Shown here: positions 1 to 64,000 of the stretch, piece after piece | Layout: every line of letters starts with the position of its first letter | Numbering within the stretch: the stretch's first letter is position 1 | Assembly (NCBI RefSeq): GCF_000422725.1 | Contig: NZ_KE383909.1 | Span: forward strand, 289,230 to 353,229 | Source of the DNA: Flavobacterium subsaxonicum WB 4.1-42 = DSM 21790 | GTDB taxonomy: Bacteria; Bacteroidota; Bacteroidia; Flavobacteriales; Flavobacteriaceae | Length of the DNA stretch: 64,000 nt | Reading direction: 5' to 3' | Program-made: the position numbers and the translations under genes | The notes under the pieces: generated by a model | What the model was told of the DNA's origin: nothing | Seen by the model: the letters and a program-made list of their open reading frames with translations, nothing else | Database searches by the model: none

Positions 1-754
1 CTTCCGGAACAAACGAGTTAGAAGGTTCTAACAATACTGTTTTCTGGCCCGTTGTATTGTACGGAAGGCAAAAATCTTCGTTTTTAGTCTCAACCAGGTA
101 GGTAAAATCTTTATTAAAGAATGTGTTACCGCCGTTGTCAAGCTCGTATTTTATAAGTCCGTTGTCTGAAGTAAACTTTAGTTTGTTGCCATACAGGCAG
201 CTGCTGGTTTCAGAGCCTGCTTTTTCGTTTGGTGCCGCACTGTAATATTCCGGCCAGTAGTTGTTGCCCGTTGGCGTGTTAGGACCCACACCAAGGTGGC
301 CCTGTTCCATTTTTGCAAAGTACCAGGTTTTAGTGCTGTTGTTGGTAAGCAACTGGGTAGTTATAGGATCGTTAAATACACTCAGCAAGTCTTTAATTTC
401 GATACTACCCGTGGTAGATACCCCACCTTTACCGGTTGCTATAACAGTTACAATATACGAATTGACACCATTGGTAGAAAAACGCTTGGCAATAAAGCCC
501 TCATCGTTATAATCGCTGGTACCGTCAGGGTATACAAACTTGTAAGTCATAGCGCCATCGGCGTGTGCGGTAATGGTAGTTTGCCCGCTGCCGTCTCCGT
601 TAGGGTTTTCGGTATCCTGGCCCACAATGGTGTAGCCAATCTCTAAGTTGGTAGGGGCATCAAGCGTGCCAAAGCTCTTATCATCGTCCTGGCAGCCGGT
701 AACCAACACCAGCAGCAGCACAAATTTTGCTAAATTTTTTAAAGTCTCTTTCAT
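1..754 (-). CDS. PUL outer-membrane lipoprotein, 3' end outside window
   Basis: The reading frame is open from an ATG at 754 to the window edge, giving 251 residues without a stop. It starts MKETLKNLAKFVLLLVLVTGC followed by QDDD: a lipoprotein signal peptide with acid residues after the cysteine, the pattern linked to surface export in Bacteroidota. A PKD/Ig-like segment follows (about 30-125), then a region beginning NNSTKTWYF that I associate with non-catalytic lipoproteins or the N-terminal part of GH16-type enzymes in flavobacterial glycan loci. It starts 4 bp after the stop of the upstream lipoprotein gene and so belongs to the susCD operon. The missing C-terminus would decide between a glycan-binding protein and an enzyme. 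Confidence 0.75.
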   Translation of the reverse strand, partial: MKETLKNLAKFVLLLVLVTGCQDDDKSFGTLDAPTNLEIGYTIVGQDTENPNGDGSGQTTITAHADGAMTYKFVYPDGTSDYNDEGFIAKRFSTNGVNSYIVTVIATGKGGVSTTGSIEIKDLLSVFNDPITTQLLTNNSTKTWYFAKMEQGHLGVGPNTPTGNNYWPEYYSAAPNEKAGSETSSCLYGNKLKFTSDNGLIKYELDNGGNTFFNKDFTYLVETKNEDFCLPYNTTGQKTVLLEPSNSFVPE

Positions 755-758
755 AGTT

Positions 759-2315
759 TTAATTTGTAAGTTGGATATCATCAAAATAATATACATCGTC
801 TGTGCCTAATACACCGGCATTAAAGAAAAGCGTTATCGTGTTGTAGTTGTTAGCGTTAACCACATCGCTAAAATCAAAAGTCAGTTCTTCCCACTGGTTG
901 GCAACGGTTGTGTTAGCAGATTTTTCGATGTTATTAGCCGCCACACCATTTTCCAGCTTAAAGATTACCTGTTTACCTGCGGCAGGGCTGTAGACCTTCA
1001 TTTTAAAGATGTGCTGCGATGAAAAATCAAACGGCGCGCTGAATATCTTGTAAGAACCCGCCCATTGCTGACCGCCCACTGGCTTAAACATTCTCATAAT
1101 CTTGTTGCTGGTGTTGATTCCGCCCACGGCAGGGTTGTTTTCTACCGATGTTACCGCACCCTGAAAATCATTAAACGCATAGTCTATAGAAGCATTTTCG
1201 AATGTGATTGGGAATATTGAGTTGGGTGCGCCAGCATATTGCATGATGTCATCAAAATAGTAGGTTTCGCCACCACCCACAACACCAAAGTTGCAGAACA
1301 TTATTACGTTAGAATACGATTGGGCCGCATTGGCTCCGCTAAAATCGTACGTTAGTTCTTCCCACTGGTTGGCTACAGTTGTAACGGCAGCAACCTCGTG
1401 GTTAATGGTAGCATCGGCAAGATTTTCTAACTTAAGAAGGAAGGTTACACCAGCCGCCGGAGACCATACTTTTACTTTGAACATGTGCATGCTGCCCAGG
1501 TTGGTAATAGGGGTATCTAACGTTAGTAACGACCCGGCCCAAACTTCTGCCCCAGGGTTTTTAACCTGCATGGCTACTTTAGAGCTGGTGTTTATACCAT
1601 TAGTATCGGGGTTGTCTACCACGGTGCTTATAGCGTTGCCAAAGTTGCCAAAGCTGTAGTTTAAGCCTGCATCCTGAAAGGTAATTGGCAGGGCCAGTGG
1701 GTTAGATATTAAAACATCTTCGGTATATACGGTTGTTGCAGCACCACCGCTAAAAGCCGTTACCGTAACAGTATACGTGCCCGATGCCGTATAGGTATGC
1801 GACTGCGGTGTACCCTCGTTAAACTGCGCGGGAGCGGCACTTAAATCATCACCGTAGGTAATTTCGAAGTACGTTTCGTAATCTGCCTTGGCAGTAACGT
1901 TTATAAGGTAAGGGTTACCGGTAACGTAGGTAACATCTACATCAAGGTTTTCCGGCGCCCTGAACGTTACGGTTAGGGGCAGGGTAATTTCTGATGTTTT
2001 ACCGTTAATACCAGTGGCGATGATCCTTACATCGTAGATTCCTTCCGGATAAATGTGCGTGGTATATTCGCCTATTGCTAACGATACAGGGTCGGCAGAT
2101 TCGCCATGCCCATAAAACAGTTCGAAACTAATAACATTTTCGCCATTGGGCTTAAGGGTAACAAGGCCTGTATTATCCTGTGTGATGGTAAACAGTGCCG
2201 AAAGGTTTTGCGGTGCCGATGCGTCGTCCACAAAGGTTATATCGCCGTCTTCGTCCTGGCAGCCCGCCATTAAGGCAATAAACAGGATACCAATTATATA
2301 GTTAAGTTTTTTCAT
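759..2315 (-). CDS. SusE/F-like surface glycan-binding lipoprotein with duplicated domain
   Basis: This 518-residue lipoprotein is probably a non-catalytic glycan-binding partner of the SusCD pair. I chose the ATG at 2315 because it begins MKKLNYIIGILFIALMAGC then QDEDGD, a typical lipobox with acidic residues. PKD/Ig-like segments occupy about residues 30-205. Two homologous modules of about 145 residues follow; each opens with PITF(Q/E) and carries WAGS, TTVANQWEELT(Y/F)DFS and YYFDDI, so the C-terminal half is an internal duplication resembling carbohydrate-binding modules. It lies 10 bp downstream of susD. Family-level role is inferred from position and signal; the ligand is unknown. Confidence 0.8.
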   Translation of the reverse strand: MKKLNYIIGILFIALMAGCQDEDGDITFVDDASAPQNLSALFTITQDNTGLVTLKPNGENVISFELFYGHGESADPVSLAIGEYTTHIYPEGIYDVRIIATGINGKTSEITLPLTVTFRAPENLDVDVTYVTGNPYLINVTAKADYETYFEITYGDDLSAAPAQFNEGTPQSHTYTASGTYTVTVTAFSGGAATTVYTEDVLISNPLALPITFQDAGLNYSFGNFGNAISTVVDNPDTNGINTSSKVAMQVKNPGAEVWAGSLLTLDTPITNLGSMHMFKVKVWSPAAGVTFLLKLENLADATINHEVAAVTTVANQWEELTYDFSGANAAQSYSNVIMFCNFGVVGGGETYYFDDIMQYAGAPNSIFPITFENASIDYAFNDFQGAVTSVENNPAVGGINTSNKIMRMFKPVGGQQWAGSYKIFSAPFDFSSQHIFKMKVYSPAAGKQVIFKLENGVAANNIEKSANTTVANQWEELTFDFSDVVNANNYNTITLFFNAGVLGTDDVYYFDDIQLTN

Positions 2316-2325
2316 AGTTATAATT

Positions 2326-3831
2326 TTATTGATATAGCGGATTTTGCGACCAGTTACCGTTAGCAAACTGGATCTCTTCGTACGGTATCGGGAAAACTTC
2401 GTTCTTACCTGCGGTAAAACCTTCTATTACAGATGCGGCCCTTCCGGTTCTTACAAGGTCAAAAAAGCGGTGGCCTTCGCCCATAAGTTCCCTTCTTCTT
2501 TCCAGTTCTATAGCAGTGTATAATCCTGCGCCTGTTGCCGCAATGTTGTGGTTAGCATCGCCAAAAGCACGCTGCCTAACCATGTTTAGATACAATAGCG
2601 CATTAACATCATCGCCATTATGGGCGTAAGCCTCGGCAGCCATCAGCAGTACATCGGCATAGCGTATGGCCCTGTAGTTGTTAGGGTTGGTTAGCTTACT
2701 ATCGCCCAGGTTAAGGTCGCCCTGCCTTGGTATGTATTTTTTATTAAAATATCCGGTATGCTCGTAACCTTCTCCAAAAAGTACACCGGGCGTATCGGTA
2801 CCATTATCCCAGGTAGGGTTGGCATCGGCAAAAGCCTGAATGTTAAGTATGGCAACATCGCGTCGTAGGTCGCCTTCCTCAAAAGCCTCGTATGCCTCTT
2901 GTGTAGGGATATTAAAGCTATAACCCGAATCGAACAATGGGCCGTTAAAGTTTCTTGGCCCGTTAAAACCTACGGCTACGTTACCCTCGCTGCATTGCAG
3001 GCAGCCAAAACCGGCACCTTCCTGATCGGTATACTGGATCTCGAAAACCGACTCAGCGCCGTTCTCGCCATCATTTTCAAAAATGGTATTGTAATCGGTA
3101 ACAAGACTGTATTTGTTAGATGATATTACCGTTTGCAACATAGCGGCAGCCTGGGCATATTTTTGCTGGTACAGGTAAGCTTTACCCAACAAAGCCTGTG
3201 CAGCCCCAACGGTTACCCTGCCTTTTTCCTGGTTTTTAACATCATCAAGATTTTCGATGGCATAAAGCAAATCGGCCTCTATGGTGGCATACACTTCCTG
3301 CGGTGCAGAACGCGGAATACTGGTTTCGTCTCCCAATGCAAAGCGAACATCGCCTTTTAAAGGCAGGGCACCAAACCATTTGACCAACTCAAAATGAAAG
3401 TACGCCCTTAAAAAACGGGTTTGTGCTATTATGTTGGTCTTGCCCTCAAAATCCATTTTATCCTGAAATTCTAAAATGTAATTGGCCCTGTTTACACCGC
3501 CAAACATCCAGTCCCAAACATTTTTGATGTTAGAGTTTACAGGTGTGTGAGACATATCGTCTACCTGTTGGAAACCCGGAACGTCGGTAGCGCTCTCGCC
3601 ACCACTCAGGGTATTATCTGATGCTATTTCACCCAAAAGTACATTTACATAAGTGCTTTGCAGTACATCGTACACACCTATAAGGGCGTTTTCGTAATCC
3701 TGTGCCGAGTTAAAATAGTTCTCTCCGTCTATACTGTAGGGCTGCTCGCGATCTACAAAATCGTCTCCGCAGGACAGGTTAAGTGAAAGTATGCTGAAAG
3801 CCGCAATGGCTATTATTATCTTCTTTTTCAT
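2326..3831 (-). CDS. susD-like: SusD/RagB family nutrient-uptake outer-membrane lipoprotein
   Basis: SusD-type lipoproteins cap the SusC transporter on the cell surface and help capture oligosaccharides. The protein has 501 residues starting MKKKIIIAIAAFSILSLNLSC, a lipobox followed by GDD. The ATG at 3831 is preferred over an upstream in-frame TTG. Family features are the N-terminal helical part (YFNSAQDYENALIGVYD), TPR-like helices (AQALLGKAYLYQQKYAQAA) and the C-terminal NPNNYRAIRYADVLLMAAEA and RRRELMGEGHRFFDLVR segments. It begins 12 bp after the susC stop, so the two are surely co-transcribed. Confidence 0.95.
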   Translation of the reverse strand: MKKKIIIAIAAFSILSLNLSCGDDFVDREQPYSIDGENYFNSAQDYENALIGVYDVLQSTYVNVLLGEIASDNTLSGGESATDVPGFQQVDDMSHTPVNSNIKNVWDWMFGGVNRANYILEFQDKMDFEGKTNIIAQTRFLRAYFHFELVKWFGALPLKGDVRFALGDETSIPRSAPQEVYATIEADLLYAIENLDDVKNQEKGRVTVGAAQALLGKAYLYQQKYAQAAAMLQTVISSNKYSLVTDYNTIFENDGENGAESVFEIQYTDQEGAGFGCLQCSEGNVAVGFNGPRNFNGPLFDSGYSFNIPTQEAYEAFEEGDLRRDVAILNIQAFADANPTWDNGTDTPGVLFGEGYEHTGYFNKKYIPRQGDLNLGDSKLTNPNNYRAIRYADVLLMAAEAYAHNGDDVNALLYLNMVRQRAFGDANHNIAATGAGLYTAIELERRRELMGEGHRFFDLVRTGRAASVIEGFTAGKNEVFPIPYEEIQFANGNWSQNPLYQ

Positions 3832-3843
3832 TGTATCCAAAAG

Positions 3844-6800
3844 TTAAAAATTAATGTTTGCTCCTATCATATACGTTCTTGGTACCGGATAAAAACCGTA
3901 GTCGATACCGCTGCCGATAGGTGCGCCGGATGATGCACTTGGATCGTAACCCCTGTATTTGGTAAAGGTGTACAGGTTGTTTACGCCAATATATAATCTT
4001 GCTCTTGAAACTGCATTGCCTAAAAGTTCCGGTTTAATAGAGTAGCCCAGCTGCACGTTTTGTATCCTGCAGTACGAGGCATCTTCTACATAGTAGGATG
4101 AGAACAGGGCATTGTTTGTAGCACCTGTTGTTACCCTTGGCACGCTGTTGCTTGTGCCTTCGCCTGTCCATCTGTCCAGTACGTAGTTAAGGCGGTTACC
4201 GTTGGGTACGTTTCTTTCGTAAGCCCTTATCATATCGTTGCCAAGAGAGGCAAACACATAGCTTGTAAAGTCGAAACCTTTGTAGTTTAGGGTAAGGTTA
4301 AAGCCCATTACCGCGTTGGGTATTGCGTTGCCAAGATCGGTCTTATCAGCGGCGGTAATCTGGTTATCGCCGTTAACATCTTTAAAGCGGATATCGCCCG
4401 GAGAAACGCTGGTAGACCCTAAGCCCACCTGAGATGGTGCTGCATCTATCTCGGCCTGGTTCTGGAAAATACCTTCCATCTGGTAGCCGTAAAAGTAGCC
4501 CATTGGCTTGCCAACTTCCATTCTCGATGGTTGCTCGTTAAGGCCAAAGCTGCCGCCCGGTACAAAACCGGTACCGTTATTTACCTGTGTTACCTTATTT
4601 TTTAAGAAGGTTACATTGTAGTTGGCCTCAATATTAAAGTTTTCTGACACTGCTGTTTTGTAGCCTACAGCAAGCTCAAAACCATAGTTTTTAACGCTAC
4701 CGGCATTTGCAGTAGGAGGGCTGGCGCCCGGTGCGCCAATACCAATAATACCCGAAACCGGAATGGCATCAATAAGCAGGTCTTCCCTTGTGTCTACAAA
4801 ATAATCGGCAACCAGGGTTAGCTTATCGTTAAAAAAGTTAAGGTCGGCACCTACGTCAAATTTCTTGGCTTCTTCCCACTTAAGGTTGGGGTTGGCCACC
4901 TGGCCTGTTGCTGTACCGTTAACAAGGGTGTTGTTAAACACGTAGGTAGATTCTCCGCCTAAAAGCGATACATAGCCATTAGAACGAATCTGGTCGTTAC
5001 CAAGGCTACCATAACTAACCCTAAGCTTGGCGAAATTTAGCAGCGATGATTTATTAAAGAACGACTCATCTGAAATGATCCATCCGGCTGTTGCCGAAGG
5101 AAAGTAAGCCACAGTGTTTTCAGGTCCGAATTTTGTTGAGGTATCTCTACGTATCATTCCTGATAGCAGGTAGCGGCCTTTGTAGTCGTACTGCATCCTT
5201 GCAAAATACGACAGCCTTCTTTCATCATACGTATATGAACTGTTGGTTTTAGAGTTCTGGAAACCCGTTGTAAGGCCTATATCGGCATAATGCCAGTCGT
5301 TGTTGGGTACATCAAAACCTGTGGCACTTAGGCCATTGCCCCATTCTTTATAAATGGTGTTACCGGCTGTAAAGGTAAAGTTGTGCGCATCGGCAAACGA
5401 TTTTACGTAGGTTACAAAAAGGTCAAAAGTATAGCTATTATCATTAACTGCGCCCTGTGTAACGCTGCTGCGCTGCACGTCGAACACTTTATCTCCTAAC
5501 GTCTGGCCGTATTGTACTTGCTTACCAAACGATTTAGACTTGCTGTTAGCAGAATTAAAACCCATCCTCCCCGTTACTTTAAGCCCTTTTATAAGCTCGT
5601 AATCAAGGCCAAACGTACCATTTATCTTTTTATAGTTGTACTTGTTGTAGGTGTTTTCCATTTGGGCCAGCGGGTTAATAATCTCTGCACCAAAGCCCGT
5701 TGTGCTTGGTACAAGGGTATATTCGCCTGTTGTCGCGTCGCGTGGGGTTAACGTAGCCGGTACATTAAGTGCGTTGAATAGCACCGAACCAAGTCCGTTT
5801 TCACTTAATGTTCTCCTGTCAAACTGGGTATAAATAATATTGGCGTTCATTTTTAGTTTCTCGCTAATATCTGCGCCTAAAGCCATACGTGCAGTGTTCC
5901 TTACAAAGTCGGCTTTATCTTCGCCCACAATACCATCCTGGTCTACGTGCGATGCGCCAATAGAGTACGTAATTTTATCTGACCCGCCGCTTGCGGTAAG
6001 GTCGTGGCTTATTACAGGCACGCCTTTGCTAAAAACCTGGTCTTGCCAATCGGTTCCGGTACCCAGGCCGCTAAGGTTAGGGTAGGGCAGTGTCTGCCCG
6101 CCGTTAGCATAACTTTCGTTAAGCAGGGCAGCATATTCTGTAGCATTAAGTGTAGGCAGTGTGCGTGTGGTTTCCTGAAAACCGGTATACACATTATAAG
6201 ATACCTGCGTTTTCTGGTTTTTACGGCCTTTTTTGGTAGTAACCAATATAATACCGTTGGCACCTATGGTACCGTATATAGCTGCCTGGGCATCTTTAAG
6301 TACGGTAATAGTTTCTATATCGCTGGGGTTTAGCAGGCCGAGTTCGCCCTGATAACCATCTATTATGGCAATAGGGTTGTTGTTGCCATTGGTACCAATA
6401 CCGCGAATGCTAATGGTTAAACCTGCACCCGGCGACCCTGATGTAGAGGTTACATTTACACCCGAAACCGTTCCTTGTAATGCCTGCTCTATTTTTACAG
6501 GCCTAAGTTTTTCTAAGGTTTGGGCGCTAACGGTACTAACGGCACCGGTAACTTCTTTTTTCCTTTGGGTACCGTATCCAATTACCACAACCTCATCTAA
6601 GGTTTTGGCATTTTCTTTAAGTGCTACGGTTAGGTTTTCGTTGGTGGTAACTACTTTTTCAAAATTATCAAAACCAATGTAGCTAAATACTAAAGTTGAT
6701 CCTGAGGGTACGGTTAGGGTGTAGTTACCATCAATATCGGTTATGGTGCCTAATGTGGAGTTTTTTACAGCAACATTAACGCCGGGAATAGGCAGCCCGG

Positions 6801-6897
6801 TTGCCGCTTCATTTACTTGTCCGCTAATCTCTACATTCTGCGCAAAGCAAAATGAGGAGACCAGCATAAAAGCAATTAATAATAATTTTGACTTCAT
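3844..6897 (-). CDS. susC-like: SusC/RagA family TonB-linked outer-membrane transporter
   Basis: This 1017-residue TonB-dependent beta-barrel imports oligosaccharides with SusD. It has a signal peptide ending CFAQ, a carboxypeptidase-regulatory-like domain (about 22-105, SGQVNEAATGLPIPGVNV), the family signature TLDEVVVIGYGTQRKKEVTG near 100-120, a plug domain with IRGIGTNG and ITVLKDAQAAIYG, and a long barrel ending with a terminal aromatic strand (YMIGANINF). The length is normal for the family. It is the first gene of the transport operon; the regulator gene upstream is separated by 245 bp that contain a terminator. The substrate cannot be read from the sequence. Confidence 0.95.
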   Translation of the reverse strand: MKSKLLLIAFMLVSSFCFAQNVEISGQVNEAATGLPIPGVNVAVKNSTLGTITDIDGNYTLTVPSGSTLVFSYIGFDNFEKVVTTNENLTVALKENAKTLDEVVVIGYGTQRKKEVTGAVSTVSAQTLEKLRPVKIEQALQGTVSGVNVTSTSGSPGAGLTISIRGIGTNGNNNPIAIIDGYQGELGLLNPSDIETITVLKDAQAAIYGTIGANGIILVTTKKGRKNQKTQVSYNVYTGFQETTRTLPTLNATEYAALLNESYANGGQTLPYPNLSGLGTGTDWQDQVFSKGVPVISHDLTASGGSDKITYSIGASHVDQDGIVGEDKADFVRNTARMALGADISEKLKMNANIIYTQFDRRTLSENGLGSVLFNALNVPATLTPRDATTGEYTLVPSTTGFGAEIINPLAQMENTYNKYNYKKINGTFGLDYELIKGLKVTGRMGFNSANSKSKSFGKQVQYGQTLGDKVFDVQRSSVTQGAVNDNSYTFDLFVTYVKSFADAHNFTFTAGNTIYKEWGNGLSATGFDVPNNDWHYADIGLTTGFQNSKTNSSYTYDERRLSYFARMQYDYKGRYLLSGMIRRDTSTKFGPENTVAYFPSATAGWIISDESFFNKSSLLNFAKLRVSYGSLGNDQIRSNGYVSLLGGESTYVFNNTLVNGTATGQVANPNLKWEEAKKFDVGADLNFFNDKLTLVADYFVDTREDLLIDAIPVSGIIGIGAPGASPPTANAGSVKNYGFELAVGYKTAVSENFNIEANYNVTFLKNKVTQVNNGTGFVPGGSFGLNEQPSRMEVGKPMGYFYGYQMEGIFQNQAEIDAAPSQVGLGSTSVSPGDIRFKDVNGDNQITAADKTDLGNAIPNAVMGFNLTLNYKGFDFTSYVFASLGNDMIRAYERNVPNGNRLNYVLDRWTGEGTSNSVPRVTTGATNNALFSSYYVEDASYCRIQNVQLGYSIKPELLGNAVSRARLYIGVNNLYTFTKYRGYDPSASSGAPIGSGIDYGFYPVPRTYMIGANINF

Positions 6898-7050
6898 ATA
6901 AATAAATGGTTTTTTGTGATTTTATAAATTTAGATACCATTACATTATGATGTTCAAAATATACCTCTACAAAATATATACAATCTGTAAATAATTGCCG
7001 CAAATAGCAATTACACGCTGTTAAGCCACTGTTAACAGTATTTTATGAAA

Positions 7051-7073
7051 AAGCCGGATGGTATATCCGGCTT
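7051..7073 (-). terminator. Rho-independent terminator of the regulator gene
   Basis: A 9-bp perfect stem (AAGCCGGAT / ATCCGGCTT) with a 5-nt loop lies 70 bp after the stop of the regulator gene. On the minus strand it is followed by TTTTTC. Confidence 0.8.
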
Positions 7074-7142
7074 ACGAAAACCTTGTAAATACAGGCTTTG
7101 TTGTGGTAATGTATAGGTGTTTTTACATTTTGTTGAGGTTTG

Positions 7143-9938
7143 CTAAACAGACAGAATATACTCAACAAGGCCTAATTCGTGAGGTAAGTCCATTTTTTTA
7201 CGCAAACGATATCGTTTTATCTCTACGCTTCGTACCGAAATGTTGAGCAGGGGCGCAATTTCTTTAGATGAAAGGTTAAGTCTTAAGTAAGCACACAGCC
7301 TTAAATCGTTTGGCGTTAATAGCGGATGCGCCTTTTTTATCTTCTTTAAAAAGTCTTTATCGGCGTTATTAAAGGCCTCTTTAAACATATCCCAGGTATC
7401 ATCTTCATTAATGTTTTTATTAATGGTTGTAATAACCGATTTGAGGCTTTTATCGCCACCTTCGCCGGTTTTTTTAAGGTCGTCTTTAATTAGTGATAGC
7501 AACTCATTTTTCTTAATAAGGTTCATGGTAGAAACCGCTAATTCACGGTTTTTATTTTCGAATTCCTGCTGCAGTTGATCATTTTTAACTTTCATAAGCT
7601 CCTGCTCATTCTCCAGTTCTTTAATTTCCAAAAGCCTATTGTTTTCTTCAATAAGCTTTTCCTTCTGTCTTGAGTAGTAATTTTTGTAAGCACGGTTAAC
7701 CATGTAGGCAGCAATAAGCGCGAATATCAAATAGATAATTAATGCTAATGTAGTAGCATACCAGGGTTTTAAAATGGTAAAGGCATACGTAGCGGTATTT
7801 ACAGATAGTGAGTTACCCGTCTTGGCCCTGACTTTAAAGGTGTAATCGCCCGGCGGCAGGTTTTTAAAGTTAATGAACGATTTGTTGCTCCAGTCGCTCC
7901 AATCGTCTTCCATGCCCTCCAGTTTGTAGTGAAAATCAGCATTTACATACTTACTGTATTCAGGAACTGTGTAGGAAAAGGTTAAGTTATTTTCGGAATA
8001 TTTAAAATTGCTGTCGCCTGATAATGCACAATTAAACGGATTCTGATTAAGCGCGTTAGCGGTAATATTACTGATTAATACTTTATAATTTTTAAAGGAT
8101 ATATCGTTTATATTAATGGTGTAATAACCATCTGTAGTACCAATTAGGTAGGTGCTGGCCGTAATTTGGGTAATATTCTCGTACCCCAGCATGGAATTGG
8201 TTAACGATGAGGGTATTGGGATAATATTGTGCTTAAGATCTGAATTCAGCTTACCCGATGAAAAATAATTTATGTAGTTTTTAGTAAAAAACCACAGCTT
8301 ACCGGAGTTATCAGGTATCAATTTACCCGATGTATACTCATCATTACCAAATATTTTGGAAAGCTTATCCTGTTTTATAAACTCGTTATTTTTTGTGTTA
8401 AGCTTAAAGATACCGTCTTTAGAGGCATAGAAAACTTCGCCGTTAAGCGTGCTAAGGCTCGCATTTTTACCCTTTTTCGGATTTTTATAGGCAAAAAATT
8501 TAGTTGCCTTTGTAAAGGTATTGTTTACCGTTACCCTGAATATGCCTTTATATTCGTGGCTTATATAAAAATTGTTGCCATTTACGGCGAAAAACCGGCT
8601 CGAATAATCAAAACCCTCAATGCGGTTCTTGAATTTCCAACCCGCAGGTGTTTTCTCTATAATAGATAACCCCAGGTAGTTGCCCTGTATAAGCTGGTTG
8701 CTGTTGTAAGGGTGGCGCTCAAATTTCCAGGTGCCAATGCCGGTATATATTTGGGTTGCGGTATTATTTTTAATAATGTAGGTACCGTAATCGTGACCGC
8801 AAAAAAGTGTACTATCGTAATGGTATAAGCTCCATACCTGGCCTTTGGTGCCCGGTATAAATTTAAAGTCGGCATCGGTGCCATACGGCTTGCTGAACAA
8901 TCCCTGATTGGTGCCCACATAGAGTGTGCCTTCGTATAAAATAGAGGCATACACAGTACCTAAAAAGCCGGTATCGTCAACCAGGCTGTGCACCGCCGAT
9001 TGCATGTTAATGCAGTTAATGCCATTATCAAGGCCTATCCAAAGGTTTTTATCGGCATCTTCAAATAAAGAAAGTGCCGTGTTATTGCTAAGGCCTCTGT
9101 TTTGTGTAATATGATATTTTAGACGCCCCTGTGGCGACAGTATAAAAATACCGTTAGATACCGTGCCCAATGCAAAGCTGCCATCGCTAAGCATCTGGCT
9201 GCTGTATATACTGGTGGAACTTAGCTCGATATCGGCCTCAATGTTCCATTTGGTTACAATGTTGTTTTTAAGTTCAAAAAAACCTTCGTACTGGGTTTGT
9301 ATCAGCAGGCCATCATCTTTACTAAAAATGTTGACTATCTTGCTGTTAGCAAATAGCGGGGCATTGCTTATAATTTTGCTTTTGCCGTTTTCAATTTCAA
9401 AAAGGCCTGAACTAAACGTTTGGTACAAAATGGTATTGTTTACAGCAAACACCTTATTCATACCTGTATCAGACGATATAATATTGAATTTTCCCGATGC
9501 GCAATCATATATAAATATCTGGCTAAGCGACTGAAATATAACCCAATGGTCGTACTGGGCAATGTTCCAGAACTGCTCATCGTCTATAATTTTATTTTTA
9601 ATGCTCTTGGCTAAAGAGTAGTATTTTAAAAGGCCGTTGGCTTGTCTTTTCCAATAGCCAAACTCCATGTAACAGCCGGTGTATATTTTGTCGCCAATTA
9701 CTTTTACAGATCGCATAATGGTTTCATTAGGAGTGGGGTAGAGTGTCCAGGCACTGCCGTTAAACTCTAACAACCCCTCATTATTGGCAAAGTACAGGTA
9801 GTTGTTACCGTCCTGGCTTATCATCCAGTTTTGATTGCCGGCATTGTAAGTGCCTGAACTAAATTTATTGATGGGTGGCAAATCCTGACCCAAGGCTGTA
9901 ATGGCGAATAGTATAAAAAAAAGTATATTTTTTTTCAA
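7143..9938 (-). CDS. Y_Y_Y-domain membrane sensor with C-terminal LuxR-type HTH
   Basis: A one-component membrane-spanning transcription regulator, probably sensing a glycan breakdown product and controlling the adjacent susCD operon. The 931 residues show a signal peptide, a periplasmic seven-bladed-propeller-like region (about 25-640) with two-component-propeller-type repeats (NLWIGLDNGI), a Y_Y_Y domain (about 645-715, YKLEGMEDDWSDWSN, LPPGDYTFKVRAKTG), one transmembrane helix (about 722-745), a charged coiled coil, and a LuxR-like HTH (about 872-916, LSSKEIAPLLNISVRSVEIKR). No histidine-kinase or receiver domain is present, unlike hybrid two-component PUL regulators. The only plausible start is a TTG at 9936-9938, directly before MKKN-type signal residues. 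Confidence 0.87.
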   Translation of the reverse strand: MKKNILFFILFAITALGQDLPPINKFSSGTYNAGNQNWMISQDGNNYLYFANNEGLLEFNGSAWTLYPTPNETIMRSVKVIGDKIYTGCYMEFGYWKRQANGLLKYYSLAKSIKNKIIDDEQFWNIAQYDHWVIFQSLSQIFIYDCASGKFNIISSDTGMNKVFAVNNTILYQTFSSGLFEIENGKSKIISNAPLFANSKIVNIFSKDDGLLIQTQYEGFFELKNNIVTKWNIEADIELSSTSIYSSQMLSDGSFALGTVSNGIFILSPQGRLKYHITQNRGLSNNTALSLFEDADKNLWIGLDNGINCINMQSAVHSLVDDTGFLGTVYASILYEGTLYVGTNQGLFSKPYGTDADFKFIPGTKGQVWSLYHYDSTLFCGHDYGTYIIKNNTATQIYTGIGTWKFERHPYNSNQLIQGNYLGLSIIEKTPAGWKFKNRIEGFDYSSRFFAVNGNNFYISHEYKGIFRVTVNNTFTKATKFFAYKNPKKGKNASLSTLNGEVFYASKDGIFKLNTKNNEFIKQDKLSKIFGNDEYTSGKLIPDNSGKLWFFTKNYINYFSSGKLNSDLKHNIIPIPSSLTNSMLGYENITQITASTYLIGTTDGYYTININDISFKNYKVLISNITANALNQNPFNCALSGDSNFKYSENNLTFSYTVPEYSKYVNADFHYKLEGMEDDWSDWSNKSFINFKNLPPGDYTFKVRAKTGNSLSVNTATYAFTILKPWYATTLALIIYLIFALIAAYMVNRAYKNYYSRQKEKLIEENNRLLEIKELENEQELMKVKNDQLQQEFENKNRELAVSTMNLIKKNELLSLIKDDLKKTGEGGDKSLKSVITTINKNINEDDTWDMFKEAFNNADKDFLKKIKKAHPLLTPNDLRLCAYLRLNLSSKEIAPLLNISVRSVEIKRYRLRKKMDLPHELGLVEYILSV

Positions 9939-9996
9939 AATACTTTGTGGAGTTTAGTTTTATTACGAATATACAAAAGAAAAGTGTTTATAAACA

Positions 9997-10024
9997 AAAC
10001 CGCCCCGCTTGGGCGGGGCGGTTT
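9997..10024 (-). terminator. Strong GC-rich rho-independent terminator
   Basis: A 12-bp perfect stem (AAACCGCCCCGC / GCGGGGCGGTTT) with a TTGG loop, followed on the minus strand by TTTTGTTTA. It ends the T9SS gene transcribed from 11491. Confidence 0.9.
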
Positions 10025-10069
10025 AAACTTATCTCAATGAAAATTTAAAAAACAATTCTGATTTAAGGT

Positions 10070-11491
10070 TTACTGTTTAATAAAACGGGTAGAGTTTTGT
10101 TTGCCGTTTGCTGTTGTATTTACAATATACACACCGGCAGTTAGGCCAGATACATTTATTGTAGCAGTAGTTTGGTTTGGCGTGGCATCGATAACTTTTT
10201 GGCCTAAAAGGTTAAATACCTGTACACCATCTATATTATCCTGAGCCGTTACGTTTAATACGCTTGTAGCAGGGTTAGGGTAAACGCTAACAGCCTGTTT
10301 TGTAAAATCTACTGTTGCAGCCGTAGCCTGGCCTACACGTGCAAAGCCCAGTGCAGCCTCCTGAGATGGGTTAGCATTAATACCTGTTACTGAATAGCCA
10401 TATTGCACATGAGATCCCGCTGCGGGAGATGCTACGATGCTAAAATTTTCTCCCGGTACAAGCTCTTCTGTAGTCATTACAAGGTTAGCGTAGTTAGCAT
10501 CAAATATTTTTACAAAAGCAATAGCCGTGTAACCGGTAGCTAACGTGTTGCTAATCGTATGGCCTGTGTAGCTAAATGTTTGGCCTGCAAGGGCATCGTC
10601 CTGTACATAAGTGTTACCTTCAAATACTCTTGTGCCAATAGCGCCGTTTGCCCACTCGGCATCAGTACCATCGCCATAAGCGCTAAAGTTAGGGTGTAGG
10701 TCTAATGTGTTATTGCTGTTAACAACTGTTTTTAAGGCGTCTACGCCCCATGTACCACCATTGATATAGGTTGTACCATCTAATTGAAACCAGTTGGCGT
10801 AGCCAATAAGCTCTGAGTCGTTGTCTATAGAAACGGTAGTATCTACAGTTGGTTCTTCGGGCTCGCCGCCGCCAATAACCATTTTGCCATAAGCCGCTTC
10901 GTTAGCCGGGTTGGCATTTAATCCTCGTGTCATAAAGCCATACTGTACGTGTGCTGTTGCAGGATATTGCCCGATATTTACAGGAACTGTAAAATTGCCT
11001 TCTTCGTCTAAAACTACTGTTATCTCTGCAACCGGCGGAGATGAGTAGTTGGCATCTAATAACTTTACAAATGCTTTTACCTCATAACCCGCTACAAGGG
11101 TATTACTTACTACAGTACCACTAAAGGTTATGTTTTGGCCAACAAGTGCATCGTCCTGGACGTAGCTAAGAGCAAGCATTATTTTGTTGCCAAGCACTCC
11201 ATTAGACCATGTTGGATCTCCGGCAGTGTAGGCGCTATAGTTAGGATAAAGCGATACCGTATTATCTGTAGTGTTTAAGGTTGTTTTTAGGTCGGCAAGG
11301 GGCCAGTCTCCCGCATAGTTTTCATAAGTCTGCTCCGTGTTGTTGGTAAACCACAGCATTGCCGATAGCCACGTATCGTTTGCATCTACAGTAACATTGG
11401 TTTGCGCATTACCGCTAAATGATAGAAGAGAGAGGCCTAATAAAGCTGATGCTTTAAGTGCCTTACTTTTGAGTAATTGTTTTACTTTCAT
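10070..11491 (-). CDS. Two-repeat secreted protein with T9SS type A sorting domain
   Basis: A 473-residue exported protein with a signal peptide ending GNAQ and a C-terminal T9SS sorting domain (about 395-473: VYPNPATSVLNVTA, GLTAGVYIVNTTANGKQ). Between them are two homologous modules of about 170 residues. Each contains a W near the start, LD/SLYPNYSAY or LDLHPNFSAYG, a WxNG(V/A)(L/I)G segment, YVQDDAL(V/A)GQ, SNTL(V/A)(A/T)GY, FVK(L/I)(L/F)DANY, HVQYG(F/Y) and GLNANP(A/S). I do not recognise this module. It lies directly upstream of the PUL regulator, behind its own terminator, so a surface carbohydrate-related role is only an inference from position. Confidence 0.85.
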   Translation of the reverse strand: MKVKQLLKSKALKASALLGLSLLSFSGNAQTNVTVDANDTWLSAMLWFTNNTEQTYENYAGDWPLADLKTTLNTTDNTVSLYPNYSAYTAGDPTWSNGVLGNKIMLALSYVQDDALVGQNITFSGTVVSNTLVAGYEVKAFVKLLDANYSSPPVAEITVVLDEEGNFTVPVNIGQYPATAHVQYGFMTRGLNANPANEAAYGKMVIGGGEPEEPTVDTTVSIDNDSELIGYANWFQLDGTTYINGGTWGVDALKTVVNSNNTLDLHPNFSAYGDGTDAEWANGAIGTRVFEGNTYVQDDALAGQTFSYTGHTISNTLATGYTAIAFVKIFDANYANLVMTTEELVPGENFSIVASPAAGSHVQYGYSVTGINANPSQEAALGFARVGQATAATVDFTKQAVSVYPNPATSVLNVTAQDNIDGVQVFNLLGQKVIDATPNQTTATINVSGLTAGVYIVNTTANGKQNSTRFIKQ

Positions 11492-12042
11492 AAAAATTAA
11501 TTTTGGTTATGAATGTAAATGTATGTATTCAGCGAAAACGATGTAATTAATGTACCTATATACAAACTATACACTAAAATTATCAGGCAAATTTTAAATG
11601 TTTATATACTGTTAACTGCCATTTTGCGGTTGGTTTGGCACAAATTAAGATTATGGACATAACTATAACCTTGTAGTAACTATGTGTTTTGTATAGGCAA
11701 TGTATAGGTACATTGTAAGAATGTACTATTTTGTTGTAGTGCAAATACTAACACTACAATTACATTATTATAAAAATTTTGATTTAAATTTTTTCAGATT
11801 GTATTTTTCAACGTTTTTAATTATGATTTTATTGCCTCAAAGCATCATAAACTAAAGTTAAGTATTGGGCAAATTTTAAAATATGCAACTAATATGCGTA
11901 CATATATAAATATACTGTAATATAAGGTTTTAGCAATTTACGGGGTTAAAATGCCTGTTAATTAAATTTTAAATTAATGTTTTTAAATTTTTATTAAGAA
12001 ACACCTTGATAGTTTTGGCACACTAACATTAATTTAAACAAA
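11492..12042. other. AT-rich divergent intergenic region
   Basis: 551 bp between two divergent genes, very AT-rich, with no credible coding frame. Apart from the -7 box at 12010 I see no strong structure. Confidence 0.6.
12010..12017 (+). promoter_or_regulatory. Flavobacterial -7 box (TAGTTTTG)
   Basis: Matches the TAnnTTTG -7 consensus 25 bp before the ATG of the lipocalin-like gene. No clear -33 TTG is present at the usual distance. Confidence 0.45.
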
Positions 12043-12570
12043 ATGAAAAGGATTAATTTATTATTGGGCACACTAACTATTGCGGCCTTAGGATTTGCAT
12101 CTTGCAGCGGAGATGATGACAACAACAGCGATGTTACTATTGCTGGTACGTATGAACTGGAAGAAGTAAATACAGAAGCGGCTACTGATTTTGACCTGGA
12201 TGGTACACCACACGTTGACCAGACCGAAGAATCTGATTGTTATGATAACGGAAAAATTACTTTAAGGGAAGATGGCACATTTACTTATGTTGTTACAGGC
12301 ATACTGGTAAACGAGGCTACAGGCACATCTGGCTGTGCATCATCTTATGAGGCTTCTGGTACTTGGGAAGCTGACGGTACTGGTAACAATGCTGCTATAT
12401 CTGCTGCATATAAAGACCAGAATGGCGACGACCAGATTATAACCTTAGCTAAAAGCGGTAAAAAACTTACATTGGTAGATAACAATATTTTATCAAGATA
12501 TCCGGACAGAAATAATGCAGGTGGCGCTATTTACACAAGCGGCAGTACTACTTATGTGTTTGAAAGATAA
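12043..12570 (+). CDS. Lipocalin-like lipoprotein
   Basis: A 175-residue protein starting MKRINLLLGTLTIAALGFASC followed by SGDDDNN, a lipoprotein signal with acidic residues that suggest surface exposure. The mature part reads as a small lipocalin-like beta-barrel: GTYELEEVN at the start, ITLREDGTFTYV, SYEASGTWEADG and KLTLVDNN, matching the W/L/T spacing seen in lipocalin_4-type domains. Two cysteines (in SDCYDN and SGCASS) could form a disulfide. Ligand and role are unknown. It is a single-gene unit facing the T9SS gene downstream across a shared terminator. Confidence 0.75.
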   Translation: MKRINLLLGTLTIAALGFASCSGDDDNNSDVTIAGTYELEEVNTEAATDFDLDGTPHVDQTEESDCYDNGKITLREDGTFTYVVTGILVNEATGTSGCASSYEASGTWEADGTGNNAAISAAYKDQNGDDQIITLAKSGKKLTLVDNNILSRYPDRNNAGGAIYTSGSTTYVFER

Positions 12571-12592
12571 CATAAACCACATATAAAAAAAG

Positions 12593-12620
12593 AAGGCTGT
12601 CTAAATTAATAGACAGCCTT
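12593..12620. terminator. Bidirectional terminator
   Basis: An 11-bp perfect stem (AAGGCTGTCTA / TAGACAGCCTT) with a 6-nt loop, flanked by an A-run on the left and a T-run on the right. It can end both the lipocalin-like gene and the convergent T9SS gene. Confidence 0.9.
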
Positions 12621-12641
12621 TTTTATTTGAAATAAGTGTAA

Positions 12642-13574
12642 TTAGTTTACAGATATTTTTTTAGAAATTGTCTGGTTACCAGATACAATTTTAACGATGT
12701 ACATACCAGCTGAAAGATTGTTTAATTTAACCTGAGCAGAGTTAGTGTTAGGTTTAGCAGTTAATACTTGCTGACCTGCAACGTTAAACATAGTAACTTC
12801 AGAAATGTTATCCTGAGAAGCAATGTTTAATACATCTTTAGCAGGGTTAGGATAAGCTACAACTGAAGCATTATTTAATACCGGGTTGTTAACAGAAAGT
12901 TCTGTACCTTCAACATACTGAATGTTGTCCAGGTAGTAAGCATTGTTGTTTTCGCCTGTAGTACTATTTTCTAAACTCCAAAAGTCAACCTGGCCTAAAG
13001 TACCAGCTGTACTGTGAAAATCTCCAGAATAAACAGTTTCACCGTTAAATTTAATTTCAATCATCTGGTCATCAAGATTAATAACGTGTGTAATTGTAAA
13101 CCACTCACCCGGAATATAATCAGCAGTTTCTAATACATAGTTTGATGTTCCGTCAGAATACGTCCATGCAAGTTGATTAGGAGTAAATACATCATCAATT
13201 GTTACATAGTTAGCATACATGTTAATGCTAAATTCACTTTCAGTATCTTCTGCATCCATTATTCCGTAAAATGCCCAATCATCAGCAGTAGGAATAAGCA
13301 TATTATACTGTAAAGTATAAGTACCGCTTGATTTTTCGCCTAAAAGTAATAAAGCATCCTGTCCATCGTTTCCAATGTAACCAGACTTAGTACCACTAAA
13401 AGCTTCAGCTGTGCTTGCAACGATATTTTCACCAGGAACTCCTCCAGACCAGCTGGTCCAGTGCGCATTACCAATTTCTTCACCGTCTTCATAGCTTTCA
13501 AAATCGTCAGTAAACTGTGCGTTAGCCATAAAACCTGTAGCCAGGGCTAATGCTAAAAAATAGTTCTTCTTCAT
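12642..13574 (-). CDS. Secreted lectin-like protein with T9SS type A sorting domain
   Basis: A 310-residue exported protein with a signal peptide (MKKNYFLALALATGFMANAQ) followed by a jelly-roll/concanavalin-like region (about 20-225): FTDDFESYEDGEEI, SGTYTLQYNMLIP, YIPGEWFTITHVINL, IEIKFNGETVYSGDF and AYYLDNIQYV. The C-terminal sorting domain (about 235-310) has VAYPNPAKDVLNIAS, LSAGMYIVKI and a basic end. The organisation fits secreted laminin G-like proteins of Flavobacteriaceae. Its codon usage and composition are more AT-rich than the neighbouring PUL genes, which may reflect high expression. Confidence 0.82.
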   Translation of the reverse strand: MKKNYFLALALATGFMANAQFTDDFESYEDGEEIGNAHWTSWSGGVPGENIVASTAEAFSGTKSGYIGNDGQDALLLLGEKSSGTYTLQYNMLIPTADDWAFYGIMDAEDTESEFSINMYANYVTIDDVFTPNQLAWTYSDGTSNYVLETADYIPGEWFTITHVINLDDQMIEIKFNGETVYSGDFHSTAGTLGQVDFWSLENSTTGENNNAYYLDNIQYVEGTELSVNNPVLNNASVVAYPNPAKDVLNIASQDNISEVTMFNVAGQQVLTAKPNTNSAQVKLNNLSAGMYIVKIVSGNQTISKKISVN

Positions 13575-13880
13575 AAAATAAAGATTTAAATAAGTAATTA
13601 TTAAGTAAATAGTTTTTTCCTTTCAGTTTTTGATCGATGAAAAGGATAATCACAAAATTGTGAAATTTTATTTAGACTAACAAATTTATTACTATGTATT
13701 ATGCATTATTAACATATAAAACTCACGTAAAAGATTACATATTCAAAAATAAGTTCGATAAATTTTTGATTTTATGCATATTACCTGAAAAATATGATAA
13801 AAATTAATTTTTTATTTGTAAGATAAAATATGTAGGAAAATTACATGTAGATGTAAAAAAAGATGCCATGGCATCTTTTT
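13575..13880. other. Intergenic region
   Basis: About 300 AT-rich bases with no credible gene. It holds the -7 box at 13681 and the clpS terminator at its right end. Confidence 0.6.
13681..13688 (-). promoter_or_regulatory. Possible -7 box for the lectin-like gene
   Basis: CAAATTTA on the plus strand reads TAAATTTG on the minus strand, an exact TAnnTTTG match about 105 bp before the start codon. No -33 TTG is evident, and the region is AT-rich, so chance is possible. Confidence 0.3.
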
Positions 13881-13882
13881 TT
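13855..13882 (-). terminator. Rho-independent terminator of prmA-clpS
   Basis: A palindrome, seven A then GATGC, CATG loop, GCATC then seven T, directly touching the clpS stop codon. The A/T tails let it work in both directions. Confidence 0.85.
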
Positions 13883-14156
13883 ATATTATCTCTGCACTTA
13901 ATCCGGCATCAAGTAGTTGCGAGCATTGTGGCCTTAACTCTTTATATTCTCCTGTTTTAACGGTACATTTACCTTTATAGTGTACCAGCAGCGAGCATTG
14001 CTCTGCCTGTTCTGCCGTGTGTTTGCAAACCCTCATTAAGGTTTCTATTACATGGTCAAAAGTATTTACATCATCATTATACAGCACAATCTCGTTATTG
14101 TTGCCAACCTGCTCTTCTGTAAGTACTTCTTCTAATACTTTTTCTTTGGTACTCAT
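13881..14156 (-). CDS. clpS: ATP-dependent Clp protease adaptor ClpS
   Basis: ClpS binds ClpA/ClpC and delivers N-degron substrates to ClpP in the cytoplasm. The 91-residue protein has the ClpS core: IVLYNDDVNTFDHVIETLM (about 23-41, with the conserved NDD and TFD that shape the N-degron pocket), CKHTAEQAEQCSLLVHYKGKC and VKTGEYKEL. The ATG at 14156 (MSTKEKV) is preferred over an upstream in-frame ATG that would add 16 unrelated residues overlapping prmA. The gap after prmA is 20 bp, so the two form an operon. Confidence 0.95.
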   Translation of the reverse strand: MSTKEKVLEEVLTEEQVGNNNEIVLYNDDVNTFDHVIETLMRVCKHTAEQAEQCSLLVHYKGKCTVKTGEYKELRPQCSQLLDAGLSAEII

Positions 14157-14176
14157 AATCAAAAATTTAATACATG

Positions 14177-15007
14177 CTAATTTATATATTTTAGCGCCAC
14201 CCAATTATTTTTTTGATGCTTTTTTACAAACTTAAGCCCTTTTTCTGTGCACGATGCATCTATAAAAGGTATATCTTCTTCATAAAAACCGCTTAATAAT
14301 AAGATAGCATTCTCGTTAAGGCAGTCTACATACTGCTGCATATCGTTTAAAAGTATGTTACGGTTAATGTTAGCAATAATAACGTCATACTTTTTACCCG
14401 CTAATAAAGCCGCATCGCCCTCATAAACTGTAATGTTAGAACAGTTGTTGCGTTCTGCATTTTCTATAGAGTTTAGGTAGCACCAGTTGTCTATATCTAT
14501 AGCATCAATTGGCTGTGCGCCTTTCATTTCGGCTAAAATGGCAAGTATGGCAGTACCGCAGCCCATATCCAGCGTTTTTTTACCGGCAACATCTGTTTCC
14601 AGCAAGTGCTGAATCATCATAAACGTGGTTTCGTGGTGGCCGGTGCCAAAACTCATTTTAGGCTCTATAACAATGTCATACTGCACATCTATCTTTTCAT
14701 GAAAAGGTGCACGAACGCGGCAGGTGTTATCTACATCTATGGGTTCAAAATTCTTTTCCCACTCCTCATTCCAGTTAACCTGTTCAATTTCTTCTATAGT
14801 ATAGGTTATTGTAAACTCGTCTGACCCTAAGATCTGGATATCGTTTAAAACATCCTCTGTCCATAATTGTTTTTGTATGTATGCCGAAAGGCCATTTTCG
14901 GTTTCCTCAAAGCTTTCAAAAGGCATTTCGCCCAATTCGGCCATAAGTATTTCGGCTCCCGGCTCTTTGGGTGCTACAGTAAAATGGTATCCAATATATT
15001 CTGGCAT
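14177..15007 (-). CDS. prmA: Ribosomal protein L11 methyltransferase
   Basis: PrmA trimethylates ribosomal protein L11 with S-adenosylmethionine. The 276-residue protein has the family layout: a variable N-terminal substrate-binding domain (about 1-95) and a Rossmann methyltransferase domain. Visible motifs are MSFGTGHHETT before the cofactor site, LDMGCGTAILAILA (motif I), DIDNW (acid after beta2) and IANINRNIL (the NxxR-type motif IV). It heads an operon with clpS; a TAnnTTTG box lies just upstream of the ATG. Confidence 0.95.
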   Translation of the reverse strand: MPEYIGYHFTVAPKEPGAEILMAELGEMPFESFEETENGLSAYIQKQLWTEDVLNDIQILGSDEFTITYTIEEIEQVNWNEEWEKNFEPIDVDNTCRVRAPFHEKIDVQYDIVIEPKMSFGTGHHETTFMMIQHLLETDVAGKKTLDMGCGTAILAILAEMKGAQPIDAIDIDNWCYLNSIENAERNNCSNITVYEGDAALLAGKKYDVIIANINRNILLNDMQQYVDCLNENAILLLSGFYEEDIPFIDASCTEKGLKFVKKHQKNNWVALKYIN

Positions 15008-15021
15008 AACTAAAATTTTTG

Positions 15022-15029
15022 CAAAGGTA
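15022..15029 (-). promoter_or_regulatory. -7 box for prmA-clpS
   Basis: CAAAGGTA reads TACCTTTG on the minus strand, matching TAnnTTTG, 14 bp before the prmA ATG. A CAA (TTG on the minus strand) lies 15 bp further upstream, slightly closer than usual. Confidence 0.45.
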
Positions 15030-15052
15030 ATTATTTATAAGTAGCAATAAAA

Positions 15053-15073
15053 ACGGGCACTATAAATGCCCGT
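15053..15073 (-). terminator. Hairpin terminator of the porin gene
   Basis: A 7-bp stem (ACGGGCA / TGCCCGT) with a 7-nt loop, 10 bp after the porin stop codon, followed on the minus strand by TTTTTATT. Confidence 0.75.
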
Positions 15074-15083
15074 ATAAATATCT

Positions 15084-16298
15084 TTAAAAGTTTATTTGTG
15101 CCTGAAGGCGAAGCAGATTGCCTTTTTGGTGATTATCCTGTAGTGCAAAATCTTCGTAAGTACGGTCAGATATGGTATACATAGCTACAAACTCAAAATT
15201 TTTATTAAGTTGCCACTCTACGCCAACTTCAAACTCGTTAACAGCATAGCTGCGTGCATCGAGCTCGTGTTTTTTTCCGCCCCTGTAGTAGTTATATCGG
15301 CTAAAAGGAAAAAACATCATGTTTTTAATTGGCAACCTGTAATTTACCATGGCATAACCACCTTCTAAAGACTTTACTTTTATAGATTGAGATACTTTAT
15401 CAAACTGAGGGCCTTGTCCAATATTATATTCGGCAGTAAAGCCAAAAGGTTTTGGATAAAGTATAAACGATACGGTTGCGCGCCTGTCGGTATAATTTCT
15501 GTCTTCTTTGGTAGTAACACCCTCGCTAAGCTGAGAATCGGTAACGTAATAATTACCACTATAGCCCTGTATACCGGGTTCTATTATCTGGTTGCCAATT
15601 GTAAAAGGGTAGGTAGCCCTGGCAACAACATGCAGCTCGTCATTAGCTTCGGGGCGGTTGGCGGTCTGGCCGTTAAACACGCCAAATCCAAAAACGCCAT
15701 AATCTCCAGATCCCTTATAATTATCGCTAACCAGTTCGCTGTATAATTTGCGTATGCGTTTAGGGGCCCAGTAAAAAAAGGCACCCAAATCGCGCTCGTT
15801 ACTAAAAGCACTATTTATTGCATCTGCCCTGTCTAACGGAATCCTGTTTTGGCTGCTTTGCATATTTTCAAAGCCAAAAGGTATTTTACTTTGGCCAATA
15901 CGCACACGGTATTCGTTTTCAGCATCAAAACCTATATCAAAATATAAATCTCGTATCTGGCCAAAATTAAGCCCCGTTGAACTTGCAGAACTTGCAAAAT
16001 CGGGCTGAAAATAAAAATATACATTTTTATGTACCTGTCCAAAAAATACCAAACGCGCCCTTCTTAAAAAAAAGCCACCATCGCCACCCCATGAGCGGTC
16101 GCACTGCTCGCACCCAAGGTTCTCGTTAGTTTCCAGTAACCTGTTGTAACGCACTTGTGCATAGCCACGCAGGTTTATTTTTTCGTACCACTTTTTTTCT
16201 ACCGGTGGCACCGGGGTAGTAGCATCGGTATTAGTTTGGGCATATCCTGAAATTGTGCAGGCTAATAGCAAAAAAGAGAACGCTTTACAAAAATTCAT
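15084..16298 (-). CDS. OprP/OprO-like outer-membrane porin
   Basis: A 404-residue outer-membrane beta-barrel of the phosphate-selective porin O/P family. It has a signal peptide ending SGYAQ, a linker of about 25 residues, and then family hallmarks: LRGYAQVRYNRL, FFLRRARLVFFGQVHKNVYFYFQPDFA, LYFDIGFDAENEYRVRIGQSKIPFGFE and RDLGAFFYW, ending LLRLQAQINF with a terminal aromatic. Two cysteines in LGCEQCDRSWGGDGG form an unusual surface-loop CxxC before the first strands. The solute is not readable from sequence; the pho-type context needed to call phosphate is missing. Confidence 0.88.
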   Translation of the reverse strand: MNFCKAFSFLLLACTISGYAQTNTDATTPVPPVEKKWYEKINLRGYAQVRYNRLLETNENLGCEQCDRSWGGDGGFFLRRARLVFFGQVHKNVYFYFQPDFASSASSTGLNFGQIRDLYFDIGFDAENEYRVRIGQSKIPFGFENMQSSQNRIPLDRADAINSAFSNERDLGAFFYWAPKRIRKLYSELVSDNYKGSGDYGVFGFGVFNGQTANRPEANDELHVVARATYPFTIGNQIIEPGIQGYSGNYYVTDSQLSEGVTTKEDRNYTDRRATVSFILYPKPFGFTAEYNIGQGPQFDKVSQSIKVKSLEGGYAMVNYRLPIKNMMFFPFSRYNYYRGGKKHELDARSYAVNEFEVGVEWQLNKNFEFVAMYTISDRTYEDFALQDNHQKGNLLRLQAQINF

Positions 16299-16315
16299 CT
16301 AAAAATTATTTTGCG

Positions 16316-16323
16316 CAAAAGTA
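16316..16323 (-). promoter_or_regulatory. -7 box for the porin gene
   Basis: CAAAAGTA reads TACTTTTG on the minus strand, matching TAnnTTTG, 17 bp upstream of the ATG. No -33 TTG at standard spacing. Confidence 0.4.
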
Positions 16324-16553
16324 TATTTACAATGTTAAGTTAATGTTAACTGCTTATGGTGTTAACATTAAATTGATGTTGAAGAAAAGCAGTGGTAACT
16401 AAATGTTAATATTGAAATTTTGTAATGGCTGTTTTATTCATTAAATTAAAATTTAATGTTTTACATTTTTATATATCTACTATGATGTAAAGTTATTATT
16501 AGGAGCAGCATACAAGTATTGGGCAATTATAACGGCTAACATTTTTATTTTTC

Positions 16554-16561
16554 TAAATTTG
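16554..16561 (+). promoter_or_regulatory. -7 box for the aminotransferase gene
   Basis: TAAATTTG matches TAnnTTTG 24 bp before the ATG at 16586. The nearest TTG upstream is too far to be a normal -33 element. Confidence 0.45.
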
Positions 16562-16585
16562 CATTAGTTAATAATCTACTATATT

Positions 16586-18082
16586 ATGTTACAGGCTGCA
16601 GATACTATATTAAAGAGTGAACTGGAAGATTACTTTGCAAAGTTCAGGCAAAATATTATTGGCATTGGCCAGGAGTTTACCTCGCCTTTTGGTACGCAAA
16701 AAATTGTGTATACCGACTGGACTGCCAGTGGCCGGCTGTACCGCCCTATAGAAGATAAGATTGTTAACCAGTTTGGCCCTTTTGTAGCCAATACGCATAC
16801 CGAGACTACCGTAAGCGGTACGGCCATGACCAATGCCTACCACGAGGCGCGCCACATTATTAAAAAGCACGTTAATGCCGGTGCAGATGATATTTTAATT
16901 ACCGATGGCTCTGGTATGACGGGCGTTGTAAACAAACTGCAAAGGATATTAGGCCTCAAAGTACCCGAAAACCTGCGTACACATACCAATGTGCCTGCCG
17001 AGAAAAAACCGGTGGTTTTTATATCGCACATGGAGCACCACTCTAACCACACATCATGGTTAGAAACTATTGCCAATGTGGTTATTATACCGGCCTGCCC
17101 TAAAGGGCTTATTTGCCTTGACAGCTTTAAAGATTTATTAGAAGAATATAAAGACCATACGCTAAAAATAGCCTCTATAACGGCATGCTCTAACGTTACA
17201 GGTATTAAGACTCCTTATTATGAGGTGGCTAAGTTGATACACCAGTATAACGGAATTTGTTTTGTTGATTTTGCCTGTTCGGCGCCGTATGTAAATATAG
17301 ACATGCACCCGGCCGACCCGGATGCGTGGCTGGATGCTATTTTCTTTTCGCCGCACAAATTTTTAGGTGGCCCCGGTACTGCCGGTGTGTTGGTTTTCAA
17401 CAAAAAATTATACAAAAACATGGTGCCCGATAACCCGGGTGGGGGTACTGTTAGCTGGACCAACCCGTGGGGTGAGCACAAATACCTTGATAATATAGAA
17501 GAGCGAGAAGATGGCGGTACGCCCGGTTTTCTTCAGGTTATAAAAATTGCACTTGCCGTAAGGCTTAAAGAGCAAATGGGTGTAGCCAACATACTTAAGC
17601 GCGAAGAAGAAATTATTGAGTATGTTTTTGCCAGCCTTGGCAATGTGCCTAACATTAATATACTGGCACCACAGCAGCAAAACAGGTTAGGGGTAATATC
17701 TTTTTACATAGATAACCTGCACTTTAACCTTGGCGTTAAACTGCTTAACGACAGGTTTGGCATCCAGACGCGTGGCGGTTGCAGCTGTGCCGGTACTTAT
17801 GGGCATTACCTGTTGCACGTAGACCAGGAACAGTCTAATTATCTTACCGATAAAATATCGTTAGGCGACCTTATCCAGAAACCAGGATGGATACGTATGT
17901 CTATACACCCAACTACCACCAATGCCGAGATACAGTATGTATGCGACAGCATTAAGGCTATGGCCGAAAATCATGCCGAGTGGACTTTAGACTATAAATA
18001 CAACAATAAAAATAACGAATTTACCCACGTAAACGAAAGAGCCGATAGTGGTGTAAATATAGATCAGTGGTTTGATTTATAA
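16586..18082 (+). CDS. Class V aminotransferase-fold PLP enzyme (cysteine desulfurase-like)
   Basis: A 498-residue cytoplasmic PLP enzyme of the class V aminotransferase/cysteine desulfurase superfamily. Visible elements: VYTDWTASGRLYRP near the N-terminus, LITDGSGMTGVVNKL (cofactor phosphate region), ISHMEHHSNHTSW (PLP-stacking histidine region), VDFACSAPYVNIDMH, and SPHKFLGGPGTAGVL with the Schiff-base lysine at about 257. A Cys-rich loop GGCSCAGTYGHYLL near 397 sits where desulfurases carry the reactive cysteine. It is longer than SufS (about 405) because of a C-terminal extension. The true substrate is unclear; selenocysteine lyase or desulfurase activity is a family-level guess. The 3' end overlaps the convergent acyltransferase gene by 19 bp. 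Confidence 0.85.
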   Translation: MLQAADTILKSELEDYFAKFRQNIIGIGQEFTSPFGTQKIVYTDWTASGRLYRPIEDKIVNQFGPFVANTHTETTVSGTAMTNAYHEARHIIKKHVNAGADDILITDGSGMTGVVNKLQRILGLKVPENLRTHTNVPAEKKPVVFISHMEHHSNHTSWLETIANVVIIPACPKGLICLDSFKDLLEEYKDHTLKIASITACSNVTGIKTPYYEVAKLIHQYNGICFVDFACSAPYVNIDMHPADPDAWLDAIFFSPHKFLGGPGTAGVLVFNKKLYKNMVPDNPGGGTVSWTNPWGEHKYLDNIEEREDGGTPGFLQVIKIALAVRLKEQMGVANILKREEEIIEYVFASLGNVPNINILAPQQQNRLGVISFYIDNLHFNLGVKLLNDRFGIQTRGGCSCAGTYGHYLLHVDQEQSNYLTDKISLGDLIQKPGWIRMSIHPTTTNAEIQYVCDSIKAMAENHAEWTLDYKYNNKNNEFTHVNERADSGVNIDQWFDL

Positions 18083-18963
18083 CCGGCAGGGTCGTTACGG
18101 CGGTGTTTAAAGCGTTTATGTGTCCATAAATAATATGGTGGCACCTCTTTAATTTGCTCTTCGAGCATGTGCATAAAGCGGTCGCTTATTTCAAAATTGG
18201 GTACTTCTTTAATATTCTCCTCAACGGGTATAAAGGTGCATTTATAATAACCGCGGCCTGTTTTTTCTATTTTGGCAAATATCATGTTAAGCCCAATTTT
18301 TTTGGCAAGCATCTCGCCACCAACATGCACGGGTACTTCCATCCCAAAAAAATCAGCCCAGTGTATAGCGCTCGATAGTTTAGGCGACTGATCGGTTATA
18401 AAACCATAAACAGCGTGTACATTGTTTCTAATGTTGTTGCGCATGGTAGGTATAACATCGCGCACCCCAACAAGATCGGCATTAAAACGGCTACGCATTT
18501 TTTTAACCAGCCTGTCAAAATATTTGTTCTTAATAGGTTTGTATATTCCGTAGCCTTTTAAGCTAAGATGACGGTTCATTACCAGCATCCACTCATAACT
18601 GCCGTAATGCCCCATAAGCATTGCAACACTTTTTTGCTGCTTTTCCAGCTCGCGTACCACTTCAAAATTAGTAAATACAAAACGTTTGTTTATTTGCTCG
18701 TCTGATATAGTAAGTGTTTTAGCCATCTCAAAAAAGTTATCGCAAAAATGGCGGTAAAACTTTTTCTCAATATCTTTTTGCTCATTTGCCGTAAGGTGGG
18801 GCAGTGCCAGGCTAAGGTTAAGCCTTACTGTGGCTTTACGGTAGCCAACAATCCTGTAGACGATGAAGTACATAACATCCGACAAAAAATAGAGCAGAGG
18901 GAACGGTAGTATAGAGATTAGCCAGATAAATGGGTAGGCCAGTATATATGCTAAAAGCTGCAT
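18064..18963 (-). CDS. LpxL/HtrB-like lipid A acyltransferase
   Basis: A 299-residue inner-membrane acyltransferase, probably adding a secondary acyl chain in lipid A biosynthesis. It has an N-terminal membrane anchor (MQLLAYILAYPFIWLISILPFPLLY, shown in part), the acyltransferase motif MGHYGSYEW (HX4E, the catalytic histidine and acid), GIYKPIKNKYFD and ITDQSPK, all typical of the family. The ATG at 18963 is preferred over an in-frame start 29 codons upstream because a TATCTTTG -7 box (18976-18983) lies between them. Confidence 0.88.
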   Translation of the reverse strand: MQLLAYILAYPFIWLISILPFPLLYFLSDVMYFIVYRIVGYRKATVRLNLSLALPHLTANEQKDIEKKFYRHFCDNFFEMAKTLTISDEQINKRFVFTNFEVVRELEKQQKSVAMLMGHYGSYEWMLVMNRHLSLKGYGIYKPIKNKYFDRLVKKMRSRFNADLVGVRDVIPTMRNNIRNNVHAVYGFITDQSPKLSSAIHWADFFGMEVPVHVGGEMLAKKIGLNMIFAKIEKTGRGYYKCTFIPVEENIKEVPNFEISDRFMHMLEEQIKEVPPYYLWTHKRFKHRRNDPAGYKSNH

Positions 18964-18975
18964 TCTTTTTTTATG

Positions 18976-18983
18976 CAAAGATA
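18976..18983 (-). promoter_or_regulatory. -7 box for the acyltransferase gene
   Basis: CAAAGATA reads TATCTTTG on the minus strand, an exact TAnnTTTG match 12 bp before the ATG at 18963. Confidence 0.45.
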
Positions 18984-19076
18984 ACGTATTTATTGTTTGA
19001 TGGGCGGTTGGTTGCCCCACAGCAAAATTGCAAATAAAATAGTACAACAAGAGTACTATGATTAAGTGTATTACGT

Positions 19077-19084
19077 TAGCTTTG
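19077..19084 (+). promoter_or_regulatory. -7 box for the rhomboid gene
   Basis: TAGCTTTG matches TAnnTTTG 20 bp before the ATG at 19105 and lies downstream of an earlier in-frame GTG, so it argues for the shorter start. Confidence 0.5.
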
Positions 19085-19104
19085 TAGACCGAATTTTATA
19101 CAGT

Positions 19105-19755
19105 ATGATGAATTTAAACGATATTGTTTTATACGCAATAATTGGTGTAAATGCTTTAGTAAGCTACAAAGGCTTAAACGACAGGGCTTTTTTTAAAAAA
19201 TACGAATTTCATGTGGGCAGCATTAGGGCCGGCGAGCAATACCGCATGTTTACAAGCGCGTTTTTACACGCCGATTTAATGCACTTTATTTTTAATATGC
19301 TAACGCTTTACTTTTTTGCACCGGTGGTAATAGCCTTTTTGGGGCCGCTTACTTTTTTACTGGTGTATTTTACAAGCCTTATAGCGGGCAGTTTGCTAAC
19401 GCTGTATTTTCATAAAGACGATTACTGGTACCGTGCTATTGGCGCATCGGGCGCAGTAACGGGTGTACTTTACAGCTCCATATTGCTCGATCCAAATGGT
19501 ACTATTTACCTGTATTATTTTATAGAATTACCGGCCTACGTTTTTGGCATTGGGTACATGTTGTACTCCATTTATGGTATGAAGGCCAAAAACGACAACA
19601 TTGGCCACGTGGCACACTTTGGTGGCGCTATTGGCGGGTTTGCAATTACCCTTTCTCGCGAGCCGCACATGCTTCAGGATAATACCTTGATGGTTATATT
19701 GTTAGTTATACCGATAGCTATATTGTTTTATCTGGCAAAAACAAATAAGATCTAA
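19105..19755 (+). CDS. Rhomboid family intramembrane serine protease
   Basis: A 216-residue polytopic membrane protease that cleaves transmembrane substrates. The catalytic serine is in GASGAVTG (about 126-133) and the catalytic histidine in HVAHFGGAIGGF (about 175). Also visible are FTSAFLHADLMHFIFNM, the conserved H/N region of TM2, and about six hydrophobic helices, the minimal rhomboid core. The start codon is ATG at 19105 or 19108; the GTG at 19066 would lie upstream of the -7 box. It stands 60 bp before the SIMPL gene. Confidence 0.92.
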   Translation: MMNLNDIVLYAIIGVNALVSYKGLNDRAFFKKYEFHVGSIRAGEQYRMFTSAFLHADLMHFIFNMLTLYFFAPVVIAFLGPLTFLLVYFTSLIAGSLLTLYFHKDDYWYRAIGASGAVTGVLYSSILLDPNGTIYLYYFIELPAYVFGIGYMLYSIYGMKAKNDNIGHVAHFGGAIGGFAITLSREPHMLQDNTLMVILLVIPIAILFYLAKTNKI

Positions 19756-19766
19756 AATATAAAAAC

Positions 19767-19782
19767 TGGCACGCAATTTGGT
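19767..19782 (+). promoter_or_regulatory. Candidate sigma-54-type promoter
   Basis: TGGCACG-N4-TTGG has the -24/-12 layout of RpoN promoters (TGGCACR-N4-TTGCW) with a single mismatch at the -12 C. It ends 33 bp before the SIMPL ATG, a fitting distance. Confidence 0.45.
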
Positions 19783-19814
19783 TTTCTTACAGAAAATCAT
19801 AACAATCAAACAAG

Positions 19815-20504
19815 ATGAAAAAAATTGCATTAATCGTATTAGTATTTGTTGGCACCCTGGCAAACGCACAGGTGCAGCAAAACCCACAGCCACAAATAAC
19901 CGTTAACGGAGAGGGCAAAATTTTAGTGGCTCCGGACCAGGCCGATATTACTGTGGGCGTTACCAACACCGGCGCCGATGCCAACGAGGTTAAAAAATTA
20001 AATGATGCAGCTATAGATGCTGTTATAAAGTTTTTAAAGGCTCAAAAACTGGCACAAAGCGATTACCAGACGCAAAGGGTAAACCTTAACAAAAACTACG
20101 ACTACACTAAAAAGAAATACAGCTTTGTAGCATCGCAAACCATTGTTATCCATTTAAAAGACCTTGCTAAGTATGATGCGCTTATGATGGGCCTTACCGA
20201 TGCCGGTGTAAATACCATTAACGGTGTTGCGTTTAAAACATCTAAACAGCAGCAGTACGAAAGCGAAGCAAGGGTTAAGGCTGTTGCCGATGCCCAGAAA
20301 AAAGCGACTGATTATACTACTGCTTTGGGTCAGAAATTAGGTAAAGCGATTACAGTTACAGATAATAGCCAGACGTATTACCCACAGCCGATGATGCGCA
20401 CTGCAATGCTTAAAACCGAAATGGCCGATATGCCACAGGAAACGCTTGCTATTGGCGAGATAGAAATTACTGCCAATGTAAACATAAGCTTTGCGCTGAA
20501 TTAA
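19815..20504 (+). CDS. SIMPL-domain (DUF541) periplasmic protein
   Basis: A 229-residue exported protein with a signal peptide (MKKIALIVLVFVGTLANAQ) and a single SIMPL/DUF541 domain over the rest: ITVNGEGKILVAPDQADITVGV at the start (shown for position, about 27-47), then repeated Ala/Asp-rich helices (DAAIDAVIKFLKAQKL, AVADAQKKATDYTTALGQKL) and IGEIEITANVNISFAL at the end. Proteins of this family are periplasmic or surface-located and have been linked to oxidative stress; the molecular function is not settled. It may be transcribed from its own sigma-54-like promoter. Confidence 0.9.
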   Translation: MKKIALIVLVFVGTLANAQVQQNPQPQITVNGEGKILVAPDQADITVGVTNTGADANEVKKLNDAAIDAVIKFLKAQKLAQSDYQTQRVNLNKNYDYTKKKYSFVASQTIVIHLKDLAKYDALMMGLTDAGVNTINGVAFKTSKQQQYESEARVKAVADAQKKATDYTTALGQKLGKAITVTDNSQTYYPQPMMRTAMLKTEMADMPQETLAIGEIEITANVNISFALN

Positions 20505-20526
20505 TTAGAGTTCTTAAAATATACAG

Positions 20527-20555
20527 AAGCCCCGAACCGATTGGTTTGGGGTTTT
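20527..20555 (+). terminator. Rho-independent terminator of the SIMPL gene
   Basis: Stem CCCCGAACC / GGTTTGGGG (one G-T pair) with a GATT loop and a TTTTG tail, about 25 bp after the stop. Confidence 0.85.
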
Positions 20556-20767
20556 GTGTTTTAAGGCAGTTAAGCAATATTATAATTAGACAATTAGCAA
20601 CTAAAATGGTATATACTATTAATACTCTATTTCGTGCTTATGGCAAATTGTAACGATATATCGTTATTATCTAAATTGCTTTTTTAGTGTAAGTTGTTGT
20701 AATATATCGGTTTAGCCGGTTGGTACATGGCTTGATGTAGTACTACTGAACTTTAACTAAGAAAACA

Positions 20768-21601
20768 ATGAAAGCCTTACAAACACAAACCGGAATAGAA
20801 ATTAATACCCTGCAATCTTTTTATGGTATTTCGCAACCCGTAAAAGCGGCATCTTACCTAATACTATGGAGCAAAGAAGGTACTGGCAGCATAACCGTTG
20901 ACACCGAACAATATTCTTTAAATAACGATACCTTATATTGCATTCGTCCCGGGCAATTGTACAGCTTTGATGCCGGTTTTAATGCATCGGGCTATATAAT
21001 TGAGTTCAGTGCGTTTTTTTTGTTTCCGTTAGGCGAGAATACCCAGTTGCTTAAAAACTCCGGCCTGTTTGATGTAAAGGGGTCTAACCCGGTAATAGTA
21101 TCTGATGATGATAAGCAGTTTGAGCATTTATTGCTGGATATTGTAAAAGAATTTTCGGGAAGCAATGCCACATATAAGTTAGAAGTACTGCGTGCTTTGA
21201 TAAAGGTTTTAATTATTCAGCTAAGCCGTAGCTTAGAGTTGTTTGATACAGCCGCTACAGTTCAGGACGATGATGCCGACTTTGTAAATACTTTTTTGGA
21301 AATGGTAGAGAACAACTTCCTGCAAATGAAAAAAGTATCAGACTACGCCGCTATGCTTTGCATTGCACCAAATTACCTGAATATTAAGGTTAAAAAAGTA
21401 TCGGGCCATACGGCGAGCTACCACATACAGCAATGTATTTTAATGGAGGCTAAACGTAAAGCCAAATGGGAGGGTATGGGCCTTAAGCAAATTGCCTACC
21501 ATTTAGGGTATGATGATATTGCCCACTTTAGTAAATTCTTCAAGAAAACGGCTGGCATAAGTTTTTCAGGGTTTAAGAAAACCGCCTATGCCATGATATA
21601 G
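20768..21601 (+). CDS. AraC family transcriptional regulator
   Basis: A 277-residue cytoplasmic regulator with an N-terminal cupin-like sensing domain (about 25-105; YCIRPGQLYSFDAG) and a C-terminal AraC double HTH (about 175-275): YAAMLCIAPNYLNIKVKKVSG for the first and GLKQIAYHLGYDDIAHFSKFF, KKTAGISFSGFKK for the second. The YH-LGY-D--HFS-FFK pattern is the AraC signature. It is convergent with the porin of the adjacent DoxX/porin pair (3 bp between stops) and may control that pair, or the divergent dehydrogenase operon; this is inferred from position only. Confidence 0.9.
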   Translation: MKALQTQTGIEINTLQSFYGISQPVKAASYLILWSKEGTGSITVDTEQYSLNNDTLYCIRPGQLYSFDAGFNASGYIIEFSAFFLFPLGENTQLLKNSGLFDVKGSNPVIVSDDDKQFEHLLLDIVKEFSGSNATYKLEVLRALIKVLIIQLSRSLELFDTAATVQDDDADFVNTFLEMVENNFLQMKKVSDYAAMLCIAPNYLNIKVKKVSGHTASYHIQQCILMEAKRKAKWEGMGLKQIAYHLGYDDIAHFSKFFKKTAGISFSGFKKTAYAMI

Positions 21602-21604
21602 CTG

Positions 21605-22978
21605 TCAGAATTTAAATTGGGCGGTAACGGCAGTAAAGTAAACATTTTTACCTGGGCTTGACTGTTTTAAGTAATCGCCGGGGGCAAACCAGGTGCCCTC
21701 AAGAGTAAAAGACAGAAAATCATTAGCTGTATAATCAAAGTTGGCAGCCAGTTGCGTTCCCGTATAAGCATTGTTATTAGCTGCACCATAATAGATTAGC
21801 GAAAGATTGGGCGCATAAATACCGTCGTTTTTACTCATTCTCCAAAAGAAATCACAGTCGGTTGTAAGGCTTAGGTCGGGCAGTAGCTGAAGCTGGATAG
21901 AGGGATGCAGGTCGATCATGTTCGAGGGACCAACAAGCGCCGCCAAACCAAAGTAAGCACCACGCGGAAACAGCGGATTAAAGGTCTCAACAGTGCCATC
22001 GCCATAGTTTCGGTTACCCGAAATTGCCTCTGTTTTAAGGCTAAAGGTGGGTTTAAATTTAATATTCTCAAACCTGTAGGCTGTGTTAGATGATACCGTC
22101 CACGCCATAATATTTGCCGCACCTAATTTACCAAACTGATACAAGCCTTCAAAATCATAAGTAAAATTGCCTTTGCTTTTCCAAATCCGTGTACCCAAAG
22201 AGTGCCGGCGTTCTTTGCCCTGTCCATCGTCTAAAACGGTGTTGCGTTTCCATAATCCCAAATAGTACAGGTCGATATTATGAAGTACCGGGACGGCGTT
22301 AAATGTGCTGTAACTACCCCACAGTTTGGTATTTTTATTAAAATGGTCGTTAAAAATTTCGGGCCTGTTAACTACGGGGTGCGTATAAAAAGCATCGGTC
22401 TTAAAGTTTTTGCGTTTAAGCATTGCTTTTACGCCATCAAAAGCTAAACGGTTGTTAGGCCCTTCGCGAACGGCAATTATGCGCTGCGAGCCGTAAAGCA
22501 TCTCCTGCCTGCCTGCCCTTAAAATCAGCGATTCACTTTCTTTACCGTACAGGTTAGCATCAAAAAAAAGCTGGTGCACATCTAATACATTTTGGTCTAC
22601 CGGGCTTGGGTCTATACGGCCATCGGCAAGGCTGCTCTGCAACTGAAAGAATGCCCTAAAATGGCTACCCACCTTAAGATCGGTATGGAAAAGGTAGCGC
22701 GTTAAAACATACCCATCGTTATCTTTAGGTGCATCGCCCCAGTTTTCGTTCTTAAAATACTGGTACTGGTAACGCACCTCGCCACCAGCCGAAATATAAG
22801 TGCTGCCATCGCTGCTTAGGGGAGTGTACTTTAATTTTTTGTACCAGGTTTTGGCGGAGTCTTTTTTTAAGTACGAAAAGTCATCATCATACCGTAACTT
22901 TTGAAAGTTAACCGACTGCTGTGCTTTTACCGCGAAAACAAAAACCAAAAGTGAAAATATGAGGCAAAACCTTTTCAT
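21605..22978 (-). CDS. Alginate-export-type outer-membrane porin
   Basis: A 457-residue outer-membrane barrel of the alginate_exp family. It has a signal peptide ending AVKAQ, followed by LSSDGSTYISAGGEVRYQYQYF, ENWGD, YVLTRYLFHTDLKVGSHFRAFFQLQSS, DGRIDPSPVDQNVLDVHQLFFDA and RAGRQEMLYGSQRIIAVREGPNNRLAFDG, all characteristic of AlgE-like proteins. The name is a family label: related proteins in Bacteroidota occur far from alginate genes. It starts 2 bp after the DoxX stop, so both are translated from one message. Confidence 0.88.
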   Translation of the reverse strand: MKRFCLIFSLLVFVFAVKAQQSVNFQKLRYDDDFSYLKKDSAKTWYKKLKYTPLSSDGSTYISAGGEVRYQYQYFKNENWGDAPKDNDGYVLTRYLFHTDLKVGSHFRAFFQLQSSLADGRIDPSPVDQNVLDVHQLFFDANLYGKESESLILRAGRQEMLYGSQRIIAVREGPNNRLAFDGVKAMLKRKNFKTDAFYTHPVVNRPEIFNDHFNKNTKLWGSYSTFNAVPVLHNIDLYYLGLWKRNTVLDDGQGKERRHSLGTRIWKSKGNFTYDFEGLYQFGKLGAANIMAWTVSSNTAYRFENIKFKPTFSLKTEAISGNRNYGDGTVETFNPLFPRGAYFGLAALVGPSNMIDLHPSIQLQLLPDLSLTTDCDFFWRMSKNDGIYAPNLSLIYYGAANNNAYTGTQLAANFDYTANDFLSFTLEGTWFAPGDYLKQSSPGKNVYFTAVTAQFKF

Positions 22979-22980
22979 AA

Positions 22981-23412
22981 TTACTTAATTTTTGAGGTTA
23001 TGTAATTATCTAAAGAATACTTGCCGCCGCCTAAAAGTGCAATTAAAAGCATCGAAACACTAAACATAAAAGGTATGTCGCGCTCAATAAGCGAGTCGCT
23101 GCCGTGCATTACAAAATAGCCTGTTGCGGTTACGGCTAAGGCCGGCAGGGCAGCTGCCCTTGTAAATAGCCCAAGTACTACAAACACAGGCAAAAACACA
23201 TTGGCCGCTATGGCAAAGGCGCTGTTAAAGGCTTCGGGGAAACCGAGCGGGTTGGGTATAACTTCGGCTACAGCCACACCGATACCCAGTTTTTTAAGTC
23301 CGTGTACTACAATAAGTTCCGTTGCAACGGCAACCCTGAAAAATAGTATAGCAAAGTTATAAAGTGGCGTGCCAAGGTCGGATTGCAGTATTTGTATGAT
23401 AATTTTTTTCAT
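22981..23412 (-). CDS. DoxX family membrane protein
   Basis: A 143-residue four-helix membrane protein of the DoxX family. Visible features are FRVAVATELIVVHGLKKLG (first helix with the family His-Gly), VFLPVFVVLGLFTRAAALPAL, VTATGYFVMHG and FSVSMLLIALLGGGKYSLD near the end. The biochemical role of such small DoxX proteins is unclear; quinone-linked redox and stress functions have been proposed. It heads a two-gene unit with the alginate-export-type porin and has one of the best promoters in the window. Confidence 0.88.
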   Translation of the reverse strand: MKKIIIQILQSDLGTPLYNFAILFFRVAVATELIVVHGLKKLGIGVAVAEVIPNPLGFPEAFNSAFAIAANVFLPVFVVLGLFTRAAALPALAVTATGYFVMHGSDSLIERDIPFMFSVSMLLIALLGGGKYSLDNYITSKIK

Positions 23413-23483
23413 GATAACTAAAGTGTTTATTTATTACCGTAATTTTATATAGCTGTTTGATTTTGAATGTAGCTAACAGCATA

Positions 23484-23514
23484 CAAAGTTATACTGACAG
23501 TCAGGCGGGTACAA
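23484..23514 (-). promoter_or_regulatory. Full flavobacterial promoter for doxX-porin
   Basis: On the minus strand it reads TTG-N20-TAACTTTG, an exact -33/-7 match with correct spacing. Transcription should start near 23477, giving a leader of about 65 nt. Confidence 0.65.
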
Positions 23515-23662
23515 TTGATAAATAGCAACAAAAATTGTATAAATTATTTATTAAGGGATATATAACGATGGAATTTATGGTATGTCGAATATTTACAAGT
23601 ATTTGATTTAAATCTACAACTATAATCGCAGATATATAGCCAACTTTGTAGTAACGCTATTG

Positions 23663-23675
23663 AGGTAATTTACCT
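23663..23675. promoter_or_regulatory. 13-bp perfect palindrome, possible operator
   Basis: AGGTAA-T-TTACCT is a perfect odd palindrome 51 bp upstream of the dehydrogenase ATG, in the shared promoter region. It could be a regulator site; no direct evidence. Confidence 0.35.
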
Positions 23676-23725
23676 ACAAATGGCGTAAACAAGTTTATAA
23701 TTTCAAATTAAAAAAGACAATTAGC

Positions 23726-24583
23726 ATGTCAGCAATACAACAAAAAATAGGCTGGATAGGCCTTGGTAATATGGGTAAACCTATGGTACTTAACCTTATT
23801 AAAGCAGGTTTTGATGTAACCGTTTATAATAGGAGCAGTAGTAAAACCCAATATTTTAAAGATAATAACATACCTGTTAGCCCCGATGTAAAGAGCCTTG
23901 TAGAGACATCGGATATTATATTTACAATAGTTACTAACGATGCTGCCGTACAGGCAATATATGATGAAGTACTATTAGTAGAAAGCCTTGTTGGCAAACT
24001 GTTTATAGATATGAGCACCATATCTAAAGATGTATCGGTAAAAACGGCACAGGCATTAGAGCAAAAAGGTGCCGGCCTTATAGATGCTCCTGTTGCGGGC
24101 AGCACCACACCGGCGGCAGAAGGAACGCTGATTATCATGGCAGGCGGTAAGCGGGAGCATGTAGAAAGGGCTAAGCCTTACCTGGAAAAATTGGGTAAAT
24201 CGGTAAAATATCTGGGAGATAATGGCGCGGGTCTATCGGCTAAGCTATCAGTTAACTACTTTATTTCTATTTTATACCAGGGGCTGGCAGAAACCATTCT
24301 TTTTGCCGAAGCAAACGGAATTTCGAGAGAAAATATGCTCGAAATTATTAACGAGAGTGCCAGTGGCAGCGGGGCAACTAAAGTTAAAACGCCATTGTTG
24401 GTGCAGGAAAAATACAGTCCCACTTTTGCATTAAACCTGATGCTTAAAGACATACTGCTGGCAAAAGACAGCGGTGCTAACTTTCCGTTTACCAGCGTTC
24501 TTGTTGATACTTATGGCGCAGCAAGCCAGGAAGGCTTTGGCGAAAATGATGTAATAGGAATTATTGAATATCTTAAAAAATAA
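23726..24583 (+). CDS. NAD(P)-dependent beta-hydroxyacid dehydrogenase
   Basis: A 285-residue cytoplasmic oxidoreductase of the 3-hydroxyisobutyrate dehydrogenase/GlxR family. The N-terminal Rossmann motif is IGWIGLGNMGKPMVLNL (GxGxxG, about 8-24). DAPVAGSTTPAAEGTL matches the substrate-binding loop and GAGLSAKLSVNYF the catalytic-lysine helix, with the lysine at about 169. NRSSS after beta2 suggests NADP preference, because an Arg replaces the usual Asp. It is followed 11 bp later by an aldo/keto reductase gene, so the two reductases probably act together on small carbonyl compounds; the exact substrate is unknown. Confidence 0.88.
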   Translation: MSAIQQKIGWIGLGNMGKPMVLNLIKAGFDVTVYNRSSSKTQYFKDNNIPVSPDVKSLVETSDIIFTIVTNDAAVQAIYDEVLLVESLVGKLFIDMSTISKDVSVKTAQALEQKGAGLIDAPVAGSTTPAAEGTLIIMAGGKREHVERAKPYLEKLGKSVKYLGDNGAGLSAKLSVNYFISILYQGLAETILFAEANGISRENMLEIINESASGSGATKVKTPLLVQEKYSPTFALNLMLKDILLAKDSGANFPFTSVLVDTYGAASQEGFGENDVIGIIEYLKK

Positions 24584-24594
24584 ATTTTAATAAT

Positions 24595-25635
24595 ATGGAA
24601 TACAGACAACTGGGCGCATCCGGACTTCAGGTTCCGGTGTTAAGTTTTGGAACAGCTACTTTTGGCGGTAGCAACGAATTTTTTAAAGCATGGGGCAGTA
24701 CGCAGGCTGAAGAAGCCAAGCGACTGATTGATATATGTATGGAGGCCGGCGTTAACCTTTTTGATACCGCCGATATTTATTCAGACGGTTTGGCCGAAGA
24801 GGTTTTGGGTAAGGCCATTGCAGGGCATAATCGCGATAAACTGCTAATTTCTACCAAAGCTACATTTACTTTTGGCGATGCCCCTAACAACCAGGGATCG
24901 TCTCGCCATCATTTACTTAAGCAAATAGAAGGCAGCCTTAAAAGGCTGGGTACCGATTATATAGATATTTATCACATGCATGGCTTTGATGGCAATACGC
25001 CGGTAGAAGAAACCCTTCGCACCCTCGATGATTTGGTGCAGAGCGGCAAGGTACGCTACATTGCTGCCTCTAATTTTTCGGGCTGGCATTTAATGAAATC
25101 GGAGGCGGTATCAGAAAAATACGGATGGAACCGTTATGTAGCCCACCAGGTATATTATTCGCTTACTAACAGGGAGTATGAGTGGGAGCTGATGCCACTT
25201 GGCATTGATAAAAAAATAGGTGCTATTGTTTGGAGTCCGCTTGCCGGCGGCCGTCTTGGCGGTAAATTTAGTCGCACCAAAGACTGGCCCGATAGTGGCC
25301 GTGTAATTGGCGGTGGTAGCCCGGTACCGGAATCGGCAGTTGAGAAGGAACATCTTTTTAAAATTACCGATGCCCTGGAAGCTGTAGCCGAAGAAACCGG
25401 CAAAACCGTACCGCAGGTAGCTATAAACTGGCTGCTACAAAGGCCAACGGTTTCCAGCATTATTATTGGCGCAAGAACTGAAGAGCAGCTTAAGCAAAAC
25501 CTTGAAGCTGTAGGGTGGAACCTTACTACAGAGCAGGTTAAAAAACTGGACGCTGCCAGCGAGATACCGCCAATATACCCGTACTGGCACCAAAGGCAGA
25601 ATTTAACTTTAAATCCGCCGCCTGTTTTTTACTAA
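24595..25635 (+). CDS. Aldo/keto reductase
   Basis: A 346-residue cytoplasmic NADPH-dependent reductase with the AKR (beta/alpha)8 fold. It starts MEYRQLGASGLQVPVLSFGT, then has NLFDTADIYSDGLAEEVLG (catalytic Asp and Tyr), LISTKATF (catalytic Lys), DYIDIYHMHGFD (catalytic His) and GKVRYIAASNFSGWHL. The C-terminal cofactor-binding part has SSIIIGARTEEQLKQNLEA. The protein resembles the YajO/YghZ-like subgroup by its GGSNEFFKAWGS insertion. It is second in a two-gene operon and is closed by a strong terminator. Confidence 0.92.
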   Translation: MEYRQLGASGLQVPVLSFGTATFGGSNEFFKAWGSTQAEEAKRLIDICMEAGVNLFDTADIYSDGLAEEVLGKAIAGHNRDKLLISTKATFTFGDAPNNQGSSRHHLLKQIEGSLKRLGTDYIDIYHMHGFDGNTPVEETLRTLDDLVQSGKVRYIAASNFSGWHLMKSEAVSEKYGWNRYVAHQVYYSLTNREYEWELMPLGIDKKIGAIVWSPLAGGRLGGKFSRTKDWPDSGRVIGGGSPVPESAVEKEHLFKITDALEAVAEETGKTVPQVAINWLLQRPTVSSIIIGARTEEQLKQNLEAVGWNLTTEQVKKLDAASEIPPIYPYWHQRQNLTLNPPPVFY

Positions 25636-25649
25636 TCAGATAGTATATT

Positions 25650-25680
25650 AAACCCGTTTAGAAGCATTTTAAACGGGTTT
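25650..25680 (+). terminator. Rho-independent terminator
   Basis: An 11-bp perfect stem (AAACCCGTTTA / TAAACGGGTTT) with a 9-nt loop and a TTTTTG tail, 15 bp after the aldo/keto reductase stop. Confidence 0.88.
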
Positions 25681-25750
25681 TTGCATTAAATGGCTTACTT
25701 GGATTTGTAGCACGAAATTTGAATAGTAATAATAAACAAATGGTAGTAAA

Positions 25751-26740
25751 ATGCTGAAGTGGATAGACATAGTTAAGTTTATTAATAACGGTAACCCTGT
25801 GCCCGACCGCCGGGTAGAGAAAACCGATGCCCAGTGGGTATTGCTCTTAGAACCTGAGCAGTTTAGGGTTACAAGAAAAAAGGGAACAGAACGGGCTTTT
25901 AGTTCGGAGATGTGTTCGTATTTCGAACCCGGAAAATATGCCTGCATATGCTGTGGTACCCTATTGTTTGACAGTGCCCAGAAGTTTGAAAGCGGTACAG
26001 GGTGGCCATCGTTTACACAGCCGGTAAAGCAAAATGCTGTTGCCTATCATAAAGATATTAGTTTTGGCAATGTACGTGTAGAGGCCTTATGCGCTACCTG
26101 CGATGCACATTTGGGGCACGTTTTTCCGGATGGGCCACAACCGGGCGGGCTACGGTATTGCATGAATGCCGTTGCTCTTAAAAAAGTAGAGAGCACCGAA
26201 AGGAAAGCTACTTTTGGCGGTGGCTGTTTTTGGTGTACCGAAGCCATTTTTAAGCTGCTTAAAGGTGTGGTTGCTGTAGAGAGCGGTTATAGCGGTGGCA
26301 AAATAGCCAACCCTACTTATAAAGAGGTGGGTAGCGGTAAAACAGGCCATGCCGAGGTTATTGAGGTAACGTACAATCCGGCAGAGATATCTTATGATGA
26401 ACTGTTGCGCGTTCACCTGAGTACACACAACCCTACGGTGCTGAATGACCAGGGAACTGAAATTGGTACACAGTATCGAAGCATTATCTTTTACAGATCT
26501 GAAGAAGAAAAAGCTATGGCGTTAAAGATTTTGGATGATGTGCAACAATTGTATAATCAGCTTGTTGTAACGCAACTGGAACCGTTCGAGTATTTTTATA
26601 AAGCCGAAGACTACCACCAGGATTATTTTAATAAAAACCCCGATGCCGGCTATTGCCAGGCAATGATTGTACCTAAGCTTGAAGGGTTTAAAGAACTTTA
26701 TAAAGATAAGCTACAACCTAATTTGCAAGCAAATGATTAA
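25751..26740 (+). CDS. msrBA: Fused peptide-methionine sulfoxide reductase MsrB-MsrA
   Basis: A 329-residue cytoplasmic enzyme repairing both epimers of methionine sulfoxide. The N-terminal MsrB domain (about 15-145) has two zinc CxxC pairs (CICC near 57, CATC near 117), FESGTGWPSF and the catalytic cysteine in LRYCMNAVALKK. The C-terminal MsrA domain (about 155-320) has GGGCFWCTE with the catalytic cysteine, SGYSGG, GHAEVIEVTYNP and GTQYRSIIFY, with a resolving-cysteine candidate in AGYCQAM. The order is MsrB then MsrA. There is no signal peptide. It overlaps the next msrA-like gene by 8 bp, implying translational coupling. Confidence 0.95.
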   Translation: MLKWIDIVKFINNGNPVPDRRVEKTDAQWVLLLEPEQFRVTRKKGTERAFSSEMCSYFEPGKYACICCGTLLFDSAQKFESGTGWPSFTQPVKQNAVAYHKDISFGNVRVEALCATCDAHLGHVFPDGPQPGGLRYCMNAVALKKVESTERKATFGGGCFWCTEAIFKLLKGVVAVESGYSGGKIANPTYKEVGSGKTGHAEVIEVTYNPAEISYDELLRVHLSTHNPTVLNDQGTEIGTQYRSIIFYRSEEEKAMALKILDDVQQLYNQLVVTQLEPFEYFYKAEDYHQDYFNKNPDAGYCQAMIVPKLEGFKELYKDKLQPNLQAND

Positions 26741-27236
26741 AAAAGCAGGGTTTGGGGGTGGCTGCCATTGGTGTACCGAAGCTGTTTTTGCAGCCCTTAA
26801 AGGCGTACTATCGGTACAGCAGGGCTGGATAGCTTCTGATGGTGAGAACGACTTCTTTTCTGAGGGTGTGATGATCGAATTTGATACCCAAATAATTTCG
26901 TATGAGGTGCTTATAGCCATCCATCTGCACACGCACAGCGCAACATCGCAGCATTCGATGCGGGGCAAGTACCGGTCGGCAGTTTACACGTTTTCTGATG
27001 CAGATATTGCTGTTGCTCAACAGGCTATTAATAAACTGCAAAAAGACTTTGAGCAACCCATTATAACTAAAGTACTACCTTATGCCGACTTTAAGCTCAA
27101 CCGCGAAGATTCGCTTAACTATTATTTTAGCGATCCAGGCAGGCCATTTTGCGAAACGTACATCAACCCTAAGTTGAAGTTATTATTAGAGCAATTTTCG
27201 GAGGTTACAGATAGCTCAAAATTAGGGCATTTGTAA
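26733..27236 (+). CDS. Divergent MsrA-like protein
   Basis: A 167-residue MsrA paralogue whose ATG overlaps the end of msrBA (ATGATTAA). I chose this ATG over the longer frame because homology starts at once with KAGFGGGCHWCTEAVFAALKG. Compared with the MsrA domain next door, the catalytic cysteine is kept but the following Phe is His (GCHW for GCFW), the SGYSGG and TGHAE loops are shortened (an E in FSEGVMIEFD still aligns), and the DxGTQYRS motif is SMRGKYRS, lacking the Asp. A late Cys (RPFCETYI) remains. It may reduce a different substrate or act with MsrBA; activity is uncertain. Confidence 0.82.
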   Translation: MIKKAGFGGGCHWCTEAVFAALKGVLSVQQGWIASDGENDFFSEGVMIEFDTQIISYEVLIAIHLHTHSATSQHSMRGKYRSAVYTFSDADIAVAQQAINKLQKDFEQPIITKVLPYADFKLNREDSLNYYFSDPGRPFCETYINPKLKLLLEQFSEVTDSSKLGHL

Positions 27237-27248
27237 ATAGGTATAAAT

Positions 27249-27276
27249 AAAAACCACTGATTTATCAGTGGTTTTT
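27249..27276. terminator. Bidirectional terminator
   Basis: A 12-bp perfect stem (AAAAACCACTGA / TCAGTGGTTTTT) with a TTTA loop between the msrA-like gene and the convergent T9SS gene. Confidence 0.9.
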
Positions 27277-27323
27277 ATTTTTTAAATAACTAATTATTAG
27301 GTATTTATGTATTTAGGTAATTG

Positions 27324-29288
27324 TTATTTTTTAAACACTTTTATAGCCCTTTGATGGCCACTGCTGTTTTGCACTTTAAGTAGGTACGAGCCTGCAGCAA
27401 GGTGGTCTAATTTTATTTGAGACGTTCCCGGCTTAACTGTTCCGCTTACTATTTCTGTGCCTAAAACCGAGTATAAAGTGTATGATATTTCACTTTTGGA
27501 TGTTAAGTTAAGCACATCTGTAACCGGATTTGGGTATGCAGTAATTAAATCCATCTCAAAATCCTCTACATTAAGAGTTGCAGTAATTTCCTGACAAAAT
27601 TCGGATGTGCCGCATGCATTGGCAACACTAACACAAACATTGTAGCTACCCGCATTAGTAAAGGTATGAATAGGGTTGGCCTCTGCCGAAGTAACACCAT
27701 CGCCAAAATTCCAGCTAATGGTATCATAAGCGTCGCCGGTATAGGTAAAATTATAGGCAAGTGTTTCTACCGTGCCTGTTGTAAAGCTGTAATTAGCAGT
27801 AGGAGGTAAGCAACTGCAATTATCTGTGCCGTATTTGGCTACAAAAAAGTCGGTACCCTGAGCGCCATCAACAAGGGTAGTCTCTTCGTTAACGTAGAGT
27901 ATATTATCAAATTTGCCACCCACGTAGTAGTTACCAAACGGGTCGGCAGTAATAGATGTACCATAATCCCAGTAGCCGGGATTGCCGGCAATATCTGTAA
28001 GGGCTATAATGGCTCCATCGGCTTTATTAAAGCGTGCAAGCATAACATCGTACCCTTCGTTAGGCTCCTGTTCTAAAGCAAAATCGCCCCATTGCATACT
28101 ACCAAAACCGGCTGTAATGCCCACCTCGTTACCATTAATGGTAATGCCACCAACAGCAGACACACTGCTTATAGTTTGCGCGTTAGTAGCCCAGTCTAAC
28201 GTTCCGGAGGCGTTGATTTTGGTTATAAAAGGAAAACCACTACCGTAAGCAGAGGTAAAGGTATGCCCCATAAACGTATCGCCGTTAAATCCACTGCCCC
28301 CAACATAGAGGCTGCTATCTGTATCTATATACATATTTCTTATGCTGCTTAAGTAACCTTCTGCATTTTCGTGTTTCCATAAAAATGTACCGTCACCGTT
28401 AAAAGCAGCCAGAAACATACTATTACCTACAGTAGCACCATTAATTACTACAGGGCCCACCTGAGATGTTGTGTAGCCGCCAAAATACAGTATACCGTTT
28501 GTATGGTCTCGTACCATTGTAAAATAAGGAAATATCGAGGAAAATTGCATATCTAAGGCTGTTGCCGATATAAAATTGCCATCGGTATCATACTTAAATA
28601 CAAACAGGTTAGAGCCCTCTAAAGTATTTACAAAGGCCCCATTGGCATAGGTGCCGGGTGGTATGGTTACCAGCCAATGGCTGTTGCCCTGTGGGTCTGT
28701 CTGCACATCGTGAGAATATGATTGTTGACTTTCTGTAGATGCTATATCATCAGCTTCGGGCATTCGTAGCCATTGCATTTCTCCTTCAGAGTTGTATTTA
28801 ACTAAAAATAATTTTTGTTTATTAGTATTAACGGTTAAAGCAGAGTAGGGTAGTATGGTATCGTACGTGCCTTCCTGCTCCTGGCCAAAATGTACCTGAC
28901 CCGATGCTGAGGTGCGGAAAACATGCCCTGCTGCATATACATTATTATTAGCATCAAGCTGAATGGTTTTAATTAAATCGTCTGATACGCCACCTATAAC
29001 GCGCGACCATCGGTAGGTGCCAGAACAGCTAATGCTGGCAATCATATAATCTTTTGTAAAAAAAGCTTCTTTTTCTACGCCGGCTACCTTTAGGCCGTTA
29101 ACCCCTACAGGCGAAATAAAGTATACGTTACCATTAGAGTCGGTTGTAAGGCTTTCTGCTTTTTCATCGCTTTGTACCGTTTGATAACTGCCCCCGCTAA
29201 TGCCCCATTGCCAGCTTTGGGCTGCCAGGGTATTAAAAAAAAGGCAGCAAACAAAGGATAGTAAACTTAAAATGTAATGTTTTTTCAT
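27324..29288 (-). CDS. Secreted propeller/PKD protein with T9SS sorting domain
   Basis: A 654-residue exported protein. I chose the ATG at 29288 because it is directly followed by a signal peptide (MKKHYILSLLSFVCCLFFNT, then LAAQ). Residues about 30-490 contain SBBP-like beta-propeller repeats: DSNGNVYFISPVG, LDANNNVYAAGHVF, IDTDSSLYVGGSGF, DPFGNYYVGGKFD, each with an FFVAKY- or FVFKYD-like strand. A PKD domain follows (about 500-575: ISWNFGDGVTSAEANPIHTF), then the T9SS type A sorting domain (TAYPNPVTDVLNLTS, LAAGSYLLKVQ). It is probably surface-anchored or released; adhesin-like roles are typical but unproven. Confidence 0.88.
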   Translation of the reverse strand: MKKHYILSLLSFVCCLFFNTLAAQSWQWGISGGSYQTVQSDEKAESLTTDSNGNVYFISPVGVNGLKVAGVEKEAFFTKDYMIASISCSGTYRWSRVIGGVSDDLIKTIQLDANNNVYAAGHVFRTSASGQVHFGQEQEGTYDTILPYSALTVNTNKQKLFLVKYNSEGEMQWLRMPEADDIASTESQQSYSHDVQTDPQGNSHWLVTIPPGTYANGAFVNTLEGSNLFVFKYDTDGNFISATALDMQFSSIFPYFTMVRDHTNGILYFGGYTTSQVGPVVINGATVGNSMFLAAFNGDGTFLWKHENAEGYLSSIRNMYIDTDSSLYVGGSGFNGDTFMGHTFTSAYGSGFPFITKINASGTLDWATNAQTISSVSAVGGITINGNEVGITAGFGSMQWGDFALEQEPNEGYDVMLARFNKADGAIIALTDIAGNPGYWDYGTSITADPFGNYYVGGKFDNILYVNEETTLVDGAQGTDFFVAKYGTDNCSCLPPTANYSFTTGTVETLAYNFTYTGDAYDTISWNFGDGVTSAEANPIHTFTNAGSYNVCVSVANACGTSEFCQEITATLNVEDFEMDLITAYPNPVTDVLNLTSKSEISYTLYSVLGTEIVSGTVKPGTSQIKLDHLAAGSYLLKVQNSSGHQRAIKVFKK

Positions 29289-29354
29289 AGGGTTGTGTGT
29301 AATAAAGCCAGAGCGCAATGCGCCCCGGCTATTAGTAATTATAAAGTTGGACTA

Positions 29355-32300
29355 TTACTGCAATATAAGGCTTTTTTGCAGTACCAGGCTGCCATTAAGC
29401 CTCATAACAACAATGTACTGGCCGGCAGGAAAACGGCTTAAGTCGGGCTGCCAGCTTCCATTAGCCTCTTTTGGATTGTTGCTTTCCAGCAATACTCCCC
29501 AAGGGCTAAATATTTCCAGGCTGCGTGTATCTCCATCTACGCTGCCTGCATACGTATAGTTAAGGCTAACAATACTTGTGGCAGGGTTAGGTGTAACTAC
29601 AAGCTTGCTGGCTGCAGCATCATCTTCCTGCTGCGTTAGCCTGTGGCCTCCACTACCTTCGCAGGCAGGAAACTCAAAGCGTTCGCTAACAAGGCATGTT
29701 TTGCCCTCGTCTATAAGGCCCTGGAAGTTTACAATTATAGTACCGCCGGCAAAACTGCCAAAAGGTATCATGGTAACCATGTGCAATGATGTGCCCGATG
29801 GCGCCATTACTGTAGTTGGTACAAATACACCCTCGCCATTAGGCAGGCTTAATGTTATTTGCATTGGCCCGTAAGGATTATCTATTTCAAAATAAAACTC
29901 GTAAAAACAAAACTCCTTAAACTGTGGTTTTATCTCTTTTAAGCGTATCCTTATATCGCATTTACAATCGCCAAGGTTATCAATGTGTACCTCGTCGCTA
30001 ATCCTTGGGCAATAGCCATTATCAAGAACTAACTGATAGGTACCCGGGCCGTAATTAGCAACGTCTATTGGGGTTACCGGAGAGTTATTACCGCCTGTAA
30101 CGCCGTTGCCGTTTACCAGCCATTGCCATTGAGGGAAGATATTTGCGCCACCCGGACCTGTAATGGTAACGTTTTGTAAAGCTGCTTTACAAAATTCGTA
30201 GCAGCCATCTGGCACTGCCCAAAGGTAAATAGCAGGATCTTTAGGAATTTCTATAGAGGCCGTTGTATAGCACCCGGATGGGTTGGTAAACCTAACCTGG
30301 TACACACCACCCTGGGTTACCTGTATGTCTGGGCCGCTGGCACCATTGCTCCATGTAAATGTACCCTGGCCCGGTGCTGATGCATGCAGGTTAAACGTGT
30401 AAGTAGTACAATCAACAATTGCAAGGCTTATGCTTGGTGTAGCCGGCATTGGGTTAACAGTTACCGTATGGCTATCTGTACTTGTACAATATCCGCCAAG
30501 GCCATCCGGAATTTTTACGGTAACATTAAAAGTATAGGTGCCTAAAGAGCTTATTGCCTGGGTAACGCTTTGCAGGGTAGAAATTATTGGTCCGCCCTGT
30601 TGGCTCCACTCGTAAATAGCTCCTACCCCTGCATTTGGTACAGAAAGTGTAAACGCATTACTAATACACACCGCATCTGGCCCTGATATATTAGCTATTG
30701 GTGCATTTATAAAGGTTACCTTAACGGGGGCTATATTGGTTACTAAACATCCTAACAAAGTCTCTACTTTAACCCAGTAATTACCAGATGTATATACATT
30801 AATATTATTAATAGGATTGGTAGTTGTACCAACCACCGTAGTACCATTCATCCACGTGTATGTATCCGGTATGTCTGAATTAAGAGCTGGTGAGTAAGTT
30901 AAGGTTACAGGAGTGCCTTGGCATGCAGTAACTGCACTTTGTTCTATTGTACCTGCCAATCTATTTTCTGTAATTTCAATATATTCACTATAAATAGCAG
31001 TGCAGCCATACTGGTTGGTTACTTTTAAAATTACTTCGTAAAAACCGGGATTTGTATATACTTTTTCCGGATCTTTTTGTGCATTATAAGAAAAATCTCC
31101 AAAATCCCAAAAATAAGAAAGGCCCGTTTGCGCTGTAACCGGTGCCGTAAAATCTACCACAGCATCCTCGCATTTTGGTGCATCGTGGCTAAAAACGGCA
31201 CTTGGCATAGCCGGTAAATCAATTGTAATTGGTGTTACACTGCAAGGCGATCCTATTGCCCCATCTATAGTTAGGCCAATAGTATGTATACCCGGTGCAA
31301 GGTTAGCCAGGTACGATGTTGTAAGCCCATTGCCTACAGGGCTGCCATCTACGTAAAACTGCCAAAGGTTTATTGGTGTGCTTGGAAAGTAGTTGGAGTT
31401 ATCTAACAGCGTAACATTGTATGTACTATTACCATTGCACGTAATAGTGTACCTTAGGTCTGGCATATACTCTACAATAACTGTCTGGCTAACTGTTACA
31501 GCACAGTTGCCGTTATAAATAGCTTTGTAGTATATCGTGTACGAACCAGATTCTGCAAAAGTAAATATACCAGTAGTGTTAGTTGTGCTTTGGGATACTG
31601 TTGGTGATGAGGTAATCCATTGGAAACCAGTTGGATTTCCCGAAGCGCTTGCATTAACCGTTATAGTGCCACAGTTATTTTGTGCCGATGTAATTTGCAC
31701 TACCGGTGTAGGTGTAATGGTGCATGGTGGTGTTGGTATACAATCGTCGTTAAAATAAACATGGTTGGTAGTTGTGGTACAACCATCTAAATTTTGAACA
31801 ACTACATAATAATTACCGTATGATGTAACATTATAGGTAGTTGTGAAAGCGGGTAATGATATTGGATTGACGCCATTATACCATGTAATACTGCTGATAT
31901 TTGTAAGGCCGCCTTGTATATTTACCGTTATTGGGTTATTTAAAGCCGATTCAGGGCATACAGAATACGTACCACCCGGGGTTATACTGGCCACAGGCGC
32001 TGGCAATACTATTACCGAATGGTTTACTACGGCACTGTTAACACAACCGTTAGGGCTTGTTACTGTAATTATAATATTGTAATTAAGGCTGCCTGTATTT
32101 ACAGCAGTGTAGGTGTGAGACATAGTTAACCCACCCGGAGCTGTTGAGTTTAAAACAGTACCATCTCCAAAATCCCAGGTTATAGTACCCGATGTTAGGG
32201 TTGGGGTAGAGGCAAGGGTAAGTGTAAGTGGCTCGCCACGGCATATTTGCGTATCGGGGTTTACAAGCTGTACGTTAGGGGTAGAAATAATTTCTACAGT

Positions 32301-34247
32301 AAAGCGTTTTTCAGGCTGTACAACACCGCATTTTGTAACCTCTAAAACCACATCGGCAAAACCGCTGGTCTGATTCCAAAGTACTTCTATGTTCTGAGTA
32401 CCCTGGCCGCTGCTAACGCTACCTTTAAGAGGGCTGTCTATGTACCAGTTGTACACTTCGCCATCGGCATACGATACGCTGTAGTTGGCATACGTACTGG
32501 CACAAACCTGTGTTGGGCCATCTATAACTAAATCTACCACCGGTAGGGTTACCGTTTTGGTAATAGCATCAGATGGGCAATTAGGCTCTGTAACATTTTC
32601 GCGCCATGCCGTAATGGTGTAAGGGCCTGTAGGGCCAAAGGCAATAGAAACGCTATCGCCTGTATTAGAGCCATCAAAAGTACCATTTGTTACAGACCAT
32701 ACTATTTGTGTGCCTGTAATGGTATTGCTTACGCTATAGGTTTCAGATATTCCCGGGCAGGCAACAGCCGGGCCGGTAATAGCCACAGGTGCTACTTCTT
32801 TATCTCTAACAACAATAGCTGTTTGTGTAGGCCTGCAAAATGTAGTACCCGATACAACAAGCGTATAGTTGCCCGCCACCGTAAACTGGTGCGTAAACGT
32901 TGGTCCGCTGCCGTTTACCGTGCCAATAGGGCCTGTAAGCTGCCAGTCGCCGGCATAGCCGTTTGCAAGGGTATAGGTGCCGGTGTTATCTGCGCAAAGG
33001 GTTGTAGGGCCAGATACCTCTGCCCTTGGAGCAACATTAATGGTAAGCGTAGCAATACCACCGCAATTTAAAAGAGTGTTGGTATACGTAGCCTGCAGCA
33101 CAATAGTACCCGGATTTGCAAAACTTTCTACAACAACCTCGTTAGGGTTTAACGTATTTATAAGATTAGCACCCGGGCCGTTGCTAAGCAATGTCCAGTT
33201 AAAAACAGTACTTGGCCATTGTGGCAGTTTGTATATGTTTTGCTCGTTAGTACACATGGCAACCTCGCCAATAATAGTACCAATGCTTTGTATAACAGGT
33301 ACCTGTATGGTTGTAACGCCTGCGCATTCTATATCGCAGCCGCTTGCATCAAACGTAACATAGCCAAAACCGGTGCTGTCTACATTATCCCAGTCTACCA
33401 TAATAGATGGGCCATAAGGCTGTTGCGATACAATATGTCCGCCGCTAACACTCCAGTTATAACCGGCATTTGCGCAGCCCTGGGCTACAAAATCGGGTAC
33501 GCTGTAGCTGGCACGTTCGCTATCGCAAACCACGCCGGGGCAAACAATATCAAAGCCTACGTGGCCAACCTCTACTTTTACATAGTACGTATTGCTGCAA
33601 TTACATGCGTTGGTAACGGTAAGGCTAACTGTATATGATCCTGCACTTGCATACGCGTGCTGAGGTTCGAACTGTGGCGATGTTGTACCATCTCCAAAAT
33701 CCCAGTAATAGGCTATTAGGGCGGTACCACCATCGGTATCAGAATCGTTTACAAAAAACAGCGTTTCTTCGGCGCAAGCCCTTATTGGGTCGGCGTTCAT
33801 GTTAGGCATTACACCAAAATGCGCTCGTGGCGAATGTATTACCTCTACGCAAATTTCTTCGGTTTGCTGGGTGTCGTCATTTTTAGTTACTGTAGCTGCC
33901 ACTGTAGCCCAGCCTGCGCTGCCCCATTGTACCGTTACGGTTGTTAGGGTAGATGCTATAACGGTTCCGCCGGCAATGCTCCAGTTGGTAGTAACCCAGT
34001 TGGTGGCATCGCCTGTAAGGGTGTAAGTAACCACACTGTTTTCGCACACGCGAACGCAGGGGCCATCTTCAATTTCTTCGGTGTATTCCCGTTTTTTGTC
34101 ATCATAAACAAGGCAGCCCGTCTCGCTGTCCCAAATAATGTTAATGGCCTGTTGGGCATTCATCCTGCCCGTTACCATACAGAGCCCAAAGAGGGCAAAC
34201 ACAAAGAAAAGCAACTGCCTTTGTGTACAGAGGTAATTTTTTTTCAT
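29355..34247 (-). CDS. Giant multi-PKD surface protein with T9SS sorting domain
   Basis: A 1630-residue secreted protein with a signal peptide (ending RMNAQ) and tandem PKD/Ig-like domains. Clear PKD cores include YYWDFGDGTTSPQFEPQHAY (about 180-200), ITWDFGDGTVLNS, and SYFWDFGDFSYNAQKDPEKVY; other domains have degenerate W-G-G or CxG-type cores with paired cysteines. The C-terminus carries a T9SS type A domain (VVTPNPATSIVSLNYTY, FPAGQYIVVMRLNG). Such proteins are usually cell-surface adhesins or matrix proteins in gliding flavobacteria. It lies in a row with the T9SS protein downstream and the lipoprotein and membrane-protein genes upstream. Confidence 0.9.
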   Translation of the reverse strand: MKKNYLCTQRQLLFFVFALFGLCMVTGRMNAQQAINIIWDSETGCLVYDDKKREYTEEIEDGPCVRVCENSVVTYTLTGDATNWVTTNWSIAGGTVIASTLTTVTVQWGSAGWATVAATVTKNDDTQQTEEICVEVIHSPRAHFGVMPNMNADPIRACAEETLFFVNDSDTDGGTALIAYYWDFGDGTTSPQFEPQHAYASAGSYTVSLTVTNACNCSNTYYVKVEVGHVGFDIVCPGVVCDSERASYSVPDFVAQGCANAGYNWSVSGGHIVSQQPYGPSIMVDWDNVDSTGFGYVTFDASGCDIECAGVTTIQVPVIQSIGTIIGEVAMCTNEQNIYKLPQWPSTVFNWTLLSNGPGANLINTLNPNEVVVESFANPGTIVLQATYTNTLLNCGGIATLTINVAPRAEVSGPTTLCADNTGTYTLANGYAGDWQLTGPIGTVNGSGPTFTHQFTVAGNYTLVVSGTTFCRPTQTAIVVRDKEVAPVAITGPAVACPGISETYSVSNTITGTQIVWSVTNGTFDGSNTGDSVSIAFGPTGPYTITAWRENVTEPNCPSDAITKTVTLPVVDLVIDGPTQVCASTYANYSVSYADGEVYNWYIDSPLKGSVSSGQGTQNIEVLWNQTSGFADVVLEVTKCGVVQPEKRFTVEIISTPNVQLVNPDTQICRGEPLTLTLASTPTLTSGTITWDFGDGTVLNSTAPGGLTMSHTYTAVNTGSLNYNIIITVTSPNGCVNSAVVNHSVIVLPAPVASITPGGTYSVCPESALNNPITVNIQGGLTNISSITWYNGVNPISLPAFTTTYNVTSYGNYYVVVQNLDGCTTTTNHVYFNDDCIPTPPCTITPTPVVQITSAQNNCGTITVNASASGNPTGFQWITSSPTVSQSTTNTTGIFTFAESGSYTIYYKAIYNGNCAVTVSQTVIVEYMPDLRYTITCNGNSTYNVTLLDNSNYFPSTPINLWQFYVDGSPVGNGLTTSYLANLAPGIHTIGLTIDGAIGSPCSVTPITIDLPAMPSAVFSHDAPKCEDAVVDFTAPVTAQTGLSYFWDFGDFSYNAQKDPEKVYTNPGFYEVILKVTNQYGCTAIYSEYIEITENRLAGTIEQSAVTACQGTPVTLTYSPALNSDIPDTYTWMNGTTVVGTTTNPINNINVYTSGNYWVKVETLLGCLVTNIAPVKVTFINAPIANISGPDAVCISNAFTLSVPNAGVGAIYEWSQQGGPIISTLQSVTQAISSLGTYTFNVTVKIPDGLGGYCTSTDSHTVTVNPMPATPSISLAIVDCTTYTFNLHASAPGQGTFTWSNGASGPDIQVTQGGVYQVRFTNPSGCYTTASIEIPKDPAIYLWAVPDGCYEFCKAALQNVTITGPGGANIFPQWQWLVNGNGVTGGNNSPVTPIDVANYGPGTYQLVLDNGYCPRISDEVHIDNLGDCKCDIRIRLKEIKPQFKEFCFYEFYFEIDNPYGPMQITLSLPNGEGVFVPTTVMAPSGTSLHMVTMIPFGSFAGGTIIVNFQGLIDEGKTCLVSERFEFPACEGSGGHRLTQQEDDAAASKLVVTPNPATSIVSLNYTYAGSVDGDTRSLEIFSPWGVLLESNNPKEANGSWQPDLSRFPAGQYIVVMRLNGSLVLQKSLILQ

Positions 34248-34361
34248 AAAAGGTGATTGGTAAATTATTAATAATTAGTTGGAAAAACATAACAGTAGTA
34301 AGCTGGCCCCCGGCAAATTAATTTTGCGGGAGGACTTATAAATCATAGAAAAGAAATGCGT

Positions 34362-34610
34362 TTACCGCTGCGCTTTATGTAGCGCAGGGGTAAACATCAG
34401 GTTGCGCATAAGCAGGGCTATTATTAAAAACAGATTCATAATACAATTGAATAAAAAAATGTAAACCAGCCTGCGGGGTGTACTAAATTTTTCGCTGCCG
34501 TCTCTCAGGTAGCCTATAATAACATCATAGCTGGCAAGGTCCAGTATAAAATACAGGCAAACCAGGTTTAATAGCAGCACCGCTGTACAGTAGGCATTTT
34601 TTATTTTCAT
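34362..34610 (-). CDS. Small two-helix membrane protein, unknown
   Basis: An 82-residue protein starting MKIKNAYCTAVLLLNLVCLYF with two hydrophobic segments (about 8-28 and 48-68) separated by a short polar loop, and a basic C-terminal tail. I do not recognise it. It lies 35 bp after the lipoprotein gene and 114 bp before the giant PKD gene, all in one direction, so it may be co-transcribed with them. Confidence 0.6.
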   Translation of the reverse strand: MKIKNAYCTAVLLLNLVCLYFILDLASYDVIIGYLRDGSEKFSTPRRLVYIFLFNCIMNLFLIIALLMRNLMFTPALHKAQR

Positions 34611-34645
34611 TGTAATATGTAATAGCTTTTAATACTTAATCGCGC

Positions 34646-35386
34646 TTAATCGTTGTTGTGGCGAATGCCAACCGCCGCAGATAAAGTAACCGCTTTTGCA
34701 GTACTTTCTTCGGCACCTTTAATGGCACCCACTATGTTACCCACGCCAATTTCCCAGTCGCGGTCCCTTGGTGGTTTTTTCTTGTGTGTGCTGGCAAAAT
34801 AGAAGGCGTATCGAACTAAAGAAGTGGTGGTAAGTATGGTTTGCTTATCGGTAGTATTAAATGAAGCGTTTGCAATAACAGCTGTTTCGTATATAATAGT
34901 GTATTGGTAAATGTCGTCAAATTCCTCTTCCTGGTCATTTAGGTCCATTACACCGTTAATAAATGCTAACAGCGAATTTTTGGCAGGCTGAGACATGCCC
35001 GAATTATTTATGGCAGATGTTAATGTTAGATTGTTATCGGCAATGGCATCTACCCCTGTTACCGTTATTGCCGCATAGTTAGTTGGTTTTAGGTCTAAAA
35101 AATCAATATTGGCGTTAGCAATAGATTCTACATCAGTAACAATTTGCGAAGTAGTATAACTGCCATGCGGTGCATCAAAATAAGCTTCAGAAATTTGATA
35201 GTACAACTGTCCGGTATCATCAAATGCGTTGGCGCTATTTTCCGGGTAATGCCCCGTGATTTTACTTGTAAAAAGGGTAGAGGCTGAGGTGGTTGTTGTA
35301 GCCTGATCAGGAACATCTGTTTGCGAATCGACACTACAGGAATTTAAAAGCGGAAGTACAAATGCCCATAAATAAAGTTTTTTCAT
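34646..35386 (-). CDS. Lipoprotein of unknown function
   Basis: A 246-residue protein with a short lipoprotein signal (MKKLYLWAFVLPLLNSC) lacking an acidic run after the cysteine, so an inner leaflet location is possible. The mature part is helical and polar: a Ser/Thr-rich linker (TTTTSASTLF), IVTDVESIANANIDFLDLKP, SQPAKNSLLAFINGVMDLND, and a glycine/alanine-rich end (VGNIVGAIKGAEESTAKAVT). I do not recognise the family. It is the first gene of the leftward unit that includes the membrane protein and the two T9SS proteins, divergent from the TPR/AraC regulator. Confidence 0.75.
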   Translation of the reverse strand: MKKLYLWAFVLPLLNSCSVDSQTDVPDQATTTTSASTLFTSKITGHYPENSANAFDDTGQLYYQISEAYFDAPHGSYTTSQIVTDVESIANANIDFLDLKPTNYAAITVTGVDAIADNNLTLTSAINNSGMSQPAKNSLLAFINGVMDLNDQEEEFDDIYQYTIIYETAVIANASFNTTDKQTILTTTSLVRYAFYFASTHKKKPPRDRDWEIGVGNIVGAIKGAEESTAKAVTLSAAVGIRHNND

Positions 35387-35735
35387 GCTTAGGTAATTAT
35401 TGGTTGGTTGGATGATTTTTAAGTTTAGAGGCTTTGGGCGCTTAGGTCTGGGTACCTCCTTAGCTTACTGCCTCAGTTAACAAATCTAATGGTAGTGTAC
35501 TTTATTTACAAACGGTTATTGGTGTAATTTTAGAATTCTGATAGTGTAATTCCAGAATTCCACTATGCTTTTTTACCATATTTGCCTGTTTATACAAGCA
35601 TAGTTCTATTTATTCTGCTATTTTTGCTATAGTTCATTCTTAGCTATTATTTAAATGTTTTAAAATGTCCCGATTTTTACTACTATGTAAAAACAGGTTA
35701 GTTAAAGAATATACTTTTATTTTTTCTGACAGAAA
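35387..35735. other. Divergent regulatory region
   Basis: 349 bp without a gene between the lipoprotein and the TPR/AraC regulator. The only striking structure is the tandem 22-bp repeat at 35522-35565. Confidence 0.6.
35522..35565. repeat. Tandem 22-bp direct repeat, possible operator
   Basis: Two adjacent 22-bp units, each opening with GTGTAATT and containing AGAATTC, agree at 17 of 22 positions. A period of 22 bp is two helical turns, so a dimeric regulator could bind both units on one DNA face. They sit about 170 bp upstream of the regulator ATG and about 140 bp upstream of the divergent lipoprotein start. Confidence 0.5.
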
Positions 35736-37430
35736 ATGATAAAGCAACTTACTTTATGGGCAGCCTTGTGGTTGTTTTTTCCGGTTTTTTTGCAAGCACA
35801 GGATACCCTTTTAAATAAAGGGTACGGCTACCTTGCCGAAAAAATTGACAGTACAAAAGATAGCATTAAGGCTACAACTTATGCCGGTGCTTATGTGGCA
35901 AAAGCAAAAGCAGAGCATAACTGGGAGGAGCAGGTGGCAGGATATAAGTATTTTGTACACCTATCTGAAGCAAGGTTACGATTTGCCTATGCCGATAGTA
36001 TGGTTTATGCAGCGCAAAAATCGAAGCAGAATGATGTAATAGGAGCGGCTTACCTTACACGGGGCATTGTTTTTTATGCCGAAAAACAACACATTAAGGC
36101 GCTTGATAATTATCTTATTGCCAATAATTTTATTGCTAAAACTAACGACGATTACCTAAAATACAAGGTTAAATATTTTATTGCGCACATAAAATATTAC
36201 CTGGGTTTTTATGATGAGGCCATGGCATTGTTTAAAGAGTGCTTACCGTATTTTAAAGATACCGATGACAGGGGATATTTAAATGCCCTGCATTCATTGG
36301 CGCTTTGTTATAACCGTACCGGCAATTATTCGCTCTGTACCCAAACCAACAACCTTGGGCTCGCCGAAAGTTCAAGGCTTAATATAACCGAAATGAGCCT
36401 TTATTATAAGCAGTGTGAGGGCGTAAATCAATACTTTGAAAAAAATTACAAGACAGCCCTTAAAATGCTTTTGGGTGTGATGGCGAAAATTGAGCAGCAG
36501 GACGATTTTGGTAATGTGTCAGTAACCAATTTTTACATTGCTAAATGTTATATAGCGTTAAACAGCATGCAAAAGGCCCTGCCGTATTTGCGAAGGGTTG
36601 ATGAGATTTTTAATGCTAAAGCCTACATTAGGCCAGACCTGCGCGAAAACTACGAGATACTTATTAATTACTATAAAGATGCCGGGATACCCGAATTGCA
36701 GCTGCACTACATTGGGCAGTTATTAAAGGCAGATAGCATATTAAACGCAAATTATAAGTATCTATCCGGCAAAATTCATAAAGAATATGACACTAAAGAA
36801 TTGCTGTATGATAAGAAAAAAATTGAAGTAGCATTAGATAACAGGAAAGCGCTCGATGTTGTATTTATAGGGTTAATTGTTGTGTTATTTTTTGCAGTGG
36901 TGTACCTAATGTACCGTCACTTTAAAAATTTAAAAAAATACAGGCAAAAGTTTACCGAGTTAATGAACCCTGCAGGTGGTGGTAACGAGCCTGTAACGAA
37001 GCAAAAAACAGAAAACCTGCTCGATATAAATCCGGATGTGGTAAATGCGGTACTCGATAACCTGGCACAGTTTGAAAAAGAACACAAATTTTTAGATAAA
37101 GATCTTACACAGGTTAAGCTTGCGGCTCTAATAGATTCTAATACAAAATATACGTCTAAAATTATACTGCATTACAAAAACAAAAAGTACATAGACTATA
37201 TTAACGACCTGCGGATAGATTACATTGTAGGCCGGCTTAAAACGGCCCCGCACTTTAGAAATTACACCTACAAGGCCCTGGCCGAAGAAGCCGGCTTTAG
37301 CACCACACAGCATTTTGCAAGTGCTTTTGTAAACCGCACCGGGCTTACCCATTCTTATTTTATAGAGCAGCTTAAAAAAGAAGTGGCAGTGCCGGAAATG
37401 GATACACTTACCACAGCAAACAAAACCTAA
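35736..37430 (+). CDS. TPR-containing membrane-bound AraC-type regulator
   Basis: A 564-residue regulator with a signal peptide (MIKQLTLWAALWLFFPVFLQ then AQ), a periplasmic TPR-like array (about 30-365; GAAYLTRGIVFYAEKQHIKA, YLNALHSLALCYNRTGNYS), one transmembrane helix (about 375-393, VVFIGLIVVLFFAVVYLMY), and a cytoplasmic AraC-type DNA-binding domain at the C-terminus (about 440-550; KYIDYINDLRIDYIVGRL, TYKALAEEAGFSTTQHFASAF). This layout is common in Flavobacteriaceae. It is divergent from the PKD/T9SS unit and may control it, possibly through the tandem repeats upstream; that link is inferred. Confidence 0.88.
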   Translation: MIKQLTLWAALWLFFPVFLQAQDTLLNKGYGYLAEKIDSTKDSIKATTYAGAYVAKAKAEHNWEEQVAGYKYFVHLSEARLRFAYADSMVYAAQKSKQNDVIGAAYLTRGIVFYAEKQHIKALDNYLIANNFIAKTNDDYLKYKVKYFIAHIKYYLGFYDEAMALFKECLPYFKDTDDRGYLNALHSLALCYNRTGNYSLCTQTNNLGLAESSRLNITEMSLYYKQCEGVNQYFEKNYKTALKMLLGVMAKIEQQDDFGNVSVTNFYIAKCYIALNSMQKALPYLRRVDEIFNAKAYIRPDLRENYEILINYYKDAGIPELQLHYIGQLLKADSILNANYKYLSGKIHKEYDTKELLYDKKKIEVALDNRKALDVVFIGLIVVLFFAVVYLMYRHFKNLKKYRQKFTELMNPAGGGNEPVTKQKTENLLDINPDVVNAVLDNLAQFEKEHKFLDKDLTQVKLAALIDSNTKYTSKIILHYKNKKYIDYINDLRIDYIVGRLKTAPHFRNYTYKALAEEAGFSTTQHFASAFVNRTGLTHSYFIEQLKKEVAVPEMDTLTTANKT

Positions 37431-37486
37431 AGGTTTTAAGTTTCACTACCAGAAAAATTTGGATATCCTGAACAGGTATAAAACAA

Positions 37487-37514
37487 AAAAACCACCGATT
37501 TCTCAGTGGTTTTA
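37487..37514 (+). terminator. Terminator of the TPR/AraC regulator gene
   Basis: Stem ACCACCGA / TCAGTGGT with one mismatch, a 4-nt loop, a preceding A-run and a TTTAC tail. It resembles the terminator at 27249 in sequence. Confidence 0.7.
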
Positions 37515-38153
37515 CTTGTGGGGTTTTAGAGTAGGATTCGAACGTAACGCCCGAAACCCGCGCCAATGCTGCATTTTCAAATCTCTAATCAAGGTTGTGC
37601 CACGATTTTGCCACAATAACAAAGCACCCTGATTTTGAAGATTTATTTATACTTTTTAGCCCTGTTTTAAGAAGCTAACTGATTTTATATGAACGTTATA
37701 ATCATGTAATTAGATTGCAAAAATAATGAAAATATTATTTTCGGCAAAAATAAATTTATGAACGATGGGATTCGAACTTATTTCAGTAAACCCGTTAAAA
37801 CCTAGCTATTCAAATGTTTATTTCAAAAGTGACAAAAATTAGAGGTGTTAAAAATCAGCTGGTTAAAATTTTTAACGTTTTTGAGAAAAATAAATCGTAC
37901 ATATATGTGAATTTTCGTCGGGAATCGAACCAATTTTTGAACAAATAACGCACAGTAGCACAAACAAACATTCATTTGACGTCAGGACAAATTAGAAATT
38001 GGAAATGATATGTTTTAGATATAGTCAATCTCACTTAATGCTGATTAGACCTCCTACCTACCCCAATGGCAATATTTTGTATAAGTTCTTTACATACGGG
38101 CAAGTTTTCTGCTGTTATCTAAAAATCATAAGTTTCTACAATGTTACAATTAA
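37515..38153. other. Gene-free stretch with tRNA T-arm-like fragments; probable island border
   Basis: About 640 AT-rich bases without a credible gene. It contains GGATTCGAAC at 37534 and at 37768, and GGAATCGAAC at 37921. Each is the reverse complement of a tRNA T-loop sequence (GTTCGAATCC / GTTCGATTCC), but no complete tRNA folds around any of them. The stretch separates normal chromosome on the left from cargo genes on the right, so it may hold remnants of attachment sites from integration at a tRNA 3' end. Confidence 0.4.
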
Positions 38154-40487
38154 TCATATCAAATCTTTAAGCCTTAGGCTTTTGTTTGATAAATTAAATT
38201 TGTTGAACTTGTATTGTATAAATTGAGAGTAACGGTCTTCATGTGTCGATAATATTATTTGTTGATTGCTAAAATTGTATTTAAGTAGTTCTACAAGCGA
38301 ATGCGAGTTTATTTCATCTAATGTCTGAAGAGGATCGTCAATTAGAATAGTGCCCAGTTTAGAATTATTAAAAACTTTATTTAGAACCAGCATTAATGAA
38401 ATTACAGTTGCGGCTAATTGCCCGGATGATAATGTATAAGTAACTTCCTGATCGCGATATTTTGGCCTTATATAAATCTGTGAGCTTTCTTTGTTTATAT
38501 CAAGAATTAGAAGTAAACCAGAACCCAAAGTATGATTTTGTAGAATTTTGCCAGTATAAATGTAGAAAGGAATACTTATTTTTTCAACTATACTTTTTGT
38601 ATATAATCTAATTTTAGCATCTATCTTTTGCACAATGGCATTTACTTCATTATAAAGATCTTCTAACTTATCTTTACGTTGAAGAAGGCTTTGAAGACTT
38701 TTGTTGAGAGCATCATAATATTGAAATTGAATATATTGGCGTTTATGGATGAAGTCTTCAGTAGTAAGCTTTTCAAGTAATTCCTTGTTACCGGAAAAGT
38801 AAAGATTAAAATCTGTAATGATTTCGTCGATATTAATAGTGCTGTCAATTTGAGGTTTTTCGCGCTCAAGTAGGTGAGTTAGTTGGGCTGCCGTCTGCTC
38901 ACTGTCTTCCAATACACGGATATTCACCAGATTTGCAATATTTTGTTGTACTGTGGGAGCTACTGTTGAAATTAGATTGCCTATCAGACTGCTTAATCTT
39001 GTATAGTTTTGACTAAGAATTGCAAACCTTGAACTGTCGATAAGTGAGCTATTCTCTGTGTTTAATCTTTCTATCTGATCTTGGGCAAATGATTTTACCG
39101 TATTTAAAAAAACGGTGAGTAACTCGGATTTCATCTCCTCCAGCTTTGTGTTATCTGCTATGTAAGATTCAAATATCTTAGCTTCAGTAGCTGCGATATG
39201 ATTTATAAGTTCTTGGCTGCTTATCCAGTCGTATCCACATGTTGGGCATTGACCATCATCAAGCTTAATTAAAGGTCGGTGTTCATGTATTAGTTTATTG
39301 AGGCTCTCACGCTTGTCTTTTAGATCTGATAAGATTAAATTTTGTGCTGTTAAGCTATCCTTTTGAGCAACTATAAGCCTGAGTTTTACCAAGAAAAGTG
39401 GAAAATCAATTCCGGGCTTAGCAGTCTTCGTCTCTAATTCAAAAAGATATTTATTTGTTAATAGGCCTGAATAATCATTATCATTTATTAGAGTAATTAT
39501 AGACGAATACTCTGTGATATGTGTTTGATTATCTTTCCGCTTAGTGTCTTCCCCTTCAAGGACTGTAAAATTGGTAATGCTCCAATAGTTTTCAGTGATG
39601 GACTGCAGAATTGAAGCATCATTAAGAAATCTGTTTAACCTATGGAGTTGTAGTGCTGCTTCGACACTGTATCTGCTTTTATATAGATTTTCAATCTTGG
39701 AGATTTCTGTGAGGTAGGAATTGTGTATGTCTAGGTCGGTATTGTTAACTTTTGTGTTATCCCATGGCAAAGCAGTTGGTAAAGATTCTATAAGGAGTTT
39801 ATATTGCACCTCTGCAATTTCATTATTCAGAACATCTATATTACGGATACTGATTTGCGAAATTTCATTATTAATCTGCCCAATCTTCTCAATGATTTTT
39901 CTGCAAAATTCAATGGTCTTATCATGTAAAACTCTTTCTTCATTGCCTCCGAGTAGCGTGATAAGCGCCTTATAGCGATCTTTTGGATCTTCTTTTAGAA
40001 AGTAAGTATTTTCGTCCTGCTCAATATAGTTTAAAACATTAAACAGATTTTGTAGGTTTGAAAAACCTAATGCTACTTCAAGTGCTTGCTCGGTTGACTC
40101 TTTGTCATTTATGTACAATACTGAATCGGTAAATATTTGACCAACATTGTTTCTTTTTGATTCAGTGGTGCTTGCCGCCGGAATTACTCTTTTCAATACT
40201 AGGGGCTGATCATTTTCGGAATAAAAGACAGCGGATATCTCAATGGGAATATTTTCCAATTTATGAATTGGACTATTTTTGTACTTATATCTTTTGTCCA
40301 ACTTAACTTTTGCCAATCTTCGAGGTGTCTTGGTCAATAATATTTCTAGTGCTTCAAAAGCGGTAGTCTTACCATATCCGTTTGGGCCATCAAGTACAAT
40401 AAGATTGTTAGTGTCTAAATCGAAAATGATTTCATCAAAACATTTAAAATTCTTTATTGTAAGGCTTGAAATTTTATATTGTTCCAT
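38154..40487 (-). CDS. ABC-3C system SMC/Rad50-like ATPase
   Basis: A 777-residue cytoplasmic ATPase, the likely motor/sensor of a three-component defence system. The N-terminal Walker A is DGPNGYGKTTAFEAL (about 33-47). Long helical arms surround a CPTCGYDW motif near 417, resembling a Rad50-type zinc hook. The C-terminal part has the ABC signature LSSGQLAATVISL (about 682), Walker B TILIDDPLQTLDEINSH (about 712) and the H-loop ILSTHEDR. I chose the ATG at 40487 over a TTG two codons earlier; it overlaps the middle-component gene by 14 bp. Low GC compared with the chromosome on the left suggests transfer. Confidence 0.85.
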   Translation of the reverse strand: MEQYKISSLTIKNFKCFDEIIFDLDTNNLIVLDGPNGYGKTTAFEALEILLTKTPRRLAKVKLDKRYKYKNSPIHKLENIPIEISAVFYSENDQPLVLKRVIPAASTTESKRNNVGQIFTDSVLYINDKESTEQALEVALGFSNLQNLFNVLNYIEQDENTYFLKEDPKDRYKALITLLGGNEERVLHDKTIEFCRKIIEKIGQINNEISQISIRNIDVLNNEIAEVQYKLLIESLPTALPWDNTKVNNTDLDIHNSYLTEISKIENLYKSRYSVEAALQLHRLNRFLNDASILQSITENYWSITNFTVLEGEDTKRKDNQTHITEYSSIITLINDNDYSGLLTNKYLFELETKTAKPGIDFPLFLVKLRLIVAQKDSLTAQNLILSDLKDKRESLNKLIHEHRPLIKLDDGQCPTCGYDWISSQELINHIAATEAKIFESYIADNTKLEEMKSELLTVFLNTVKSFAQDQIERLNTENSSLIDSSRFAILSQNYTRLSSLIGNLISTVAPTVQQNIANLVNIRVLEDSEQTAAQLTHLLEREKPQIDSTINIDEIITDFNLYFSGNKELLEKLTTEDFIHKRQYIQFQYYDALNKSLQSLLQRKDKLEDLYNEVNAIVQKIDAKIRLYTKSIVEKISIPFYIYTGKILQNHTLGSGLLLILDINKESSQIYIRPKYRDQEVTYTLSSGQLAATVISLMLVLNKVFNNSKLGTILIDDPLQTLDEINSHSLVELLKYNFSNQQIILSTHEDRYSQFIQYKFNKFNLSNKSLRLKDLI

Positions 40488-41178
40488 TGTCAATCATATT
40501 TTTGTTGAATGCAAAGTTTTCTATATCGGTAACAGCTGCAATGTTTGAGTCATTAATTATTGCAAGGAGTGAAGCCTCTCTTTGACTTAAGGTTTCACTG
40601 ATCGAATCTGAAAGGCTATCAATAGCAAGGCTGTGATCTGCTGGCTTATAGTTTAAAAATGGAATTTTGATAAATAGGTTAAGTAGCAGGTCATACCATT
40701 GCTCTTCGATTTGGGATATAGCATCGCTGTGACTAATAGCAAGCTCATTTAATGTTTGAGCAACATTATCTGTTTCACTAATTCTTTCCTTCAAATTGGC
40801 CAGCACGTCGCCATGGTAGGGAAGTATATATTTTTTTGCATTAATATAATTCTCTTCAGCTTTATTAAATTCCTGGAATAGTAAAGGATATTCTGTATCC
40901 AGGTCAACAAATAATATAATTGATAGATTATAATTGATATTCCGTTCTTTAAATCGCGAAAGTATTTCAGATTCTTTCGTATTTACAACTAAAGTATTTA
41001 ATGCATATTCCAAAACTCGTATATTATTATCCGTAATTTGAAGAATGTCTTGGTAGTTATAAAACAATAAAAGAAAAAAATCATCCTTTTCCTCATAATA
41101 GGCAAAATCTAATTTTGGATCTACGTTAATGAATTCTAGCCCGGCTTCGCTAATTAGGCGATTTATGATGGTTTTCAT
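40474..41178 (-). CDS. ABC-3C middle component-like protein
   Basis: A 234-residue cytoplasmic protein of mixed helix/strand content, rich in acidic residues, without catalytic motifs I can see. Segments include PKLDFAYYEEKDDFFLLLFY and INYNLSIILFVDLDTEYPL. By size, by position between an Rad50-like ATPase and a nuclease-like effector, and by overlaps on both sides (4 bp ATGA upstream, 14 bp downstream) it fits the middle component of ABC-three-component systems, which links the effector to the ATPase. The assignment rests mainly on context. Confidence 0.7.
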   Translation of the reverse strand: MKTIINRLISEAGLEFINVDPKLDFAYYEEKDDFFLLLFYNYQDILQITDNNIRVLEYALNTLVVNTKESEILSRFKERNINYNLSIILFVDLDTEYPLLFQEFNKAEENYINAKKYILPYHGDVLANLKERISETDNVAQTLNELAISHSDAISQIEEQWYDLLLNLFIKIPFLNYKPADHSLAIDSLSDSISETLSQREASLLAIINDSNIAAVTDIENFAFNKNMIDNGTI

Positions 41179-42458
41179 GTATTTATTTCATTAATGGTTT
41201 CATCGATAGTTATAAATCCGAACAAACGTCTTTTTAATTCTTCGGGTGTTGCATTAGGATCTAAAATATTGACAACTTTTGATTTTATTTGTTCTTCCGT
41301 ATGTGTGAGATGTCGTGTAACATATAGGTCTACATCCAAAGTATTAGGGTGTTTGTAAAATTCTTCACAATGCTGCTGAAACTTAATTTGTTGCGGAGCT
41401 GAATTATCAAACTCACTGTTATGATTGAGCAGTTGGTATCGATTCTGTTCTCCACTGACACTAATTTTGGTATATTGAAGGTGCTTGTAAAAAGGTTGTT
41501 CTATTAAATTTCTTAAGGCTTTGAGGACAACAGATTTTACTGCTGCACCCTCTAAAAAACCACCAAAACTTTGGCGTAGGTTATTTTTATCAAGTGCCTT
41601 ATGTGGTGTCGTATAAAATTTGATTAACAATATAAGATCTTTATAAGGTAATTTTTCAAGTTCTACTATTGCTGATTGGATTTTAGAAAATTCAGCTAAT
41701 TGGTCCGCCTGATCCAAATCATATGCATCTAAGTCTTCAGATAGGAATTTTAAGAACAGTTTAGAAATTTCATACCAACATAGATCCTCTGAAAACGCCA
41801 ATGGTGCATCAATCCATTGTTTAATTTCTTTAAAGTCTATCTTTTCCTTCCTCTTACTGGCATGCCGCTCTTTAACAATCTTTGCAATGTTTAGACAGCA
41901 GTGGCTAACTTTAGCTGCTATATCATCATCGGTTAGGGTAGGATTTGCACAAGATATCCTAATAGCGTCGCTGAGTTTTTGATAGATGTTGGAAACAGTG
42001 TATACTCCCTGTATGCATGTGAAGTTTGTGGCTGCACTATACTTTGCCTCAAAATTTGATAGCCCCGGATTAAAATCAGCTATGATCTTATCCGTCAATA
42101 GCGTACATTTAATAGGCTTTTTTCGAATTCTTGGATAGTACTGGTGTATTCTTTTTCGCCCATCAGAAGGGTCCGCTATCACACGCTTATGATAATAGTA
42201 TTTATTAATGAGCTCTTCAATAACTTTTTTATACTTACTAATCTTATCTGCCTTGGGATCTAAATAAGCCTTCACCTGAAAAACTTCAATTTCATTTGTT
42301 TGAAGGGAAAAATCTTCATCTTCTTCCAACCTAAGGTAATAATCGTCAGGGATAGGTCCAACAATATTATTAATAGATTCAATGGCACGGCATAAAGCGA
42401 CCTCTCCTTGGAATATATATCCTGACCAACTGGGGGTTGCGTCGGTATTGACAATCAT
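41175..42458 (-). CDS. ABC-3C effector with PD-(D/E)XK nuclease-like N-terminus
   Basis: A 427-residue cytoplasmic protein, first gene of the ABC-3C operon. The N-terminus matches a restriction-endonuclease-fold domain of the Cap4/DUF4297 kind: WSGYIFQGEVALCRAIE (11-27), acidic residues in LRLEEDEDF (about 42-50) and VFQVKAY with Q61-V-K63, the expected D/E...QxK arrangement. The rest (about 150-427) is a helical region with KLPYKDLILLIKFYT and a C-terminal part typical of the module that couples effectors to the middle component. It probably cuts DNA after activation by the ATPase. Start is ATG; the stop overlaps the next gene by ATGA. Confidence 0.75.
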   Translation of the reverse strand: MIVNTDATPSWSGYIFQGEVALCRAIESINNIVGPIPDDYYLRLEEDEDFSLQTNEIEVFQVKAYLDPKADKISKYKKVIEELINKYYYHKRVIADPSDGRKRIHQYYPRIRKKPIKCTLLTDKIIADFNPGLSNFEAKYSAATNFTCIQGVYTVSNIYQKLSDAIRISCANPTLTDDDIAAKVSHCCLNIAKIVKERHASKRKEKIDFKEIKQWIDAPLAFSEDLCWYEISKLFLKFLSEDLDAYDLDQADQLAEFSKIQSAIVELEKLPYKDLILLIKFYTTPHKALDKNNLRQSFGGFLEGAAVKSVVLKALRNLIEQPFYKHLQYTKISVSGEQNRYQLLNHNSEFDNSAPQQIKFQQHCEEFYKHPNTLDVDLYVTRHLTHTEEQIKSKVVNILDPNATPEELKRRLFGFITIDETINEINT

Positions 42459-43231
42459 ACGCTTATAAATTTATATAGGACGCGAAATTTATCCTTTTAT
42501 CTTGTGATTGCAATACCCAATAGTAGGTATTTTTCACTAAAGAAAAAGTTGCTCTATTTTCCGACTATATAAAATCCAGAATTTTCACTTTCGATTTTGT
42601 GCTTTGTTTTGGATATCAGGCAGGATTTTCATGCAATTCTCGGCATTATATCTAATACTTCTTTAGCAAATAGTTAGCGAAAATGTACCATTATTGCTCA
42701 CAAATTCTTATTTTTTTTCTACTTAAGTATGAAGTCCAGGTCTATGTTATGACTTTAACTTTGCCTTCTGCCTTATTAAAATAGTACTGTAGTATGATTA
42801 AATATAGCGGTTTAATTTTACTGTTTAATTAATTTTATATAAGCACAAATTTGTATTTGAAACATTATGAATAATAAGGAAATAATAAAATGGCTAGGGT
42901 AATGTCCATGATGTAAAGTTTTAAATGAAACAATCTTACTACATCCTCTTCAACCCCTGCAAAAGCATTTTTCAAAAGAAAAAAGGGAAAAAAAGAAAGC
43001 CGCTCTGAAGTGTGCGGGGGCAAGCGGAGCGCTATAAGTTCCGAAGGGTGGCCAACGGCCTTTATGCGCGCGCAGCTTGTGCCCGTTCGATAACTTCGCT
43101 TGTCCATTTATCCCTTTTCGAATTGGGATAAGATTATTTCGTTATGTTTAAGTTCTTAAATGCGTAGAAATACTTGTTGAACCTATTCTTACAATTAATA
43201 TATTTACCGGATTACTAAAACACACCTACTA
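42459..43231. other. Divergent gene-poor region between two defence operons
   Basis: 773 bp between the leftward ABC-3C operon and the rightward helicase operon. The left two-thirds is AT-rich with nothing I can name; the right third holds the GC-rich element described separately. Confidence 0.6.
42960..43115. other. GC-rich structured element, possible ncRNA or element-specific repeat
   Basis: A sharply GC-rich block inside AT-rich flanks. It contains several self-complementary stretches: CCGCT...AGCGG, CGGA...TCCG, GGCC-AAC-GGCC and the palindrome TGCGCGCGCA. A minus-strand frame of 80 codons (43107 to 42865) crosses it, reading RTGTSCARIKAVGHPSELIA near its start, but its tail is a run of hydrophobic AT-rich codons and it may not be a gene. 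I associate similar GC-rich blocks with Bacteroidota conjugative elements from memory, which I cannot verify here. Confidence 0.4.
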
Positions 43232-44257
43232 ATGTTCGAAAAAGAAGCCGTGGAATATCGGAAAAATGCTCGTATTCTAAGATCATCAGAGGAACTTATC
43301 AAATTTGTCAGTACAGAAACCTATAACAGAATTGGATTTGTAAAGAAATATTTCACCAAAAGTTTTCTCAGGGTTTATGAAGTAACAATTACACAAAACC
43401 TGGTATATGAAATCCTCAAATTTGAAATAGAGACAGGACAGAAACTGGTTGACATTTATGAAGCAAAAAACGAAAGTACAAAGGGAGCGGACCTGCTGAT
43501 GGGACTGCAGGTTGGGACAGGTTTTCTGAAAATCCCAATGCAGGCGAAGATCCTTGATCCCCATGTACGGGAATTAAATGGCACCTATAATGCTTTTCAC
43601 CATAGAAACGAAACCGGAGTGCAGATTGACCTGCTGAATAACTATGCTGTAGAATGTAGAAGCCGCCTTCCATTGTACCTGCTGTATAATTACACTTTTG
43701 GCAGCCCCTACATTGAAGCAGGTGAAATAGAACATTTGTACGGGTGTTCTTATCTGTCTGCTGAAAAAATCCCTGCCGCGATTCTTGCCAAGAGCACCAT
43801 CAATTTCAGTGATTTCCATCCATCTCCTGGAAAACCATGGCATCATATGTTTAAAAGAAGAAACGACGGAAACGGAGGCAATAACCCACCAAACGAGCCG
43901 GAACTGGACGATCCAAACAGTGATATAAAAGAGTTTTACAGCAGGTTCGGAATGGATGTTACAGATGAATTCATCAGTACACTGACTTTTTATACCCATG
44001 AAGATCTGACGGCTGAAACTGATCAGTGGGAGCGCGTAACGATTGATAATTTCAATGATAAGGCCAAATCGCCGCGCATAAGGAAGCCTTTTTATAAAAT
44101 GGTCATGCAGCCGCTTCCTATGCGCCCCGACGGAAAGGAAGGCATTCCACAGTATATAGATGACAGGACAGGAGAATTTGATGTAGATGAAGATATATTA
44201 GAACAGTGGACAGAAGGAGTATCGATAGAAGAAGAACAAACAGAAGAAGCATACTAA
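43232..44257 (+). CDS. Nuclease-like protein with D...QAK motif (DUF6615-like)
   Basis: A 341-residue cytoplasmic protein, first gene of a four-gene operon. Residues about 60-160 fit a restriction-endonuclease-like core: a helix (NLVYEILKFEIETGQKLVDI), E81 and D87 in ESTKGADLLMGL, then IPMQAKIL with Q104-A-K106, followed by Q131-IDLLNNYA and LPLYLLYNYTF. This order of motifs resembles DUF6615-type proteins; I infer nuclease function but have no proof. A Gly/Asn-rich linker (DGNGGNNPPNEP, about 212-223) separates a C-terminal acidic domain ending EEEQTEEAY. The GC content is clearly higher than in the ABC-3C operon next to it. Confidence 0.65.
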   Translation: MFEKEAVEYRKNARILRSSEELIKFVSTETYNRIGFVKKYFTKSFLRVYEVTITQNLVYEILKFEIETGQKLVDIYEAKNESTKGADLLMGLQVGTGFLKIPMQAKILDPHVRELNGTYNAFHHRNETGVQIDLLNNYAVECRSRLPLYLLYNYTFGSPYIEAGEIEHLYGCSYLSAEKIPAAILAKSTINFSDFHPSPGKPWHHMFKRRNDGNGGNNPPNEPELDDPNSDIKEFYSRFGMDVTDEFISTLTFYTHEDLTAETDQWERVTIDNFNDKAKSPRIRKPFYKMVMQPLPMRPDGKEGIPQYIDDRTGEFDVDEDILEQWTEGVSIEEEQTEEAY

Positions 44258-44277
44258 CCGAATAAAATAAAGAAGAG

Positions 44278-44610
44278 ATGGCAGGTGAAAAATTTCCGAT
44301 AGAAGATGATAGTGCAGTCTTAAAGCTGTCTTCACCAAGAAGGTCTGTGGGAGGCCCCTACAAGGTAGTTTTTACACACACGGCGGAACGTTATGCTATT
44401 GTGGCTTTGGATTGGGATAGCAAACCAAGCCTTGGGATCCGATGGTTCTGGGGAGCCAAAGGTAATCCCTGCTCAACAGGATATCCAACATGGTTTATCT
44501 ATCCTTCGGAACTTGTTTACAGCCTTCTTAATGGTCTTCCGCTGGATTATGCAGAGCGCAGGCAGCTTGACCGATACCTTACGGGTGAAATTGGTGGGAC
44601 AGAGCTTTAA
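44278..44610 (+). CDS. 110-residue protein of unknown function
   Basis: A small cytoplasmic protein with a disordered, charged N-terminus (1-22) and a compact aromatic-rich domain: YKVVFTHTAERYAIVALDWD, LGIRWFWGAKGNPC, GYPTWFIYPSELVYSLLNGL and YAERRQLDRYLTGE. The pattern of short strands followed by two helices suggests a small alpha/beta fold, perhaps an adaptor for its neighbours. I do not recognise the family. It lies 20 bp after the nuclease-like gene and 27 bp before the helicase gene, both on the same strand, so it is part of the same operon. Confidence 0.7.
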   Translation: MAGEKFPIEDDSAVLKLSSPRRSVGGPYKVVFTHTAERYAIVALDWDSKPSLGIRWFWGAKGNPCSTGYPTWFIYPSELVYSLLNGLPLDYAERRQLDRYLTGEIGGTEL

Positions 44611-44637
44611 TTAATATACATAGCAAAAAATACAGTA

Positions 44638-47600
44638 ATGGATATACCAGTACAGCATCTATCGGTTAGGATCCCATGGCATGACAGCGCCTGGAACGGA
44701 CGCGTATGCAGTCATCCCCGAGAAAACGGATCATGCGCCTTTCTTCCAAGAATAAGCGAGAACAAAGATCCGGATTTTGAAAATGAAATAGCCGGTCAGT
44801 GGATTCATGAACTTGCCCAGGACAGGCTTCCTCCGTGTGTGGCTGAAAAAGTACATTTCATGTCCGCCCATACTATAGAGCGAAAAGTAAAACATCCCTA
44901 TAGCTACAATCCTAATAATGCTGCTTTTTACGGGCATTACAGGGAAACTGCGTTACGTTATCCTGGTTACAGTTTTTCGGTGATACCTTATAGCTGGATG
45001 CAGAAGAACAGGGAAGATAACACATCAAAAAAAGCAATTGAGTTTGGATTGAGGTACGATCCCCAAAAAGAGCCTTCCCTTGGTTTTGAGAATACCTGGG
45101 TACAGCATATTGACAATCAGAGGGCTCTTCTTGATAAATTTGCAAGTCCTATTGTACCCAATGAATCGCTTGTCTTTATATATGCCAAAAACATACCGTT
45201 TGTAGAGAGCACATCTCGGGTTCTTATCGGAGTAGGATATGTAACGGAAATAGGTTCACTTACAGAATATGAGTATGGCGAGCTGCTGCCAGAAAGTTTC
45301 AGGAGCACCCTGTGGGAGAGACCTGTATTCCACTCGATACGTGAAGGGTATGCCAATGGGTTTCTGCTGCCTTATCAAGATTTTTTTACAGCTGCTGCCG
45401 GAAATCCGGAAATTTCAGTTTCAGAATACATAGCTTTTGCCCCATCATTCGAGGAGTTTTCATACGGATCAGAATGGGTATCCAACGATTCTGCAATTGA
45501 GTGCCTGCTTCTTCTGGCGGAAAAACTGAAAAAGATGGCATCATTTCTTCTATTTAACGATTACAGCGGACAGCTTGAATGGATCGATAAGGAAATCAGC
45601 AGGCTTTGGAAGTTGAGAGGGCCTTATCCAGGGCTCGGCAAAGTGCTTGAAGGCTTAAAAGTGCAGGGAGGACAAGGAATAGCCTGGGAGATAGACCATC
45701 TGGTAAGGGACAGCGAGATGAAAGTAGTTCAAAATCCATTGGATTACGTGAGAAAACTTTTTGACGGAGACTCATCATTCCTAAGGCTCAACAGGTATCC
45801 AATAGTGAGCGAAACCGTAAAGGCTACATATAAGGCATTGAGCCATGAAGAGAAAGACTTTCTAGAAATGCTCAGCAGGATGAACCTTTCGTCTGGACAG
45901 GTAAACAGTGTGATTGATGCAAAAGAGCATGAACAGCGAGAATACATAAAAAACCCTTATCTGCTATACGAGAAATCAAGGCTGGAAGAAATGGTATTTG
46001 ATATATCGATTATTGACAAAGCTGTCTTTACACAGGGGGAGTCAGGTTTATTGCCTGTTCCGCAGTATTTTGATATTTCTGATCCTCTTGACCAGCGCAG
46101 GATAAGAGCTTATGGAATAAAGATACTTGAACAGGCCTGTCTGGATGGCCACACATTGCTGGCTGATGAGCAGCTGGTGACCCGTTTTGATGAACAGCCC
46201 GTTAAACCTGCCTGTAATCCGTCACTGAGAAATCTTAAAGCTGTGGAGGAATTCCTTGCTGGCGAAATACAAAGATGTACTTTGGATCAAGACAGCTCCA
46301 GTTATTATTTCAAGCTAACCAGGATGACTGAAATAAAACAGAAAATCAGCGGTTTTGTGAGCAAAAGAATCCGAAGGTATATCAATCCTTCAATTGTATT
46401 GGACTGGAAAGGTATTATAGACATGGCAATAGAGAGACCGGATGCAGGTCTTCCTAAATGGCATATAGAAAAAGACCTTAAAGCTCGTAGTGAAAAAGCC
46501 GCTGCATTGGAAGTCTTGTCCAATTCGAAAGTATCTGTACTAATAGGCCCGGCAGGTACAGGTAAAACTACGCTACTGAAGGTACTGTGTGACCAGCCGT
46601 TTATAAAATCGGGAGCGGTACTTAAACTGGCCCCTACAGGAAAGGCAAGGGTAAAAATGGGTAAGGACGCCAAGACGCTGGCACAATTCCTTATCAGGGC
46701 TGACCGATACAATCCTGCCACCGGCAGGTATCATTTAAATCCCAAGGCGGAACAGCAGCATTATGAGACCGTCATAATTGATGAATCCTCTATGCTGACC
46801 GAAGAGCAGGTTGCCGCGGTACTGGATGCACTGACCGGGGTGGAACGCCTGATTTTTGTTGGTGATTACCGACAGCTGCCTCCAATAGGAGCGGGGCGCC
46901 CATTTGCTGATATTGTGGAATACCTGAGGTCTCAAGGTAAGGGCACTGCAGAGCTGGATGTTATTTTCAGACAATCAGAAAATGGTGAAATTCCACAGCA
47001 AGAACCCGACAGGCTTGATATCCGCCTGGCCAAATGGTTCAGCGATGATGAGATCAAGAAAAATGATAATGATATTTTTAAAGAGATAGCGGAGAACAGC
47101 TCTTGCGAGTGGGATAACATCCGCTTTGTGGAATGGCAGAGCCCGCAGCATCTCAGGGATATGATTATTGAGGTTACAAACTCGGAAATCCGCAATCTGC
47201 TTACGGTTGAAGGGATCGAGACGGACAGTGACAGGCTTAATTTTGACTTCTCGCTAGGAGGAACTAAGCCTTATGAAAATAACGATTGGATGGCATTTGA
47301 TATCGAGTCGGCAAAAAAAATTGAAAACTGGCAGATTATTTCACCGCTCCGCACTACAGGTTACGGTACCAAGGCAGTCAACCAGATTATTCAGGATTAT
47401 TTCCGTGGCAATACCAAAGAGAAGGCAATCAATCCGGGTTGGCAGAGGAAAATGAACAAACCTGTAGGTGACGATATGATTGTATATGGCGACAAGGTCA
47501 TCAACACCAGAAATATCCGTCTTGACAAACACTGGCACAAAACCTATCCTAAAAACGATGAAGCATTAAAATATATTGCTAACGGGGAGATCGGCATTCA

Positions 47601-48384
47601 TGTCGGTAAATATGGTAAGTGGGGTTATGAATCCCCACGGCCCCTCAACATAGCATTTTCATCACAGCCAGGTTATGCATACCAGTTTCAGGAAAGCGAT
47701 TTCGGTGAAGGTAAAGATCTCAACCTTGAGCTTGCCTATACCATAACGGTTCATAAATCCCAGGGAAGTGGTTTCAATACAGTGCTTTTCATACTTCCCA
47801 ATCCTTGTCCGATTTTATCACGCGAACTTTTCTATACCGCCCTTACCAGGCAGGAGAGCCGTGTGGTTATACTTCATCAGGGAGATTTCAAGGATTACCG
47901 AAAGTATACGACCGGTGAATATTCTGAATCGGGCAGAAGGCTGACCGACCTTTTTGAGGTGCCAAAGCTGAAAGAAATCAAAAAGAAATATTACGATTCC
48001 AGATATGTCCAGGTTTCTGAAAAGGGTGAGTTTATGATCTCGAAATCAGAAGTCATCATTGCTGATAAACTATATCACAATGACATTCAGTATGTCTATG
48101 AATCAGCGGTTACCGACGATAGGGGTATCATGATACATCCTGATTTTATTGTGGAGGATAAGGACAGCGGGATTGTCTATTACTGGGAACATCTGGGGAT
48201 GCTCACCGATGATGGTTACCGCAGCAAATGGCAACGGAAAAAAGAATGGTATGAGAGGGCCGGAATTGTTGAATATACTACAAATCCCCAAGCTGATATA
48301 CAGCTTATCCTGACAAGGGATAAGCCTGACGGTGGAATTGATTCACAGGAAATAAAAGAAATTATTGACAGGCTTTTTAAATAG
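44638..48384 (+). CDS. RecD-like superfamily 1 helicase with C-terminal nuclease-like domain
   Basis: A 1248-residue cytoplasmic DNA helicase. The first 600 residues are a non-helicase region beginning HLSVRIPWHDSAWNGRVCSH, with cysteines (RVCSHPRENGSC) that could bind metal. The SF1B motor follows: Walker A LIGPAGTGKTTLLK (about 633-646), Walker B VIIDESSML (about 711), VGDYRQLPPIGAG (motif III), YTITVHKSQGSGFNTV (about 1035) and FYTALTRQESRVVIL (about 1062). The C-terminus (about 1130-1248) shows SEVIIADKL, HPDFIVEDKDSG and YYWEHLGML, the E...PDF...ExL layout of a PD-(D/E)XK nuclease. It would unwind and perhaps cut DNA. It is third of four operon genes. Confidence 0.88.
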   Translation: MDIPVQHLSVRIPWHDSAWNGRVCSHPRENGSCAFLPRISENKDPDFENEIAGQWIHELAQDRLPPCVAEKVHFMSAHTIERKVKHPYSYNPNNAAFYGHYRETALRYPGYSFSVIPYSWMQKNREDNTSKKAIEFGLRYDPQKEPSLGFENTWVQHIDNQRALLDKFASPIVPNESLVFIYAKNIPFVESTSRVLIGVGYVTEIGSLTEYEYGELLPESFRSTLWERPVFHSIREGYANGFLLPYQDFFTAAAGNPEISVSEYIAFAPSFEEFSYGSEWVSNDSAIECLLLLAEKLKKMASFLLFNDYSGQLEWIDKEISRLWKLRGPYPGLGKVLEGLKVQGGQGIAWEIDHLVRDSEMKVVQNPLDYVRKLFDGDSSFLRLNRYPIVSETVKATYKALSHEEKDFLEMLSRMNLSSGQVNSVIDAKEHEQREYIKNPYLLYEKSRLEEMVFDISIIDKAVFTQGESGLLPVPQYFDISDPLDQRRIRAYGIKILEQACLDGHTLLADEQLVTRFDEQPVKPACNPSLRNLKAVEEFLAGEIQRCTLDQDSSSYYFKLTRMTEIKQKISGFVSKRIRRYINPSIVLDWKGIIDMAIERPDAGLPKWHIEKDLKARSEKAAALEVLSNSKVSVLIGPAGTGKTTLLKVLCDQPFIKSGAVLKLAPTGKARVKMGKDAKTLAQFLIRADRYNPATGRYHLNPKAEQQHYETVIIDESSMLTEEQVAAVLDALTGVERLIFVGDYRQLPPIGAGRPFADIVEYLRSQGKGTAELDVIFRQSENGEIPQQEPDRLDIRLAKWFSDDEIKKNDNDIFKEIAENSSCEWDNIRFVEWQSPQHLRDMIIEVTNSEIRNLLTVEGIETDSDRLNFDFSLGGTKPYENNDWMAFDIESAKKIENWQIISPLRTTGYGTKAVNQIIQDYFRGNTKEKAINPGWQRKMNKPVGDDMIVYGDKVINTRNIRLDKHWHKTYPKNDEALKYIANGEIGIHVGKYGKWGYESPRPLNIAFSSQPGYAYQFQESDFGEGKDLNLELAYTITVHKSQGSGFNTVLFILPNPCPILSRELFYTALTRQESRVVILHQGDFKDYRKYTTGEYSESGRRLTDLFEVPKLKEIKKKYYDSRYVQVSEKGEFMISKSEVIIADKLYHNDIQYVYESAVTDDRGIMIHPDFIVEDKDSGIVYYWEHLGMLTDDGYRSKWQRKKEWYERAGIVEYTTNPQADIQLILTRDKPDGGIDSQEIKEIIDRLFK

Positions 48385-48386
48385 AT

Positions 48387-49436
48387 ATGAAAACTCTACT
48401 AGACGCTTACAGGAATCTTGACAACTCCGTATGGGATTATTATGATGCTTTCAGGCAGCCTGGCGGCCTGAATGGCCCATTTGCAGCGGACATAAATTCG
48501 GCCTACACCCATCAGGATTTTATAAAGAGATATTACCGGCTTTCCGGTAAAGATGAGGTACTGCAGCAATTTGGCCCAGGTATGCTCTATGATGAAAGGG
48601 CTTTCCATACCAATTCCGTTTTCTTTTTTGGTATCCTAATAAGGGAAAATACAATCCTAAAGACACATCTTTTAAATGCCCGCAGGTCAAAGTTAAATTA
48701 TCCCCTGTTTCCATTGCTGTGGTTTCTGGCAGTGCTGTTCCATGATTTTGCAATGGAAATCGAAGACAACCCGCAAAATCATCCCATGCTTGATGACCTG
48801 AACGGCTTGTTGGCACATTATAATATTGAGCACAGCATATTAGATGTGGCACCGGATGGTGCTGATGAAAAATTACATGGCCTTATTTCTCTATATTTCA
48901 GGTATCGCAGCAACAACGGAAAGATTGACCATGGGATCTTAGCCGGTATATATCTATATGACCGCCTGGTAAAAATCAGACGTGAGAAATCAAAAAAGCA
49001 AAATGAACCATTAGGATGGCATCATTCACTAGAGAAGAAGTATGCACAGGCTGCAGCGGCTATTGCCTGTCATAATATGTGGACCCTTCCTTCGGACCAT
49101 GAAGATGTTATAGCATATACCGAAAGCGGTCTGCAATATCTTGTGCAGCCAGGATTCAGGGAAATTTCTTTAAATAACTTCCCGTTGTTGTTTCTTTTCG
49201 GCATTGTCGATAGCATTGATCCAGTAAAGCTTTACATGCGCGATGGTTACAGTGTATCGGAAATCCTCAGTAATATAAATATCAGTTTTACCAAAAGAGC
49301 GATGCGCCTTGAAAACAAGATGCATTCTCCACTAGTTTTTTCAAAGCTTGCTGCAAAGGCCACAGACCTTATAGGCTGGATGGCTGTCGATGTGGAAAAA
49401 GGAGAAAACTGGCTGGTTATTTCATTTAAGAAATAA
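48387..49436 (+). CDS. HD-type metal-dependent hydrolase-like protein
   Basis: A 349-residue cytoplasmic protein beginning 2 bp after the helicase stop. The histidine/aspartate spacing fits the HD superfamily: H74 (ERAFHTNSVFFFGIL), H119-D120 (LAVLFHDFAMEIED), H182 (KIDHGILAGIYLYDRL), H229 (AIACHNMW) and D275 (FGIVDSIDP). Five ligands in this order are typical of enzymes that cleave phosphate esters, such as nucleotide hydrolases and cyclic-nucleotide phosphodiesterases. The insert between H119 and H182 is long and acidic. A nucleotide-depleting or signal-degrading role would fit a defence operon; that is inference. I know no named system with this exact gene set. Confidence 0.72.
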   Translation: MKTLLDAYRNLDNSVWDYYDAFRQPGGLNGPFAADINSAYTHQDFIKRYYRLSGKDEVLQQFGPGMLYDERAFHTNSVFFFGILIRENTILKTHLLNARRSKLNYPLFPLLWFLAVLFHDFAMEIEDNPQNHPMLDDLNGLLAHYNIEHSILDVAPDGADEKLHGLISLYFRYRSNNGKIDHGILAGIYLYDRLVKIRREKSKKQNEPLGWHHSLEKKYAQAAAAIACHNMWTLPSDHEDVIAYTESGLQYLVQPGFREISLNNFPLLFLFGIVDSIDPVKLYMRDGYSVSEILSNINISFTKRAMRLENKMHSPLVFSKLAAKATDLIGWMAVDVEKGENWLVISFKK

Positions 49437-49438
49437 TA

Positions 49439-49827
49439 TCAAAACATTTTTCTGGTGATTACTTTTCTAAAAGTGAGGTTGATTCTGGGAAGCATATCTT
49501 TAGCCGACTTAGGGATATGATGCTCCCAATAGGTATTAGTCGTCCCAGAGATCAGCAATAATGTGCCGTGATGCAGTGGAATCTCAATCTGCGGCAGGCT
49601 TTTATCTGTTTTGTGCCTGAACCGGAAAGGACGGGTCTGTCCGAAGGTAAGGAAAGCTATATTGGGATTTTTTCCAATACGGTGTTCCTTGTCGGAATGC
49701 CAGGCTACACTGTCCCCGCCATCTCTATACAGATTAGGGAGTAGTGCATTAAAGGACAATCCGGTTTCTTTGTCAACCTTTTCCTTTAAAAAAAGCAGCT
49801 CCGGAGTCTAAGGAAGGGCAGAGCAGA
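49439..49827 (-). pseudogene. Truncated AlkB-like 2OG-Fe(II) dioxygenase
   Basis: The C-terminal half of an AlkB-type DNA repair dioxygenase. It retains the iron ligands WHSDKEH (HxD) and the distal His in NTYWEHHIPK, plus the 2-oxoglutarate arginine in PRINLTFRK. The frame reads back through TPELLFLKEKVDKETGLSFN to an in-frame TAG at 49808-49810, preceded by Leu-Pro. Full-length relatives have LPWTPELL here, so the TAG looks like a mutated TGG. Upstream of that only a few residues remain before the AbiEii gene, so roughly the first 90 residues are gone. Internal ATG or alternative starts are lacking near the fragment start; the gene is probably dead. Confidence 0.78.
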
Positions 49828-49828
49828 G

Positions 49829-50470
49829 CTATTCATTGTCGATTGCACTAATAATGTCTTCTTTAATAAAATCCCAATAATTACCACGCAGGCAAACAGG
49901 ATCAAAATCACCATCGGCTTCAGTGAAATTTTTGAAATTTTCGCGGATTAGTGCCTCGTCGTGTGAATACTGGTAGCGTCTTTTATGAAGTGCTATCATC
50001 TCTTTTATACTATATCGGGGTAATACTTCATACAGATCATAAAAGTCTTTCTTGCGGCCTGTACGTTGCACAACATCGACTTTCATGGCTATAATCTCAT
50101 CTAAAGTTGCCATCCTTATTTCTTCGATTAGTAAAGGTGGTTCCATAAATGGGTCTCTTGTGTAAAAGAGGTCCAATTTTATGGTGTTTTCACGATCTTC
50201 TCCAACTAAATAAGACTTTCCCATTCCGGTTATTGTTCCAAACCCTTTGTCAACATACCCAAAATTAGCATCAAGAAAATCCTCAATGATTTTAAAATCA
50301 ATGGAGCCGTAGTCGGCATCAGTAAAAAGATCTATATCTACCGATAACCTATGCCCCAATTGCAGGCTGAGCGCAGTGCCGCCTACTAAGCGAAATTCAT
50401 CAAATTCTGTGGAATTCATAAGTAATACCAAGGTATTGCGAAGAAGTTCGTTTACCGTTTGCCAATGCAT
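49829..50470 (-). CDS. AbiEii/AbiGii-family nucleotidyltransferase toxin
   Basis: A 213-residue cytoplasmic nucleotidyltransferase-fold toxin. It shows the family motif FRLVGGTALSLQLGHRLSVD followed by IDLF (about 26-49; GG..A and DxD), a downstream KLDLFY strand and RKKDFYDLYEVL (about 139-150). AbiEii-type toxins in type IV systems transfer nucleotides to RNA targets and cause abortive infection; the antitoxin represses the operon. It lies 18 bp after the HTH-domain gene, fitting an antitoxin-toxin pair. The right side of the gene is normal; its 3' end abuts the alkB fragment, marking a recombination junction. Confidence 0.88.
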   Translation of the reverse strand: MHWQTVNELLRNTLVLLMNSTEFDEFRLVGGTALSLQLGHRLSVDIDLFTDADYGSIDFKIIEDFLDANFGYVDKGFGTITGMGKSYLVGEDRENTIKLDLFYTRDPFMEPPLLIEEIRMATLDEIIAMKVDVVQRTGRKKDFYDLYEVLPRYSIKEMIALHKRRYQYSHDEALIRENFKNFTEADGDFDPVCLRGNYWDFIKEDIISAIDNE

Positions 50471-50488
50471 AATTAAGCGTTATTATAG

Positions 50489-50983
50489 TTAGGGCTTATG
50501 GCTTCTCGTGAACTTAGCCTTTGTACTAGGGTTTGAGATGATACTCCGTACTTTCGGAGTTCCATAAAACCGGATTATTTCTTTCTTTTCAGTAATATTC
50601 CCCCTTTCAAATATCCGCTCAATGACTGCCTTTGACTTTTTCTCCCAGTCAATTGTATCAATATCCGTATCCCAGAACAAGCTTTTTCTCAGGCGCGTAA
50701 TATTAGGCTTTGTTATTGTGGCATCTTTTAATTTTTGGATTTCAATGTCATAATAGGTTTGTAGTACCGCTAATGCACCTTCTTCCAAACTAAGCGCTTT
50801 TTCTATTTTTAAAGCGGCTGATAAGGGTAAAGGCCTTTTTGCTTTTATAATCTGGTTAAAAGATTGAGGTGCAATACCTATTGTTAAGGCAAAAGGGCGT
50901 TGTGCAAGTGCTCTTTTTTTTAGTTCACGTGCTACTATCGCTCCGGGATGGATTCCTTTATATTTATGAAATTGCATATCCAT
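50489..50983 (-). CDS. HigA-like XRE antitoxin with DUF6922-like C-terminus
   Basis: A 164-residue cytoplasmic DNA-binding protein, probable antitoxin and autorepressor. Residues about 10-70 are an XRE/HigA-like HTH: HPGAIVARELKKRALAQRPF, LTIGIAPQSFNQIIKAKRPL, SAALKIEKAL. Residues about 95-145 carry LRKSLFWDTDIDTIDWEKKS and IERIFERGNITEKKEIIRFYG, a module I recognise from antitoxins paired with AbiEii nucleotidyltransferases (DUF6922-like). The start could be the ATG at 50983 or two codons later. A TGTAAGCA inverted repeat overlaps its promoter. Confidence 0.82.
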   Translation of the reverse strand: MDMQFHKYKGIHPGAIVARELKKRALAQRPFALTIGIAPQSFNQIIKAKRPLPLSAALKIEKALSLEEGALAVLQTYYDIEIQKLKDATITKPNITRLRKSLFWDTDIDTIDWEKKSKAVIERIFERGNITEKKEIIRFYGTPKVRSIISNPSTKAKFTRSHKP

Positions 50984-50987
50984 ACAT

Positions 50988-51011
50988 CAAATGTAAGCAT
51001 TTTTGCTTACA
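50988..51011 (-). promoter_or_regulatory. -7 box overlapped by palindromic operator
   Basis: TGTAAGCA-TTTT-TGCTTACA is a perfect inverted repeat (50992-51011). It overlaps CAAATGTA at 50988-50995, which reads TACATTTG (TAnnTTTG) on the minus strand. A repressor bound here would block the antitoxin-toxin promoter. Confidence 0.6.
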
Positions 51012-51413
51012 AAATAAATGGTTATTTAGTTTATATATCACTCTAATTTGATATTTCACATTAATTATATGTACTATGAAATCTTAAACTATGATCTTTA
51101 ATTATTTTTAGGTTATACTATTTCATTTCTAAAGTCTGGGGGGTGGTAGTAGGGACTGCAATTTGTATACCCAAACGATTGAATCTGTTTAAAATAGTTA
51201 CAATATGGATCAGGACAATATTTCTGCAAGTAAAGCAGCTATCTTTCTGTCCGTGCTTCTTTCTTAACAAGAACAATTAAGACAAGGCCAGTACTTGTGG
51301 AAATGATTTTGACATTGAAGACAGCAAAGCAGGGGAGAAGTGCGTTAAATAGTAGAATATATTTATTAAATGAAAAGCCATAAAAATTAAACTGTACTAA
51401 CATAAATCCTATG
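51012..51413. other. Gene-free stretch
   Basis: About 400 AT-rich bases between the toxin-antitoxin pair and the small DNA-binding genes. I see no gene or notable structure. Confidence 0.55.
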
Positions 51414-51701
51414 TTAATACCGTTTTAATAAATCTATTTCACTCCTGCAATCAGGATGGTAGGAAGGGATATATTTTATATATCCGAAATCCTGTAGTTC
51501 TTTAAAGTATTTATGGTAGGTCGGTAAAGTATTTACATGTGACAATTTCATAATTTTGCTACGGCTAACCTGGATCGTCCGATACTGTTTTTGCTTATAC
51601 GCTAATGTCAGTATTGCAAAAAGCAATGCCAAATGCCAAACAGATAGCCTCTCATCCTTCTCGAATGAGGATACATACTTCAAAAGTTCAGCCGCTTTCA
51701 T
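51414..51701 (-). CDS. Small winged-helix-like protein of a conjugative element
   Basis: A 95-residue cytoplasmic protein that reads as a small winged helix: SVWHLALLFAILTLAYKQKQY, VSRSKIMKLSHVN, TYHKYFKELQDFGYIKYIPSY. The same layout occurs in the protein at 52024-52314 (HIGIYAALLQFWI, YRYEIMDIAKISAPYTYHRC, ELSEYGYIVYLP), so the two are paralogues. Such genes commonly accompany Bacteroidota conjugative elements; the target is unknown. It overlaps the preceding HTH gene by 14 bp. Confidence 0.65.
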   Translation of the reverse strand: MKAAELLKYVSSFEKDERLSVWHLALLFAILTLAYKQKQYRTIQVSRSKIMKLSHVNTLPTYHKYFKELQDFGYIKYIPSYHPDCRSEIDLLKRY

Positions 51702-51972
51702 GGTTTTTTTCTTCTTCGTTAAACAATTGCTGTAAGTCTGCCTTGTTATAATAATAGGAACCGAGAATCTTTTTAAAACGTACCTTCCCGGTAATCCTTA
51801 AATTTTGTAATGTCCCCGGTGACATATCCATCAGTTTTCTAACCACCCTGCTCTTCAACCAGTCGGGATGAATATCCTCCTTTTCACTTGATTTACCAAT
51901 CATTGCTCTTATGTTATCCATTAAGAGCAGGCCAAATTGCCTTAGATCGTCTTTAGTGATACCTTCGCTCAT
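51688..51972 (-). CDS. Helix-turn-helix (excisionase/MerR-like) protein
   Basis: A 94-residue DNA-binding protein. The C-terminal half has the helix_turn_helix_17-type pattern: WLKSRVVRKLMDMSPGTLQN, RITGKVRFKKILGSYYYNKA, DLQQLF, in which a short HTH is followed by a strand pair and the YYN-DL ending. Proteins like this in Bacteroidota elements are often called excisionase-like and can act in excision or operon control. Whether this one does so is unknown. It sits between the two winged-helix paralogues in a three-gene cluster. Confidence 0.78.
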   Translation of the reverse strand: MSEGITKDDLRQFGLLLMDNIRAMIGKSSEKEDIHPDWLKSRVVRKLMDMSPGTLQNLRITGKVRFKKILGSYYYNKADLQQLFNEEEKNHESG

Positions 51973-52023
51973 GATAGTTTTTTTAATTATTGAATAGTTA
52001 CATAAACACGTTTTACACTTATA

Positions 52024-52314
52024 CTATACAGGATTAGAAAAGTAAATTGTACTCCTTTGATTCCTTTTACGTGTAGGGAGGTATACAATGTATCCGTACT
52101 CGCTCAGTTCTTTCATACACCTGTGGTAGGTGTATGGTGCTGAAATCTTAGCAATATCCATTATTTCGTAGCGGTATGCCCTCACAGGTACTGCAAACCC
52201 TTTTGTGATCCAGAACTGCAACAGCGCGGCGTAGATTCCGATATGTGTTGTACTGATCCGGTAGTCTTTATTAATAGCTGTAAAGAAGTCCGTAAAAGGC
52301 TTTTGTAATTCCAT
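52024..52314 (-). CDS. Small winged-helix-like protein, paralogue of 51414-51701
   Basis: A 96-residue cytoplasmic protein with helices TTHIGIYAALLQFWITKG and VRAYRYEIMDIAKISAPYTY, then a wing-like HRCMKELSEYGYIVYLPTRK. The alignment with its paralogue two genes downstream covers the whole length. I do not know its target. The genes lie between the end of the transfer operon and the toxin-antitoxin pair. Confidence 0.65.
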   Translation of the reverse strand: MELQKPFTDFFTAINKDYRISTTHIGIYAALLQFWITKGFAVPVRAYRYEIMDIAKISAPYTYHRCMKELSEYGYIVYLPTRKRNQRSTIYFSNPV

Positions 52315-52408
52315 TACCTGTTAATTGTTTTGGCCTGTTCCACATATTTAAATCTGTAGCTTCGCTGAAATACAGGATAATATTACTGTAGTTCAGGTTT
52401 TAATAATC

Positions 52409-52460
52409 TAAGCCATTCCTGAGTAGTTACATTACGTTAGTCAGACTCAGCAATGGCTTA
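52409..52460. repeat. 15-bp inverted repeat after the transfer operon
   Basis: TAAGCCATTCCTGAG (52409-52423) and CTCAGCAATGGCTTA (52446-52460) pair at 14 of 15 positions across a 22-nt loop, 11 bp after the last transfer-operon stop codon. On the minus strand it could form a long hairpin, but no T-run follows, so it is not a standard rho-independent terminator. Confidence 0.65.
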
Positions 52461-52471
52461 GTGGCTTGCAA

Positions 52472-53614
52472 CTATCTCATGGAGTTGGCCTGGCTTTTTC
52501 TTTTCGGCTTGCCGCCTACGTCGTCTTCAGCATCCTGTCCCTGTTTTGCGCTTTGCTTAGCAGAAGATTTCTCGCCCTGTGACTGCGTTTGGTCATTAGA
52601 CTGCCTGTTGTCAAGCCTTTTCATGTGTTCGTCATAGACATTCACAGCCTTAAATTGCGGGTTAGCCTCAACAAAATGCATAACTTGCTTGCCATCCTTT
52701 TCAAATGTTACAGCCTGCCTGTTTCCCCTGTTTAGGGAATCAACCAATTGGTCTTTTTGCTGTTGGTCCGACAGTTCCCTGATCGGATGTTTGGCTAGTT
52801 CTGCTTCAAGGTCATAGCCGTAATTCTGGTGGAAATGGTTTAGTTTGTAGTTACCACGCTCGTCGGGAGACTTGAAGTCCATTTGAACCCAGGAATTATA
52901 TCCCTCGCCCTCTCTATTGATTAAATCCTTATTGACGGCGCGGCCCTGCATCAGGTTATAGGCTTCTTTTAACGTCATGGTATTCCCATAATTGATGTAA
53001 AAGGTCTGCTCGGTCTTTTCTTTGGAATATTCATTCTCTAAATTGAGTTTGTAAGAGTTAAAGAAATACATATCGGTTTGGTCAGACTTCCTGAAGTTTA
53101 AGGTTGCTACAGCTGCATCCTGGCCATACTGTGAAGTGTGCTGTAGGGTAAATTCCGGAAGCTTCTGTTCAATTTTTGCCCTTAAGTCATCCTTCATTTC
53201 TTCACCGAATCCGGTAAATTTTACCTGTTTTTCCAGGTATTCAAAATTTTTCTCGTTCATGATTGTATTGTTTACATTAATATTTTGATCTTTTATGCTC
53301 TCACTATACATTGTTGCCAATCCTGAAATTTCAATGGCTTCATTTACTGTAGTATCAATACCAAAAGGCACTACTGCCCTTAAATCTTCGATGACCTGTT
53401 GCAGCGGCAAGCTCTTGTAAAAATCTATATCAGTAGACATCTCATAACAATGCTCTGAAGCTTCGTAAGCTGTTTTAAAATAAGCCAGGTTACTTATATC
53501 CGATACCTCGTCAGTAGGAAATGCTACGAGCACAAACCCTTCGCCCGCCATTTGGGTCATCGATTTTAAAAGTTCATTAGTGTCGTAACTATTGATGATC
53601 ATTACTGCCGGCAT
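52472..53614 (-). CDS. Conjugative-element protein with extra N-terminal domain
   Basis: A 380-residue protein. Residues about 118-350 match a protein I know only as a conserved companion of Bacteroidota conjugative elements: MNEKNFEYLEKQVKFTGFGE, FRKSDQTDMYFFNSYKLNLE, FYINYGNTMTLKEAYNLMQG, WVQMDFK, FHQNYGYDLEAELAKHPI and FVEANPQFKAVNVYD. That family normally begins at the internal MNEKNF. Here it is preceded in frame by about 117 further residues (NSYDTNELLKSMTQMAGEGF, SEHCYEMSTDIDFYKSLPLQ). The C-terminus is disordered and charged, and ends in a basic patch. It overlaps the traN stop by 26 bp. Confidence 0.72.
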   Translation of the reverse strand: MPAVMIINSYDTNELLKSMTQMAGEGFVLVAFPTDEVSDISNLAYFKTAYEASEHCYEMSTDIDFYKSLPLQQVIEDLRAVVPFGIDTTVNEAIEISGLATMYSESIKDQNINVNNTIMNEKNFEYLEKQVKFTGFGEEMKDDLRAKIEQKLPEFTLQHTSQYGQDAAVATLNFRKSDQTDMYFFNSYKLNLENEYSKEKTEQTFYINYGNTMTLKEAYNLMQGRAVNKDLINREGEGYNSWVQMDFKSPDERGNYKLNHFHQNYGYDLEAELAKHPIRELSDQQQKDQLVDSLNRGNRQAVTFEKDGKQVMHFVEANPQFKAVNVYDEHMKRLDNRQSNDQTQSQGEKSSAKQSAKQGQDAEDDVGGKPKRKSQANSMR

Positions 53615-54452
53615 TTACAGGTTCAAGCAGTACCGAATTAAGAATAGTCCTGTCTTTCAGACCCAATTCCAAATGCCGCCCCCCGTTTTTTTCCATAAGC
53701 TGTATAGCCATGTATTTCTGATCGGGGATGGTGAACTTGGGCAATGCATAGATGACAGTATTTTGGCTGTTACCTTTTACCTGTATAACGGGGCTATCAA
53801 CATAGACAGGTGTAAGCTCTATCTCCTGGGAGGCAGTCCTTTTTGCCTTTTTTTGGTCACGGATGAAAAAACGCAGTTGCTCAATATCATAGTTAATATT
53901 GGAGTCGTTTTTAATCGTTATCCTGTAATACAAAATTCCCTCGTGAATGAATAATCCCGTAAGACGGAACCTTATATTACTCTGGTAATCCTTTACACCC
54001 CCTAACTTTTTCCTGTGCGCTAAAGCCAATGTTGAAAATTGTTTAAGTTCTTCTGCATTGGCTCCATTTAATGAAAATGCATTTACGGGGGCTCCATTTT
54101 CAGATTTAGTAACTTGTATATTCAAAACTTTAGGCTGCTCGTTATAGTTGAGCAGGAAAGAATAGAGTTTTCCATCGGAAGTTATTACCGTCAGATTCGT
54201 TTCTGTAAAGCATTCGACTGCTGCTTTTACCTGTAATACATTTTCAAAGCCTTTAGCTTTCTGGACAAGTATATCCAGGCTGCCCCTGTCAACACTTTTA
54301 ATAGCGTAAGGGAACATGATACTTGTAGTCTTTGTACAGGTGATTGACAAAGAGTCCACCTTTATGACGGTACCCGTGATATTTTGCTGCGGGTAGGCCA
54401 AACTGATCAACAGGAGGAAACAAGTTGTTACGATTAATTTGATATTTTTCAT
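53589..54452 (-). CDS. traN: Conjugative transposon protein TraN
   Basis: A 287-residue component of the Bacteroidota-type mating apparatus, an outer-membrane/periplasmic partner (VirB9-like). I chose the ATG at 54452, which begins the signal peptide MKNIKLIVTTCFLLLISLAY ending PQQ; the longer frame adds 14 polar residues. Typical elements are TKTTSIMFPYAIKSVDRGS, ILVQKAKGFENVLQVKAA, TVITSDGKLYSFLLNY and YRITIKNDSNINYDIEQLRFFIR (shown in part). It follows traM by 16 bp. Confidence 0.9.
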   Translation of the reverse strand: MKNIKLIVTTCFLLLISLAYPQQNITGTVIKVDSLSITCTKTTSIMFPYAIKSVDRGSLDILVQKAKGFENVLQVKAAVECFTETNLTVITSDGKLYSFLLNYNEQPKVLNIQVTKSENGAPVNAFSLNGANAEELKQFSTLALAHRKKLGGVKDYQSNIRFRLTGLFIHEGILYYRITIKNDSNINYDIEQLRFFIRDQKKAKRTASQEIELTPVYVDSPVIQVKGNSQNTVIYALPKFTIPDQKYMAIQLMEKNGGRHLELGLKDRTILNSVLLEPVNAGSNDHQ

Positions 54453-54468
54453 GATACTATAATTAGAA

Positions 54469-55746
54469 TTAGTGGGTAGTTTTTTGTTTTTCATCTTTCA
54501 GCAGCACCTGGTAACCGGATTTGACGACCACTTTGATCAGTTTAATTTTTTTACTGAAAAGGCTTTTGGCAGCTTCGATACCTGCACCTGCCGCCTGCGC
54601 ACTCCACGAATCGTCGAGAGTTGCCACACCTAAGGTCTGTACTGACCTGTCCGCCGATGCTTTGCCTACATCACGGCTGATCGCACCGGGAATATAAATA
54701 CCCTCCATGCCGTCCATATCATACACCGAAAGTTCCACAGGAAATAGTGAATTATTAAACCGCAGGCTGTTTATAGTTATAGAAAGCCTTTCACCTTTAA
54801 GGGAGGCAGTACCAAACAGGAAATTATCTTTAGGGACTTTAATCCCTTTAATGAAGATATCTGAGGCCAGCCTTAGTTTTACCGTGGAGCCATTTACTAC
54901 GGTTTGTGTTTCATGGATAACAGCCTGTACCGCATTTTGAAGGACATCGGCATAAACAGGTTCCTCAATAGAATAAAATCCGTTTCGTGTTGAATGGCCC
55001 GACGCTAAAGCCGGACTACTATTGGATATATTCAATGAGGATATAATTTCTTCCGATGTACCGGTGCCGACCGCGAAAACCTGTCCGCGTTGCGCTTCTG
55101 AGGCCTTTCTCAATTTTTCCTGTGCCCTCTGCGGGTGCTGGATGTCAAGGATATTCTCAAGCATCCCGTTTAGTTGCTGCATTTCGGGATCAGCTCCCTG
55201 GGGCTGGTTCATCGATTGCATCATCGCTTCTAATTTTGCAATATCCCCTTCAGCATCCTCAGAAGCGGGCTTTGTATATCGGGATGCTACATTATGTCGC
55301 TGGGATGTTGCCGGCTTGTTCATTGCTTTTTGAAGGGCTTCTAATTTCCTATACACCCTTTCTTCATTAGGGTTGCGGTACCCCGAGGTTTTCAAGCCGC
55401 CGTTACTTCTCTGGGATGTGGTATCCTGTAACGGTTTTTCCTCATCTGTCTTTGTGGCCTTCGATAAATAGTTAGGGTCTTTTTTTATCAGGTCTTCAAG
55501 TTTAGCGGAATCAAGCGCAGCCCTCTCATAATAATTCATCTTGTCTAAGGCGGTGCCTTCTTTTAGATTGGACCCCGGCAAGGTCAGGTTAAATCCTTCC
55601 TTCACCACATTTGCGTTTACGGTATCCATTTTGCCCCCTCCCAACGCCCAGAATGCCATAGTTATAAAAGGCAGTACAAGCAGGGGCAATACCAAAAGCA
55701 TCTTACGTTGCCTGAGTAGTTTTGCTGATTTAGTTTTCTCTTCCAT
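54469..55746 (-). CDS. traM: Conjugative transposon protein TraM
   Basis: A 425-residue VirB10-like membrane protein of the mating channel. It has a short cytoplasmic N-terminus (KLLRQRKMLL), one transmembrane helix (about 16-38, VLPLLVLPFITMAFWALGGG), a long disordered linker with LEDLIKKDPN, and a C-terminal domain from about 260: VIHETQTVVNGSTVKLRLAS, IKVPKDNFLFGTASLKGERL, INSLRFNNSLFPVELSVYDM and DGMEGIYIPGAI. All are TraM hallmarks. Confidence 0.93.
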   Translation of the reverse strand: MEEKTKSAKLLRQRKMLLVLPLLVLPFITMAFWALGGGKMDTVNANVVKEGFNLTLPGSNLKEGTALDKMNYYERAALDSAKLEDLIKKDPNYLSKATKTDEEKPLQDTTSQRSNGGLKTSGYRNPNEERVYRKLEALQKAMNKPATSQRHNVASRYTKPASEDAEGDIAKLEAMMQSMNQPQGADPEMQQLNGMLENILDIQHPQRAQEKLRKASEAQRGQVFAVGTGTSEEIISSLNISNSSPALASGHSTRNGFYSIEEPVYADVLQNAVQAVIHETQTVVNGSTVKLRLASDIFIKGIKVPKDNFLFGTASLKGERLSITINSLRFNNSLFPVELSVYDMDGMEGIYIPGAISRDVGKASADRSVQTLGVATLDDSWSAQAAGAGIEAAKSLFSKKIKLIKVVVKSGYQVLLKDEKQKTTH

Positions 55747-55750
55747 GATA

Positions 55751-56248
55751 TTAATGTTTAAGATTTCGGTAATAATAATTTTCGACTATAGTTAAGCTAT
55801 CAAGCAGCCCGGAATAATTATTTACTATACTGTCGTAGGCTTTAGTCCCGCTGGTTGTAGTTTTAAGGCTGTCCAGATAATGTCTGAATGTTATGATGCG
55901 ATCCATTTCCTCATCAGTGATAACAGCCTCGCTTTTATGTGCTATTGTTTTAGACAAGACAGCCTGCCGCGAAATTTTGGTTGTAGTTATTGAGCTTGTT
56001 GCTTCGACATGAATTAGCAGGCTATATACTATTAAGTATGTGCTGTAGGCCCCTGTTACAAAGCAGAAAAGCACAAGGGTTGCAGTTAGTTTCTTTTTGG
56101 ACCATTTAGAGGTTTTCCTTGCCATCCATTTTGCCCACTTTATCTGGACAAATGAATATCCTTTGGCAAACTGCCGTGCTATAGCATTAGGAACCGGCGT
56201 ATTATTTTCGCCCGGCTTATCGTTGTTTTTTTTAAATAGTGCTTTCAT
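55751..56248 (-). CDS. traL: TraL-position conjugative transfer protein
   Basis: A 165-residue protein with a polar N-terminus, one transmembrane helix (about 55-77, TATLVLFCFVTGAYSTYLIV) and a helical periplasmic tail with EEMDRIITFRHYLDSLKTT and YSGLLDSLTIVENYY. It sits exactly between traK and traM, 3 bp and 4 bp apart, where traL lies in CTnDOT-type operons. The name follows from position and topology more than from motif. Confidence 0.72.
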   Translation of the reverse strand: MKALFKKNNDKPGENNTPVPNAIARQFAKGYSFVQIKWAKWMARKTSKWSKKKLTATLVLFCFVTGAYSTYLIVYSLLIHVEATSSITTTKISRQAVLSKTIAHKSEAVITDEEMDRIITFRHYLDSLKTTTSGTKAYDSIVNNYSGLLDSLTIVENYYYRNLKH

Positions 56249-56251
56249 AAT

Positions 56252-56872
56252 CTACTTTCTGTTTTCGGTACTTAAATCGCGGTTTTCAATGGTGTTCCAA
56301 CGCTCTATCAAAAATCCATGGGGGTTGTTGTCGCTGCGTGAAACGTTTCGCAGGTTTCCCTCTGTGATCAGGCTCCTGTGGGCAATACTCGTCGTCCTTA
56401 TAATGTTTTGTGTGGCGTAGCACCTGAAGTGGTACGGGTAATCATTTAAGCTCACCTGGACACTATCCACGACAATGGTCTGGCTGACGTTTCCTGAAAT
56501 AATACCGGAATAATAATCGTTCTCTTTCAGGTCGTCGTAAACACGTTTTGCGCTGTCATCTGCCAGATACAGGGCTTTGGTGACATTGAAGCGGATGACC
56601 TTTTCATCGGGATCAAGGGTAAAGAAGAGTTTATGGAACGTCTTTACATGGTCCCTTGCCTCAACAGGTATGTTATCTTTCCTATCGGAAGCATAGGCTT
56701 CGAGGGCTTTGCCATTGGCAAGGATGTATACTTTTTCCTGCATCCCGGCCACAAGGCTAAAGCTTTTGTAAAGCGCAAAACCACTCAGTAGTATGCATGC
56801 CGCAATAATGAGCATGGTAAAACCCCGTACATGCCGGAATGCGGTATCTATATTTTTCATTTTAGTGAACAT
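56252..56872 (-). CDS. traK: Conjugative transposon protein TraK
   Basis: A 206-residue VirB8-like inner-membrane protein. It has a cytoplasmic start (NIDTAFRHVRGFTML), one transmembrane helix (about 16-38, IIAACILLSGFALYKSF), and a periplasmic domain with VEARDHVKTFHKLFFTLDPD, RFNVTKALYLADDSAKRVYD and YPYHFRCYATQNIIR. These segments, the size and the position between TraJ and TraL identify TraK. The start may be at 56872 or four codons later. Confidence 0.92.
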   Translation of the reverse strand: MFTKMKNIDTAFRHVRGFTMLIIAACILLSGFALYKSFSLVAGMQEKVYILANGKALEAYASDRKDNIPVEARDHVKTFHKLFFTLDPDEKVIRFNVTKALYLADDSAKRVYDDLKENDYYSGIISGNVSQTIVVDSVQVSLNDYPYHFRCYATQNIIRTTSIAHRSLITEGNLRNVSRSDNNPHGFLIERWNTIENRDLSTENRK

Positions 56873-56889
56873 AGTGGTTGTAATTTAGG

Positions 56890-58089
56890 TTATGAGTTGC
56901 CTTTCAATTTGTCGTGCTGGTGGCCGCCGGACTTTTCCTGCCCGCCATTTTGGTAACCATCCATAATGTCTAAGGGTGCGTGAGCCATATTTACAAGGCC
57001 ACTGCCAAAACGCTCTGCAAAAGCCCCACCACCAACATTGCCATAATGTATAGCCGAAGAGCTGCCACTATTAAAAAGGCTCGTTACTTTTTGGCTTAAT
57101 CCGCTGCCGCCGGCCTGTACAATGTAGTTGGCGACAGAGGGCACCGTAAAATAACCTGTGATACCAATGATCATAAAAGCGAGATAGGCCATATCGGTCT
57201 TGCTGAAAAAGGTATCGCCGTAATCGTTTACCTGCTCGATATCGAGCATCAGCATCTTTTCCTGTATCTTACCAATGATACTGCCGAAGATATTGGCCAC
57301 CGGCAGCCACAGGTATATATTAATATAGCGTGCCAGCCAGGCAGTGAGGGTATGCTGGAAACCGTCGAACACAGACAGCCCAAATACCAATGGCCCAAGA
57401 ATTGAAAGTACTACAAGCTGGAAGGTTCGCAGGGTGTCGATACATAGTGAGGCAGCTTCAAACAATACCCTGAGTACTTCGCTCATCCATTCTTTTACAG
57501 AATTCTGGAAGTTATAGGCTGCCTTTGCCATAGCGAATTTGATAGAAGTCCCAATGCCCGATATAAGCCCCTGATCATCGGGGTCATCGCCGTCATGGGT
57601 ATATTTATACCAGCGGTCTTCGTCACCGCTACCGTCTTCCCCAACGTACATCTGCCAGACATCCGTTGTCTTTATGGCCTCTTCTTTCTTTTGAAGCAAA
57701 ACTTCTATAGCTTTGTTAGAGCCTTCCACCATGGCTGCGGTAGCAGTTACCGTCGGCTTCATGATGCCGTTGATCATAGCCAGTACGGAGGGGAATATCA
57801 TAATGCAGAACCCAATAACAAAAGGGCGGAACAGCGGATAGAAGTCTATGGGCTCAGCACTTGCCAGGTGGCGCCAAACCCTTGATGCGATGTACCAAAG
57901 GGCAGCAAACCCTGCAATTCCCTGTCCAACACCGAGTAGGTTACTACATAAAGGCATCATCTCATCATAGAGTTGCTCAAGGACGCCGTGAAGGCTGTTC
58001 ATTTCATCTCCAAGGCTTTGAGCGTTTGCAGAATAGGGCAATACCGTCCCTGCGGCTGTAAGGGTTACAGCCTTGCTTATCTTTTTCAT
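56890..58089 (-). CDS. traJ: Conjugative transposon protein TraJ
   Basis: A 399-residue polytopic inner-membrane protein, VirB6-like by position and topology. It has a signal-like start (MKKISKAVTLTAAGTVLPYSANAQ, in part), LHGVLEQLYDEMMPLCSNLL, FAALWYIASRVWRHLASAEP with the conserved IDFYPLFRPFVIGFCIM, then further membrane segments (VVLSILGPLVFGLSVFDGFQ, YINIYLWLPVANIFGSIIG) and FMIIGITGYFTVPSVANYIV. The C-terminus is disordered and Gly/His-rich. It begins 13 bp after the nearest TraI-like gene. Confidence 0.92.
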   Translation of the reverse strand: MKKISKAVTLTAAGTVLPYSANAQSLGDEMNSLHGVLEQLYDEMMPLCSNLLGVGQGIAGFAALWYIASRVWRHLASAEPIDFYPLFRPFVIGFCIMIFPSVLAMINGIMKPTVTATAAMVEGSNKAIEVLLQKKEEAIKTTDVWQMYVGEDGSGDEDRWYKYTHDGDDPDDQGLISGIGTSIKFAMAKAAYNFQNSVKEWMSEVLRVLFEAASLCIDTLRTFQLVVLSILGPLVFGLSVFDGFQHTLTAWLARYINIYLWLPVANIFGSIIGKIQEKMLMLDIEQVNDYGDTFFSKTDMAYLAFMIIGITGYFTVPSVANYIVQAGGSGLSQKVTSLFNSGSSSAIHYGNVGGGAFAERFGSGLVNMAHAPLDIMDGYQNGGQEKSGGHQHDKLKGNS

Positions 58090-58102
58090 AGTAGGAAATG
58101 TT

Positions 58103-58738
58103 TTAGTTGTTTATCCTGTAAATGCTGCGCATTGTATTTACTTCGTTGCGCTCTTTGGCGCGCTGTACCGCAAGCACTGAAGTGTTGTTATTAAAGTCCC
58201 TTAGGAAAAGCAGCTTGTCCTGCATATCAGCATGGATTTTATCAATGGCTTCAAGGCGTTCACTGTCTGACATGCGTAGTTCCCCGGCAGTAATTACAAC
58301 AGTAAGTTCATCAAGGTTGCGAAGGCTTTGGTTAAAGAGGTTATCGTAGATACGCTCGAGATAACCTAGTTCTTCATCATTAAAATCACCGCTATCCCTG
58401 AAACGATTCAGCGCTGTCGAATATTCATGCACCAACTGTATCTGGTACTCTATGATTTCAGCGACTTTTTTATAATTCCGCACCGTGGGGCTTACTTCCA
58501 GGAGCGCATCCAGGAATGTCTTATGCAGGCTGAAATTCCCTTCCGTGAGGTCCTTTACCGTGTTATAGCCACTCGTCAGTATTTCATAACCTTTCTTCAT
58601 GTCTTTAAGGATCTGTCGGAACTGCGCCAGCTTCTCGATATTAAGTGCCAACTGCTGCAATTCCTGGGCTTGTGCATATCCCGTACTTGGGCAGGATAAA
58701 GAGATTGTCAGCAGTAGTAGTATACATAGCTTTTTCAT
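58103..58738 (-). CDS. TraI-like transfer protein, paralogue 3
   Basis: A 211-residue exported helical protein with a signal peptide (MKKLCILLLLTISLSCPSTG then YAQAQ). The mature part is coiled-coil-like: LAQFRQILKDMKKGYEILTS, GYNTVKDLTEGNFSLHKTFL, RNYKKVAEIIEYQIQLVHEY, FNDEELGYLERIYDNLF, LRMSDSERLEAIDKIHADM, SVLAVQRAKERNEVNTMRSI. The same block order recurs in the next two genes upstream. It occupies the TraI slot between TraG and TraJ; periplasmic assembly function is assumed (VirB5-like position), not shown. Confidence 0.8.
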   Translation of the reverse strand: MKKLCILLLLTISLSCPSTGYAQAQELQQLALNIEKLAQFRQILKDMKKGYEILTSGYNTVKDLTEGNFSLHKTFLDALLEVSPTVRNYKKVAEIIEYQIQLVHEYSTALNRFRDSGDFNDEELGYLERIYDNLFNQSLRNLDELTVVITAGELRMSDSERLEAIDKIHADMQDKLLFLRDFNNNTSVLAVQRAKERNEVNTMRSIYRINN

Positions 58739-58742
58739 AATT

Positions 58743-59366
58743 TCAGTCGTTTATGCCGCGCAATGCACGGGCGTTTTGTACATCCATCTTTTCTTTAATC
58801 CTCGATATGGCAAGTACTTTGGCGCTATTGCCGAAGCGCTTACAAAAAATATAGTTGTCCGTCATATTCGCATGGAGCATATCAATACGTGCCATGCGCT
58901 CATCGTCTTTCATTTCCAATTGGCCGTCGGTAACCACTGCTTCCAGATCATTGAGAATACGTTCGCAGTCTTCCAGCAGCTTGTCGTAAACCTTCCCCAC
59001 GTACGCCAGCTCATTGCCATTAAAAAAATCACCATCCTGTTGTAATAAATTCCGGGTATTGTTAGAGCTCTGCAGTATTTTAGCCTGTAGGGCAATGATT
59101 TCAGCAACCTTTATGTACTCTTTAACTGCTGGGTTAACCATCCTCAGGGAGCTGAAATAACCGGCATGCAGGTTGAGTTCACCGCGTTTAAAATCGCCGA
59201 TAACGTCCAGCCCCTTTTTAACCGTACTATAGCCATCCTGTACATAGCCTATATAAATGTGCAGGGCAGCTATCTGCTCCAACAGTACTTTAACCTGCTT
59301 GTTCTGTGCCTGCAGGCTACCTGATAATAGACCGGTCAGCAGGCAGTATAATAATAGCTTTTTCAT
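58743..59366 (-). CDS. TraI-like transfer protein, paralogue 2
   Basis: A 207-residue exported protein with signal peptide MKKLLLYCLLTGLLSGSLQAQ. The helical blocks correspond to those of its neighbour: IYIGYVQDGYSTVKKGLDVI, GDFKRGELNLHAGYFSSL, EYIKVAEIIALQAKILQSSN, FNGNELAYVGKVYDKLLEDC, LEMKDDERMARIDMLHANMT and KVLAISRIKEKMDVQNARAL. It differs by a cysteine in ERILNDLEA-type helices (EDCERIL). It is separated from the next gene by only 4 bp. Confidence 0.8.
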   Translation of the reverse strand: MKKLLLYCLLTGLLSGSLQAQNKQVKVLLEQIAALHIYIGYVQDGYSTVKKGLDVIGDFKRGELNLHAGYFSSLRMVNPAVKEYIKVAEIIALQAKILQSSNNTRNLLQQDGDFFNGNELAYVGKVYDKLLEDCERILNDLEAVVTDGQLEMKDDERMARIDMLHANMTDNYIFCKRFGNSAKVLAISRIKEKMDVQNARALRGIND

Positions 59367-59377
59367 CTTATAGCATT

Positions 59378-60082
59378 TTAAGGTATCCCGTAGTAGCGTT
59401 TAACCTGATTTATATCATTGATCGATTTAGCCCTCTGGAGGCTCAATAACATATTTTGCTTATTAAAGAGCTTCAGGTCGTCGTAATTGGCATCGATCTG
59501 GTCGGCCGCTGCATTAATTAGTTCCAGCCTTTTTGCATCGCTCATCTGCGTCGTAAACGAATCCAGGATCATGAAGATCAGGTCTATATTTTTGATGCTC
59601 TCATCCAGTATCCCTGCATATACTTTATCCATATACTGCAACTCGCCATCATTGAAATGATCATCCTGCCTTAAAAGTTCCCAGGCCCTCTGATACTCAT
59701 TCACCAGACGCACCTGTTTATCGGTAATATCCCTAATGCGCTTATAGTACGTGATGACTGTTTTCACCTTCATCAATTCATCATAATACTCTTTATAGAG
59801 TTCCTTCTGTTTTTCCGTCCACTCCGATATTTCATCCAGCTTTAGCTTTGACAACGTATTTTCCAGTTTTTTCTGGGCATTCTGCAGCCAGATCGTCTTG
59901 TTCTGCAAGCGCTGGATCCGAAGGTCGATGGCTTTGATGACTTTCTTAATGGCTTCCTTAATGATATTGACCAGCGGTATAGCAGCCGTTGTAGTTGAAC
60001 TTGCAGGGATAGCAGGCAATACAGGCGGCGCAGCCAGTAAAAAGCAGAGGAGCAAAAACGTGATTTTAGTTTTCAGTTTCAT
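59378..60082 (-). CDS. traI: TraI-like transfer protein, paralogue 1 (canonical)
   Basis: A 234-residue exported protein, the best match of the three to the conjugative-transposon TraI family. It has a signal peptide (MKLKTKITFLLLCFLLAAPP), then VNIIKEAIKKVIKAIDLRIQ, RLQNKTIWLQNAQKKLENTL, TYYKRIRDITDKQVRLVNEY, FNDGELQYMDKVYAGIL, MSDAKRLELINAAADQIDAN and SLQRAKSINDINQVKRYYGI. It starts 11 bp after the traG stop. TraI-type proteins are needed for transfer in CTnDOT-like elements but their exact role is not settled. Confidence 0.87.
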   Translation of the reverse strand: MKLKTKITFLLLCFLLAAPPVLPAIPASSTTTAAIPLVNIIKEAIKKVIKAIDLRIQRLQNKTIWLQNAQKKLENTLSKLKLDEISEWTEKQKELYKEYYDELMKVKTVITYYKRIRDITDKQVRLVNEYQRAWELLRQDDHFNDGELQYMDKVYAGILDESIKNIDLIFMILDSFTTQMSDAKRLELINAAADQIDANYDDLKLFNKQNMLLSLQRAKSINDINQVKRYYGIP

Positions 60083-60093
60083 GGTAGTGTGTT

Positions 60094-62562
60094 TTAGATT
60101 CCGTTACGTATATCATTAGCCAGTGCCGCAATGCCCTTTTTTATGTCACCGTCAAATTTTTTAGCATAGGCCTGCACCTTGACTTTTTCCGTTTCTTCCG
60201 TTGTGTAGACCAGATATTCTTCCAACGATACTTCGGTGCGGTAGACCTTTGACTGTGTGCCCCCGAGGGATATGAAAACTTCTTTGTATTTCCTGGAAGG
60301 GTCATTAGCCTTATTCATCGACAGCACAAGGGCTTTTTCCTTATCGGTAAGGCCAAGCAGTTCCTGTATTTGGTCGAATTTGTTTTGGTACTTTGACTGG
60401 TCTAAGAGTATCTTACAGTCACTGTTATTTACAATGGCCTGTTTTACCACCGGAGAGGATATGATGTCTTCAATATCCTGGGTAACCACAATAGCCTCAC
60501 CAAAGAATTTCCTAACCGTTTTAAACAGGTACTTTATATATTCTGCGAAACCTTCCTTCATGAGGGCTTTCCACGCCTCCTCGATCAGTATTGTCTTGCG
60601 GATGCCTTTCATCTTTCGCATCTTGTTAATGAAGACTTCCATGATGATGATCGTCACCACAGGAAACAGTATAGGATGGTCTTTAATATTATCCAGTTCA
60701 AAAACGATAAAGCGCTCCTGCAGCAGGTCAAGATTTTCCGTAGCGTTCAGCAGGTAGTCAAATTCACCTCCCTCATAATAGGGGCGGAGCACATACAGGA
60801 AATTGTCAATATCAAAGTCCCGTTCCTTTACATGGTCGTCTTTTAAAACCTGCACATATTCATCGCGCAGGAATTCATAAAAACTATTGAAGCCCGGGAA
60901 TAAGTCATCTTTTGCTTCGAGGTGGCTGTAATAGCCCGCTATGACATTAGATAAGGCTACATATTCACTTCGACGGAACGACTCATCGTCCTTCTTCCAC
61001 AGGGCCAGCAGTAATGTTTTAATACTTTCTTTTTTTTCGGTATCCAATGCGTCGCCCTCCCCGATAAAAAAAGGGTTAAAACGGATAGGATTTTCGGTGG
61101 TGTACGTGAAGTAGTAACCGTTTACCATATCGCATAACCCTTTATAGCTATGGCCTACATCCACAAGTACGATGTGCGTGTTCTGTTCATAATAGCTGCG
61201 TTCCATATGATTGGTGAAAAAAGACTTCCCACTGCCCGAAGGCCCCAAAATGAATTTATTCCGGTTGGTGATAATTCCCGTTGCCATGGGTTCATCACTA
61301 ATATCAACGTGTACCGGCTTTCCGGTCAGGCGGTCGCCCAAACGGATGCCGAATGGGCTTATAGAAGAACGGTAGCCGGTCTCCAAATTGAAGAAACAGG
61401 TAGCCTGCTCTGCAAACGTATCAAAGGTATCGTTCATTGGAAAATCAGCTGCATTACCGGGTATGCCTGCCCAATAGATCTGCGGGGCGCCTACGGTTTC
61501 CTGCTTGGCTACGGCATCCATTTGTGCAATAGCCGAGGAGATCATATTTTTCAGGTCTTTAAGCTCCTCTTTAGTATCGGTCCACGCCAGTACATTGAAG
61601 TGTGCCTTAACCGGTAAACGTTGTTGCCCAATCGCCTCATTCAGGAAATCGTTGGTGGCATCCCTGGAGATCGTATTCTCACGGCTATAGGCCGATAGGG
61701 ATTGCAGGCGCAGCCTTTTACTTTCCAGTTTTTGGAGTGTCTTTTGGGCATCTTCAATAAATACATACTGGTTATAAATATGGTTGCACGAAAGCAGTTG
61801 ACCCAAAGTGGAAGCGAACCCGACACTGAATTTAGTTTTGTCCGTAGAATACTTATCATAGTTGATACGGCTGCCGCAGAGTGCCGGCAGGTCTTCAGCA
61901 TCCGCCAGTGTGTATAATTGGCAATATTTGTCACCGACACGCAATCCCTCATCGAATTTGAGGTCGTTAATGATAAGGTCGTCCGCTTTGTCTGCCAGGT
62001 AAAAATACCGTTCGATCAGCCCAAGCTTGTCCTGATGGCTTTTTAGCGCTTCTTCTTTTAGCCTTGTTAATTGTACAAAACCGCTGTCTTCCAGTATCCT
62101 CTGGAACTGGCCTGCACTGTCCAGAAATTCCTGTAGGAGCTGTGGCTTCAGGGTTTCTTCCGGTACCACGGTAGTACGCAGCAGGCTGGAGAAAAGCGAT
62201 GTTGACGTTTTACGGCCTGCCGGCTTTTTAGTCAGCATAATGTAGCAACTGTGCTCTAAGAAAGGGCGTTCGTTAAAAAAACGCTCGCTGCTGCGGCTAA
62301 GAAAACTTGTATCTTCCTTTGTAAAATCAGCCGTGTAGCTGCTGTCCAGGAACCAGTCCTGTTTATGGAATATGCTGAATTTTGGGAGTATCTTAATGGC
62401 CTTTACCCACGTCTGATGGAAGGTTTCATATTCCTGGTCGGAAAGCGTAAAGATCTCCGGAAGGTCCGCACGGAAGACTATGGTTACATCTCCCTGCTTG
62501 CTGATGATACAGTCATGTTCCACATCCATTATGGGAAACATATTTTCAATTGTCTTTTCCAT
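60094..62562 (-). CDS. traG: TraG family conjugative transposon ATPase (VirB4-like)
   Basis: An 822-residue cytoplasmic ATPase driving assembly of the mating channel. The N-terminus has MFPIMDVEHDCIISKQGDVT and VFRADLPEIFTLSDQEYE; the motor domain has Walker A ILGPSGSGKSFFTNHMERSY (about 435-455), YSRHVVLVDVGHSYKG-like HIVLVDVGHSYKGLCDMVNG, Walker B KTILIEEAWKALMKEGFAEY (about 652) and FFGEAIVVTQDIEDIISSPV. Length and order are standard for this family. It is the central gene of the transfer operon and follows TraF by 27 bp. Confidence 0.95.
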   Translation of the reverse strand: MEKTIENMFPIMDVEHDCIISKQGDVTIVFRADLPEIFTLSDQEYETFHQTWVKAIKILPKFSIFHKQDWFLDSSYTADFTKEDTSFLSRSSERFFNERPFLEHSCYIMLTKKPAGRKTSTSLFSSLLRTTVVPEETLKPQLLQEFLDSAGQFQRILEDSGFVQLTRLKEEALKSHQDKLGLIERYFYLADKADDLIINDLKFDEGLRVGDKYCQLYTLADAEDLPALCGSRINYDKYSTDKTKFSVGFASTLGQLLSCNHIYNQYVFIEDAQKTLQKLESKRLRLQSLSAYSRENTISRDATNDFLNEAIGQQRLPVKAHFNVLAWTDTKEELKDLKNMISSAIAQMDAVAKQETVGAPQIYWAGIPGNAADFPMNDTFDTFAEQATCFFNLETGYRSSISPFGIRLGDRLTGKPVHVDISDEPMATGIITNRNKFILGPSGSGKSFFTNHMERSYYEQNTHIVLVDVGHSYKGLCDMVNGYYFTYTTENPIRFNPFFIGEGDALDTEKKESIKTLLLALWKKDDESFRRSEYVALSNVIAGYYSHLEAKDDLFPGFNSFYEFLRDEYVQVLKDDHVKERDFDIDNFLYVLRPYYEGGEFDYLLNATENLDLLQERFIVFELDNIKDHPILFPVVTIIIMEVFINKMRKMKGIRKTILIEEAWKALMKEGFAEYIKYLFKTVRKFFGEAIVVTQDIEDIISSPVVKQAIVNNSDCKILLDQSKYQNKFDQIQELLGLTDKEKALVLSMNKANDPSRKYKEVFISLGGTQSKVYRTEVSLEEYLVYTTEETEKVKVQAYAKKFDGDIKKGIAALANDIRNGI

Positions 62563-62589
62563 AGTATTGTCGTTACATAGTTTGATGGC

Positions 62590-62904
62590 TTATTTTTTAA
62601 GGAATATCTGCCTGCCGCGTATTTTGATAACTTTAGGTACCTGCTTTCGCGCCATTGCTTTCATCAGGCCATGCTCACCATATTTATTGCTCATCCCATA
62701 CACTTTCATTACCAGTAGTGCGCCTGCTATGAGAATTACTCCCACGCAAATTAAGGAGGGTAGGCCTATGAGGTACATTGCGGAAAACACTACCAGCAAC
62801 GCGGCGATGCCACCCCCGAGATACCATATATATTGTGCTTTCAGCCCCTTGAATTCTATAGATTTATTAATCCCTTTATTGACTTGGTAGACGCTGTTTG
62901 ACAT
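62590..62904 (-). CDS. traF: Conjugative transposon protein TraF (DUF4133)
   Basis: A 104-residue inner-membrane protein (VirB3-like). It begins VYQVNKGINKSIEFKGLKAQ, the DUF4133 signature, then has two transmembrane helices (about 27-45 and 51-68) and a basic tail with HGLMKAMARKQVPKVIKIRG. TraF immediately precedes TraG in CTnDOT-type operons, as here. The usual upstream neighbour TraE (DUF4134) is absent. Confidence 0.93.
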   Translation of the reverse strand: MSNSVYQVNKGINKSIEFKGLKAQYIWYLGGGIAALLVVFSAMYLIGLPSLICVGVILIAGALLVMKVYGMSNKYGEHGLMKAMARKQVPKVIKIRGRQIFLKK

Positions 62905-62923
62905 AATTAGTTTACTTTTAAAG

Positions 62924-64000
62924 TTATAATCGCATCCTGCTGCGTATTCGTTCCGGTTCCGTTTTGGTTACAGGTTCTGATTCCTGCACCGTGGGCCCGC
63001 GTGCCGCTGCTTCCTGTTCCGTTACTACCGTATGGCTTATCTCAATAGTAGCATCATCACCAGCGTTGCCGAAATGTTCCTGTTGTTGTTTGAGTTGGCT
63101 TTCCTGGATTTTAATCGTGATCTCCCGTTCCAGGCCTGCAAGCTCATTTTTCATCTGCTGCAGTTCACTTTCCTGCGCAAAGGATTTCTGTAATAACTTT
63201 TCCAGTTTGGGTATTTCGGTTACCAGCTCTTTTAATTTCGAATCGTACTTTTCCTTGAGGCCGTCCACGCGGTCAATGGCATTGACGAAGTGGCGTGCCG
63301 CCAGTTTAGGGTTATCAATATTGGGCAGCCCGTCATTATAGGTATACTTGATCCCGTCTGTCTGTCGCTGCGCATAGAAGCTGTTGGAATACCGATACTC
63401 ATAGCTGCCTTTTTCTTCGTAGGCTTCATATTTTCGCTGGATGAAAAGGTCAAACCCGTAGATGCTTCCGATCTTCTGCTCCGCTTGTCCTTCCGGTGGT
63501 TTCCATCCCTCATACAAGCTAATGATATGCTTGCCAATAGCTTCGGGATCGGAAGAAACAAGACCGCTTAAGGTTACAGGGTTTGCTTTGACGCCATCCG
63601 GGGTATATTGCAGGCGTGATATATAGTGGGACGCATCGTCTGTCAACTTTTCCAGTGTTGCTGCGGTGCTGAACCTTTCATTCTGCATTTTTTCCAACCC
63701 GATCCTTGTCCGGCTGGCTTCCCGGAAGTGAACTGTCTTCAGGCTTTCCATAACGGCCACTTTCTTTTCCAATTTGCTTTTTTCCAGCAGTGAGGTATCT
63801 CCCGAGAGGATGGCGATGTATTCTGAGAAGTTCATGCCGCTCTTTTCATCGATGGACCCCTCATCAATGGTGCGTACATTCAGTTCGCAGTTTTTCATCT
63901 GTGCAATGAACGTTTCTTTGTTTTTCAGCAGGTTGAACTTATAATTGTCCAGCGACTGCTCGGTGGCATAAATAAAATTTTGGACCTTGTTGTCGTACTG
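62924..64000 (-). CDS. C-terminal part of a large helicase/methylase-type element protein
   Basis: The frame is open from the window's right edge to the stop at 62924 (358 codons); the N-terminus lies outside. It begins YDNKVQNFIYATEQSLDNYK and continues IAQMKNCELNVRTIDEGSID, EKSGMNFSEYIAILSGDTSL, LEKSKLEKKVAVMESLKTVH. I recognise this as the end of the very large SNF2-helicase/N-6 methylase-like proteins of Bacteroidota conjugative elements. The last 150 residues are a coiled coil (LKEKYDSKLKELVTEIPKLE, QMKNELAGLEREITIKIQES) and an acidic/basic tail. Its exact role (anti-restriction or DNA modification during transfer) is not established by what is visible. Confidence 0.75.
   Translation of the reverse strand, partial: QYDNKVQNFIYATEQSLDNYKFNLLKNKETFIAQMKNCELNVRTIDEGSIDEKSGMNFSEYIAILSGDTSLLEKSKLEKKVAVMESLKTVHFREASRTRIGLEKMQNERFSTAATLEKLTDDASHYISRLQYTPDGVKANPVTLSGLVSSDPEAIGKHIISLYEGWKPPEGQAEQKIGSIYGFDLFIQRKYEAYEEKGSYEYRYSNSFYAQRQTDGIKYTYNDGLPNIDNPKLAARHFVNAIDRVDGLKEKYDSKLKELVTEIPKLEKLLQKSFAQESELQQMKNELAGLEREITIKIQESQLKQQQEHFGNAGDDATIEISHTVVTEQEAAARGPTVQESEPVTKTEPERIRSRMRL

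Follow-up and report, generated by a model that had tools for sequence, protein, structure and literature searches.

Type IV restriction enzymes such as McrBC and SauUSI follow a common logic in which a base reader is combined with an NTP-driven motor and a nuclease. EVE and YTH domains are described as specificity modules of modification-dependent restriction, including in McrB-type systems (PMC7641849), and CMoRE is described as a single-component type IV system (PMC12923530). The PDC families of defence candidates were found by guilt-by-embedding, with validation pending for most of them, and the S in a PDC-S name denotes a single-gene candidate, going by the naming in their source (PMC12988326). 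Neither PDC-S68 nor DUF6615 was found by name in a literature search outside bioRxiv and most subscription journals, and no paper among the matches listed brought an EVE domain together with RecD. The main text of the DefensePredictor paper (PMC13092281) contains no RecD, DUF6615, HD domain or PDC.

The four genes described here lie in the window, the 64,000-nucleotide stretch of Flavobacterium subsaxonicum DNA that was analysed (Table 1). All four begin with ATG, and the ORF coordinates bear out the statement of an earlier note, made from the sequence alone, that they run on the same strand with gaps of 20, 27, and 2 bp. Because their common GC3 of 39-43% differs from that of the flanking genes (28-29% in the upstream operon and 32-35% in the downstream pair), genes 1 to 4 look like a single compositional block. 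Promoter- and terminator-like sites, including those in the 773-bp upstream region, were no more frequent than in shuffled sequence, and the four-gene operon in the window holds no methylase. The surroundings had also been read correctly. The upstream operon, taken for ABC-3C, is divergent and matches PADLOC LmuB (197 bits) and LmuA (58.6 bits), consistent with that reading; the expected toxin-antitoxin pair downstream consists of an AbiEii-type gene (81 bits) and a DUF6922 gene (83.6 bits); and the supposed mobile island carries TraG P-loop, conjugative-transposon TraM, and DUF4138 genes within 53589-62562, with a relaxase gene about 35 kb past the end of the window. The DUF6922 gene is also weakly HigA-like, at 35.4 bits, below the cut-off of 47.7. 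The evidence supports placing the four-gene set on a conjugative element, amid defence and toxin-antitoxin genes.

Table 1. Features of the four-gene locus, in window positions
Feature	Position	Strand	Size or extent; basis
Divergent intergenic region 5' of gene 1	42459..43231	.	773 bp
Gene 1, DUF6615-type with nuclease-like D87...Q104-A-K106 motif	43232..44257	+	341 aa; Pfam PF20320
Gene 2, small family with RWxG...GxPxS.G...W.I.P core	44278..44610	+	110 aa; tblastn and alignment of 6
Gene 3, PDC-S68-type helicase-nuclease	44638..48384	+	1248 aa; PADLOC PDLC05065
Gene 3 N-terminal region, predicted YTH/EVE-like (PUA-like) fold	44638..45546	+	about residues 1-303; AF2
Gene 3 RecD2-like region ahead of helicase core	45835..46392	+	residues 400-585; VIA
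Gene 3 SF1B helicase core	46483..47871	+	residues 616-1078; Pfam
Gene 3 PD-(D/E)XK-type nuclease domain (E1138, D1169, E1184-H1185)	47881..48381	+	residues 1082-1248; AF2
Gene 4, HD-pattern protein (H74, H119-D120, H182, H229, D275)	48387..49436	+	349 aa; 3-protein alignment

Gene 3 matches PADLOC PDLC05065 (PDC-S68, an unvalidated phage-defence candidate of PADLOC-DB 2.0.0) end to end, at 1398.8 bits over residues 2-1247 of 1248 and positions 2-1219 of the 1221 in the profile, and the other two listed PDC-S68 models at 529 and 465 bits. With 1399 bits against a PADLOC candidate, gene 3 can no longer be called unnamed. The SF1B motifs reported for the protein are present (Walker A G637-x-A639-G640-x-G642-K643, D715-E716, and R1071), the helicase core matches AAA_30 (102 bits) and UvrD_C_2 (37 bits) in Pfam, and the nearest solved sequences to the core are RecD2/RecD (3e1s/3gp8, 1w36). 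Ahead of it, residues 400-585 of the predicted model align with RecD2 3gp8 (VIA Z 10.8, rmsd 4.7, 160 aligned), and HHH_RecD2 is matched by 20 of 63 members of the gene 3 family (best E 1.4e-6). This RecD2-like region and the core give the strongest structural and sequence matches in the protein, which favours a reading of gene 3 as a modification-blind, end-processing helicase-nuclease of the RecBCD/RecD2 kind. Such an enzyme would degrade linear phage DNA or replication intermediates, and its N-terminal domain would bind a DNA structure or a partner instead of a modified base. Gene 3, however, stays under the cut-off of the RecD2 equivalog TIGR01448 (190.1 versus 500 bits), and RecD2 itself is not known to have either the N-terminal domain or the nuclease of gene 3. 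The cut-off of the RecD equivalog TIGR01447 is missed as well (126.7 versus 310.15 bits).

The C-terminal AF2 model (pLDDT 84.2) has the element order of a PD-(D/E)XK core, alpha-beta-beta-beta-alpha-beta, and structure prediction fits the nuclease-like end that had been proposed for gene 3. The underlying PDF...WEHLG motif is present as P1168-D1169-F1170 ... E1184-H1185-x-G1187, and E1138, D1169, and E1184 are conserved in at least 98% across 91 proteins. By VIA, whose own note calls a Z near 8 middling, the model matches 3hrl (Z 8.3, rmsd 2.6, 85 aligned), I-Bth0305I (Z 8.0, rmsd 3.2, 90 aligned), VRR_NUC (Z 7.8, rmsd 3.3, 90 aligned), and TnsA (Z 7.8, rmsd 3.0, 97 aligned); a mitoribosome chain shares the top score of 8.3 with 3hrl. 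Foldseek returned nothing at E <= 0.001 for this model, and no solved relative of the C-terminal profile was found by sequence. The TPD family is weakly matched by 22 of 48 members (best E 0.0026). Weak Pfam matches of the same domain were also recorded to DUF7200 in 11 of 48 (best E 0.00099) and to PAS_7 in 5 of 48 (best E 0.02).

The N-terminal AF2 model has a pLDDT of 90.7. Its best match of the YTH/EVE type is the Mmi1 YTH domain (VIA Z 7.6, rmsd 3.3, 125 aligned), a score within the range below 8 that, according to the VIA note, may reflect a common arrangement; PH1033 (Z 6.5) and THYN1 (Z 5.9) are matched as well. Residues from about 3 to 303 are covered by 13 of the 50 listed VIA rows, all with YTH- or EVE-type chains at Z 5.4-7.6. 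These rows comprise five distinct proteins, with Mmi1 accounting for seven rows and THYN1 with 5mC DNA included, and three of the five are EVE proteins. Three cysteines, C24, C33, and C67, are invariant in 63 sequences and sited in a long insertion of the YTH/EVE-like fold. Foldseek gave nothing at E <= 0.001 for this model against the PDB and viral models. At the level of sequence the putative reader gains no clear support, a point in favour of an end-processing enzyme: the EVE and YTH families of Pfam are matched at E <= 1 by none of 63 N-terminal members, and hhalign against 30 EVE proteins scored 19.0-19.9, where 40 column shuffles had means of 13-15 and maxima of 23.7-24.1. As a control in the same comparison, the C-terminal nuclease domain reached 24.1 and exceeded all 40 of its own shuffles; because it outscored the N-terminal domain, the EVE hhalign does not favour the N terminus. 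Nor was a solved relative of the N-terminal profile found by sequence (best E 0.085). The agreement of 13 VIA rows on one superfamily speaks against a modification-blind enzyme, and we consider that reading unlikely.

Relatives of gene 3 were collected as 481 tblastn matches at E <= 0.001, partly checked for full length. Near full-length relatives span many phyla of bacteria and extend to the archaea, and plasmids carry genes of this type as well. Flanks were examined for 80 of the 481 matches, all 80 being near full length. Several of their contigs are short or end close to gene 3, so that part of the flanks is missing; among the four closest relatives this applies to two, L044 (4.7 kb) and L046 (1 kb of upstream sequence). 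Adjacent genes on the same strand include ResIII (9), N6_Mtase (6), and HsdM_N (5) among 42 upstream neighbours and ResIII (5) and Methylase_S (4) among 22 downstream neighbours, all of these being raw counts. Since many relatives sit with adenine methylases, the N-terminal domain cannot simply attack m6A. At 30 of 79 genome loci, a few of them at contig ends, the gene 3 relative has no same-strand neighbour within 120 bp, and this capacity to stand alone would also suit an end-processing enzyme. It could further be supposed that the role of the genes is not phage defence but DNA processing, repair, or plasmid competition on behalf of the conjugative element; the TraG, TraM, and relaxase genes on the same element, and the presence of genes of the gene 2 and gene 3 types on plasmids, are consistent with this. 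We hold such a service role to be very improbable, given that gene 3 relatives adjoin restriction genes in genomes of many phyla and that no transfer gene appears among the 25 of 39 and 25 of 26 neighbour families listed.

No examined relative of gene 3, some of them with short flanks, was found to have gene 1, 2, or 4 next to it. The loci without them include two from the same genus and, among the four closest relatives (58-63% identical), the two with full flanks. A profile search of the 1318 ORFs of loci L044-L135 returned nothing at E <= 1. A tblastn match to gene 1 just 5' of the gene 3 relative in locus L131 (42 aa, 28.6% identity, E 0.33) was taken as chance. Because co-occurrence was not found among the loci examined, we reject a conserved four-gene system, and with it the view that the set is conserved as a unit in defence islands; genes 1, 2, and 4 with gene 3 seem to be a rare, local combination. 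From the defence system that had been envisaged, with DNA unwinding, cleavage, and hydrolysis combined, there survives a helicase-nuclease of a catalogued candidate family, and the conserved unit finds no support in the loci examined.

Alignments support the presence of conserved residues of a putatively catalytic type in genes 1 and 4. Gene 1 exceeds the cut-off for Pfam PF20320 (DUF6615), with 28.7 against 23.8 bits, and the D87...QAK motif singled out in it, a pattern of the PD-(D/E)XK/QxK nuclease type, is well founded, E81, G85, D87, Q104, A105, and K106 being invariant in four diverse DUF6615-type proteins; no solved relative was found by sequence. Relatives of gene 1 adjoin other partners, namely a UvrD helicase and a methylase in Spirosoma, where the relative scores below the Pfam DUF6615 cut-off (20.6 bits), and, in a Flavobacterium genome, an AAA ATPase together with a gene that is weakly HNH-like. 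Gene 2 stays below the cut-off for every Pfam, PADLOC, and NCBIfam family; tblastn retrieved 13 plasmid records at E <= 0.01, and the small family to which it belongs is otherwise known from plasmids. For gene 4, the residues picked out as an HD pattern (H74/HD119-120/H182/H229/D275), the metal ligands expected of that superfamily, are all invariant against two relatives, 32% and 27% identical. No Pfam (to E 1), PADLOC, NCBIfam, or PHROG family was matched, hhalign of a three-sequence profile against five HD groups was weak (best P 0.0084), and the idea that gene 4 hydrolyses a nucleotide or a signal is a guess. Two strong gene 4 relatives are without gene 3 in the stretches examined (L041, 13.9 kb; L042, 6.3 kb). 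Viral scans with genes 1 and 4 yielded no relative, phage matches were absent for genes 1 and 2 and for the L041 relative of gene 4, and gene 4 had no plasmid matches with either the window protein or the L041 relative as query.

These data bear on whether the four genes could form one integrated system, in which the helicase and two nucleases attack DNA and gene 4 makes or clears a controlling nucleotide signal or dNTP pool. The common strand, the short gaps, the shared GC3 unlike that of the neighbours, and the catalytic-type residues kept in genes 1 and 4 would all agree with it. We nevertheless judge it improbable, with genes 1, 2, and 4 beside no examined gene 3 relative, gene 4 relatives occurring without gene 3, gene 1 relatives having other partners, and no signal-making enzyme recognisable within the operon.

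The reading we prefer, with a probability of roughly 45%, is that gene 3 is a restriction nuclease that is driven by ATP, senses modification, and works along type IV-like lines, and that genes 1, 2, and 4 were locally recruited. Gene 3 would be the working part, a single-chain restriction-type machine whose YTH/EVE-like N-terminal domain recognises a modified base, or a feature akin to one, in the incoming DNA, whose RecD2-like SF1B motor then translocates and unwinds with ATP, and whose C-terminal PD-(D/E)XK domain cuts the DNA. Within the conjugative element it would have been joined by the nuclease-like gene 1, the small gene 2, and gene 4, an HD-type hydrolase or nuclease separated by only a short gap. 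We infer the base reading and the defence role of gene 3, as well as the roles of the other three genes. The three are most likely cargo, or effectors acquired locally in an accessory or independent capacity, and the four-gene arrangement is probably a local assembly. The modification-sensing model leaves genes 1, 2, and 4 unexplained. A broader proposal, which we advance tentatively and with some doubt, is that PDC-S68 proteins form a class of their own, single-chain restriction enzymes that run on ATP, depend on modification, and back up restriction-modification across bacteria and archaea; here a second nuclease and an HD enzyme would have turned the locus into a cassette with several effectors. 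Members of that class would be built from a YTH/EVE-like reader, its insertion bearing three cysteines, a motor of the RecD2 type, and a PD-(D/E)XK nuclease.

The four-gene arrangement matters less than the build of gene 3. In the catalogue PDC-S68 has no more than candidate status, yet its relatives are widespread and often adjoin restriction genes; the domain model of base reader, SF1B motor, and nuclease makes it a testable enzyme and predicts that the phages stopped are those with modified DNA. What appears new is this modelled build, PDC-S68 being already catalogued as a defence candidate. Compared with PDC-S68, a single-gene candidate by its PDC-S name, gene 3 is alike from end to end and differs in standing third in a four-gene operon. 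Gene 1 lies above the Pfam cut-off for DUF6615, other members of which differ in their partners, and gene 4 shares the H...HD...H...H...D order of HD phosphohydrolases and nucleases but has no Pfam or NCBIfam match. With RecD2/RecD, gene 3 shares the core motifs and the preceding region, and it differs in carrying about 300-400 further residues at the N terminus and a nuclease at the C terminus. The type IV enzymes (McrBC, SauUSI, CMoRE, and EVE/YTH-fused proteins) would be similar to it in their proposed logic, whereas gene 3 differs from them in pairing an SF1B RecD2-like motor with a PD-(D/E)XK nuclease, its modification dependence being a proposal.

The four genes studied here, genes 1 to 4 (encoding a 341-residue DUF6615-type protein, a 110-residue protein, a 1,248-residue helicase-nuclease and a 349-residue protein with an HD pattern), had been read in the earlier note as one defence operon. 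Re-deriving the open reading frames and the gaps between successive genes (20, 27 and 2 bp) gave the same coordinates, and because their GC3 of 39 to 43% is unlike that of both the upstream operon (28 to 29%) and the downstream pair (32 to 35%), genes 1 to 4 look like one block. The proposed mobile setting was borne out as a conjugative element, with TraG P-loop, TraM and DUF4138 genes downstream and a relaxase gene ~35 kb past the end of the window. The divergent operon upstream is, judged by its PADLOC matches, a Lamassu-like/ABC-3C system, in agreement with the ABC-3C flank suggested before. The AbiEii-type and DUF6922 genes downstream, the latter also weakly HigA-like (35.4 bits, below the HigA cutoff), agree with the suggested toxin-antitoxin flank and form a type IV-style pair.

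Positions of genes 1 to 4 and of the flanking systems
Feature	Position	Strand	Basis
Gene 1	43232-44257	+	ATG-started ORF
Gene 2	44278-44610	+	ATG-started ORF
Gene 3	44638-48384	+	ATG-started ORF
Gene 4	48387-49436	+	ATG-started ORF
LmuB/LmuA-like three-gene operon, divergent, upstream	38154-42458	-	End genes match PADLOC LmuB (197 bits) and LmuA (58.6 bits)
AbiEii-type nucleotidyltransferase and DUF6922 partner, downstream	49829-50983	-	AbiEii and DUF6922 matches

The expectation that the set is conserved as a unit did not hold: genes 1 to 4 do not travel together. When all 107 loci with gene 3 matches (27 of them viral, 11 of these 27 with a gene 3 ORF of more than 900 aa) were searched by tblastn with genes 1, 2 and 4, a single match came up at E ≤ 0.5, 42 aa of gene 1 at E 0.33, and none of the 1,318 ORFs of loci L044 to L135 matched a profile of the three families at E ≤ 1. 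The three genes were likewise missing from the phylum and plasmid neighbourhoods examined and from both same-genus gene 3 loci. This absence is strong, not total, since some of the flanks are short. In 395 genomes of the phylum, gene 4 has two strong relatives apart from itself (E 5e-23 and 3e-18) and four further short matches (E 0.001 to 0.008); a search of the two families to which the genomes with the strong relatives belong (86 and 79 genomes) yielded the same two genomes and one short broken stretch, and gene 3 is absent around both strong relatives (13.9 kb and 6.3 kb examined). Gene 1 had no other match in the 395 genomes at E ≤ 0.001, and its Pfam family, DUF6615, occurs in two other genomes of that sample. 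The likeliest reading of genes 1, 2 and 4 is that they are local partners.

The D87...QAK motif pointed out in gene 1 is conserved, D87, Q104 and K106 being invariant in four aligned proteins, and we take it to be the QxK nuclease-type pattern, as in Mrr-type enzymes. Because its relatives have other partners, gene 1 looks, from sequence, like a mobile nuclease-like module. On the Spirosoma linguale plasmid pSLIN01 (L040:5009-16612), a relative lies behind a UvrD helicase, and one gene separates these two from a DNA methylase; further along are a ResIII/TnsA-like protein and an annotated HNH gene, and two intervening genes are MotA/OmpA-like by eye. In a same-genus genome (L155:5738-8399), a DUF6615 gene is in line with AAA_21 ATPase and weakly HNH-like genes, a Septu-like arrangement plus an extra nuclease-like gene. 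Gene 2 falls in a small family (L035 to L039) of small proteins borne on plasmids of Rahnella, Lacticaseibacillus, Thermus, Shewanella and Roseomonas, which share the conserved core RWxG...GxPxS.G...W.I.P; L035, L036 and L037 match no Pfam family. The HD pattern reported in gene 4 is kept in all three aligned sequences.

Three PADLOC models of PDC-S68, a phage-defence candidate family, match gene 3, the top one at 1398.8 bits over the entire length, and by these matches gene 3 is a member of an already catalogued family. The view that the set has no named system stands for the four genes together, which were not seen among the entries listed in the literature searched, and not for gene 3. Passages of PMC12988326 describe the PDC families as the product of a guilt-by-embedding screen, most of which await validation. 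Scanning 84,980 species genomes by tblastn gave 481 relatives at E ≤ 0.001, which may take in other RecD-type helicases; the best 80 of the 481, near full length, were kept and span, per record titles, Bacteroidota, Pseudomonadota, Bacillota, Chloroflexota, Planctomycetota, Actinomycetota, cyanobacteria, archaea and others. With its own genome counted, gene 3 occurs in 9 of 395 sampled genomes of the phylum (E ≤ 1e-20) and 3 of 150 of the genus (E ≤ 1e-50), the two other same-genus copies being only 39% and 33% identical. It matches 172 plasmid records (8 covering at least 80% of the query) and 5 phage records (2 at that coverage). In Methanolobus profundi, near-identical stretches on two contigs (L047 and L048) hold a relative (46%) beside a gene that by eye resembles a phage terminase, possibly a provirus-borne copy.

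The gene 3 family often adjoins restriction-modification genes and often stands alone. With ORFs called mechanically, 49 of the 79 genome loci that had a full ORF (out of 80) have a neighbouring ORF of 60 aa or more on the same strand, no further than 120 bp away. In raw, overlapping Pfam tallies, the 42 upstream neighbours gave ResIII 9, DEAD 8, N6_Mtase 6 and HsdM_N 5, and the 22 downstream neighbours, tallied raw, ResIII 5 and Methylase_S 4; each set takes in 4 viral-contig loci and leaves out neighbours under 100 aa (6 of 48 upstream, 7 of 29 downstream). Surroundings vary among the closest relatives as well: the one in Sulfurospirillum (62%) follows HsdR- and HsdM-type genes, and the one in Pedobacter (59%) follows a gene for a 2,278-aa protein that combines sacsin/HATPase and SF1 helicase domains, while those of Bacteroidales (63%) and Cloacimonadota (58%) are close to contig ends.

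The nuclease-like end proposed for gene 3 is PD-(D/E)XK-like in predicted structure. The model of residues 1082 to 1248 (48 sequences, pLDDT 84.2) aligned with the nucleases 3hrl (Z 8.3, tied at the top with a mitoribosome chain), I-Bth0305I (8.0), VRR_NUC (7.8), TnsA (7.8) and Vsr (6.3); Foldseek gave none at E ≤ 0.001, its list being topped by R2, Bax1 and other nuclease-bearing chains. Across 91 sequences, conservation of E1138, D1169 and E1184 is at least 98%, and weak matches were found to the nuclease-like TPD family (22 of 48 members, best E 0.0026) and to DUF7200 (11 of 48, best E 0.00099).

For residues 1 to 612 (AlphaFold2, 63 sequences, pLDDT 90.7), neither the PDB nor viral models gave a Foldseek match at E ≤ 0.001. 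In a second look at Foldseek's candidates with VIA-align, residues 400 to 585 aligned with RecD2 3gp8 (Z 10.8, rmsd 4.7, 160 aligned), and residues ~3 to 303 with the Mmi1 YTH domain (Z 7.6, rmsd 3.3, 125 aligned; below the tool's caution level), PH1033 (6.5), MJECL36 (6.0), 2ar1 (5.9) and THYN1 with 5mC DNA (5.9), of which we take PH1033, MJECL36 and 2ar1 to be EVE-type. All 13 listed rows over this region fall in the YTH/EVE superfamily, but they represent five proteins and lie below the caution level. Sequence tests gave no support to this identity: none of the 63 N-terminal members matches Pfam EVE or YTH, and the hhalign score against 30 EVE proteins lay inside the range of 40 shuffles, the C-terminal domain, as control, outscoring the N-terminus and exceeding all its own shuffles. 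The main rival is that gene 3 is a RecBCD-like nuclease blind to modification. As for a base-reading N-terminus, in the alignment to EVE W120 pairs with the first W and N160 with the N of WDGVRN, SLVFIYAK falls opposite the FYHS strand, and W154 misses the second W by one position, which is only suggestive. C24, C33 and C67 (residues 24 to 67, positions 44707-44838), invariant in the 63 sequences and within a long insertion of this domain, may form a zinc or iron-sulphur site.

If a single chain joins a base-reading N-terminus to a RecD2-type motor and a nuclease, a type IV-like logic would follow, in which a modified base is detected, the protein moves along the DNA and the DNA is cut. Since gene 3 relatives adjoin adenine methylases, the target is unlikely to be m6A, and a modified cytosine is more plausible. 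Among the entries listed in the literature searched, neither such a model for PDC-S68 nor the four-gene set was found, the family itself being already known as a candidate. EVE and YTH domains are known as modules that give modification-dependent restriction its specificity (PMC7641849), and CMoRE has been shown to be a type IV system with a single component (PMC12923530).
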